Positions 1 through 37,802 of a stretch of 37,802 nucleotides of DNA are shown here, piece after piece; the first letter of the stretch is position 1; every line of letters begins with the position of its first letter. Below the pieces are notes generated by a model that was not told where the DNA came from, searched no databases, and worked only from the letters and a program-made list of their open reading frames with translations. This stretch comes from Alkalibacterium putridalgicola (GTDB lineage: Bacteria; Bacillota; Bacilli; Lactobacillales; Carnobacteriaceae_A), in assembly GCF_900109825.1 (NCBI RefSeq), contig NZ_FOBL01000024.1:1-37802 (forward strand). The letters are read 5' to 3'. A program made the translations under genes and the position numbers.

Positions 1-331
1 GCTGGAGGAACTGGTCTCTAAACCGATATTGCGACCACTTCCTGAAGAAAAGCTGGAGGAACTGGTCTCTAAACCGATATTGCGACCACTTCCTGGAGAA
101 AAACTGTATGAACTGGTCTCTAAACCGATATTGCGACCACTTCCTGGAGAAAAGCTGTATGAACTGGTCTCTAAACCGATATTGCGCCCACTTCCTTGAG
201 AAAAGCTGTAGGAACTGGTCTCTAAACCGATATTGCGCCCACTTCCTTGAGAAAAGCTGTAGGAACTGGTCTCTAAACCGATATTGTGACCACTTCCTTG
301 AGAAAAACTGTAGGAACTGGTCGCTAAATCA
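1..331. repeat. 51-bp tandem repeat array A (truncated by window start)
   Basis: Six complete 51-bp units begin at 1, 52, 103, 154, 205 and 256. A partial seventh runs from 307 and loses similarity near 326-331. The invariant core reads AACTGGTCTCTAAACCGATA. Differences are scattered point changes, for example GCGACC/GCGCCC/GTGACC and CTGGAG/CTTGAG. Because 51 is a multiple of 3, reading frames stay open through the array, giving a 17-residue repeat on either strand. No start site or ribosome binding site supports translation. The array probably continues to the left of the window. Confidence 0.95.
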
Positions 332-366
332 CTGCTGGATGAACGCGTTGACTTGACTGCACATAG

Positions 367-401
367 AAAAAAGGCTGGGACTTTTCTGTCCCAGCCTTTT
401 T
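367..401. terminator. Bidirectional intrinsic terminator
   Basis: A 9-bp GC-rich stem (GGCTGGGAC at 373-381 with GTCCCAGCC at 388-396) and a 6-nt loop are flanked by A6 on the left and T5 on the right, so it can terminate on either strand. It lies about 160 nt past the stop of the minus-strand transglutaminase operon and closes that transcript. It also separates the operon from repeat array A. Confidence 0.9.
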
Positions 402-476
402 GTCAATTGTTTTACAGAAGTGCACTCTAATAATGATCCGGCTTTATTTTCGCTCAGCCCCTTATATCTTCAGCAG

Positions 477-499
477 TTATCGTATAGGGGATACGATAA
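477..499. other. Perfect 9-bp hairpin downstream of the transglutaminase gene
   Basis: TTATCGTAT at 477-485 and ATACGATAA at 491-499 are exact reverse complements around a 5-nt loop. There is no adjacent T-run, so it is probably not a terminator by itself. It lies in the 3' untranslated stretch between the minus-strand stop at 564 and the terminator at 367-401. It may stabilise the mRNA 3' end; its function is unknown. Confidence 0.5.
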
Positions 500-563
500 A
501 AGCCAGGGAACTAAGCATTTTTGGTCGACTGCTCGTTTCGCAGTGAAGTTAACTGGTATCCGT

Positions 564-2954
564 TCATATTTGATGAGGTGCTCTCGCATCCACATTCGGA
601 AGTGCCGGGTACATATTCAGCATTTCTATCAGTACACTTTGTTCATTATCTGTCAACTGCTGCGAGGAGTCTACGGGACCATAATACGCCCGGTCGGCCA
701 GTCGGCTGAAGTGATCAAGGGACTGTTTATGATGGGGTGCAAAAGGTTTCCAGTCATTCATGTACATCTGTACCGTCTGTCCCGGTTTAGGCTTGTGTTT
801 CATGTAATAGAGTCGAAGTATAAGCCTTGAAGCCTGCTTAAGAGAAAGTATGTCTTTGCTGATCAGGAATCTCGGCAGCCAGAGGACTAAATGCCATCTG
901 AAGACTGCAATAACACTAACTGTAATGCCAATAAACAGAAATGCCGGATAGAAAACAGCTGACCATCTTTCGGTCGCTGACTGATCAGCAGAGGATGCGG
1001 TCTCATCAGATTCGGTGAGCCCTTCTCCTGCATCCGGCGATTCTTCTTCTAAGCTATCGCCGCCCGGTTCCTCTGTTTCCAATGGCTCAGGTTCAGTATC
1101 TTCGATGTCCATAACGTCTGAATCGTCATCGAAGCTATACGTCTCGCCCCTGATACTTGCAACATCTTCCTCGTTCGTCACCGGGTTCGCAAAAGAAGGA
1201 CTCGGTTCAAAAGGGACCCAGCCATAGCTCGGGAAAAAAACTTCCGGCCAGGAGTGAGCGTTGCTGTTATCGACGAGAAAATAGGGGTCACTGTTGTCGT
1301 TTTCGATAAGCGAGCCGGGCGTGAACCCTTTCGTCCAGCGCGTGGGTATGCCGAGCGAACGCAGCATGACAGCCATTGATGTAGAAAAGTTGTCGCAGTA
1401 GCCGACTTGAGATTCAAATAAAAAGTGATCCACATAATCGCTGTCTTCGGGGGTCCTTTCCACATCGAGCAGACTGTAGCGGTAACCGCCCTCTTCTTTG
1501 AGATAAGTTTCTACTGCACGAACGATTTCATATTCATCTTCCAGACCTGCTGTTATTTCCTGGGCAAGGTCCCCGACACGCGAAGGCAGGCCGGCAGGCA
1601 GCTGGAGTTCATCTTCGAACCAGGAAGCGATGATCTCGTCGCTTTCCATTTCCTGAACGGATGCGTCGTCAGCTAATGCTTCTTTATAGGAAGCCGCGAG
1701 TTCTTCACGCCAGCCGTCATCTATACGCAAAGCTTCCTCGTCGAACCGGGTAGGAAACGTTCTGTCATAGGTCAGGAGATAGTCATCCGGGACATCTTCT
1801 TCACTTTGCACAGTAAAGTAATCATTTTTGTCATCCAGCTGCACTGTGACCTCGCCGTCTTCGGCTGAGTTGAAATCGAGTTCGAGCCAGCCGTAGGGGT
1901 AGGCGAGATACGACAGGTTTTCGAACCATGCAAGTCGTATGGTAGAAATATCTTCCTGTTCAGGCATATCCCGGCGCTGTTCCATTGTGAGGCTGCCATT
2001 TTCCCATGCGGTATACGGGATGGGAAGGGTCCTTTGTGAATCCGTCGCCTCACTGTTCCAGCCTAAACCGTTATACGTTGTCCGGTGCATCACTTTCCAG
2101 TAATTCGGACGTTGAGTATAGGCCCGGAAGACGGGAGAGAAATCCTGATGCAGCCGTCCGCCGAGTCTGTCTGTGCCGGTCCCCATTCCAGTCCGTCGGA
2201 ACCCGAGTCCGGTCGCATTGCTGTTGATCCACTCAAAGAATCCGCGCTGATCCAGCTCTTTCTGGTAAGCGTTGGATTTTGTTTCGACCCATTGCTGGCT
2301 TTTTTCCAGTCCATCAAGACTGAAGTAGGAGAGACCGATCAGGAGAAAGATCGATGTATACGTAAACAGCAAAGTATAGGATACAGTCTGCCAGCGGGAT
2401 TTAATGTCGATTTGAGATAAGGCTACGAGTGAAAAAGCTGTGCCGACGAGTAAAATCAGGTAAGGCAGGACCGTCCGGGACGTAAAGGTGTGAAGGATCA
2501 GTAAGTAGACGAGTGCAGCAAAGAAAGCGGGCAAGGGCTGGTCGAAACGAAAGAGCAGATAGGCCAAAACTGACATCAGTAAAAAAAGTCCTGTCATCAA
2601 AAGCAGTACGGGTACTTCAGTCAGATTGGCTTCCAGGAGCGTCTGCCATTGTGTGAACCCTGAGTCCCACATTTCCGGCAGCCACTCTCTGATAAGAGCG
2701 TCATCTGGTGATGGGGGGAAGAGGGTGAAGATAAAAATAAAGAACAGGCCGCTCTGAATGATGAGAAACACCCATCCTTTTCTTATGAAAGCGGCAGACA
2801 GCAGTGTGAGTGTGAAAAAAAAGAAGAGAGTGAATTTTCCGGAAAGACCATTGATGGTCATCAGCAGATTCAGTATGGGCAGAAGCATTAAACTGTAAAG
2901 TACGCCGGTCAGGATGCGCTTGAATAACATGCGTTTATCCATTTTCTTGTTCAC
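564..2954 (-). CDS. Membrane transglutaminase-like protein (TgpA/DUF3488-DUF4129 type)
   Basis: This 796-residue protein begins with several hydrophobic helices (about residues 12-210). An extracellular part follows that holds a transglutaminase-like core. The core Cys lies in VGYCDNFST (Cys520) and the His in NAHSWPEVFF (His567), followed by GWVPFEPSP, where Glu takes the place of the usual Asp. Next come an acidic Ser/Glu linker (about 600-660), one more membrane helix and a C-terminal DUF4129-like segment with RLADRAYYGP. The GTG start at 2952-2954 is chosen because AAAGGAGG lies 11 nt upstream; the ATG four codons in is too far from it. It overlaps the DUF58 gene by 20 bp and is last in a MoxR-DUF58-transglutaminase operon, a widespread arrangement of unsettled function, probably in envelope protein processing or assembly. 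Confidence 0.88.
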   Translation of the reverse strand: MNKKMDKRMLFKRILTGVLYSLMLLPILNLLMTINGLSGKFTLFFFFTLTLLSAAFIRKGWVFLIIQSGLFFIFIFTLFPPSPDDALIREWLPEMWDSGFTQWQTLLEANLTEVPVLLLMTGLFLLMSVLAYLLFRFDQPLPAFFAALVYLLILHTFTSRTVLPYLILLVGTAFSLVALSQIDIKSRWQTVSYTLLFTYTSIFLLIGLSYFSLDGLEKSQQWVETKSNAYQKELDQRGFFEWINSNATGLGFRRTGMGTGTDRLGGRLHQDFSPVFRAYTQRPNYWKVMHRTTYNGLGWNSEATDSQRTLPIPYTAWENGSLTMEQRRDMPEQEDISTIRLAWFENLSYLAYPYGWLELDFNSAEDGEVTVQLDDKNDYFTVQSEEDVPDDYLLTYDRTFPTRFDEEALRIDDGWREELAASYKEALADDASVQEMESDEIIASWFEDELQLPAGLPSRVGDLAQEITAGLEDEYEIVRAVETYLKEEGGYRYSLLDVERTPEDSDYVDHFLFESQVGYCDNFSTSMAVMLRSLGIPTRWTKGFTPGSLIENDNSDPYFLVDNSNAHSWPEVFFPSYGWVPFEPSPSFANPVTNEEDVASIRGETYSFDDDSDVMDIEDTEPEPLETEEPGGDSLEEESPDAGEGLTESDETASSADQSATERWSAVFYPAFLFIGITVSVIAVFRWHLVLWLPRFLISKDILSLKQASRLILRLYYMKHKPKPGQTVQMYMNDWKPFAPHHKQSLDHFSRLADRAYYGPVDSSQQLTDNEQSVLIEMLNMYPALPNVDARAPHQI

Positions 2955-3987
2955 TGTCAGACTCGCCTCCTTTAATCATGGGAAGGATCTCCTCATCGAT
3001 GATCTTGGCACTTTGGGAAGGATGAGCTGAGACCGGGACAGTCACTTGACTGGATTTGATGATGATTTTTTTGGAAGGGGTATTCCGGGTTTTCTCCCAT
3101 AAGTGTAATAAATCGGTTTTGTTGTGTGCAGGCTGGATCGTCAGAAAGCCCGATCCCTCCTTTACTACAGTTGGTTTACCGTAAAATTCGCCCAGCAGAA
3201 AAAGGGTCACATCTTTAGTTTTTTTCAATTCCATCAAAAGACTATAGGCGATACTCAGGAGAGTCTCGAAGCTTTCGGTGTCAAAACCAAAAACATACAG
3301 ATTAACCGGTGTTTCTTCTTCAGCCTCATATTCTTTCACCATCCATTGTCCTCGCTTGAGGCTGGTCTTCCAGTCGATACCTGAAAGAGCATCGCGATTC
3401 TGAAAGTCCCGGATATCTGTCATGTAGTAGTCATGATGCAGTGACCGGGATGTTTCCGTGAGATAAGAGGCTAAATAGTACATCAGTCGGTCCCGCTCGA
3501 ACTTTCTTAAGACATCCGGATAGACATCTATGTTTATAGGGACGACAAGCTGCGACCGCTTCTTCCAGACACCGAACCACCCCGTTCCGACAATGTTCAG
3601 AGTAAGGGTCTCGTGATGCCCTCTGGGAAGAGTGATGGAGTGAAACTGACTTTCGATCTTTCTGGAAAAAAAGACAGCAGTGGAAGAAGAACGCAGGATG
3701 TCGTTGAACACAAGAATGATTTCTATGGAAGACAGCAGGAAAGGCTGCCGGCGTTTATTCTCGATAAAAAAATTAAAACTGAAGGTGTTGTCCTCTTTTT
3801 TCAGTTTATCAGTACGGGTCAGGTGGTAGGATTGTCGGGTCGATAGAAAGGACAAAAGAAGCCAAAGGGTAAAGGCGTATAAAATAAACCAGGAGGCAGT
3901 CGTCGGAAAAATCAGCGTATAGAGAATGACCAGAGCATATAAGAGCACGATCCAGAGAAGGCGAAAGTAACGGTATCGATTCTTCAT
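2935..3987 (-). CDS. DUF58 domain membrane protein
   Basis: The 350-residue protein opens with two close hydrophobic helices (about residues 10-50). Its diagnostic DUF58 segment is DIRDFQNRDALSGIDWKTSL followed by KRGQWMVKEYE (about residues 191-221), the region that marks this VWA-related family. The family nearly always accompanies MoxR AAA+ ATPases, which are thought to act on VWA-like partners as chaperones. The ATG overlaps the MoxR stop in an ATGA junction, which indicates translational coupling. The C terminus is acidic (GGESDSEQENG), and its coding sequence contains the ribosome binding site of the next gene. Function beyond this partnership cannot be read from the sequence. Confidence 0.85.
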   Translation of the reverse strand: MKNRYRYFRLLWIVLLYALVILYTLIFPTTASWFILYAFTLWLLLSFLSTRQSYHLTRTDKLKKEDNTFSFNFFIENKRRQPFLLSSIEIILVFNDILRSSSTAVFFSRKIESQFHSITLPRGHHETLTLNIVGTGWFGVWKKRSQLVVPINIDVYPDVLRKFERDRLMYYLASYLTETSRSLHHDYYMTDIRDFQNRDALSGIDWKTSLKRGQWMVKEYEAEEETPVNLYVFGFDTESFETLLSIAYSLLMELKKTKDVTLFLLGEFYGKPTVVKEGSGFLTIQPAHNKTDLLHLWEKTRNTPSKKIIIKSSQVTVPVSAHPSQSAKIIDEEILPMIKGGESDSEQENG

Positions 3988-4949
3988 CGTTTGTGCCTGC
4001 TCTGTTTGGGGATGACCAGTTCTCTGGTCAGCTGATCGATGAACGCATCGATTTCTTCTTTACTGTGGTGAGTCTCGAATAACAGTCTATGGCGATACAG
4101 GGGCTTCAGTATGTCTAGGATATCTTGGGGAACAACATAATCTCTACCAGCCAGCAGAGCATGAGCACGGGCAGAGGCCAAGGCAAACTGATTGCCTCTA
4201 GGACTGATCCCGAGACGTATGGCTGGATGGTTTCGTGTCAGTAAAGCCAGAGAAACGATATACTGCAGCAGACTGTCATCGACGTAAACCTGAGCGGCAG
4301 CTTCCTTTAAAGTGAGAAATTCATCCAGGGTCATCACTGGCTGCAGGATCTCCACAGCTTTCTGCTGATCGGGTGCAGCCAGCATCTGTACTTCCTGTTC
4401 AGTATCGGGATACCCCAGTGACAGCTGGAAGAGAAAACGATCCAGTTGTGCTTCGGGTAGGGGATAGGTCCCTTTATATTCGATCGGATTTTGAGTGGCG
4501 AGAACGAAAAAAGGTTCAGGCAGAGTGTGCGTTTCGCCATCTAAGGTCACCTGCTTTTCGGACATGGCTTCAAGCATCGCTGCCTGTGTGCGCGGCGAGG
4601 TCCGGTTGATCTCATCGGCAAGCAGCAGCTGATTGAAGATGGGACCTTTTCTAAAATTGAATGCAGTCCCCTCGGCATTCGGCACAGAGAAACCGATAAT
4701 GTCTGAAGGAATGAGATCGGGTGTAAACTGAATGCGGGCAAAGTCAGCATCCAGACACTTGGCGATGGTGCGTATCAGTAGTGTTTTCCCAACGCCTGGA
4801 ATATCCTCGAACAGGATATGTCCGCCAGCCAGCATAGCAACAATGGTCAGACGGGTCACGTCTTTCTTGCCGATGACGATGCTGTCTACGGTATCGATGA
4901 GCGTATGCAGCTTTTCGATAGATAAGTGTGTCTTCTGAAATAAAGCCAT
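3984..4949 (-). CDS. MoxR-family AAA+ ATPase
   Basis: This 321-residue cytoplasmic ATPase has Walker A in EDIPGVGKT (residues 48-56), Walker B in LLLADEINR (108-116) and sensor 1 in VLATQNP (149-155), followed by the MoxR signature EYKGTYPLPEAQLDRF. The open frame extends 17 codons upstream, but the ATG at 4947-4949 is chosen because AAAGGAGGG precedes it by 6 nt and the product then starts at the usual family position (MALFQKTHLS). It is first in the minus-strand operon. A likely promoter lies at 5030-5058. MoxR proteins remodel or mature partner proteins; here the partner is probably the adjacent DUF58 protein. Confidence 0.92.
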   Translation of the reverse strand: MALFQKTHLSIEKLHTLIDTVDSIVIGKKDVTRLTIVAMLAGGHILFEDIPGVGKTLLIRTIAKCLDADFARIQFTPDLIPSDIIGFSVPNAEGTAFNFRKGPIFNQLLLADEINRTSPRTQAAMLEAMSEKQVTLDGETHTLPEPFFVLATQNPIEYKGTYPLPEAQLDRFLFQLSLGYPDTEQEVQMLAAPDQQKAVEILQPVMTLDEFLTLKEAAAQVYVDDSLLQYIVSLALLTRNHPAIRLGISPRGNQFALASARAHALLAGRDYVVPQDILDILKPLYRHRLLFETHHSKEEIDAFIDQLTRELVIPKQSRHKR

Positions 4950-5029
4950 GTCGGTCCCTCCTTTATATGGATTTCTATGATCGTGGTCCAAACGGCACAA
5001 CAGACCAGAGTTTTGTCTTCGTTAATATA

Positions 5030-5058
5030 ATTGTATAGAGATTATTGAAATAACTCAA
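5030..5058 (-). promoter_or_regulatory. Putative sigma-A promoter of the moxR operon
   Basis: On the minus strand TTGAGT (5053-5058) and TACAAT (5030-5035) are separated by exactly 17 bp, about 80 nt upstream of the moxR start codon. The orientation matches the operon. No experimental support is available. Confidence 0.65.
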
Positions 5059-5114
5059 CGATTTAGCAAGAGCGCCCAGTAAAAGTGCAAGCAGAGTGTG
5101 ATTTTACTGTTCAT

Positions 5115-5129
5115 TGACAAGAATTGTCA
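5115..5129. promoter_or_regulatory. Candidate operator palindrome
   Basis: TGACAA-GAA-TTGTCA is a perfect 6+6 inverted repeat with a 3-bp centre in the divergent region between the moxR operon and the S10 operon. It sits about 57 bp upstream of the moxR -35 element and about 180 bp upstream of the rpsJ promoter. It looks like a dimeric regulator site; no regulator is identified. Confidence 0.35.
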
Positions 5130-5311
5130 GCGATCCGGTCTGGAGGTCAATTAGGTATTAAATATATTATAGAAGAAACAGAAAAAATCGGGAGAGGATA
5201 CCACGAGTTTGAATGGATACAAGAAAATGGAAAGTAAATGAAAGAGCAAAAGTTTCAGAAATAAAAATAAATGGATTAAATGGATTATTTTAAAAAAAGA
5301 AAGAAAAAGAC

Positions 5312-5340
5312 TTGATTATGTATGGTATTGTCTGTATACT
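5312..5340 (+). promoter_or_regulatory. Main promoter of the S10-spc-alpha superoperon
   Basis: TTGATT (5312-5317) and TATACT (5335-5340) are spaced by 17 bp, and the sequence upstream (5280-5311) is A-rich like an UP element. Transcription should start near 5347, giving a leader of about 200 nt before rpsJ. Confidence 0.8.
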
Positions 5341-5548
5341 TGTAAAGGTGTCTGTGGGTGACGCTCTTTTTCTGAAAAAAACGCATGCCGTCAAGGTTTT
5401 GCCTGGATTTCAGAGGGTAGGGTCATTCATGGAGCCGAGGCTAGGAAGCGAGAGGTTGCGACACGCCCGGATGCATTGCCATGGAGGGTGGTTGGAAAAT
5501 TTTCGTGGAGCTAGGTTTATTTCTTAAATAAGCGAAGGAGGGAAAATC
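5341..5548 (+). promoter_or_regulatory. Long structured 5' leader of the S10 operon
   Basis: About 200 nt of G-rich untranslated RNA lie between the promoter and rpsJ, unlike the AT-rich surroundings. Self-complementary parts include GACG...CGTC around 5360-5393, GTGTC (5348-5352) with GACAC (5460-5464), and CGAGAGGTTGCGACACGCCC leading into ATGCATTGCCATGG. A 71-codon open frame (5312-5527) overlaps the promoter and is not credible. It is probably a cis-acting autoregulatory leader of the kind found before r-protein operons. The ligand is not known to me. Confidence 0.6.
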
Positions 5549-5857
5549 ATGGCAAAACAAAAAATTCGTATTCGTTTGAAAGCTTACGAACATCGCGTAC
5601 TTGATCAATCAGCAGACAAAATTGTGGAAACAGCAAAGAGAACTGGGGCAAACGTATCTGGTCCAATCCCACTGCCAACTGAACGTAAATTATTCACTGT
5701 AATCCGTTCACCACACAAATACAAAGACTCACGCGAACAATTCGAAATGCGCACACACAAACGTTTAGTGGACATTTTGAACCCAACAGCGAAAACTGTG
5801 GATGCATTGACTAAACTTGACTTACCGTCAGGCGTAGACATTGAAATCAAACTATAA
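5549..5857 (+). CDS. rpsJ: 30S ribosomal protein S10
   Basis: This 102-residue protein starts [20 protein letters not shown] and contains the S10 loop segment with [21 protein letters not shown]10 (NusE) sits in the 30S head and also acts in transcription antitermination with NusB. GAAGGAGGG lies 6 nt before the ATG. It is the first gene of the superoperon, directly after the structured leader, so any leader-based control acts here first. Confidence 0.98.
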
Positions 5858-5897
5858 TAAACAAAAATAAAAAAATTATAATAACGGAGGTGTACTC

Positions 5898-6533
5898 ATG
5901 ACCAAGGGAATCTTAGGAAGAAAAGTTGGAATGACTCAAATTTTCAGCGAAGCAGGAGAATTACTACCTGTAACAGTAATCGAAGTTCAGCCGAACGTTG
6001 TTTTACAAGTTAAAACGACTGAAACGGATGGTTACAATGCTGTTCAATTAGGGTATGAAGATAAACGTGAAGTTTTATCTAACAAACCAGCACAAGGTCA
6101 TGTTAAAAAAGCTAACACGGCTCCTAAGCGCTTCATTAAGGAATTACGAGATGCTGAGCTAGGGGACGTCGAAGTTGGAAACGAAATTAAAGTAGATACA
6201 TTCGCAGAAGGCGACATCGTTGATGTCACAGGAACGTCTAAAGGTAAAGGATTCCAAGGGGTTATCAAACGTCACGGCCAAAGCCGCGGACCTGAAACTC
6301 ACGGATCTCGTTACCACCGTCGTCCTGGTTCAATGGGTATGGCTACTCATCCCGGACGCGTATTCAAAGGCAAAAAATTAGCTGGCCGTATGGGTGGAGA
6401 TCAAGTCACTGTACAAAACCTTGAAATCGTTCGTGTCGATACAGACCGTAACGTATTACTGATCAAAGGTAATGTACCAGGTGCAAAAAAATCACTTATC
6501 CAAATACGAACTGCAGAAAAAATCAACAAGTAA
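5898..6533 (+). CDS. rplC: 50S ribosomal protein L3
   Basis: The 211-residue product starts [20 protein letters not shown] and carries the L3 extension [20 protein letters not shown], which reaches toward the peptidyl transferase centre. L3 is an early-assembly 23S rRNA binder. Full length for the family. A GGAGG site precedes the ATG, and it lies 40 nt after rpsJ. Confidence 0.98.
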
Positions 6534-6559
6534 TAGAGTAGGAAGGGAGGACTAGCAGA

Positions 6560-7183
6560 ATGCCAACTGTAACGTTATTTAAACAAGACGGAACGCAAAA
6601 TGGTGAGGTAACATTAAACGATGCGATCTTTGGTATCGAACCAAACGAAAGTATCGTATTCGATGCGATCACTATGCAGCGTGCGTCATTAAGACAAGGA
6701 ACACACGCAGTAAAAAACCGTAGTGCAGTACGAGGCGGAGGACGCAAACCATGGCGTCAAAAAGGAACAGGACGTGCGCGTCAAGGTTCTATCCGTTCAC
6801 CACAATGGCGTGGAGGTGGAACAGTCTTCGGACCGACACCACGTTCATACTCATACAAATTACCAAGAAAAGTACGTCGTTTAGCTATTAAATCTGTATT
6901 GTCTGCTAAAGCAGCAGGCGATGACATCATCGTCATCGATGGTTTAAGCTTCGACGCACCGAAAACGAAAGAGTTCAGAGCTATGCTAAGCAAACTTGAA
7001 GCAAGTAAAAAAGCTTTAGTTGTCTTAGAAGATGACAATGATTTTGCAAAATTGTCTGCACGTAATATTCCAGGAGTTAAAGTTGTAGCTCCTAACAATG
7101 TATCCGTGCTAGACGTCGTTGCACATGACACACTCATCTTGACGAAGGCTGCTCTGGAAAAAGTAGAGGAGGCTCTTCAATAA
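6560..7183 (+). CDS. rplD: 50S ribosomal protein L4
   Basis: This 207-residue L4 has the exit-tunnel loop visible as [20 protein letters not shown] followed by [12 protein letters not shown] (about residues 55-95). In E. coli L4 represses the S10 operon; whether it does so here through the long leader is unknown. Its stop codon shares one base with the rplW start (TAATG), so the two are translationally coupled. Confidence 0.98.
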
Positions 7184-7473
7184 TGGATGCACGAGACGTC
7201 ATTTTACGCCCGATCATTACAGAAGCTTCTATGTACGCTATGGACGATAAAAAGTACACATTTGAAGTGAATGTTCGCGCAAAAAAAACTAACATCAAAA
7301 AATCTGTCGAAGAACTATTCGATGTAAAAGTTGACAAAGTCAACGTAATCAACACAGCTCCTAAGCCAAAGCGCATGGGACGTTATGAAGGTCACACCAA
7401 AAAACGCAAAAAAGCGATCGTGACACTTTCAGCTGATTCAAAAGATATTGCATTGTTCGGAGACGAAGAATAA
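7183..7473 (+). CDS. rplW: 50S ribosomal protein L23
   Basis: The 96-residue protein starts [20 protein letters not shown] and ends in an acidic GDEE. L23 lies at the tunnel exit and is the docking site for trigger factor and SRP. The ribosome binding site (GAGGAGG) lies inside the end of rplD, and the ATG overlaps the rplD stop by one base. Confidence 0.97.
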
Positions 7474-7528
7474 AACACACCATTTAAAATTGATTCATGA
7501 AAACTAGTTTAACAAGGAGGGGAATCAC

Positions 7529-8368
7529 GTGGCAATTAAGACATACAAAGCTACCACAAACGGACGTCGTAACATGACAGGGTCTGATTTCGCTGAAATC
7601 ACAACGTCTAAGCCTGAAAAGAGCTTATTAAGACCAAACCCTAAACGTGCCGGACGTAACAATGCTGGTAAAATCACTGTCCGTCATCAAGGCGGAGGCC
7701 ACAAGCATAAATATCGTGTGATCGACTTCAAACGTCAAAAAGATGGCGTTCGCGGTATTGTAAAAACTGTTGAATATGATCCAAACCGTTCCGCTAATAT
7801 CTCATTGGTACAATATGAAGATGGAACAAAAACTTACATTTTATCTCCAAAAGGAATCGAAGTAGGTTCAAGCATCTACTCAGGTACTGACGTTGATATC
7901 AAAGTAGGTAACGCCTTACCATTAACTAATATCCCTGTTGGTACGTTCGTACACAACATTGAAATGAAACCTGGCAAAGGCGGACAACTTGTTCGTTCAG
8001 CTGGAACTTCAGCTCAAGTATTAGGTAAAGAAGGCAAATATGCACTTGTACGCTTAAGCTCAGGCGAAACTCGTATGATCCTGTCAAGCTGCCGTGCAAC
8101 AGTCGGTTCAGTAGGTAACGAACAGCACGAACTGATCAACATCGGTAAAGCCGGACGTAACCGCTGGAAAGGCAAACGCCCAACAGTACGTGGTTCTGTA
8201 ATGAACCCTAACGATCACCCGCACGGTGGTGGTGAAGGTAGAGCCCCAATCGGCCGCCCAAGCCCAATGTCACCATGGGGTAAACCAACACTTGGTAAGA
8301 AAACACGTAAAGGTAAGAATCGTTCAGATAAACTTATCGTACGTCGTCGTAAAACTAAGAAAAAATAA
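7529..8368 (+). CDS. rplB: 50S ribosomal protein L2
   Basis: The 279-residue L2 starts [20 protein letters not shown] from a GTG codon with AAGGAGGGG upstream. The C-terminal [20 protein letters not shown] carries the conserved His associated with the peptidyl transferase region. L2 bridges the subunits through 23S helix 66. The basic tail RRRKTKKK is typical. Confidence 0.98.
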
Positions 8369-8429
8369 GCATAACACTTAAAGAGTAAAGAGATATATTA
8401 TGGGGTAAACCCGAAGAGGAGGGCAATAC

Positions 8430-8705
8430 ATGAGCCGTAGTTTGAAAAAAGGACCTTTCGTCGATGATCACTTGATGAAAAAAGTTCGCGAAATGGATGA
8501 CAACAACAAACGTGTAATCAAAACTTGGTCACGTCGTTCAACTATCTTTCCGAACTTTGTAGGTTACACCATTGCCGTATATGATGGAAGAAAGCATGTG
8601 CCAGTTTATGTTCAAGAAGACATGGTTGGACACAAACTAGGTGAATTTGCACCAACAAGAACGTATCGCGGACACGGAAAAGACGACCGCACTACGAAAC
8701 GTTAA
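8430..8705 (+). CDS. rpsS: 30S ribosomal protein S19
   Basis: The 91-residue protein has the hallmark start [19 protein letters not shown] and the segment [21 protein letters not shown]19 sits with S13 in the 30S head near the A-site finger. AGGAGGG precedes the ATG, 61 nt after rplB. Confidence 0.98.
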
Positions 8706-8726
8706 TAGCGAAGGGAGGATACATTC

Positions 8727-9083
8727 ATGGCAGAAACAGTAACAGCAGCAAAAGCAACTGCTCGCATGGTTCGCATCGCACCACGTAAAACACGTATGGT
8801 CGTAGATACCATCAGAGGGAAAAGTGCTGCAGAAGCTATTTCTATCCTTCGCTTCACTAACAGAGGAGCAGCAGAAGCGGTAGAAAAAGTTTTAATGTCA
8901 GCAATTGCAAATGCTGAACACAATTACGATATGGATATCGAAGAATTAGTTGTAAGCGAAGCCTATGTAAATGAAGGAGCAACCTTAAAAAGGTTCCGCC
9001 CTCGTGCGAAAGGTGCAGCTTCACGTATAAACAAACGAACAAGCCACATTACTGTAGTGGTAACAGAGAAGAAGGAGGGGTAA
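8727..9083 (+). CDS. rplV: 50S ribosomal protein L22
   Basis: This 118-residue protein has the L22 core [20 protein letters not shown] and the beta-hairpin segment [20 protein letters not shown], which lines the exit tunnel and is where macrolide-resistance changes occur in other species. No insertion or deletion is visible in the loop. Its last codons AAG-GAG-GGG serve as the ribosome binding site for rpsC, 3 nt downstream. Confidence 0.98.
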
Positions 9084-9086
9084 TCA

Positions 9087-9743
9087 GTGGGACAAAAAGT
9101 AAATCCTCATGGTATGCGTGTCGGCGTCATCCAAGATTGGGACGCTAAATGGTACGCAGAAAAAGATTTTGCAGATAAATTACATGAAGACCTTGCTGTT
9201 CGTGAGTACATTGCTGAAAAACTAAGTGATGCCTCTGTTTCTCGTGTAGAAATCGAACGTGCAGCAAACAGAATCAACGTGTCTATTCACACTGCTAAAC
9301 CAGGAATGGTTATTGGTAAAGGTGGATCAGAAGTTGATGCTTTAAGAAATGGATTAAACAACTTAACTGGCAAACGAGTACACGTGAACATCGTGGAAAT
9401 CAAACGTCCAGATATGGATGCTACATTAGTAGCTAAAAGTATTGCTGAGCAATTAGAAAACCGTATTTCATTCCGTCGTGCACAAAAACAAGCGATCCAG
9501 CGCACAATGCGTTCAGGTGCTAAAGGTGTACGTACAATGGTAGCCGGTCGTCTAAACGGTGCAGACATTGCCCGTAGCGAAAGTTTTGCTGAAGGATCAG
9601 TTCCTTTGCACACGATCCGTGCAGATATCGATTACGCTAACGAAGAAGCCGATACAACTTACGGTAAAATCGGAGTTAAAGTATGGATCTACAAAGGAGA
9701 AGTTCTTCCTGAAGTTAAGGAAGCTAAGAAAGGAGGGAAATAA
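9087..9743 (+). CDS. rpsC: 30S ribosomal protein S3
   Basis: The 218-residue S3 begins [20 protein letters not shown] from a GTG start. A KH domain with the loop [14 protein letters not shown] (about residues 73-86) and the C-terminal domain [20 protein letters not shown] are present. S3 forms part of the mRNA entry helicase. The end of the gene (encoding KKGGK) provides the Shine-Dalgarno for rplP. Confidence 0.98.
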
Positions 9744-9746
9744 TCA

Positions 9747-10178
9747 ATGTTAGTACCAAAACGTGTAAAACACCGTCGCGAATTCCGTGGTAAAATGCGT
9801 GGAGAAGCAAAAGGCGGCAAAGAAATAGCTTACGGTCAGTACGGATTACAAGCAATTGACTCTGTATGGATCACAAGCAGACAAATCGAATCAGCTCGTA
9901 TAGCGATGACTCGTTATATGAAACGTGGTGGGAAAGTATGGATCAAAATTTTCCCTCACAAACCAGTGTCAGCTAAAGCAATTGGTGTTCGTATGGGTTC
10001 TGGTAAAGGAGCTCCTGAGAGCTGGGTAGCCCCTGTCAAACGTGGTAAGATCATGTTTGAAATCGGCGGCGTATCTGAAGAAGTCGCTCGCGAAGCCTTG
10101 CGTTTAGCTTCACACAAACTACCGGTTAGAACTAGAGTAGTAACTCGTGAAGAAAGTGGTGACTCAAATGAAGGCTAA
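9747..10178 (+). CDS. rplP: 50S ribosomal protein L16
   Basis: The 143-residue L16 starts [20 protein letters not shown] and has the conserved segment [21 protein letters not shown]16 contacts tRNA in the A site. Its 3' end overlaps rpmC by 11 bp, which implies coupled translation. Confidence 0.98.
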
Positions 10179-10359
10179 TGAATTAAAAAGCTTATCCACT
10201 ACTGAATTGATTGAAAAAGAAGCAGAATTCAAAGAAGAGCTATTTAACTTACGCTTTCAATTAGCTACTGGACAATTAGAAAACACCGCTCGTATCGGTG
10301 AGGTACGTAAAAACATCGCGCGTGTTAAAACTGTTTTGCGCCAAGCTGAAATGGCATAG
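10168..10359 (+). CDS. rpmC: 50S ribosomal protein L29
   Basis: The 63-residue product is [20 protein letters not shown] followed by an Arg-rich helix [20 protein letters not shown]. The frame is open 7 codons further upstream to a GTG at 10147, but the ATG at 10168 gives the standard L29 N terminus and a purine-rich site lies upstream within rplP. L29 sits by L23 at the tunnel exit. Confidence 0.95.
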
Positions 10360-10400
10360 TAACTAGATAGTGTAATAGCTTATTCAAAGGAGGCTAGAAA

Positions 10401-10664
10401 ATGGCTGAACGTAACGAACGTAAAGTATATCAAGGTAAAGTGACTTCAGACAAAATGGATAAAACCATCGTTGTTGAGATCGCTACGCAGAAACAGCACC
10501 CTAAATACAAAAAACGTATTAAATACTCAACTAAATTTAAAGCACATGACGAAAACAACACTGCTAAAACTGGCGACATTGTTAAAATCATGGAAACTCG
10601 ACCATTGTCTAAAGATAAACGTTTCCGTTTATTAGAAGTGGTTGAAGAATCAGTAGTTTTATAA
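10401..10664 (+). CDS. rpsQ: 30S ribosomal protein S17
   Basis: The 87-residue protein starts [20 protein letters not shown] and has the OB-fold segment with [20 protein letters not shown]17 is a primary 16S rRNA binder in the 30S body. AAAGGAGG precedes the ATG. It ends the S10 part of the cluster; a 75-nt spacer with two hairpins follows. Confidence 0.97.
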
Positions 10665-10674
10665 TCTAACATCC

Positions 10675-10715
10675 GGGGAACCGGGAGCTACACAACGATG
10701 AAGTAAACTTTATCG
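10675..10715 (+). promoter_or_regulatory. Hairpins in the rpsQ-rplN (S10/spc) junction
   Basis: CGATGAAGT (10696-10704) pairs with ACTTTATCG (10707-10715), with one G-U pair, just before the rplN ribosome binding site AAAGGAGG. A small CCGG-GGAA-CCGG stem-loop lies just upstream. Such structure falls where the S10 and spc operons are separate in E. coli; it may be a processing or regulatory remnant. Confidence 0.35.
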
Positions 10716-10739
10716 TGAGTTTGAAAGGAGGATCCTAAC

Positions 10740-11108
10740 GTGATTCAAACAGAAAGTCGTATGAAAGTCGCTGACAACTCTGGAGCACGTGAAGTGCTTG
10801 TCATTAAAGTTTTAGGTGGATCAGGAGCCAAAACTGCTAACATTGGTGATGAAGTAGTTGTTACTGTAAAACATGCTACACCAGGCGGCGTTGTTAAAAA
10901 AGGGGACGTTGCTCGTGCAGTAATCGTTCGTACTAAATCTGGCGCTAGACGTCCAGATGGTTCTTATATTAAATTCGATGAAAATGCTTGTGTAATTATT
11001 CGTGAAGACAAAGCACCACGTGGAACACGTATCTTCGGACCAGTTGCTCGTGAATTACGTGAGAATGACTTTATGAGAATTGTTTCGTTAGCTCCGGAAG
11101 TTCTATAA
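10740..11108 (+). CDS. rplN: 50S ribosomal protein L14
   Basis: This 122-residue L14 starts [20 protein letters not shown] from a GTG codon 10 nt after GGAGG. It contains the family signature [21 protein letters not shown]14 forms intersubunit bridges and binds the silencing factor RsfS in other bacteria. It opens the spc part of the superoperon. Confidence 0.98.
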
Positions 11109-11142
11109 TTCCGATAAACGTCATAAGGAGGTGCGCTAGAGA

Positions 11143-11448
11143 ATGTTTGTAAAAACAGGAGACAAAGTCAAAGTAATCGCAGGAAAAGATAAAGGCAAAG
11201 AAGGCACTATATTAGCTGCTATGCCTAAACAAAACAAAGTTATTGTTGAAGGACTCAATATCATGAAAAAACATACCCGTCCTACTGGTATGGGACAAGA
11301 AGGCGGAATTGTTGAGAAAGAAGCACCAATTCACGTTTCTAATGTTCAGTTGATCGATCCCGAAACAAATGAATCTACTCGAGTAGGTTATAAAGTTGAA
11401 GATGGCAAAAAAGTTCGCTACGCTAAAAAATCTGGCGGAGCACTTTAA
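11143..11448 (+). CDS. rplX: 50S ribosomal protein L24
   Basis: The 101-residue protein starts with a KOW motif, [20 protein letters not shown] (residues 4-23). L24 initiates 50S assembly by binding the 5' end of 23S rRNA. Start ATG at 11143 follows AAGGAGG. Confidence 0.97.
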
Positions 11449-11477
11449 TCTAAAGTAGGAAAGGAGGGCATTCATTT

Positions 11478-12017
11478 ATGACACGCCTTAAAGAAAAATA
11501 TAACAGTGATGTACGACCATCATTAGTTGAAAAATTTGAATACAGTTCTGTCATGGAAGCACCAAAAGTTGAAAAAATCGTTATCAACATGGGTGTGGGT
11601 GAAGCTGTATCAAACACTAAAAACTTAGATAAAGCAGTAGAAGAGTTAACATTAATTTCTGGACAAAAACCAGTTGTCACTCGTGCGAAAAAATCTATCG
11701 CCGCATTCCGTTTACGTGAAGGTATGCCAATCGGTACGAAAGTTACACTTCGTGGCGATCGCATGTATGATTTCTTGGATAAATTAGTGACTGTTTCATT
11801 ACCTCGTGTACGTGATTTCCGTGGAGTAAGCAAAAACGCTTTTGACGGACGTGGAAACTACACGCTAGGTATCAAAGAGCAGCTGATTTTCCCTGAAGTT
11901 AATTATGATGATGTAGATAAAGTTCGCGGTATGGATATTGTTATTGTTACATCAGCTAACACTGACGAAGAAGCACGTGAATTACTTGGACAAATGGGAA
12001 TGCCGTTCCAGAAATAA
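11478..12017 (+). CDS. rplE: 50S ribosomal protein L5
   Basis: The 179-residue L5 starts [20 protein letters not shown] and ends in [17 protein letters not shown]. It includes [21 protein letters not shown]5 binds 5S rRNA and contacts P-site tRNA. AAAGGAGGG lies 9 nt before the ATG. Confidence 0.98.
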
Positions 12018-12050
12018 CCTAAACTACCTATTAGGAGGGTAATTGTAAAA

Positions 12051-12236
12051 ATGGCTAAAAAATCAATGATTGCTAAAAACAAAAAACCAGCCAAGTTTTC
12101 GACACGTGAGTATACCCGCTGTGAACGTTGTGGACGCCCACATGCTGTATACCAAAAATTCAAATTATGCCGTATTTGCTTGCGTGAGCTAGCTTATAAA
12201 GGTGAAATTCCTGGCTTGAAAAAAGCAAGCTGGTAA
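12051..12236 (+). CDS. rpsN: 30S ribosomal protein S14, zinc-binding type
   Basis: The 61-residue S14 has two CxxC knuckles (Cys24, 27, 40, 43; CERCGRP and LCRICLREL), so it is the zinc-containing form. Firmicutes with only this form need zinc for S14; a zinc-free paralogue could exist elsewhere. AGGAGGG precedes the start. Confidence 0.97.
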
Positions 12237-12273
12237 ACAAAACGAAAACTTGCCGTAAAGGAGGCTACAACGA

Positions 12274-12672
12274 ATGGTCATGACAGATCCAATCGCAGAT
12301 TTCTTAACTCGTATCCGTAACGCTAACAACGCTCGTCATACGAAAGTTGAGATCCCTGCTTCTAACTTAAAAAAAGGTATGGCCGATATCCTGAAATCAG
12401 AAGGTTTCATAAAGGATGTTGAATTTGTGGAAGATGACAAACAAGGCATCGTCCGCGTGTTCTTGAAATATGGTCAAAACAACGAACGTGTTATCACAGG
12501 TTTGAAACGTATTTCAAAACCAGGTTTGCGCGTTTACGTTAACGCAGAAGAAATGCCTAAAGTGTTGAACGGACTAGGTATCGCTCTAGTTTCTACATCC
12601 GAAGGTGTTGTAACAGACAAAACAGCTCGTGCTAAAAATATCGGGGGAGAAGTCCTCGCATACGTTTGGTAA
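12274..12672 (+). CDS. rpsH: 30S ribosomal protein S8
   Basis: The 132-residue S8 starts [20 protein letters not shown] and ends with the conserved [16 protein letters not shown]. The first ATG is favoured over the one two codons later because it lies 9 nt after GGAGG. S8 binds the central domain of 16S rRNA and is the spc-operon repressor in E. coli. Confidence 0.97.
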
Positions 12673-12704
12673 TCAGCTAAGAAAGATGAAGGAGGTGCCG
12701 GACT

Positions 12705-13241
12705 TTGAGCCGTATCGGAAAAATGCCGATTACGATTCCTGAAGGTGTGGAAGTAAACATCGACGGAAACGTGATCACAGTTAAAGGGAAAAACGGAGAA
12801 TTGAGCCGTGAAATCAGCCCTATTATTGATGTTAAAGTTGAAGATAATCAAATGACATTTGAACGACCTGATGAATCAAAATCTAGTCGTACGATCCACG
12901 GAACAACTCGCGCTATTGTGAATAACATGGTCGAAGGTGTTACTGTCGGTTTTGAAAAAGTTCTAGAATTAAATGGTGTTGGTTACCGTGCACAAAAACA
13001 AGGTAACAAATTAGTCGTAAACGTTGGACTATCTCACCCAGTCGAGTTCGAAGCTGTTGAAGGATTAACAGTAGAAGTTCCATCTAACACTGTTATTTCT
13101 ATCAAGGGCGCAAACAAAGAGCACGTTGGCGCTTTGGCTGCTAACGTTCGTTCCGTACGTCCACCAGAGCCTTATAAAGGTAAAGGGATCCGCTATAGAG
13201 GCGAAAACGTACGTCGTAAAGAAGGTAAAACAGGTAAATAA
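12705..13241 (+). CDS. rplF: 50S ribosomal protein L6
   Basis: This 178-residue protein starts [20 protein letters not shown] from a TTG codon with GGAGG 11 nt upstream. The C-terminal [20 protein letters not shown] is the L6 signature. L6 lies near the sarcin-ricin loop. An unusually long, structured 110-nt spacer follows. Confidence 0.97.
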
Positions 13242-13247
13242 TAAAAT

Positions 13248-13289
13248 GAAAGAGAACACTATAACGATCTGTTATAACGTTCTACTTTC
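13248..13289 (+). promoter_or_regulatory. Long hairpin between rplF and rplR
   Basis: GAAAG-AGAAC-AC-TATAAC (13248-13265) pairs with GTTATA-AC-GTTCT-A-CTTTC (13271-13289) around loop GATCT: 16 base pairs with one 2x2 internal mismatch and one bulge. A weak U-rich tail (CTTTTAT) follows. It could be a processing site, an attenuator or a leaky terminator inside the operon. Confidence 0.5.
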
Positions 13290-13351
13290 CTTTTATCAGG
13301 AAACCTGACTATCTCATTCACATGAGAATTTTGAATAAAGAGGTGACAATT

Positions 13352-13708
13352 GTGATTACAAAACCAGATAAAAACAAATTACGTCAAAAAAGACATAAAC
13401 GCATTCGCAGAAATCTTTCTGGTACTGCTGAGCGCCCGCGTTTGAGTGTGTTCCGTTCGAACACAAACATCTACGCTCAATTAATTGATGATGTAGAGGG
13501 TGTAACGCTCGCAAGTGCATCTTCCTTAGATACTGACGTTTCAGGAGATTCGAAAGTTGAAGAAGCTGCTGCAGTAGGAACATTGATTGCTAAACGCGCT
13601 AAAGACAAAGACATTTCAGTCGTTGTTTTTGACCGTGGCGGATATCAATACCACGGACGTGTCAAAGCATTAGCAGACGCAGCTCGTGAAAACGGACTAT
13701 CATTCTAA
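13352..13708 (+). CDS. rplR: 50S ribosomal protein L18
   Basis: The 118-residue L18 reads [20 protein letters not shown] from a GTG at 13352, just after AAAGAGGTGACAATT. The frame opens earlier at an ATG (13322), but that has no ribosome binding site and would add ten unrelated residues. L18 delivers 5S rRNA to the large subunit with L5. The end carries [20 protein letters not shown]. Confidence 0.95.
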
Positions 13709-13730
13709 AGAAAAGGAGGAATAACAGTAT

Positions 13731-14234
13731 ATGACAACTCATATTGATGCATCTAAATTAGATATTGAAGATCGCGTAGTTGAAATCAACCGTGTAACTA
13801 AAGTTGTTAAAGGTGGACGTCGTTTACGTTTTGCTGCATTAGTCGTAGTAGGAGACAGAAACGGTCACGTTGGTTTTGGTACAGGTAAGGCGCAAGAAGT
13901 ACCAGAAGCGATCCGTAAAGCGATCGAAGCTGCTAAAACCAATTTAGTAGAAGTGCCGATCGTTGGTACTACATTGCCACATAAAGTAATTGGTCGTCAC
14001 GGCGGCGGTAACATCATCTTGAAACCTGCTACAGCTGGTTCTGGAGTTTCTGCTGGTGGTCCAGTACGTGCGATTTTAGAATTAGCCGGCGTACAAGACG
14101 TTTCTTCTAAGTCTGTTGGATCTAGTTCACCAATCAACATGATTCGTGCAACGATCGATGGAATCAACCAAATGAAACGTGTAGAAGACGTAGCAAAACT
14201 TCGCGGGAAATCTGTAGAAGAATTACTTGGATAA
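13731..14234 (+). CDS. rpsE: 30S ribosomal protein S5
   Basis: The 167-residue S5 has the N-terminal double-stranded-RNA-binding-like domain ([20 protein letters not shown]) and the conserved [21 protein letters not shown]5 with S4 guards decoding accuracy and, with S3, the mRNA entrance. AAAGGAGG precedes the ATG. Confidence 0.98.
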
Positions 14235-14248
14235 GGAGAGATGACACA

Positions 14249-14428
14249 ATGGCAAACTTGGAAATAACATTAAAACGTAGTTTAATTGGTCGTCCTCAAA
14301 GACAACATCAAGTAGTTAAATCATTAGGTCTGAGAAAAACCAACTCTTCAGTTGTAAGACCTGATAATGAAGCAGTGCGAGGAGCAATTAAACATATCGC
14401 TCATTTAGTAGACGTTAAAGAAGTCTAA
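14249..14428 (+). CDS. rpmD: 50S ribosomal protein L30
   Basis: This short gene encodes 59 residues, [20 protein letters not shown] followed by the [11 protein letters not shown]-type segment of L30 and ending HLVDVKEV. The ATG at 14249 lies 14 nt after the rpsE stop and follows AAGGAGAG. Size and position between rpsE and rplO are canonical. Confidence 0.96.
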
Positions 14429-14465
14429 TGAGCAAAGAGTCTAACTAAAGGAGGTGCCAAGATTT

Positions 14466-14906
14466 ATGAAACTTCATGAATTAAAACCCGCAGAAGGATC
14501 ACGTAAATCACGAAACCGTGTAGGTCGTGGATCTTCTTCTGGTAACGGAAAAACATCCGGTCGTGGACAAAAAGGACAAAAAGCGCGTTCAGGTGGTGGA
14601 ACACGTTTAGGTTTCGAAGGTGGACAAACACCATTATTCCAAACTTTACCAAAACGTGGATTTACAAACTACAACCGTAAAGAATTCGACATTGTCAATT
14701 TAGACACATTAAACCGATTTGAAGAAGGTACAGAAGTTACTCCAGACGTATTAGTCAAAGCAGGAGTAATCAAAAACAAGAAATCCGGTGTTAAGGTTTT
14801 GGCGAAAGGAAACATCGATCACAAACTTACTGTGAAAGCTAACAAGTTTTCTTCAGCAGCTAAAGAAGCGATCGAAGCTGCCGGTGGATCAGTAGAGGTG
14901 ATCTAA
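14466..14906 (+). CDS. rplO: 50S ribosomal protein L15
   Basis: The 146-residue L15 starts [20 protein letters not shown], followed by the Gly/Arg-rich extension [20 protein letters not shown]. The ATG at 14466 sits 11 nt after AAAGGAGG; a GTG 12 nt earlier overlaps that site and is rejected. Its end carries the ribosome binding site for secY. Confidence 0.96.
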
Positions 14907-14908
14907 GA

Positions 14909-16207
14909 ATGATCGAGCTGATTAAAGGTGTGATCAAAGAAAAAGATGTGCGTAGTCGTGTGCTGTTCACTCTTGGGATCCTAGTCGTCTTTCGTCTTGG
15001 TACACATTTGACTGTACCGGGCGTCGACGCTGACTCTCTGGGTGATCTATCCAGTACTGGATTATTCAACTTATTAGATACGTTTGGTGGTGGAGCCCTG
15101 AGCAGCTATTCAATATTTGCTTTAGGTGTTTCACCTTACATTACGTCTTCTATCGTCATTCAGCTCCTGCAGATGGATGTCATTCCTAAATTCAAGGAAT
15201 GGGCAGATCAGGGAGAAGTCGGACGACGCAAGTTGAATCAGGCCACACGCTATTTAACGATTTTCTTAGCATTTTTCCAGGCTATCGGTATTTCTTATGG
15301 ATTCAACGCATTGACAGGTTTAGGACTGGTCCGTAATCCTGGTCCGGCAACATATATTACGATTGCGATCATACTGACAGCAGGAACGATGCTCGTCATG
15401 TGGCTGGGAGAAATGATCACCGTTCACGGTTTCGGGAACGGCGTCTCATTTATAATCTTTTCCGGTATCGTCGCTCGTTTTCCTCAGGACATTGCACAAT
15501 TTTATAACACACAGATCCGAAACGCCGGCGATGAGGTCGTCAGTGCCTGGATCCTTGCGATAACAATTGTCGTTGTGTTCGTGTTACTTGTGTTACTTGT
15601 AACTTTTGTGGAAAATGCCAAGCGTAATATCCCTGTTCGCTATTCTAAACGTGCAAGCACAACGAAAGACAGTGCTGTTTTACCATTAAAAGTGAACTCG
15701 GCTGGCGTTATTCCAGTTATCTTCGCTAGTTCGTTCCTCATGACGCCACAGATCATCCTGGGTTATTTTGCTCAGGGGAATCAGAATGAAGGCTGGTACC
15801 AGGTATTGAACAGTGTGTTCAATCTCCAGGAACCTATGGGTGCTGTACTTTATACAGTACTGATCGTCTTGTTCACGTATTTCTATGCATTCATTCAGGT
15901 CAACCCTGAAAAGGCTGCTGAAAATCTACAGAAACAAAACGGCTACATTCCGAGTATTCGTCCGGGACGAGCAACCGAAGAATATATTGGGTATATGCTT
16001 ATTCGTTTAAGTACAGTGGGAGCCATTTATTTAGGAACCATTTCATTGCTTCCGATTATAGCTTCTGCTTTATACAATCTGCCTGGTTCTCTTGCATTAG
16101 GAGGTACAAGCTTGCTCATCGTAGTTGGTGTGGCGCTTGACTCTATGCGACAACTGGAAGGATTGCTGAGCAAGAAGAGTTACCAAGGTTTCATTCAGCA
16201 CTCATAA
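14909..16207 (+). CDS. secY: Preprotein translocase channel subunit SecY
   Basis: The 432-residue SecY shows ten hydrophobic helices and conserved family segments such as FRLGTHLTVPGVD near the N terminus, FNLLDTFGGGALSSYSIFAL, the large cytoplasmic loop with KRNIPVRYSKR, and NPEKAAENLQKQNGYIPSIR. It forms the Sec channel with SecE and SecG (not in the window). It starts 2 nt after rplO. A strong terminator-like hairpin follows the gene. Confidence 0.98.
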   Translation: MIELIKGVIKEKDVRSRVLFTLGILVVFRLGTHLTVPGVDADSLGDLSSTGLFNLLDTFGGGALSSYSIFALGVSPYITSSIVIQLLQMDVIPKFKEWADQGEVGRRKLNQATRYLTIFLAFFQAIGISYGFNALTGLGLVRNPGPATYITIAIILTAGTMLVMWLGEMITVHGFGNGVSFIIFSGIVARFPQDIAQFYNTQIRNAGDEVVSAWILAITIVVVFVLLVLLVTFVENAKRNIPVRYSKRASTTKDSAVLPLKVNSAGVIPVIFASSFLMTPQIILGYFAQGNQNEGWYQVLNSVFNLQEPMGAVLYTVLIVLFTYFYAFIQVNPEKAAENLQKQNGYIPSIRPGRATEEYIGYMLIRLSTVGAIYLGTISLLPIIASALYNLPGSLALGGTSLLIVVGVALDSMRQLEGLLSKKSYQGFIQHS

Positions 16208-16232
16208 GCAGTTTTTGAAAATTGAATTAAGA

Positions 16233-16282
16233 CGATTTGCCCGGATGTCATTTTGGCAGAGGTGGGTAAATCGATCTTTTTT
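16233..16282 (+). terminator. Terminator-like hairpin between secY and adk
   Basis: CGATTTGCCC (16233-16242) pairs over its full length with GGGTAAATCG (16264-16273), with one G-U pair, around a 21-nt loop. It is followed by ATC and T6 (16277-16282). It lies inside the superoperon, so it is either a partial terminator or attenuator that lowers downstream expression, or a regulated switch. Confidence 0.75.
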
Positions 16283-16328
16283 CCATTTATGCTGATGAAC
16301 TAAGTGAACGAAAAAAGGAGGAAGCATA

Positions 16329-16973
16329 ATGAATTTGATCCTATTAGGTCTTCCTGGAGCTGGAAAAGGGACGCAGGCTTCGCGTATTTCGGAAAGATAT
16401 AATATTCCGCATATTTCTACCGGAGATATGTTTCGTGCAGCTATGAAGAATAAGACAGCTCTTGGCTTGAAAGCAAAACAGTATATGGACGAAGGCGAAC
16501 TGGTTCCTGATGATGTAACAAACGGGATCGTTAAAGAACGTCTTCAGCAAGATGATGCAAAAAGAGGATTTCTGCTTGATGGATATCCACGCACATTGAA
16601 TCAGGCTCAAGCGCTGCAGCAGGCCTTGGCTTCTACAAACAGAAGACTGGATCACGTGCTGTACATCAAAGTACCTAAAGATATTTTGATGGAACGATTG
16701 ACTGGACGATTCATGTGTTCAAATTGTGGTGCGACCTATCACAAAGTGTATTCCCCACCTAAAGTGGAAGGCACCTGCGATAAGTGCGGCTCACATGATT
16801 TCTATCAGAGAGAAGATGACAAGCCGGAAACGGTTGAGAATCGTATCAACGTGAATGAAGAACAAACGGAAAAACTTGCCAAACACTACAGTGATTTAGG
16901 CCTCGTTAGAGAAATCGACGGGAAACAAAGTCCGAAACAAGTTTTCCAGGACATTGTGGACATACTAAACTAA
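16329..16973 (+). CDS. adk: Adenylate kinase, zinc-lid form
   Basis: The 214-residue enzyme (ATP + AMP = 2 ADP) has the P-loop GLPGAGKGT (residues 7-15), the AMP site [10 protein letters not shown] and [11 protein letters not shown] full lid carries four Cys (130, 133, 150, 153), which indicates structural zinc as in other Gram-positive Adks. AAAAGGAGG precedes the ATG. It is the housekeeping copy; a shorter, lid-less paralogue is encoded at 33556-34092. Confidence 0.97.
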
Positions 16974-16999
16974 GAAGTCCGATGTTTTATGATGAATCC

Positions 17000-17028
17000 T
17001 TGCAATGATCATGTATGCATGATATAAT
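17000..17028 (+). promoter_or_regulatory. Internal promoter ahead of infA
   Basis: TTGCAA (17000-17005) and a perfect TATAAT (17023-17028) are 17 bp apart, just after adk. It would give infA and the alpha-operon genes (rpmJ to rplQ) a separate transcript with a leader of about 110 nt, bypassing the hairpin before adk. Confidence 0.82.
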
Positions 17029-17147
17029 AGTACGAGCGTCAAAAAGCAATAAACCAAACGACTATTATAGCATAAATTAAAGTGAGGCTTTAGGCTTTCA
17101 CTCTATTCATGCGTACTGAAGTGAGATATCAAAGGAGGAAACCAGGC

Positions 17148-17366
17148 GTGGCAAAAGACGATGTTATAGAGATTGAAGGAACCGTCCTAGAAACGTTACC
17201 AAATGCAATGTTTAAAGTAGAACTTGAAAATGGTCACGAAATTCTAGCACACGTTTCTGGCAAAATTCGTATGAATTACATCCGGATTCTGCCTGGGGAT
17301 AAGGTAACGGTTGAAATGTCTCCATATGATTTAACACGTGGACGCATTACGTATCGATTTAAATAA
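17148..17366 (+). CDS. infA: Translation initiation factor IF-1
   Basis: The 72-residue OB-fold protein is [20 protein letters not shown] from a GTG at 17148 with AAAGGAGG 7-8 nt upstream, ending [12 protein letters not shown]. The frame continues 13 codons upstream to an ATG at 17109, but that part contains the ribosome binding site and is not family-like. IF-1 occupies the A site during initiation. Confidence 0.96.
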
Positions 17367-17402
17367 ACTTAGGACTCCGAAGAAATCAAGGAGGGAAAGT
17401 TC

Positions 17403-17516
17403 ATGAAGGTAAGACCATCAGTCAAAAAAATGTGTGACAAGTGTAAAGTGATCCGTCGTAATGGCCGTGTAATGGTTATATGCGAAAATCCTAAACACAA
17501 ACAACGTCAAGGATAA
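17403..17516 (+). CDS. rpmJ: 50S ribosomal protein L36
   Basis: The 37-residue protein reads [20 protein letters not shown] and ends [12 protein letters not shown]. Cys11, Cys14, Cys27 and His32 form the zinc site, so this is the C+ form. AGGAGGG precedes the ATG. It lies in its usual place between infA and rpsM. Confidence 0.97.
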
Positions 17517-17543
17517 TTTTATAACAACAGGAGGTGCATAGAC

Positions 17544-17909
17544 ATGGCTCGTATAGCAGGTGTAGATATTCCACGTGACAAACATATCGTCATTTCATTA
17601 ACTTATATTTATGGAATCGGTAAAACTACAGCTCAAGAAATTTTAGCAGCTGCAGGAGTTCCAGAAGAAACTCGTGTCCGTGAATTAACAAACGATCAAT
17701 TAGATGCAGTCCGTGCTGAAGTAGATAAACGTAAAATCGAAGGAGATCTTCGTCGTGAAGTTCGTCAGAACATCAAACGTTTAATCGAAATTGGATCATA
17801 CCGTGGCATCCGTCACCGTCGTGGTTTACCAGTACGTGGACAAAACACGAAAAACAACGCGCGTACGCGTAAAGGCAAAGCAGTCGCTATTGCCGGCAAG
17901 AAAAAATAA
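17544..17909 (+). CDS. rpsM: 30S ribosomal protein S13
   Basis: The 121-residue S13 starts [20 protein letters not shown]. It has the helix-hairpin-helix region [14 protein letters not shown] and the basic tail with [20 protein letters not shown]. It contacts P-site tRNA and S19. AGGAGGTG precedes the ATG. Confidence 0.98.
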
Positions 17910-17938
17910 TTACCTAAAGTTAGGAGGTCAATCTTCGA

Positions 17939-18337
17939 ATGGCTAAAGTAAAAAGACCCGCTCGTAATCGTAAACGTAGAGTGAAAAAGAATATCGAACA
18001 CGGAGTAGCACATATCCGTTCAACATTCAACAATACAATCGTAATGATAACAGACGCACACGGGAATGCAATTTCTTGGTCTTCTGCAGGCTCACTAGGG
18101 TTCAGAGGATCTCGTAAATCAACTCCTTTTGCTGCTCAAATGGCTGCTGAAGCTGCTGCTAAAGGCGGAATGGAAAACGGTATGAAGACTGTCGAGGTTT
18201 CTGTTAAAGGACCTGGATCTGGTCGTGAAGCTGCGATCCGTTCACTACAGGCTACAGGATTAGAAGTCACTGCAATTCGTGACGTAACACCGGTACCACA
18301 TAACGGTTGCCGTCCTCCAAAACGTCGTCGCGTATAA
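17939..18337 (+). CDS. rpsK: 30S ribosomal protein S11
   Basis: The 132-residue S11 has [20 protein letters not shown] and ends [16 protein letters not shown], both diagnostic. It lies on the 30S platform near the mRNA exit. TTAGGAGGT precedes the ATG. Confidence 0.98.
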
Positions 18338-18406
18338 TAGATACTATTAACGAGATCGTTTTTGGGATAGCGTGGATTAACGTTTTGAAAGGGGTAAACG
18401 GATTAT

Positions 18407-19351
18407 ATGATCGAAATTGAAAAGCCGGTAATAGAAACAGTTGAGATCAGTGAAGATGGAAAATTCGGTAAGTTTGTCGTCGAACCGCTTGAACGTGGTT
18501 ACGGGACAACGCTAGGAAATTCCCTGCGTCGAATTCTTTTGTCATCTTTGCCAGGTGCTGCCGTCACAACTTTACAGATCGATGGTGTTCTGCATGAATT
18601 CACTGCGATTGATGGTGTGGTTGAAGACGTCACTGCCATCATTTTAAACTTGAAAAAGCTCGCACTTAAATTGTATTCTGAAGAAACAAAAACCATTGAA
18701 ATCGATATTGAAGGGCCAGCTACTGTTACAGCGGCAGATATTATCTTCGACAGTGATGTTGAAATAATGAACCCTGATTTATATATTTGTACAGTCTCTG
18801 AAGGCGGACACTTGCATGCTCGCATGGAAGCGCAAAAAGGCAGAGGTTATGTACGTGCTGAACACAACAAACACGATGATATGCCGATTGGTGTTATGCC
18901 GGTTGATTCGATATATACCCCGATCAGCCGTGTGAATTACCATGTCGAAAATACACGTGTTGGAGAAAAAGAACAATATGACAAGTTAACGCTTGACGTC
19001 TGGACAGACGGATCGATTTCTCCAGAAGACGGTGTCAGTCTTGCCGCAAAAATCATGACTGAACACTTGAACATTTTTGTTAACCTGACAGAAGAAGCGC
19101 GTGAAGCAGAGATAATGGTCGAAAAAGAAGAAACACAAATGGAAAAAATGCTTGAGATGACAATCGAAGAGCTGGATCTGTCTGTGCGCTCTTATAACTG
19201 CTTGAAACGTGCCGGAATAAACACTGTTCAGGAATTAACGAATAAAACAGAACCAGAAATGATGAAGGTCCGCAACTTAGGACGTAAATCACTGGAAGAA
19301 GTAAAACTAAAACTTGGCGAGCTTGATTTAGGCTTACGCGAAGAAGAATAA
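18407..19351 (+). CDS. rpoA: RNA polymerase alpha subunit
   Basis: The 314-residue protein has the N-terminal dimerisation domain (with [20 protein letters not shown], residues about 24-43), an acidic linker, and the C-terminal DNA- and activator-binding domain ([20 protein letters not shown] to [15 protein letters not shown]). Normal length. AAAGGGG precedes the ATG. Confidence 0.98.
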
Positions 19352-19378
19352 TTTGTAGTTAAGGGAGGATTTCGACCA

Positions 19379-19795
19379 ATGGCTTATCGTAAATTAGGAC
19401 GTGTCAGTTCTCAACGTAAAGCAATGCTTCGTGATTTAACATCTGATTTGTTGATCAACGAACGTATTATTACAACTGTGACTCGTGCAAAAGAAGTTTC
19501 TTCAATTGCAGACAAAATGATCACATTAGGTAAACGTGGAGATTTACACGCTCGTCGTCAAGCTGCTGCTTTTGTACGTAACGAACTGGCAACTGTATCA
19601 GAAACTGAAGACGAAATCGTAGTACAAACGGTATTACAAAAATTATTTAACGACATTGCTCCTCGTTTTGCAGAACGCAATGGAGGATACACTCGTGTCT
19701 TGAAAATGGGACCTCGTCGTGGTGACGGTGCTCCAATGGCTGTTTTGGAATTAGTAGAAAAAACAGCAGTTTCAAGCGATGAAGACGCTGAATAA
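19379..19795 (+). CDS. rplQ: 50S ribosomal protein L17
   Basis: The product is 138 residues, about 15-20 longer than the Bacillus form because of a central insertion region ([20 protein letters not shown]) and an acidic end. The start [20 protein letters not shown] is diagnostic. It is the last gene of the superoperon. Confidence 0.97.
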
Positions 19796-20164
19796 TTAGA
19801 GTTTAATAGACTATAACCAAAACCACTTTTGGATGTATGATGAGCGTTATGATGATGGAATGTTTTTTTCCAAGTGTCTAGCTCAGTTTCTCCTGGGGAT
19901 GTCCTCAGGAGAAACACCATATATCGTAAAGTGTTTTTTTATTAGCTTGACCTTTCATTACATAGAAGGACCACTCGAACGTATTCATAAAATTTCTGAC
20001 TGTCTGAATCTAAAAGTTTCATAATTGTAAAGGGATACAAGCCGTTTTACTATTGTTATGCCAGGGTGTTTTTGGTAATCTTGTACTGTTGAGTAACTGT
20101 CAAGACACCTTGATGACTACTTAAAAATAAGGCTTGAGACTGAATAAAAAAGTTGAGGTAAATC
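19796..20164 (+). other. Intergenic region between rplQ and ecfA1 with a strong hairpin
   Basis: This 369-bp gap has no credible gene. It holds a 13-bp stem (19886-19898 with 19903-19915, loop ATGT, one G-U pair), followed 18 nt later by T7 (19934-19940), so it is not a standard terminator. A smaller CCAAAA/TTTTGG hairpin lies near 19817. No convincing -35/-10 pair was found for ecfA1, which may rely on read-through. Confidence 0.6.
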
Positions 20165-21004
20165 ATGACTGAAATCATACGTTTAGATAATATAACTTAT
20201 AAATATGATGATGAAGATCAGCGTCCTGCTTTACAGGATGTTTCTTTTTCTGTAAACTGGGGCGAATGGGTCGCTATCATTGGTCCCAACGGTTCCGGAA
20301 AATCCACGCTGGCAAAAACCATCAATGGCCTGATCGAACCGGACAGCGGTGAAGTCGAAGTCGGCGGCCTGATGCTCAATGAGAAGAACGTCTGGTCCAT
20401 CCGTGAAATGGTCGGGATGGTTTTTCAGAATCCCGATAACCAGTTTGTCGGGTCGACGGTCCAGGATGACGTGGCCTTCGGTCTGGAAAATCTTGGTATA
20501 CCACGAGATGAGATGATCGAACGTGTCAGGAATGCACTGGAAAAAGTTAATATGCTGGAATTCGCTGAACGGGAACCCGCCCGTCTTTCCGGTGGCCAGA
20601 AGCAGCGTGTGGCCATAGCCGGTATCGTGGCTTTGCGTCCGGCTATCATGATCCTTGACGAAGCGACGAGTATGCTTGATCCGCAGGGCCGTGAAGAAGT
20701 CCTGCGCACTGTGAAGGAAGTAAAGGAAGAAGAAAACCTGTCCGTGCTGTCGATCACACATGATATCGATGAAGCAGCTGCTGCGACACGTATCTTAGTG
20801 ATGAGAGATGGACAGATGATCCAGGAAGGCTCTCCTGAAAGCATCTTTTCCTATGGAGAGCAGCTGGTCGAAATGGGTCTGGATCTGCCTTTCCCTGAGC
20901 GTCTGAAGGCTTCACTGAAAAAACAGGGTCTCAACGTCCCGCACGATTATTTAACTGAAGAAGGGATGGTGGACTGGTTATGGACATCCGTTTCCAAGAT
21001 GTAG
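20165..21004 (+). CDS. ecfA1: ECF transporter ATPase EcfA1
   Basis: The 279-residue ABC ATPase has Walker A GPNGSGKST (residues 40-48), the Q-loop MVFQNPDNQ, signature LSGGQKQR (141-148) and Walker B IMILDEAT (161-168). With EcfA2 and EcfT it powers energy-coupling-factor uptake of vitamins and cofactors through exchangeable S components, none of which is in the window. It overlaps ecfA2 by 25 bp. Confidence 0.95.
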   Translation: MTEIIRLDNITYKYDDEDQRPALQDVSFSVNWGEWVAIIGPNGSGKSTLAKTINGLIEPDSGEVEVGGLMLNEKNVWSIREMVGMVFQNPDNQFVGSTVQDDVAFGLENLGIPRDEMIERVRNALEKVNMLEFAEREPARLSGGQKQRVAIAGIVALRPAIMILDEATSMLDPQGREEVLRTVKEVKEEENLSVLSITHDIDEAAAATRILVMRDGQMIQEGSPESIFSYGEQLVEMGLDLPFPERLKASLKKQGLNVPHDYLTEEGMVDWLWTSVSKM

Positions 21005-21855
21005 GGTATACCTACCAGAAAGGTACACCATTTGAAAGTAAAGCAATCTATGACATCGATTTGTCCATCAAGGACGGGTCATTTACCGCAATCGTCGGGC
21101 ATACCGGCAGCGGCAAGTCGACGGTGCTTCAGCATTTGAATGCCTTGAAGAAACCGACAGAAGGCACGGTAACGATCGGAGACCGTGTCATCACGAATCT
21201 GTCGGAAAACAAGGGACTGAAATCACTGCGTAAAAAAGTGGGGATCGTCTTTCAGTTTCCTGAAGCTCAGCTGTTTGAAGAAACAGTCGGCAAAGACATT
21301 GCTTTTGGTCCCAAAAACTTTGGTATGTCTGAAGAAGAAGGCCTTGAAAAAGCCCGCGAACTGCTGCCCTTAGTGGGACTGGACGAGACCTTCATGGAGC
21401 GTTCACCCTTCGATCTATCCGGAGGCCAGATGAGACGTGTCGCGATCGCGGGCGTCCTGGCTCTGGAGCCTGAGGTGCTGGTTTTAGATGAACCGACAGC
21501 CGGGCTGGATCCGCAGGGACGCAAAGAAGTCATGAACATGTTCCATAGTTTATATAAAAACAAAGGTCTGACGATCGTACTTGTCACGCACCAGATGGAT
21601 GACGTCGCTGAATATGCCGATCACATGATCGTGCTGGAAAAAGGGACAGTCATGAAAGAAGGTCATCCCAGAGAAATATTCAAAGAAGCCGGCTGGCTGG
21701 CAAGCATGCAGCTCGGTGTCCCGTCTACCGTGAAATTCGCGCATGAACTGGAAGAGAAGTTCGAGTGGACATTCGATCCACTGCCTCTGACGACGGATGA
21801 ACTGGCTGCACAGATCATCGAGAAACTCCCGACTAGAGGGGGGGCATCTGTATGA
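20980..21855 (+). CDS. ecfA2: ECF transporter ATPase EcfA2
   Basis: The 291-residue ABC ATPase has Walker A GHTGSGKST (40-48), signature LSGGQMRR (146-153) and Walker B VLVLDEPTAGLDP (166-178). The ATG lies within the end of ecfA1. Its own stop overlaps the ecfT start in ATGA, so the three are translationally coupled. It forms the ATPase heterodimer with EcfA1. Confidence 0.95.
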   Translation: MDIRFQDVGYTYQKGTPFESKAIYDIDLSIKDGSFTAIVGHTGSGKSTVLQHLNALKKPTEGTVTIGDRVITNLSENKGLKSLRKKVGIVFQFPEAQLFEETVGKDIAFGPKNFGMSEEEGLEKARELLPLVGLDETFMERSPFDLSGGQMRRVAIAGVLALEPEVLVLDEPTAGLDPQGRKEVMNMFHSLYKNKGLTIVLVTHQMDDVAEYADHMIVLEKGTVMKEGHPREIFKEAGWLASMQLGVPSTVKFAHELEEKFEWTFDPLPLTTDELAAQIIEKLPTRGGASV

Positions 21856-22649
21856 TGGATAAACTGATTTTCGGACGCTACATTCCCGGTGATTCTCTGA
21901 TCCACAGACTGGATCCGCGAACGAAACTTTTAGGTGCTATCTGGTTCATCATTATCATCTTTTTGGCGAACAACTGGTTATCTTATGTCGTACTGATCGC
22001 TTTCGTGCTGACAGCTGTAAAACTTTCTGAAATCAATCCGAAGTTCTTTATCAATGGAGTGAAACCGCTCATCTGGCTGATCCTGTTTACGGTCATCCTC
22101 CAGATCCTCTTTACGAGTGGACAGACGATCTGGTTCCGATTCGGACCGGTCGTCATCTCGCAGGAAGGCGTACTGAACGGGGTCTTCATCTTCTTCCGTT
22201 TCGTCCTCATCATTTTCATGTCGACGATCCTGACACTGACAACGATGCCGCTCTCGCTGACAGATGCGATAGAATTTCTTTTGCGTCCATTTGCGGCTAT
22301 TAAAGTACCGGTGCATGAAATCGCGCTGATGCTGTCGATCGCTTTACGTTTCGTTCCGACATTGATGGATGAGACCGAGAAGATCATGAACGCCCAGCGT
22401 GCACGGGGGATCGATTTTGGTGAAGGCAACATTTATGAACAGATGAAATCGATCGTTCCACTGCTGATCCCGCTGTTCGTCAGCTCTTTCAACAGGGCTG
22501 AAGAACTTGCGACTGCTATGGAAGCCCGAGGCTACAAAGGCGGCGAAGGCCGTACGAAATTCCGTAAACTGTCCTGGGAAGGCCGGGATACAACGGTTAT
22601 GATTGCTTTTGCTGTACTTTCCGGTGTATTATTTGTATTAAGAACATAA
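21852..22649 (+). CDS. ecfT: ECF transporter transmembrane subunit EcfT
   Basis: The 265-residue membrane protein has several hydrophobic helices and the two Ala-Arg-Gly coupling motifs (RARGIDFG at 183-190; MEARGYKGG at 223-231) by which EcfT engages the two ATPases. The DPRTKLLGA segment near the N terminus is also typical. A canonical terminator follows at 22655. Confidence 0.95.
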   Translation: MMDKLIFGRYIPGDSLIHRLDPRTKLLGAIWFIIIIFLANNWLSYVVLIAFVLTAVKLSEINPKFFINGVKPLIWLILFTVILQILFTSGQTIWFRFGPVVISQEGVLNGVFIFFRFVLIIFMSTILTLTTMPLSLTDAIEFLLRPFAAIKVPVHEIALMLSIALRFVPTLMDETEKIMNAQRARGIDFGEGNIYEQMKSIVPLLIPLFVSSFNRAEELATAMEARGYKGGEGRTKFRKLSWEGRDTTVMIAFAVLSGVLFVLRT

Positions 22650-22654
22650 TGTGG

Positions 22655-22685
22655 AAGGATAAAGATGAGAATCTTTATCCTTTTT
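22655..22685 (+). terminator. Intrinsic terminator of the ecf operon
   Basis: AAGGATAAAGAT (22655-22666) and ATCTTTATCCTT (22671-22682) form a perfect 12-bp stem with loop GAGA, followed by a T-run. It lies 6 nt after the ecfT stop. Confidence 0.92.
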
Positions 22686-22751
22686 CCTATATATTGGAAG
22701 GAAGATACGCGTCTGCTGACGTGTATCCGCATGATGAAGAGCTTGATCGGG

Positions 22752-22786
22752 ATAAGGTCTTGATTAGGCGTACTCGCCTAATCATT
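22752..22786. repeat. Left flanking hairpin motif of repeat array B
   Basis: ATAAGGTCT (22752-22760) is followed by a perfect hairpin ATTAGGCG-TACT-CGCCTAAT (22763-22782). The same arrangement, ATAAGGTCT then a GATT-GGC...GCC-AATC hairpin, recurs on the other side of the array at 23314-23344. Confidence 0.75.
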
Positions 22787-23280
22787 CAGCTTGAGTAATG
22801 CCAATGAAGGGCTGATTGGACGTGCTCAGGATATAAACAGTCTGAGCACTGCCAATGAGGCGCGCATTCAGCGTACTCGGGACAGAAAGAGCTTGGGTAA
22901 TGCCATTGAAGGGCGCATTGAACGTACTCAGCACAGAATGAGTGTGGGTAATGCCAATGAAGGGCACATTGGACGTACTCACCACAGAATCAGTTTGAGC
23001 GATGCCAATGAAGGGCGCATTGGACGTACTCAGCACAGAATGGGCGTGAGTAATGCCAATGAAGCGCGCATTCAGCGTACTCGGGACAGAAAGAGCTTGG
23101 ATAATGCCAATGAAGGGCGCATTGAACGTACTCAGAATAGAAAGAGCTTGGGTAATGCCAATGAGGCGCGCATTCGACGTACTCACCACAGGATCAGTTT
23201 GAGCGATGCCAATGAAGCGCTGATTCGACGTACTCACCACAGAATAAGTTTGAGTAATGCCAATGAAGCGCTCTCAAACG
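22787..23280. repeat. 51-bp tandem repeat array B
   Basis: TGCCAATGA (TGCCATTGA in one unit) recurs ten times at exactly 51-bp spacing (22799, 22850, 22901, 22952, 23003, 23054, 23105, 23156, 23207, 23258). Units differ by a limited set of alternatives combined in different ways (CAGCGTACTCGGGAC, GAACGTACTCAGCAC, GGACGTACTCACCAC), a mosaic pattern that suggests exchange between units. Frames are open on both strands, but amino acids are not conserved, and no start site with ribosome binding site exists. Not a CRISPR: there are no unique spacers. Confidence 0.95.
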
Positions 23281-23313
23281 AGCTCAGTTAATATTCAGAT
23301 TAACTAGGATCTA

Positions 23314-23344
23314 ATAAGGTCTGGATTCGGCTTCAGCCGAATCC
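23314..23344. repeat. Right flanking hairpin motif of repeat array B
   Basis: ATAAGGTCT (23314-23322) is followed by the perfect hairpin GGATTCGGCT-TC-AGCCGAATCC (23323-23344). It matches the left motif in spacing and in the conserved GATT-GGC/GCC-AATC arms. No T-run follows, so it is not a typical terminator. Confidence 0.75.
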
Positions 23345-23413
23345 CACCTATCTAAAAGAACATACTCTACATACAATAAAAGCATCTTTAGCAAACAGAA
23401 AAGGAAGATAACG

Positions 23414-24199
23414 ATGACGGGTTTGAGGTACAAGGCAAAAATCATTTACGACGGCACCCACTTTTCCGGCTACCAGATACAGCCGGACGAGCGAACGGTC
23501 CAGGGGGATCTGGAAAAAGTACTCACTAAAATAGCCAAAGGAGAAAACGTCCGGGTACACGGTGCGGGGCGGACAGATGCCGGCGTCCATGCCAGAGGAC
23601 AGATCATTCACTTTGATTTTCCTTTTGAAATCGATCCAGTGGGACTCATGACAGGCATGAATTCCGGAACGACGTCTGAAATCACCATTCTGGACATGGA
23701 ACGTGTGGAAGATTCCTTTCATGCACGTTACCTGGCCAAAGGGAAAAAATATACGTATCGCGTCGATAACAACCGGTTTCGCGATCCGTTTTTGAGACAC
23801 TACAGCCATCATCACCGCTACCCGATGACCATAGAAAAAGTAGAGCAGGCGCTCAACCAGCTGGTCGGGAGACACGACTTCACAAGTTTCGCCTCCACTC
23901 ATTCAGACAAGGAAGACAAAGTCCGGACCATCTACCAGGCATCAGTCAAAATGGACGAAGACACGAACGAGTGGGTCTTTACTTTCGTAGGGAACGGCTT
24001 TTTGTACAATATGATCCGAATCCTGATGGGAACACTGCTACAGGTCGCTGACGGACGACGTGAGCCGGAAGAGATAAAAGCAATCATTGCTGCCAAAGAC
24101 AGAGAAGCAGCCGGACCGACATTATCACCTTCAGGCCTGTGTATGGAAACTGTCTACTATGATACAGAGGAAATTCCAGGATACAACAAGGAGGGGTAA
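23414..24199 (+). CDS. truA: tRNA pseudouridine synthase A
   Basis: The 261-residue enzyme isomerises uridines 38-40 in the tRNA anticodon stem. GAGRTDAGVHA (50-60) contains the catalytic Asp55; other family segments are IIYDGTHFSGYQIQP, KGKKYTYRVDN and FVGNGFLYNMIRILMGTLL. An AGGAAG site precedes the ATG. In many Firmicutes truA follows ecfT and precedes rplM-rpsI; here array B intervenes before it, and rplM-rpsI do not follow. Confidence 0.96.
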   Translation: MTGLRYKAKIIYDGTHFSGYQIQPDERTVQGDLEKVLTKIAKGENVRVHGAGRTDAGVHARGQIIHFDFPFEIDPVGLMTGMNSGTTSEITILDMERVEDSFHARYLAKGKKYTYRVDNNRFRDPFLRHYSHHHRYPMTIEKVEQALNQLVGRHDFTSFASTHSDKEDKVRTIYQASVKMDEDTNEWVFTFVGNGFLYNMIRILMGTLLQVADGRREPEEIKAIIAAKDREAAGPTLSPSGLCMETVYYDTEEIPGYNKEG

Positions 24200-24202
24200 G
24201 CG

Positions 24203-24946
24203 ATGATCCATAGACAATACAACGTCACGGGCCACATGATCGATGCTTCATTCTCAGAAAAAGAAGTGACTGACATCTTCATCCCACTGCTGGAGAAGCT
24301 GGTCAAACTAAAACTGGATAAAAGGGACCGCGTGATCGTTTATCTGGCTGCACCGCCGGGAGCGGGAAAAACGACCTTATCCTTGTTTCTCGAAGACCTT
24401 TACAAAGAACAGGATCATCTATTCAGTTTTCAGTCGGTTGCCATGGACGGCTTTCATCATTATAATGCTTATCTGGAAAGCCATACTGTTACGAGAAAAG
24501 GCCATGAGGAGCGTTTAAAGGATTTTAAGGGCATACCCGAATCGTTTGACTTAAATACCTTAAAAGAGAAAATAGAGGCGCTCAGACAGGAGGAATCCAT
24601 TGAGTGGCCGACGTATGACCGGACACGTCATGATGTCTCCGAAGAAACGGTCGAAGTGGATGCGGATATCGTTCTGATCGAAGGGAATTATCTGCTGCTG
24701 GATAAAGAAGGATGGCGTGAATTGAAAGAGTATGCTGATTATACGATTTTTATCGATACGACACTGGACAGACTTGAAAAACGTCTGATCGACAGAAAAC
24801 AGCTGGGGGGTACGAGCCTGGAAAAAGCCGTCGACCATTATAATAAAACAGATAAAGTCAATGCCGAGCTTGTACTGGCTCAGTCCATGGATGCGGATCT
24901 TAAACTCTATCTGACTTCTGAAGGCTTCTCCAGATCAGCTGAATAA
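24203..24946 (+). CDS. P-loop nucleoside/nucleotide kinase-like protein (uridine kinase/PRK superfamily)
   Basis: This 247-residue protein has Walker A AAPPGAGKTT (49-58), the segment AMDGFHHYN (80-88), WPTYDR (135-140) and LIEGNYLLL (158-166), in the order seen in the phosphoribulokinase, uridine kinase and pantothenate kinase superfamily. The substrate cannot be read from the sequence; related proteins are annotated as nucleoside/nucleotide kinases or YggC-like. GGAGGGG and the ATG lie right after truA (3-nt gap), so it is probably cotranscribed with truA. Confidence 0.8.
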   Translation: MIHRQYNVTGHMIDASFSEKEVTDIFIPLLEKLVKLKLDKRDRVIVYLAAPPGAGKTTLSLFLEDLYKEQDHLFSFQSVAMDGFHHYNAYLESHTVTRKGHEERLKDFKGIPESFDLNTLKEKIEALRQEESIEWPTYDRTRHDVSEETVEVDADIVLIEGNYLLLDKEGWRELKEYADYTIFIDTTLDRLEKRLIDRKQLGGTSLEKAVDHYNKTDKVNAELVLAQSMDADLKLYLTSEGFSRSAE

Positions 24947-25161
24947 GAATCAGAATAAAGCGGCGACCGTTGGTTACGTAAACTGGAAATCTAAAAGACG
25001 TATTCAACGGCTAATGATCACTCATGTCGTTGTGTATGTCTTTTCGGTTTGATAAGAGAAACTGGGAAGAGGTTTCGGCTTATGGCATATGCTTTGTAAC
25101 TGGACGTTTTTTGTATTTAAATAAGAATAAGAGAAACACCGAATCAGAAGGAGGGCCCTTT

Positions 25162-25779
25162 TTGGGAGAGAACCTGAATGATAAAATTAAAAAGCGTTAT
25201 GACCGGGTATCACGTGTCTATGACTCGATGGACAAGATGATGAAAGACAGCTGGCGAAAGGATATGCTGCAGGAAGTTGAAGGAAAGGTTCTGGAAGCAG
25301 GGATCGGAACAGGTGCCAATCTGCCGTATTATCCTGCAGGCATTGAACTGACCGGCATCGATTTCAGCCCGAAAATGCTTGAACATGCCAGAAAGAAGCT
25401 CGATACACTGACTTTGCCTTATACAGTGACACTCGAAGAAATGGATATCCAGCAGCTGGACTTTCCGGATGATACGTTTGATTATGTCGTCACCACCTGC
25501 GTTTTCTGTTCGGTCCCGGACCCGGTGAAAGGGTTGAAAGAGCTGGGCAGAGTCTGCAAACCCGATGGGAAGATTTTGATGCTGGAACATATGCGCAGTG
25601 AAAATGAAGCGGTCGGCAAGGCGATGGATCTCTTTAACCCGCTGGCGGTCAATACGTGGGGAGCAAACATCAACAGGAAAACACTGGAAAATATCAATAA
25701 GGCTGGTCTAAAGATCGAACAGAAAGAGAATCTTTTCTCAACCATTGTAAGGAAGATCGTGGTGAAACCAGAGTTGTGA
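25162..25779 (+). CDS. Class I SAM-dependent methyltransferase (UbiE-like)
   Basis: The 205-residue protein has SAM-binding motif I VLEAGIGTG (43-51), the acidic residue in TGIDFSPKML (Asp67), and FPDDTFDYVVTTCVF (101-115), followed by LKELGRVCKPDGKILMLEHM. The frame extends to 25024, but AGGAGGG lies 7 nt before the TTG at 25162, and the upstream 46 residues look non-coding, so TTG is chosen. Relatives methylate quinones or phospholipids; the substrate here is unknown. A terminator follows. Confidence 0.82.
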   Translation: MGENLNDKIKKRYDRVSRVYDSMDKMMKDSWRKDMLQEVEGKVLEAGIGTGANLPYYPAGIELTGIDFSPKMLEHARKKLDTLTLPYTVTLEEMDIQQLDFPDDTFDYVVTTCVFCSVPDPVKGLKELGRVCKPDGKILMLEHMRSENEAVGKAMDLFNPLAVNTWGANINRKTLENINKAGLKIEQKENLFSTIVRKIVVKPEL

Positions 25780-25817
25780 AGTCTGAAAATAAACAAGTCA
25801 AGGGCACTCAATCTCTA

Positions 25818-25843
25818 AAAAAGACTGATGAACCAGTCTTTTT
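25818..25843 (+). terminator. Intrinsic terminator after the methyltransferase gene
   Basis: AAAAAGACTG (25818-25827) and CAGTCTTTTT (25834-25843) form a perfect 10-bp stem with a 6-nt loop, the 3' arm being the T-run. The A-rich 5' arm lets it work in both directions. Confidence 0.85.
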
Positions 25844-25955
25844 ATGAAAACACCGTCCCGGATTTAAATGAGGGGATGGAGGAAAAGGCATTTAAAAAGA
25901 TTTTTATATACAATTTGTCATGATGATACAGTCTTGTAACATCCATTGTTTGTTT

Positions 25956-26000
25956 TGTTACAGAAACTAAATAAAGTTTCACCCATGTTTATGCTATACT
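25956..26000 (+). promoter_or_regulatory. Promoter and candidate WalR-type site of the first M23 gene
   Basis: The extended -10 TGCTATACT (25992-26000) lies in TGTTTATGCTATACT, identical to that of the second M23 gene. TGTTAC followed by N5 and CTAAAT begins at 25956, 39 bp upstream of the -10, the same spacing as in the paralogue. It resembles one half of the WalR/VicR consensus TGTWAH-N5-TGTWAH; the second half is poor. PcsB-like hydrolases are WalRK targets in related bacteria. Confidence 0.5.
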
Positions 26001-26112
26001 CATACGAGTGGAGAAAATAAAGGTATGAATAACAATGTTTCATATCTACACCGGTAAGGATATTAGCATAAAATTAACTTAAATCACTTTTATAGAATGG
26101 GGAGCTTTCTTT

Positions 26113-27381
26113 TTGAACAAAAAATTTGTTGTATCATTAATGACATCGTTAGTGCTGGCAGGACCTTTGTTACGTTTAACAGTAGTGGATGCATCACAAA
26201 ACTCAGAAGATGCCGTGAGTCAGGAAGATAAGTCTTTTGAAAAGGAAAAAGCAGAGCTTGAAGAAACTATTTCAGACGCCCAGGCAACCATCGATGACCT
26301 TGTTATAGATATCAGCAGTCAGGAAGCAGACCTTGAAAAGGGTAGAACAGAAATCGAACAGGCTCAAGAAGAAATCACTCAGCTGAAAGAGCAAATCAAA
26401 CAGCGCAGTGAAGAGTTAGTAAACAAATCACGTTCTGACAAGAAAAAAAACGTGAACCTGTTAAATCCGGTGGGACAAATGGGTGATGTGAACAGTTTGG
26501 CTCCCTCTGCTCAGAATACTTTACTGGCACAAATAAACGATCAGAAGGCACTGGATAGAGCTGAAGAGCAAGTGAAACGCCAGGAAGAAGAGCTGAAGAG
26601 CGCCGAAGCGGAACTGAAAGTCAACCGGGACGACATCGTCAGCCAGCGTACGGAGCTGGAAGACAGGATCGTTAAGGTCGCTGAAAAGTTTGACATGTCG
26701 GATGATGAAAAAGAGTCATTCGTCAACGAACAGACCATCATAGCTGAACGAACAAGCAGCTTGAATGAAGAGCTGAAAAACGAACAGCAGCGTATTCTCG
26801 AAGAAGAACGTGAAAAAGAAGAAGCCGAGCGTTTAGCTGAAGAAAAACGCAAAAAAGAAAAAGAAGCGGAAGAAAAAGCAAAAGCCGAAGCAGAAAAGAA
26901 AGCAGAAAAAGAGAAAGCGGCAAAAGAAAAAGCTAAAGTAGAAGTAAAGGCGGAGGTCTCAACGTCGTCATCTGAAGGAGCGAAAGAGTCAAAAAGCAGT
27001 GGATGGTCACGTCCGGCAAGCGGCAATATGACGTCACCTTTTGGCTATCGTACCCATCCGGTAACGGGTAAACAAGGGTCTTTCCACTCCGGGATCGATA
27101 TTGCAGGCAGCGGTTCTGTTGTTGCTTCACGTGCCGGAACAGTGACCCAAGCATCATACTCTGACACGTATGGTTATACAGTGATCGTTGATCATGGTGA
27201 CGGGTACTCTACCTTATATGCGCACTTGAAAAAAGGTTTAAGTGTGTCGAATGGCCAGAGCGTCTCGCAGGGTCAGCAGGTTGGCATCATGGGAACGACC
27301 GGACGTTCAACAGGCGTTCACCTGCACTTTGAAGTCCGCAAAGGCGGAGAAGCTGTCAACCCGATGAACTATTTAAACTAA
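26113..27381 (+). CDS. Secreted M23 (LytM) endopeptidase with N-terminal coiled coil
   Basis: The 422-residue protein starts from TTG (MNKKFVVSLMTSLVLAGPLL) with a signal peptide ending near VDAS (residue 28). A long coiled coil (about 30-280) becomes a Lys/Glu/Ala-rich stretch, then comes a C-terminal LytM domain. Zinc ligands are intact: FHSGID (His325, Asp329) and VHLHFEV (His405), with catalytic His371 in LYAHL. It should cleave peptidoglycan cross-bridges or stem peptides, possibly controlled by the coiled coil as in PcsB or EnvC. Compared with its neighbour, the PcsB-like segment in mid-coil is replaced by an Asn/Pro/Gly-rich stretch (NLLNPVGQMGDVNSLAPSAQ). Confidence 0.88.
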   Translation: MNKKFVVSLMTSLVLAGPLLRLTVVDASQNSEDAVSQEDKSFEKEKAELEETISDAQATIDDLVIDISSQEADLEKGRTEIEQAQEEITQLKEQIKQRSEELVNKSRSDKKKNVNLLNPVGQMGDVNSLAPSAQNTLLAQINDQKALDRAEEQVKRQEEELKSAEAELKVNRDDIVSQRTELEDRIVKVAEKFDMSDDEKESFVNEQTIIAERTSSLNEELKNEQQRILEEEREKEEAERLAEEKRKKEKEAEEKAKAEAEKKAEKEKAAKEKAKVEVKAEVSTSSSEGAKESKSSGWSRPASGNMTSPFGYRTHPVTGKQGSFHSGIDIAGSGSVVASRAGTVTQASYSDTYGYTVIVDHGDGYSTLYAHLKKGLSVSNGQSVSQGQQVGIMGTTGRSTGVHLHFEVRKGGEAVNPMNYLN

Positions 27382-27423
27382 AGGGACGATAAGCTCTCTC
27401 AGTAAACCAATTGAATAGGACTG

Positions 27424-27462
27424 AAAGAGGAAGAAAACGACCACGTTTTCTTCCTCTTTTTT
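27424..27462 (+). terminator. Intrinsic terminator of the first M23 gene
   Basis: A perfect 16-bp stem (27424-27439 with 27444-27459), loop ACCA, ends in T's to 27462. It lies 43 nt after the stop. Confidence 0.92.
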
Positions 27463-27642
27463 AATCGCTTTAGAAAATGGAAGTATCTGATTGCCGAATA
27501 ACTGAAAAGGTGGTTGAGTCCATATTTATTCCTTAGCTTCAAGTCTTATTGTATAGCGGAAAAATAGTGGCTTTTGATTAGGGGTTCCTGTTCAAGAACC
27601 ATAACAGTCTCTTCTTCAGCATCTGTTTAAAAGTTGTCAGAA

Positions 27643-27675
27643 ATCCATAAAATATCCATAACTAATGGTTATTAT
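27643..27675 (+). promoter_or_regulatory. Promoter with 11-bp-spaced direct repeat (candidate response-regulator site)
   Basis: ATCCATAAAATATCCATAA (27643-27661) contains two TCCAT copies 11 bp apart, followed 27 bp from its first base by TATTAT (27670-27675), a -10-like element. The arrangement is repeated exactly upstream of the gene at 29917. Direct repeats with 11-bp period are typical of OmpR/PhoB-type regulators, and one is encoded at 34162. The second copy lies where a -35 would be. Confidence 0.6.
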
Positions 27676-27715
27676 TAAACTAGCAAGAAGAGATAACTAT
27701 AAGGAGATGGATCAA

Positions 27716-28057
27716 ATGAATATGATTAGTGGAATTCTAGCAGGGGCTTTAGCTTTTTCAGGTGGACTGGGTTTCTCAGATATTGTTAAAGAAGATATGA
27801 CAAACCAAGACATAGTCAGTGTAGAGAACAATGTCAGTTATAACCATATGTCAGATGTGATGGATGCGGAAGATTTTAAAGATATGGAAAGATTAATGGA
27901 AGACGAGATTATCAACTTCGGACAAATGAAGCCGCATTTGAATGAAGTGCATCCTGAGTTAACTAATCAGCAGCTTAGGGAGCATTACAAGGATATGCAT
28001 GGAACAGGCGGATCTTCTCAAAGTAATAATTTCAAAGGTATGGACAGCATGCATTAA
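27716..28057 (+). CDS. Small Met/His-rich protein with N-terminal hydrophobic segment, probably exported
   Basis: The 113-residue product starts MNMISGILAGALAFSGGLGF, a hydrophobic segment that could be a signal or anchor peptide although it lacks early basic residues. AAGGAG 9 nt before the ATG at 27716 decides the start; the frame opens 17 codons earlier without such a site. The mature part is rich in Met, His, Asp and Glu: YNHMSDVMD, QMKPHLNEVHPE, HYKDMHG and a terminal GMDSMH. I do not recognise a family. Met/His clusters suggest binding of a soft metal such as Cu(I), an inference. It shares its promoter arrangement with the gene at 29917. Confidence 0.7.
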   Translation: MNMISGILAGALAFSGGLGFSDIVKEDMTNQDIVSVENNVSYNHMSDVMDAEDFKDMERLMEDEIINFGQMKPHLNEVHPELTNQQLREHYKDMHGTGGSSQSNNFKGMDSMH

Positions 28058-28070
28058 AGGTTAAATTATA

Positions 28071-28104
28071 AAAGAAGCCACAAGCAATACTTAGTGGCTT
28101 CTTT
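28071..28104 (+). terminator. Intrinsic terminator of the Met/His-rich gene
   Basis: AAAGAAGCCAC (28071-28081) pairs with GTGGCTTCTTT (28094-28104), an 11-bp stem whose 3' arm ends in T's. It lies 13 nt after the stop. Confidence 0.88.
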
Positions 28105-28210
28105 ATATTTGGTTATAGCAGATAACTAATCACGTGCTACTTTTGCATGTACACCACACATGTCTTGGATTATGATGATAATAAAGTTATTTTGTAATAT
28201 AAGTTAAATA

Positions 28211-28255
28211 TGTCATACAAATAAAACATAACTTTGGCAGTGTTTATGCTATACT
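28211..28255 (+). promoter_or_regulatory. Promoter and candidate WalR-type site of the second M23 gene
   Basis: The extended -10 TGCTATACT (28247-28255) sits in the same TGTTTATGCTATACT as in the first M23 promoter. TGTCAT-ACAAA-TAAAAC begins 39 bp upstream of the -10 (28211), at the same place as TGTTAC in the paralogue. TGTAAT also occurs at 28193. This suggests shared control by a WalR-like regulator. Confidence 0.5.
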
Positions 28256-28357
28256 ATTTTTTGACAAAGAAAAAAGTAGAAATCACTTAGCCGTAAAGAA
28301 AATATAAAAATGTACTATCAACCTAAACAGATATCAAAGGACAAGGAGCTACATATC

Positions 28358-29733
28358 GTGAAAAAAAATACATTTTAACATTTATAGCATCAGTAATTCT
28401 CGCAGGACCTTTAATGCAGCCGATAGAGGTTGAAGCCTCTCAAAAATTAGAAGAACTGGAAATTCAGCAGCAGGAACTGGAAAGTGAATCACAAAAAATA
28501 GGTACTGAGGTCCAGAGCCGTGAAGAAAAAATGGCATCACTTGAAAAAGAAAAAGCTCAACTGGAAAAAGAAGTGACCGCCCTTCAAGCAGATATCGATA
28601 CTCTAGTTCTGGAAATCAATGAACAGGAAAATGAAATCCAGCGCATCAAAGAAGAAATCGAACGTCTGCAGAAAGAAATCGTTCAACTGCAACAGCAGAT
28701 CGATAACCGTAATGAACAACTGGAATCACAAGCACGTTCTGTACAGACAAACGCCAGCGCTTCAGACATCGTTGACTTGTTGATGTCAGCGGAAAGCTTA
28801 TCTGATTTAGTTGGACGCATCAACGTCGTCAATAAACTGGTTACTGCAAATCAGGATATTATGGGAGAACAGATCGCTGACCAGAATGCTTTAGAAGAAA
28901 ACGAAAAACAAGTTAAAGCTGAACAGGAAGAGATGGAAAAAGTTAAAGCTCAACTGGAAGTCAGCCGAAATAATTTAGTCAACCAGCGTGTTGAGTTAGA
29001 TGATAAAATCGTTCAGATCGCAGAAAAATATGAGATGAATGCTGAAGAAAGAGAATCATTCATCAATGAACAGGCGATCCTTGCAGAACGTACCAGCACA
29101 TTAAATGAAGAAATGAAAGCTGAGAAACAGCGCATCATTGAAGAAGAACGTGCTAGACAAGAAGCGATCCGTATCGCTCAGGAAAAAGCACAGAGAGAAG
29201 CAGAAGCAAAGGCTAAAGCAGAAGCGGCAGCAAGAGCTAAGGCAGAGGCAAAAACAGCTGCCGCCGCCAAAGCCAACGATAAACCACAAGCTGCAACGTC
29301 TTCAAATAATGCAAGTTCGACTGAGGCTTCATCGAATGTGGCTCCAACAAGTAATGGATGGACAAGACCCGCTAGAGGGAGAATATCGTCCCCCTATGGC
29401 TGGCGAACTCATCCGATTTTTGGCGATCGCCGATTCCATACAGGTGTTGATATCGCAGGAAGTGGCCCGATCATAGCTGCCCGTGCCGGTACTGTAACTA
29501 CAGCCGGGTATAATGGCGCCCTAGGCTATTACGTCAAGGTAGACCACGGTGATGGCTATACATCAGTGTATTCGCATATGCAGCCTAATCTAAGTGTTGC
29601 GCGTGGTCAACGAGTGTCACAAGGTCAACAGCTCGGCATCATGGGGACTACTGGAGATTCTACGGGTGTGCACCTGGATTTCAAAGTGTATAGGAATGGA
29701 GAAACCGTTGATCCGATGAACTATATCAATTAG
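28358..29733 (+). pseudogene. Second M23-like coiled-coil protein, start frameshifted in an A8 tract and zinc ligand replaced
   Basis: The only start with a ribosome binding site is GTG at 28358 (AAGGAG 9 nt upstream), but in this frame the product stops after six codons. The signal peptide KKYILTFIASVILAGPLMQP and the remaining 440 or so codons are in another frame. One extra A in the A8 run (28361-28368) would restore GTG-(AAA)3-TAC and a normal protein. The body has a long PcsB-like coiled coil (including DLLMSAESLSDLVGRINVVN), an Ala/Lys-rich linker and a LytM domain. FHTGVD is intact, but the last motif reads VHLDFKV instead of HLHF, so the third zinc ligand is Asp. The internal ATG at 28414 lacks both ribosome binding site and signal peptide. 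Alternatives are a sequencing error, phase variation or transcriptional slippage. Confidence 0.8.
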
Positions 29734-29770
29734 TAATTTCAAAATTTAGTACGTGTCAGTGTAAAATTAT

Positions 29771-29807
29771 GACGTCAGTGGATGAACAGTCGCTGACGTC
29801 TTTTTTT
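29771..29807 (+). terminator. Intrinsic terminator of the second M23 gene
   Basis: GACGTCAG (29771-29778) pairs with CTGACGTC (29793-29800), followed by T7 (29801-29807). Confidence 0.9.
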
Positions 29808-29853
29808 GAACAATTAACCAGTGAATAAACAAAAAAATAATATAAACTGCAAT

Positions 29854-29895
29854 CTCCATTTTTTCTCCATAATTCTTTTTTATACTAAAGGTATA
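29854..29895 (+). promoter_or_regulatory. Promoter with 11-bp-spaced direct repeat and -10 palindrome
   Basis: CTCCATTTTTTCTCCATAA (29854-29872) has two TCCAT copies 11 bp apart, and the -10 TATACT (29881-29886) begins 27 bp from its first base, exactly as at 27643. The -10 is also half of TATAC-TAAAG-GTATA (29881-29895). The consensus of the two sites is MTCCATNNNNTMTCCATAAY. Confidence 0.62.
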
Positions 29896-29916
29896 GAATA
29901 AGAAGAGGTGGAGAAA

Positions 29917-30444
29917 ATGAAAAAAGGAAAAAAATATATCGCAAGTTTACTGGTTATTGGAGGAGTATCTAGTGTTAGTCTATATAACAGTGAACTGAGC
30001 AATGTTGCAGCCCATGGGAATCAGGAACAGTCGCCAGATCCATATTGGGACGATCGTGATGAGACAATATGGGATCATATGGAAGGCATGCATGGAAATT
30101 CTTTCCGAAACAGAGAGAACAGCATTCCAGATGATAATGGCAGTGAAAACAACACTAATAAAAGTTACGATAAAGAAACCGATAGCTGGAATAACTGGCA
30201 CAATAGAATGTGGGGATTTAGCGATGAAAATCGGTCGGAGAATCCCGAGTCATTTTTTGGTGATATGGGAAATCACATGAGAGGTTTTAGTGACGTTTCC
30301 TTTAATGGTATGTTCGATTGGATGGAAGAGATGCATAATTCATTTAACTTCAATAGAGGAATCATGGACTGGGATGAGCGGGAGTTAAATAACAATGAAG
30401 ACAGAGAATTTATGAAGAGATTTAATTTCTTCAATTCAAAATAG
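29917..30444 (+). CDS. Secreted Met/His/Trp-rich protein of unknown family
   Basis: The 175-residue product starts MKKGKKYIASLLVIGGVSSV, a classical signal peptide with cleavage plausible near AAHG (31-34). The ATG at 29917 is preferred over the GTG three codons earlier because AGAGGTGGAG lies just upstream. The mature part has imperfect repeats: WDHMEGMHGNSF (52-63) and FDWMEEMHNSF (133-143); WGFSDE and RGFSDV; and MGNHMRG (117-123), close to MGQHMRG in the sensor domain of the kinase at 34841. No Cys is present. I do not recognise the family. Extracellular metal binding is inferred from composition, context and the shared promoter site. Confidence 0.72.
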   Translation: MKKGKKYIASLLVIGGVSSVSLYNSELSNVAAHGNQEQSPDPYWDDRDETIWDHMEGMHGNSFRNRENSIPDDNGSENNTNKSYDKETDSWNNWHNRMWGFSDENRSENPESFFGDMGNHMRGFSDVSFNGMFDWMEEMHNSFNFNRGIMDWDERELNNNEDREFMKRFNFFNSK

Positions 30445-30464
30445 TTAGATTAAGTTAAAATGCG

Positions 30465-30510
30465 AATACAACAAGGATCGATGACTCATCCTGTTGTATT
30501 CATTTCTTTT
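30465..30510 (+). terminator. Terminator between the Met/His-rich gene and lgt paralogue
   Basis: AATACAAC-A-AGGA (30465-30477) pairs with TCCT-GTTGTATT (30489-30500), one bulged A, followed by a U-rich tail. The lgt start is only 24 nt beyond the tail, so partial read-through may drive lgt. Confidence 0.75.
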
Positions 30511-30533
30511 AAATAGAATAGGAGAATGTTTAT

Positions 30534-31379
30534 ATGATAGAATTGTTCAGTATCGGACATTTTAGTATTTCTTTATTGGGCGTGACCAGTGCCCTGGGTA
30601 TGATTATTGGATTATTGCTTATTCAAAAAGAAGGTGAACGTAAACGGCTGGATAAAGATATGCTGATGGATCTGGGGCTGTATACTGCTTTACTTGGGAT
30701 TATAGGTGCCAGATTAGGATACATACTGTTCTTTAACCTAGACCATTATCTGGCAAATCCCTTGGACATCTTTAAGATCTCTCAAGGTGGTTTATCGATT
30801 CAAGGAGCCATTCTGGTTGCCGGATCGTTTGCATTCTGGTTTATGAAAAAGAAGAAAATGGCTGTCTGGAAAACAGCAGATGCAATCGTTCCAGGGGTTA
30901 TATTAGGTCAGGCGATAGGCCGTGTCGGCTGTGACGTTTTCGGTGTGCCGATGAGCAGAAACTGGCCATGGGGAGTCATGGTAGGTGGCGAACTGCTGCA
31001 CCCGGCCCAGCTCTATGAAGTAGCGTTAAACTTTATATTGTTTCTGATTATATGGAGAAGAAGACAGACGGCCAAATTTGACGGCGAATTGTTCTTCATA
31101 TATGTCATCGGTTTTGCTTTCAACAGGTTTATTGTAGAGTTCTTCAGATCTAACCCTCAGGCAATCGGCAGTTTAAGTATTGCACATGTCTTGAGTTTGC
31201 TGATTATTGTTTTAGGCTTGCTGTTATTAATGTTCATGCGAAACAAGCATAATGATCAAATTGAATATACCAGCGAAGCGGGTACATTGAAAAATGCAAT
31301 GGTCTATGGAATTATAGCGTTAGGCTTTATTGGATCAGTAGTATTCTATTACGGGATCCATTTTATATACAGTCGATAA
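30534..31379 (+). CDS. Prolipoprotein diacylglyceryl transferase paralogue (Lgt-like)
   Basis: The 281-residue multi-helix membrane protein has the Lgt landmarks GARLGYILFFNLDHY (58-72), GGLSIQGA (85-92), GRVGCDVFG (129-137), HPAQLYEVALNF (156-167) and NRFIVEFFRSNPQ (197-209). Lgt adds diacylglycerol to the lipobox Cys of prolipoproteins. Two positions differ from housekeeping enzymes: the His of the GG-x-x-x-HG motif (His103 in E. coli) is Gln90, and GRxGNFxN reads GRVGCDVF. The Arg of that motif is kept (Arg130). An additional C-terminal hydrophobic segment follows. It probably is an accessory paralogue, since the usual lgt neighbours (hprK and others) are absent. It is first of a three-gene set with the small Met/His protein and Lit. 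Confidence 0.85.
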   Translation: MIELFSIGHFSISLLGVTSALGMIIGLLLIQKEGERKRLDKDMLMDLGLYTALLGIIGARLGYILFFNLDHYLANPLDIFKISQGGLSIQGAILVAGSFAFWFMKKKKMAVWKTADAIVPGVILGQAIGRVGCDVFGVPMSRNWPWGVMVGGELLHPAQLYEVALNFILFLIIWRRRQTAKFDGELFFIYVIGFAFNRFIVEFFRSNPQAIGSLSIAHVLSLLIIVLGLLLLMFMRNKHNDQIEYTSEAGTLKNAMVYGIIALGFIGSVVFYYGIHFIYSR

Positions 31380-31395
31380 CAAAGGAGAAAAATAC

Positions 31396-31605
31396 ATGGA
31401 AACAATACTATTTATCGTTGTTATGATTATTGGCCACGTGCTTATGATGTATTTGATGCCTGGTATGCACGGGGGCCATTCTCACAAAAAAGTTAGTGAT
31501 GCTGATAATGCCTTATTAGAAAAAGAGATACTGGAAGAAAAAAATAGAAAGTTAAAAGAAGAATTACATGAGCTGAGATCTAGAGTTGGACATAAGGAAA
31601 GGTGA
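31396..31605 (+). CDS. Small one-helix membrane protein with a Met/His-rich motif and coiled coil
   Basis: The 69-residue protein has one N-terminal hydrophobic helix (about 4-22), directly followed by MMYLMPGMHGGHSHKK (18-33), then a Glu/Lys-rich coiled coil to the end. The cluster of three His and several Met after the helix is a plausible metal site. AAAGGAGAAA precedes the ATG 17 nt after lgt. The stop overlaps the region where lit begins. I do not recognise a named family; similar short proteins occur in copper-related loci, from memory and not verified here. Confidence 0.7.
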   Translation: METILFIVVMIIGHVLMMYLMPGMHGGHSHKKVSDADNALLEKEILEEKNRKLKEELHELRSRVGHKER

Positions 31606-31613
31606 GAAGCATC

Positions 31614-32321
31614 GTGTTGAGGCAAAGAATTATAAAATCATTAGGATATATCGTGATTTCGCTATTCATTATGTCCGTATCAATAGCTTTTACAATTAAT
31701 TTTACTCCTTTATATATAGTTGATATTGATTATTTGAACATCACAGATTATGTAAATGTATCTAAAGAACAAATTATATTAAATTATCGAATCTTAATGG
31801 ATTACTTGAATATGCCTTGGATAACAGATTTGGCAATGCCTGATTTTCCAAGTTCCGAAAGGGGACTGTTTCATTTCTATGAAGTGAAAAGATTATTCAT
31901 GTTTAATTACCTTATTCTTGCTGCTGCGGGATCAGGGACGTATTTTTTTATGAGGTATATAAAAAGTAGAAATTTATACAAAAGTTTGCTTATATATTTT
32001 AAAAATGGGATTTTTCTATCTTTGACAGTTATAGTAGGTATTCTGATTAGCTTTGATAGCTTATTTCTATTATTTCATCAGTCATTTTTCAACAATGATG
32101 CGTGGTTGTTCAATCCTGCTACAGATCCCATAATTCTGATTTTACCGGCTGAGTTCTTTATGCACAATTTTTTGTTAGCTTTTGGATTAGTTGAAATCTT
32201 ACTGATAACTGGCTACGTTTTGACAAAGAGAAAAACAAGAGACATAAGTCTATTGTCGAAAAAGAAAGAGGTAGGAAAACAGGTAGGCTTTGAGAAGGAG
32301 ATTTCTACTAAAATAAATTGA
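31614..32321 (+). CDS. lit: Lit-like lipoprotein intramolecular transacylase (DUF1461/TIGR01906)
   Basis: The 235-residue integral membrane protein has hydrophobic helices at about 10-37, 96-114, 131-153 and 184-203. It carries the family motif FHQSFFNNDAW (154-164), followed by NPATDPIILILPAEFF (167-182), which identifies DUF1461/TIGR01906. Lit moves the sn-2 acyl chain of diacylglyceryl lipoproteins to the N-terminal Cys, giving lyso-form lipoproteins. The GTG at 31614 (AAAGG 11 nt upstream) is preferred; GTG at 31602, overlapping the previous stop, is possible. A Lit paralogue (Lit2) was described in transmissible copper-resistance operons of Listeria and Enterococcus, which fits the Met/His-rich neighbours. 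Confidence 0.82.
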   Translation: MLRQRIIKSLGYIVISLFIMSVSIAFTINFTPLYIVDIDYLNITDYVNVSKEQIILNYRILMDYLNMPWITDLAMPDFPSSERGLFHFYEVKRLFMFNYLILAAAGSGTYFFMRYIKSRNLYKSLLIYFKNGIFLSLTVIVGILISFDSLFLLFHQSFFNNDAWLFNPATDPIILILPAEFFMHNFLLAFGLVEILLITGYVLTKRKTRDISLLSKKKEVGKQVGFEKEISTKIN

Positions 32322-32394
32322 GTAGGAGATAATTGTAAATAACATAATGTTCAAGATAAGATTATAATAACAATAAAATAATGGAGGAATTAAA

Positions 32395-33395
32395 ATGTCT
32401 ACAAAAATCGCAGTCAATGGATTTGGACGAGTTGGGAGAACAGTACTGAGAAGATTGTTAGATACAGATTCAGATTTGGAAGTTGTGGCTGTTAATGATT
32501 TAAGTGATATTGAAAACTTAGATTAACTGATGGAATTTGACACAACATACGGACGTTTAAAGCATGATGTCCAGGTTCGGGAGAATACTTTGGTTATAAA
32601 ATGGGCATGAAATCAACTACTATCAGGAATCAGAAGAAGGGAATTTACTGTAGGAAGATTTAGGGGTCGACATAGTAATAGAAGCGACGGGAGTGAATGC
32701 AACGGCTGAAAATTCGCAGGAACACATCAAAGCTGGTGCGAAAAAAGTTATACTTACGACTCCGGCTGATAAGGAAACGAAAATCATTGTCTTAGGAGTC
32801 ATTGAGGATGTCATTACACAAGACGACAAACTCCTTTCTTCCGGTTCGTGTACATCAAATGATTTGGCGCCTGTTACAAAAGTTCTGAATGATAAACTTG
32901 GAATCGAAACTGTTTATATGAAGGCGGTTAAGGCATACACGCCTTCGCAGTCATTACACGATAGCCCCGGCTCTAAGGATATGCGCCGGGGTAGAGTAGG
33001 AGCCATAAATGCTATTCCTACTTCTACCGGGCGCCCAAGGCGGTCGGGAAGGTCATTCCTTCTATAGAAAACAGTATCGATGGATCAGCAACTCGAGTGC
33101 CATTTCCTGATGCTGCAATAGTGGAGTTTTATACTACTCTTAAAAAGAAAGTGATGATTGAAGAAGTGAATAAAGCAATGAACGAAGCCGCCAATTCTTC
33201 ATTCGAATATTCTGAAAACCGATTGTATCTTCGGACGTTATTGGTACTTCTGCAGGAGGAATATTTGACGCCACGTTAACGGATATTATAAAAAATAAAG
33301 ATACTCAACTTATTAAAACAGTTTCATGGTATGACATTAAGTATGGTTTTGTTTCCAATCTTGTTCGTTTGATAGAATATGTAGCTGAATTATAG
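32395..33395 (+). pseudogene. Decayed type I glyceraldehyde-3-phosphate dehydrogenase
   Basis: The N terminus is clear ([23 protein letters not shown]-binding), but a TAA interrupts at 32524-32526. The frame then changes at least three times. The catalytic segment SGSCTSNDLAPVTKVLNDKL and VKAYTPSQSLHDSPG lie in a second frame up to about 33040. FPDAAIVEFYTTLKKKVMIE is back in the first frame, and DVIGTSAGGIFDATLTD to SWYDIKYGFVSNLVRLIEYV in another, ending TAG at 33393-33395. The order and spacing of GAPDH motifs are intact, so decay is recent. It was probably a second gap; the housekeeping gene is expected elsewhere. Confidence 0.92.
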
Positions 33396-33406
33396 AGAAG
33401 CAGACG

Positions 33407-33440
33407 AAAAAAGAGTTGATGAAAAATATCGGCTCTTTTT
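33407..33440 (+). terminator. Intrinsic terminator after the gap pseudogene
   Basis: AAAAAAGAGTTGAT (33407-33420) pairs with ATCGGCTCTTTTT (33428-33440), including two G-U pairs, loop GAAAAAT, and the 3' arm forms the T-run. Confidence 0.8.
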
Positions 33441-33504
33441 AAATCTATTATCATAAAATCCAAAGAGATTTCGGTATTACGGTAAAAAATTAAACTACTG
33501 GTGG

Positions 33505-33533
33505 TTCTATTGCAGGAATATTCAATGTATAAT
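33505..33533 (+). promoter_or_regulatory. Putative promoter of the second adenylate kinase gene
   Basis: A perfect TATAAT (33528-33533) lies 17 bp after TTCTAT (33505-33510), a weak -35, about 22 bp before the start codon region. Suggestive only. Confidence 0.45.
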
Positions 33534-33555
33534 AAGTTTACAAAAGGAGTTCGAT

Positions 33556-34092
33556 ATGATTATTATTTTAGTTGGCGCCCCGGGATCGGGTAAAGGGACA
33601 GTGGCAGAACGCATTCAAAACAAGTATGAATTTCCCATTGTATCCTCGGGGGAAATATTGCGTAACGAAATGAAACAGGAGACGGCAATTGGAAAACAAG
33701 TCTTAAGTTATGTATCTTCAGGGAAATTAGTGCCGGATAGAATAATCACCGCACTTATTAAACAAAAAATAAGCAAACATCAGCATAAATGCTCGGTTGT
33801 CTTAGATGGTTATCCTCGCAATTTAAACCAGTCATTAGCTTTGGAGGATATAACCCAGACAAAACAGAGAGTATTCTATCTGGATGTTCCAAAGGATATC
33901 TTAAAAGAGCGGCTTATAAATCGTGGAAGAACAGACGACACCGAAAAGGTAATCGAACAGCGTTTTGAAGTTTTCTTAAACGAGACCCGACCGATTTTAG
34001 ATTACTACAAAAGAAGAGACACATTAGTTAGAATAAGTGGAACATCGTCAGATGAAATCTTTCGAAAAATCGATGCACTTTTATCGAAGTAG
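33556..34092 (+). CDS. Short adenylate kinase-like nucleotide kinase (lid-less paralogue)
   Basis: The 178-residue protein has P-loop GAPGSGKGT (7-15), the NMP-binding SSGEILRNEM and VVLDGYPRNLNQ, all Adk-like. Where the housekeeping enzyme at 16329 has its zinc lid, this one has only NRGRTDDTEKV, as in short adenylate or UMP/CMP kinases. So it is a distinct paralogue, and substrate choice (AMP or another NMP) is open. AAAGGAG precedes the ATG. It lies between the gap pseudogene and the two-component genes; its lack of Cys-zinc could matter if metals are limiting or toxic, a speculation. Confidence 0.85.
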   Translation: MIIILVGAPGSGKGTVAERIQNKYEFPIVSSGEILRNEMKQETAIGKQVLSYVSSGKLVPDRIITALIKQKISKHQHKCSVVLDGYPRNLNQSLALEDITQTKQRVFYLDVPKDILKERLINRGRTDDTEKVIEQRFEVFLNETRPILDYYKRRDTLVRISGTSSDEIFRKIDALLSK

Positions 34093-34161
34093 AGCAGTGC
34101 AGTATAATGTATTGCGGATACATTTCTTTCTGATGAATAGTGGATAAAGGAGACCAGGTGA

Positions 34162-34860
34162 ATGAACATATTAGTTGTTGATGACGAGCAGTCGATTCTG
34201 GAAATCGTCCAGGCTTATTTAAATGCTGACGGCCATGATGTTTATATAGCATCTACTGGTGAAAAAGCATTTGAAACATTTTATAATCACAGCATTGACT
34301 TTATCATCTTAGATATTATGCTGCCGGATTATACTGGCTGGGAGATTTGCGAGAAAATTAGAGAATCGTCGGATGTACCTATTATCTTGCTGACCGCTAA
34401 ATCGAATGAATCAGACGTTATCAAGGGACTGAAACTTGGGGCAGATGATTACGTCACGAAGCCTTTTAGTCCTAAAGAACTGCTTGCCAGAATCGTAACA
34501 GTAATGAGAAGGATGAAAACAGTCAATAATGAGGATAAACTGACTTTTAATAAAGGTGATCTGGTCATCTTCCCTAATACAATGGAAGTAGTTGCGCATG
34601 GAGACAATGTGTTATTAACTCACACAGAATTTGAACTTCTGGAGATCATGGCAAGAGAACCGCGTCACGTCTTTTCTCGTGATCAATTGCTTGAAAAGGT
34701 AAAAGGACTGGAAGCCACGGCAATGGACAGAGTGATCGACTCCCATATAAAAAATTTGAGAGCAAAAATCGAGAGAGACCCTAAAATACCGATGTATATT
34801 GAAACTGTACACGGCAGCGGTTACCGTTTTGGAGTGAATTATGAAGAGAACCTTATTTAG
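34162..34860 (+). CDS. OmpR/PhoB-family response regulator
   Basis: The 232-residue regulator has a receiver domain with Asp7-Asp8, phospho-acceptor Asp51 (IILDIMLPD), Thr78 and Lys100, followed by a winged-helix domain with TEFELLEIMAREPRHVFSRD and HIKNLRAKIERDP...VHGSGYRFG. It overlaps the kinase gene by 20 bp. A candidate target is the 11-bp-spaced direct repeat upstream of 27716 and 29917. TATAAT at 34103 could be its -10, with no good -35. Confidence 0.93.
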   Translation: MNILVVDDEQSILEIVQAYLNADGHDVYIASTGEKAFETFYNHSIDFIILDIMLPDYTGWEICEKIRESSDVPIILLTAKSNESDVIKGLKLGADDYVTKPFSPKELLARIVTVMRRMKTVNNEDKLTFNKGDLVIFPNTMEVVAHGDNVLLTHTEFELLEIMAREPRHVFSRDQLLEKVKGLEATAMDRVIDSHIKNLRAKIERDPKIPMYIETVHGSGYRFGVNYEENLI

Positions 34861-36217
34861 TCATTTATTCATTTATATTCTAAGTGGAAGTATACTCATG
34901 ATTTCTTTATTCAGTTTTTTGACCTTTCAACTTACTGAAAACAGATTTGATGATTACTTGAGTGACCGTTTTATAAATGAAAGAGAAACAGTCATCGAAA
35001 CCATCGAAACAGCATATGACGGTGAAAGTCAGTGGGACCGGGAAATACTTTCTGGCGCTATTCAGAATGCCATGCATTCGCATATGTTTGTGCGGATCGT
35101 GGATGCAGACGGTAATGAAATAATCAGTCAGTCCTCACCGATGGGACAGCATATGCGGGGCATGCAAATGATTGAAGTGCTGCCTGGGGAAGACTGGTTT
35201 GAAGAAGAAGTAGACTTGTTTTCAGGTGAGAATAATATCGGGACAGCATTTATCACTTACCCGGGTTTTCAGGACTATACTTCTGAAGAAGAAGAGTTCA
35301 TTGAAGATCTGATCCTTTTGATTGCATTGATGGGTCTGCTAACTTTTGTTATTGCCGGGGTTATGGCCTACCTCATATCCAGACGTTTGAGCAGGCCAAT
35401 TGCAGCGACCAGCGAACGGACACAGCAAATCGCTCAAGGACGGGATATTGGAGAAGCTGAAACCAAAGATGAAAAAATCAGCGAGCTCTTCCAGCTGCAG
35501 CAGAGCGTCAATGTTCTAGCCGCTCGGTTAGCCGAGCAGAAAAGAATTCGGAATCAGATGGTTTCGGATCTGGCTCATGAGGTGAGGACGCCTTTGACTA
35601 CGCTGCAGGGGAATGTTGAGGCCATGCTGGACGGTGTCTGGGAGGTCACGCCTGAACGGCTAAATAGCCTGAATCGTCAGGTCATACGTCTCGCTCATTT
35701 AGTCCAGCTGATTGATCAGCTGGACGATACAGAAAACACAAATAAGCAATTGAATCTCGAAACGTTTGATATCAAAGAACTGCTATCTAATATCTCCATC
35801 TCATTTGAACCGCAGGTTAATGAAAAGCAGGTGACTCTAAATCTAAAAGCACAGTCGGAAATGATTGAAGCGGATAGAAATAAGCTGGAACAGGTGATAA
35901 CAAATCTATTAGCCAATGCAGTTAAATTCACACCCGAAGATGGGGAAATCAGTTTAATATCCAAACGCATCAAGAATGAAATTATAATAATGATTCAGGA
36001 TAACGGGAAGGGGATACCAGAAGATAAGTTAGACTACATTTTTGAGCGCTTTTATCAAGTAGAACCTTCACGGAACAGTAAACTGCAGGGTCAAGGAATC
36101 GGTCTGGCAGTTGTAAAAAGCATTATAGATGCACATCAAGGGGATATTAGAGTTGAGAGTGATGAAGGAAGAGGAACTACCTTTACGGTCGTCCTTCCCG
36201 AAAGTCAGAAAATATAA
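34841..36217 (+). CDS. Sensor histidine kinase with Met/His-rich extracellular domain
   Basis: The 458-residue kinase has TM1 (about 5-30), an extracellular domain (31-154), TM2 (155-180), a HAMP domain (about 178-232), the H-box SDLAHEVRTPLTTL (His246), N-box NLLANAVKF, and G-boxes DNGKGIPED and GQGIGLAVVKS. The sensor part contains AMHSHMF (77-83) and MGQHMRGMQM (101-110), clusters of Met and His resembling those used for Cu(I)/Ag(I) binding in CusS-type sensors. Metal sensing is an inference. It is cotranscribed with the regulator. Confidence 0.92.
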   Translation: MKRTLFSHLFIYILSGSILMISLFSFLTFQLTENRFDDYLSDRFINERETVIETIETAYDGESQWDREILSGAIQNAMHSHMFVRIVDADGNEIISQSSPMGQHMRGMQMIEVLPGEDWFEEEVDLFSGENNIGTAFITYPGFQDYTSEEEEFIEDLILLIALMGLLTFVIAGVMAYLISRRLSRPIAATSERTQQIAQGRDIGEAETKDEKISELFQLQQSVNVLAARLAEQKRIRNQMVSDLAHEVRTPLTTLQGNVEAMLDGVWEVTPERLNSLNRQVIRLAHLVQLIDQLDDTENTNKQLNLETFDIKELLSNISISFEPQVNEKQVTLNLKAQSEMIEADRNKLEQVITNLLANAVKFTPEDGEISLISKRIKNEIIIMIQDNGKGIPEDKLDYIFERFYQVEPSRNSKLQGQGIGLAVVKSIIDAHQGDIRVESDEGRGTTFTVVLPESQKI

Positions 36218-36249
36218 AAAGATTGAACTGATATAGAAAAAGGAAGTAG

Positions 36250-36563
36250 TTTAAAAAACAAACAGTTCTAGGACAAAGTATACTGTTTATACTGATGGGA
36301 TGTACAGGTAATACGAATCTAACGGGTTCAAAAGTTAAGATAGATATATTAGAAAAAGACGGTAATGAAGTTATTCTGGATGTGGAACAGGACAAGGCAT
36401 GCCGGAAGCGGTTGTAGTAATAGAAGAAGTTTATACTATAACGGTTGACGCCGTCGACTGTACATCAAATACTGATGTTGGAAGAGTAACTAATCTTATG
36501 CTGGTCATAGAAGTCGAACTAAAAACACCTAAGGATCGAGATCTAACGATCATCGTACAATAG
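36250..36563 (+). pseudogene. Broken lipoprotein gene
   Basis: From TTT at 36250, where a start codon would be expected (AAGGAAG just upstream), the frame reads KKQTVLGQSILFILMGC, a standard lipoprotein signal peptide with lipobox LMGC (Cys18, 36301-36303), then TGNTNLTGSKVKIDILEKDG to a stop after DKACRKRL. In another frame the sequence continues as GMPEAVVVIEEVYTITVDAV, with GRVTNLMLVIEVELKTPK and ending TAG at 36561-36563. So the start is lost and a frameshift splits the body. The family is not recognised. It lies next to the sensor kinase in the same region as Lgt and Lit paralogues, which act on lipoproteins. Confidence 0.72.
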
Positions 36564-36965
36564 TTGTTGGAATAAAAAGAACTCAATGAGTGCTGATTTC
36601 CGGCGTATTAATTTATGTATCTATCTAACTTGTAAAGTAACTATTTAAAGTTGCCAGGATAATAAATTTCTATCTTACCTCTTAAGTATGCAATACCGCA
36701 TTTTATTGCAAACAGTTCGATAATCAACTAGTAGTTGAGAAGGAGCTATTGTGAAGGTATCTGTTTACTCAAGGCACGTAATGTTCGAGTGTGCTGATAA
36801 AACCACTGTAGGGATCTTCAACTAATTTTTTCATCGTAGCTATCTTTGAATAATCCATAGATTTATTCTACCTTCTTTATCATCGATTTTTCAAACGATA
36901 TCCAGGACGCTACCCTCAACGACAATGATAATTGAACCTGACAGTTCATACTTTCTGTAATATTT
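36564..36965. other. Gene-free stretch with short relic-like frames
   Basis: No full gene is visible. Two very short frames look like leftovers: GTG 36751-36825 (+), 24 codons, with AAGGAG upstream; and ATG 36858-36769 (-), 29 codons, starting MDYSKIATMKKLVEDPYSGF. A palindrome CAACT-AGT-AGTTG lies at 36725-36737. It is probably degraded sequence between the two-component locus and the IS66 element. Confidence 0.5.
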
Positions 36966-37017
36966 AAAACGATCCGGAGGGCGACGTGATGTAAACGTTG
37001 CCCTCCGGATCGGTTTT
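36966..37017. terminator. Strong GC-rich terminator hairpin
   Basis: CGATCCGGAGGGC (36970-36982) pairs fully with GCCCTCCGGATCG (37000-37012), flanked by AAAA on the left and TTTT on the right, so it can act in both directions. It separates the pseudogene region from the IS66 remnant. Confidence 0.88.
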
Positions 37018-37052
37018 CATTTTTTTTAAAGATGAGAAGTCTTTATTACAAA

Positions 37053-37072
37053 GTAAGCGATGAATAGCTGAG
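37053..37072. mobile_element. Possible terminal inverted repeat of the IS66 element
   Basis: GTAAGCGATGAATAGCTGAG at 37053 begins with GTAA, as many IS66-family ends do, and lies about 90 bp past the transposase stop. The other end is outside the window, so neither inverted repeat pairing nor target duplication can be checked. Confidence 0.35.
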
Positions 37073-37083
37073 TACCTACAAAT

Positions 37084-37117
37084 AAAAATCGGACACCTCT
37101 ATAATGAGAAATGTCCG
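37084..37117 (-). terminator. Terminator after the IS66 transposase
   Basis: On the minus strand CGGACA (complement of 37112-37117) and TGTCCG (complement of 37090-37095), with an inner CTC/GAG pair, form a hairpin followed by a T-run (complement of AAAAA at 37085-37089). It lies 23 nt beyond the transposase stop. Confidence 0.6.
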
Positions 37118-37139
37118 AAGAGTATAATAGACTGAATGT

Positions 37140-37802
37140 CTAGCGACATTCCACCTGTACCTTTGGATTCCATGGCAAATAAGCCTCCAAGGGTGTATTT
37201 TGTCGATTTGGAAGGTAAGTTAAGAGGTAGTCCAGATATTTTCGTGGATGTAATCCGTTGGATTTGGCCGTCTCGACGAGGCTCAAAATAGTCGCAACGG
37301 CATGAGCACCCTCAAAAGATTTTGAAAACAGCAAGTTCTTTCTGCCCATAACGAGTGACTTGATGCCACGTTCGGCTAGATTGTTGGATAGCACGAGACG
37401 GCCGTCCTTCAGAACGTTCATCATTCGCTCTTTCTGATTCAGCGCTTAGTTGATCGCTGTGCCAAGTTTGCCATGCGCAGTTAGGGATTCACACCAGTCA
37501 AAAAACGCCTCAAGCTTCGGCTTCACTAGTTCTAAGCGCTGATCATACCGTTCGCTAACAGATAAGTCCTTGAGGGACTTATCCAACACAAATAACTCGT
37601 TACACAGCGTGACTCCCTTATGAGCGACACTCTTACTGGAATAGTTCTTTGGACGGGCGTCATAGAACTTCCGTCTGATATGCGCCAGACAGGCAATCAT
37701 CGTCATCCCTGGAAGATTGTTGTACCCGGAGAACCCATCACTATGTAGATAGCCAGTGTACTCCTCTAAGAAATCTCTAGGGACAGAGCCGCTGCGTGAT
37801 GG
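37140..37802 (-). pseudogene. IS66-family transposase (TnpC) C-terminal part, with internal stop
   Basis: Read from the window edge, the protein contains YLHSDGFSGYNNL (catalytic Asp), IACLAHIRRKFYDARPKN, a helical region, then SNNLAERGIKSLVMGRKNLL (catalytic Glu) and the typical end YLLTYLPNR...EAYLPWNPK. A single in-frame TAA at 37446-37448 splits it between GKLGTAIN and ALNQKERMMN; both halves are in the same frame. The 5' part, including the first catalytic Asp, is beyond the window. It is probably an inactive copy unless the stop is a sequencing error. Confidence 0.9.

Follow-up and report, generated by a model that had tools for sequence, protein, structure and literature searches.

Copper resistance in bacteria is usually accounted for by efflux, chelation and oxidation. 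Mobile copper-resistance elements carrying lit2 and lgt2 were reportedly described by Armbruster et al. in 2019 from Listeria and Enterococcus. A different strategy is known from zinc-independent paralogues under Zur, where an isozyme lacking the vulnerable metal site stands in for the usual enzyme in stress. According to portions of two reports (PMC8275575, PMC8689077), lit2 is induced by copper and co-transcribed with lgt2. The tcrYAZB copper island of Enterococcus, as presented in sections of PMC4511184, combines a CopY-type operon with Lgt, an oxidase and a two-component system, and names an adenylate kinase in a figure legend, with no discussion of it in those sections. In excerpts of PMC6350627 and PMC7733945, GapA of both S. 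aureus and S. pyogenes is a copper target, the catalytic Cys and His are its likely copper ligands, and over-expression of the ordinary GapA brought no gain in copper tolerance of S. aureus. Among titles and abstract openings of the open-licence literature, no account was found of a GAPDH or adenylate kinase that tolerates copper and is encoded in a copper island.

Here we analysed a stretch of 37,802 nucleotides from Alkalibacterium putridalgicola, referred to as the window. We lean slightly towards the view that it holds one block of a copper-tolerance island that moves horizontally, with an envelope module and an enzyme-replacement module. This view builds on gene content, gene neighbourhoods, residue changes, operator-like sites and recent exchange between genera, from which we infer that copper is sensed, that the isozymes tolerate it and that the cell benefits.

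Organization of the island block

The island block occupies 25.0-36.6 kb of the window. Profile matches and ORF coordinates confirmed every part named in the earlier note, as well as the common plus orientation, and the broken lipoprotein gene described there proved to be a YdhK/DUF1541 remnant. Absent from that note were the GAPDH pseudogene, the LID-less adenylate kinase, the SAM methyltransferase and both M23 peptidases. The features are as follows:

25024-25779, plus: class I SAM methyltransferase (PF08241, E 6.6e-22), in 6/8 related loci
26113-27381, plus: M23 peptidase with a coiled coil (PF01551), block membership uncertain
27665-28057, plus: small Met/His-rich exported protein (Met+His enrichment p=3.5e-5)
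28414-29733, plus: PcsB-like coiled coil and M23 peptidase (PF24568, PF01551)
29908-30444, plus: Met/His-containing exported protein (Met+His enrichment p=0.009)
30534-31379, plus: Lgt-family protein, divergent clade associated with metal genes (PF01790, TIGR00544)
31396-31605, plus: one-helix Met/His protein with MPGMHGGHSH (Met+His enrichment p=3e-4)
31602-32321, plus: Lit, lipoprotein intramolecular transacylase (PF07314; alignment with the B. cereus Lit structure)
32395-33392, plus: GAPDH pseudogene in several frames with stops (four tblastn pieces; Lys at the catalytic-His site)
33556-34092, plus: adenylate kinase paralogue in open frame, without LID and without zinc cysteines (PF00406)
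34162-34860, plus: OmpR-type response regulator (profile search)
34841-36217, plus: sensor histidine kinase with extracellular Met/His motifs (profile matches; alignment of seven kinases)
36393-36536, plus: YdhK/DUF1541 lipoprotein remnant (48% identity over 48 residues) in a broken gene at about 36.27-36.56 kb
37140-37802, minus: transposase remnants, IS66-like by eye (ORFs at the contig end)

The M23 peptidase at 26113 has a counterpart in A. subtropicum (88%), and the signal peptide of the 28414 protein likely lies upstream in another frame. A methyltransferase of the 25024 type adjoins an adenylate kinase on a Jeotgalibaca plasmid. Ribosomal-protein operons adjoin the island block. Direct repeats were sought near island genes, and the families displayed were mostly coding repeats; a promoter and terminator scan returned only consensus matches, little over shuffles.

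Island GAPDH and adenylate kinase

There were two main observations on the island enzymes. Firstly, the catalytic His of GAPDH, which is proposed to bind Cu/Ag, was replaced by Arg or Lys in all island genes of Lactobacillales with a readable site (18/18, a count which includes near-copies), and was retained in 29/29 non-island sequences of the tree. The neighbouring Cys was replaced by Ala or Gly in the Arg type, while the catalytic SCTTN was kept in 35/35 aligned proteins, ten of the Arg type and two of the Lys type among them. An intact Lys-type gene, at 8484-9482 on the minus strand of L214, resides in the main cop operon of the same genome, on contig C69, with the order MCO-MT-YdhK-gap-class I aldolase-CopY-CopA-CopZ-CopB-adk-lgt; CopY and CopB of this operon exceed their family cut-offs. 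A His-bearing GAPDH (L056, G196) was placed beside the Arg clade with support 93/81. Two separate origins of the His change are conceivable, but a single origin was not rejected (AU p=0.194), and the Arg and Lys types may go back to the same ancestor.

Secondly, the zinc Cys4 was absent from 12/12 readable island adenylate kinases, which comprise three Cys-less designs, and present in 12/12 housekeeping copies. The window enzyme matched PF00406 (151 bits) and passed TIGR01351 (173 vs 168); it has neither the Cys4 nor the zinc LID typical of Gram-positive enzymes. Island genes were under purifying selection, with omega 0.08-0.26 in diverged pairs; near-identical pairs gave 0.38-0.86, but at dS <0.07, where the values are little informative. 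The dN/dS comparison of adk from A. subtropicum and the window was discarded, since an internal stop upset the codon alignment.

Exact CopY boxes were located 41-119 bp upstream of gap in six of the eight loci with gap heading the cop genes, and at 0/23 distinct control loci. CopY control of the window block itself was rejected: the block contains no exact box, and a scan of the window with at most one mismatch yielded 23 sites against 14.9 expected, the sole exact one at 763. There is no cop gene in the block, and the two-component system is a likelier regulator of it than CopY.

Full-length class I aldolase genes were found with cop genes in six loci (L079, L081, L144, L206, L214, L029) and fragments in two (L014, L145), and the gene was absent from L016 when that locus was checked. 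As strong evidence the aldolase was rejected, because class I matches occur in 78/395 genomes and other aldolases exist in the same genomes: of five genomes with the island-type gene, four had a second class I gene and all had class II. Its backing of enzyme replacement is weak.

Judged from these sequences, the balance tips a little towards copper resistance by target replacement, in which CopY-controlled islands and plasmids of Lactobacillales would carry a copper-proof kit for energy metabolism. We think it somewhat probable that this kit would combine the His-replaced GAPDH with the adenylate kinase lacking a zinc-thiolate LID; some islands would add a class I aldolase, an enzyme that needs no metal.

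A less probable explanation is that we are dealing with one more lit2/lgt2 copper island of the published type, in which GAPDH, adenylate kinase and aldolase are carried along as passengers and play no part in copper tolerance. Both lit2 and lgt2 are already on record from copper elements (in portions of PMC8275575 and PMC8689077), and decay is evident: GAPDH is dead in the window and likewise decayed in the A. subtropicum and M. piezotolerans blocks, and the LID-less adk of A. subtropicum carries an internal stop. Points against enzyme replacement are also the internal stops of an Arg-type gap (G279) and of an island adk (G099), the GapA over-expression result in S. aureus, the lack of a comparable pattern in Lgt and the want of an exact CopY box or a cop gene in the window block. 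Passengers, however, leave unexplained the identical residue change in every island GAPDH read, the three Cys-less designs of adenylate kinase, the operator boxes before gap and the purifying selection.

Because the lost His is catalytic, the island GAPDH may have little activity or a different function. We regard it as unlikely that it is functionally another protein, i.e., an arsenate-linked enzyme, a dehydrogenase of altered specificity or a metal-responsive moonlighting protein. The missing catalytic His is compatible with such roles, and arsenic genes lie close to some islands (L016), but the Arg and Lys types scored 387 and 397 bits with TIGR01534, above the GAPDH-I equivalog cut-off of 367, and did not reach the ArsJ-associated GAPDH model (265 and 298 vs 450). 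The retained SCTTN and the operator sites of copper repressor type before gap also argue against it.

Lgt-family protein and Lit

The Lgt-family protein matched PF01790 (E 1.9e-59, 201 bits, cut-off 24.9) and passed TIGR00544 (146 bits vs 118.9). The residues of the conserved active-site segment RxGNFxNxE are important for Lgt in E. coli. In the alignment this segment was lost from the window protein, which has RVGC-DVFG with a four-residue deletion instead. Since its clade is divergent and the active-site segment altered, transferase activity of the protein is not certain, and it may not be a canonical transferase. The idea of Lgt as a copper-proof isozyme was rejected, since His, Cys and Met were not consistently lost between 14 ordinary island and 13 housekeeping Lgts, labelled by hand from their position. 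The window-type Lgts (n=5) differ at both conserved His/Met columns, yet they are divergent throughout.

Lit matched PF07314 (E 9.9e-49, 166 bits, cut-off 24) and passed TIGR01906 (158 vs 74.8), and it missed the NCBIfam Lit equivalog model (101 vs 400). When aligned with B. cereus Lit (7b0o), it kept the dyad His85/His153 as well as Val89, Phe149, Phe157 and Trp162, where residue numbers were assigned from spacing and the residue list follows a portion of PMC8275575. The suspicion that the window Lgt and Lit might be the sole copies in the genome was ruled out: further Lgt matches were located on C29 (31%), on C45 (70%) and as two pieces on C20 and C69, and a second Lit on C40 (46%), while C45 carries a Lit in decay. 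The C29 Lgt and C40 Lit are presumed to be the housekeeping copies.

Met/His proteins and the two-component system

Met+His enrichment, listed above for the two exported proteins and the one-helix protein, was measured against 11 other window proteins; by the same measure, the content of the kinase sensor region was not significantly raised (p=0.11). AMHSH was found in six of seven aligned kinases and QHM in five of seven, with QHV in L038 and neither motif in L039. The kinase scored 181 bits with the cztS_silS_copS model (cut-off 292.6), and its structure model was of low confidence (pLDDT 63). We infer metal sensing by this kinase. The family of the 27665 protein also occurs on contig C45 and in most related loci, and relatives of the 29908 protein were found in 6/8 of them. 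In Carnobacterium a small protein likewise lies between Lgt and Lit, as the one-helix protein does in the window.

Related loci and mobility

Window-type Lgt (E<=1e-70) was present in 8 of 395 Lactobacillales genomes, its own counted. The expectation that these genes co-occur elsewhere was borne out, as much of the gene set recurs in the eight related loci read: Met/His proteins in 8/8, a YdhK gene or remnant in 8/8, kinase and regulator in 7/8 and Lit in 6/8. The copper reading of the earlier note was largely right as well. Two of the eight loci (L039, L043) have CopY and CopA within the homologous block. A. subtropicum carries a multicopper oxidase and CopY-A-Z-B further along the same contig, about 7 kb and 14 kb past the kinase. 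That note had left a choice between a different kind of copper locus and metal genes outside; CopY-A-Z-B of this genome does lie outside, on C69, and with regard to Lit and Lgt the kind is not new, lit2/lgt2 having been published.

Kinase, regulator and adenylate kinase of M. piezotolerans were near-identical to those of the window (dS 0-0.007), whereas the housekeeping adk shares 75% identity. The block is mobile and was recently exchanged between genera. Gene sets related to it were also observed on copper plasmids. Islands with adenylate kinase are carried by Enterococcus plasmids from animals and people, and 60 of the 116 plasmid records matching a tcrB+adk query contain most of the query.

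A role in envelope stress or the cell wall, with M23 peptidases, lipoprotein enzymes and a two-component system forming the module and the Met/His motifs being incidental, is very improbable, since homologous blocks enclose CopY/CopA, the cop genes of A. subtropicum share a contig with the block and copper plasmids carry related gene sets, although the peptidases and methyltransferase have no obvious metal role and the Met+His content of the kinase is not significantly raised.

Proposed function and comparison with known systems

In the copper-tolerance island that we propose, the kinase/regulator pair of the envelope module probably detects external Cu(I)/Ag(I) and would induce the Met/His-rich exported proteins, the one-helix protein, the YdhK lipoprotein (decayed here) and Lit. 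Lit would shift an acyl chain to the lipoprotein N-terminus and so remove the free amino group, a presumed copper ligand. The enzyme-replacement module would supply isozymes without the residues that copper would bind, GAPDH with Lys/Arg for the catalytic His and adenylate kinase lacking either the zinc Cys4 or the LID altogether; adenylate kinase would then itself be a copper target. Where the module is intact, gap and adk lie within CopY-controlled cop operons, so that copper would induce substitutes for the poisoned housekeeping enzymes and these would keep glycolysis and nucleotide balance going. In the window the module is half decayed, with adenylate kinase open and GAPDH dead.

If this is true, the supply of resistant versions of poisoned targets would add another arm to metal resistance, much like target replacement against antibiotics. 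The islands could be read as an evolutionary experiment, in which the replaced residues would mark the cytosolic sites that copper attacks. Their function would matter where copper is used in feed or on surfaces, because islands with adenylate kinase travel on Enterococcus plasmids.

Like the lit2/lgt2 elements, the window has Lit and an Lgt-family gene, mobility and a copper context. Those elements hold copper ATPases, a chaperone and a multicopper oxidase alongside Lit/Lgt; copper efflux genes are not on the window contig, but lie inside the block in two relatives, further along the contig in A. subtropicum and on C69 in this genome. The window differs in its divergent Lgt clade, own two-component system, Met/His proteins, LID-less adenylate kinase, GAPDH relict and chromosomal location. 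The copper pairing of Lit and Lgt is already known, and the GAPDH/adenylate kinase part would be new. The tcrYAZB island is alike in adenylate kinase, Lgt and two-component system, but the window block itself is without CopY genes. Compared with the Zur paralogues, the island would deal with copper excess, a CopY or two-component regulator and GAPDH and adenylate kinase as targets. The poisoned GapA of S. aureus and S. pyogenes is, in the excerpts of PMC6350627 and PMC7733945, the sensitive housekeeping enzyme and not an island isozyme; the copper site proposed from biochemistry, the catalytic Cys/His of GAPDH, and the changes in the islands converge on the same histidine.

Gene content and conservation of the block

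All the parts named in the earlier note, which had proposed a metal-responsive lipoprotein-remodelling island, were recovered in the window by ORF and profile searches. The plus-strand block extends from a methyltransferase gene (25024) to the broken lipoprotein gene (about 36560), which we recognized as a YdhK/DUF1541 lipoprotein remnant. According to our ORF naming, ribosomal-protein genes, ECF transporter genes and truA lie 5' of it. Both the GAPDH pseudogene and the adenylate kinase listed below had been overlooked.

32395-33392, plus strand: type I GAPDH, decayed; four pieces in different frames, with stops in two pieces
33556-34092, plus strand: adenylate kinase, 178 residues
37140-37802, minus strand: transposase remnants, from ORFs, 3' of the block

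Some other features of the window were recorded. An open frame at the contig start (3-356) carries repeated NWSLNRYCDHFLEK-like units. The interval 22782-23291, which separates an ECF transporter gene from truA, looks like a tandem repeat, with open frames on both strands made of short recurring units (ANEARIxRTxxRxSL and its reverse). An L17 downstream element RNA (RF01708, 49.7 bits) was found at 19841-19911, 3' of the L17 gene. At 28320-28420 the likely signal peptide of a PcsB-like M23 gene is out of frame with the body across an A run, either by true decay or as a sequencing matter.

The gene neighbourhood is a better test of non-chance than Met/His content. Lgt of the window type was detected in 8 of 395 Lactobacillales genomes (E<=1e-70, own genome counted). 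In a scan of named genomes the window protein was closest to that of A. subtropicum DSM 23664 (98% protein identity), with 92% to Marinilactibacillus piezotolerans DSM 16108. The scan gave nine loci, eight of them from Alkalibacterium or Marinilactibacillus (two from A. subtropicum); the ninth came from a distant Firmicutes bin (44%), where the stretch shows only Lgt and a weak CopY-like match. Much of the gene set proposed as a unit recurs across the eight related loci, three of which (L038, L039, L042) are cut by contig ends. Met/His proteins and a YdhK gene or remnant were present in all eight, kinase and regulator in seven (L044 has a 62-residue kinase piece), Lit and the methyltransferase in six each, the one-helix protein in five, and the LID-less adenylate kinase in two. 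CopY and CopA lay within the block at two loci, L039 and L043. No Lit was seen in L044 or in L042, which ends at a contig end.

Contig C45 of the own genome (2.60 Mb, 72 contigs; the window is C57) carries the block once more, in decayed form, next to genes for a CopZ-like protein, a YdhK lipoprotein and one Met/His protein. The window at 27.7-37.4 kb shares 94% DNA identity with M. piezotolerans. Kinase, regulator and adenylate kinase are nearly identical in DNA (dS 0-0.007), Lit has dS 0.06 and Lgt 0.22, whereas identity between the two housekeeping adenylate kinases is 75%. This suggests a recent exchange of the block between genera. No near DNA copy was found in the plasmid collection searched.

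Met+His content was compared with that of 11 other window proteins. The supposed Met/His-rich character stood for the exported protein of 130 residues (p=3.5e-5) and for the one-helix protein (p=3e-4), held weakly for the exported protein of 178 residues (p=0.009), and was not significant for the kinase sensor region (p=0.11), whose motifs AMHSH and QHM are found in 6 and 5 of seven aligned kinases, respectively.

The window Lit retains the six residues described as conserved in B. cereus Lit (PMC8275575), including both catalytic histidines. The window Lgt scores over the Lgt profile cut-offs and groups with plasmid proteins of Metabacillus, Cytobacillus and Fusobacteria, for which two of three stretches hold heavy-metal ATPases. 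Its clade has R[VI]GC-DV[FY]G and a four-residue deletion in place of RxGNFxNxE, and judged from these residues transferase activity should not be taken for granted. Members of this divergent clade share an invariant Cys and, in Bacilli as well as Fusobacteria, lie close to metal genes (L019:6944-7780, L017:10001-10828, L018:10001-10828, window 30534-31379).

Copper genes around the block

The remark that CopA, CopY and a multicopper oxidase are absent holds for the window contig only, since an operon gap-aldolase-CopY-CopA-CopZ-CopB-adk-lgt was found on contig C69 of the own assembly, with lgt split across C69 and C20. In A. subtropicum an operon of the same order, the window-type block and a multicopper oxidase all lie on a single contig (Lgt 308 kb, kinase about 304 kb, oxidase about 295 kb, CopY about 289 kb, a further window-type Lgt 272 kb). 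CopY scored over the equivalog cut-off and CopB over that of copper P-type ATPases in family models.

In the main cop operon of the own genome, the gene that separates gap from copY (L214:7472-8407) encodes a class I fructose-bisphosphate aldolase, full-length beside cop genes in five further loci. A small Cys-containing protein with no Pfam match, possibly copper-binding, recurs beside CopA/CopZ (L013:4129-4398, L012:3680-3943, L015:19020-19283; 36-81% identity between islands).

Second GAPDH and adenylate kinase genes

An intact gap lies on a Jeotgalibaca plasmid, with a heavy-metal ATPase gene on one side and a CopZ-like gene on the other; the adenylate kinase of this plasmid shares 58% identity with the window copy. 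Searching 395 Lactobacillales genomes with its GAPDH (E<=1e-120) gave a break: 11 genes in 10 genomes, the query and one gene with an internal stop counted, had at least 75% identity, and the remaining listed genes at most 69%. CopY and CopA were present in the stretch read for nine of these; the Jeotgalibaca gene has two heavy-metal ATPases and CopZ, and that of M. piezotolerans adjoins a partial heavy-metal ATPase at a contig end.

Among 30 matches with loci, the ten second GAPDHs all carried Arg in place of the catalytic His, and the residue four positions beyond their catalytic Cys was Ala or Gly; the 20 others had His and Cys at these sites. Arg was also found in the eleventh and in plasmid fragments of E. 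lactis and Tetragenococcus. On a Tetragenococcus plasmid (L145:8219-9087), copies of a heavy-metal-associated protein and of an iron-sulfur repair (ric) protein alternate, adjoining a GAPDH fragment. Intact genes of a Lys-type lineage that retains the second Cys were found, through neighbourhood reading and not by exhaustive search, on C69 of the own genome, in A. subtropicum (G099) and in a relative (G061); at the two sites, Lys and Asp stand in the window pseudogene and in the broken copy of M. piezotolerans. Altogether His was replaced in 18 of 18 island genes with a readable site, a count containing near-copies (C69 and G099 proteins are identical) and leaving aside the A. subtropicum pseudogene copy and fragments L206 and L213, neither of which spans the site. 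His was found in all 29 distinct non-island tree rows, including six of six plasmid-borne gap genes outside such islands.

In a comparison of 23 ordinary proteins with 10 of the Arg and 2 of the Lys type, just two positions conserved in the ordinary enzymes were altered in every island protein of the set, 181 (the catalytic His, Jeotgalibaca numbering) and 240; the catalytic SCTTN was kept in all 35. Either Arg or Lys could retain positive charge next to the catalytic thiolate, yet would be a poor Cu(I) ligand. The Arg and Lys clades had 100/100 support each, a single origin of both was not rejected by the tree test, and the number of island genes should not be taken as a number of independent events. 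Omega was 0.08-0.16 for diverged Arg-type pairs, 0.17 for the Lys pair and 0.18-0.26 for LID-less adenylate kinases; with values this low, these genes encode constrained proteins.

Housekeeping adenylate kinases had four LID cysteines in 12 of 12 genomes searched. Of 13 island copies, near-copies counted, none of the 12 fully readable ones had them, and a stop interrupts the thirteenth (A. subtropicum). Three designs occurred: Cys-less with LID (206 aa; 15 of 395 genomes, E<=1e-60, one with two internal stops and one a partial match), LID absent (176-178 aa, the window type; 6 of 355 genomes, E<=1e-45), and a third in genome G065. CopY, CopA, CopZ or CopB was present in 12 of 16 island adenylate-kinase stretches fetched; of the other four, one has a partial heavy-metal ATPase at a contig end and three continue from CopY/CopA stretches. 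The window-type block is the exception, the window adenylate kinase having no cop gene on its contig and A. subtropicum CopY lying about 17 kb away. Around housekeeping gap or adk, CopY, CopZ and CopB were absent at >=45 bits from all 21 control stretches, one of which had a distant P-type ATPase. A tcrB+adk query matched 116 records of the plasmid collection, 60 of them over at least 80% of the query.

CopY boxes

The box searched was the CopY operator consensus, TACANNTGTA. Exact boxes were located 41-119 bp upstream of gap in six of eight loci where gap heads cop genes (second G281 gene left out), the remaining two having one-mismatch boxes only. Pairs spaced 31 bp were found in six of the eight, one-mismatch boxes counted. 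Six other island GAPDHs (L076, L077, L078, L013, two in L031) had no box within 150 bp of gap; in L076-L078 exact boxes precede copY by 28-63 bp, 5' of copA, copB and gap. Exact boxes were absent from all 23 distinct control loci (33 before removal of 10 duplicate gene entries), two of which had a one-mismatch box. Since the window block contains no exact CopY box, control by the two-component system of the block itself is more likely.

Comparison with known copper islands

We consider it very probable that the window locus belongs to the lit2-type copper islands. The locus brings a two-component system and Met/His envelope proteins of its own, and is partly decayed. The wider island family carries copper-proof-looking isozymes, likely under CopY control. 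That these isozymes would replace copper-sensitive enzymes is an idea we favour by a narrow measure. According to the respective studies, Cu(I) binds S. aureus GapA in the cell and inhibits it (PMC6350627), and GapA of S. pyogenes is a copper target for which binding at the conserved Cys and His of the active site is proposed, on the model of Ag bound to the E. coli enzyme (PMC7733945). Against replacement, the island GAPDHs have lost a catalytic residue, the window's own GAPDH is dead, Lgt falls outside the pattern, the class I aldolase is weakly tied to the islands, and over-expression of ordinary GapA in S. aureus gave no copper benefit in that study (PMC6350627).

Lipoprotein remodelling by Lit is the better-founded part and probably applies here; the rationale proposed in PMC8275575 and PMC8689077 is removal of a free N-terminal amine able to bind copper. 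The Jeotgalibaca stretch has lgt split into two pieces, and Lit was not found there. Lit and Lgt stand beside copper genes on plasmids of E. hirae, E. faecalis and Carnobacterium, and an adenylate kinase is named in a figure legend for the E. faecalis copper island (PMC4511184).
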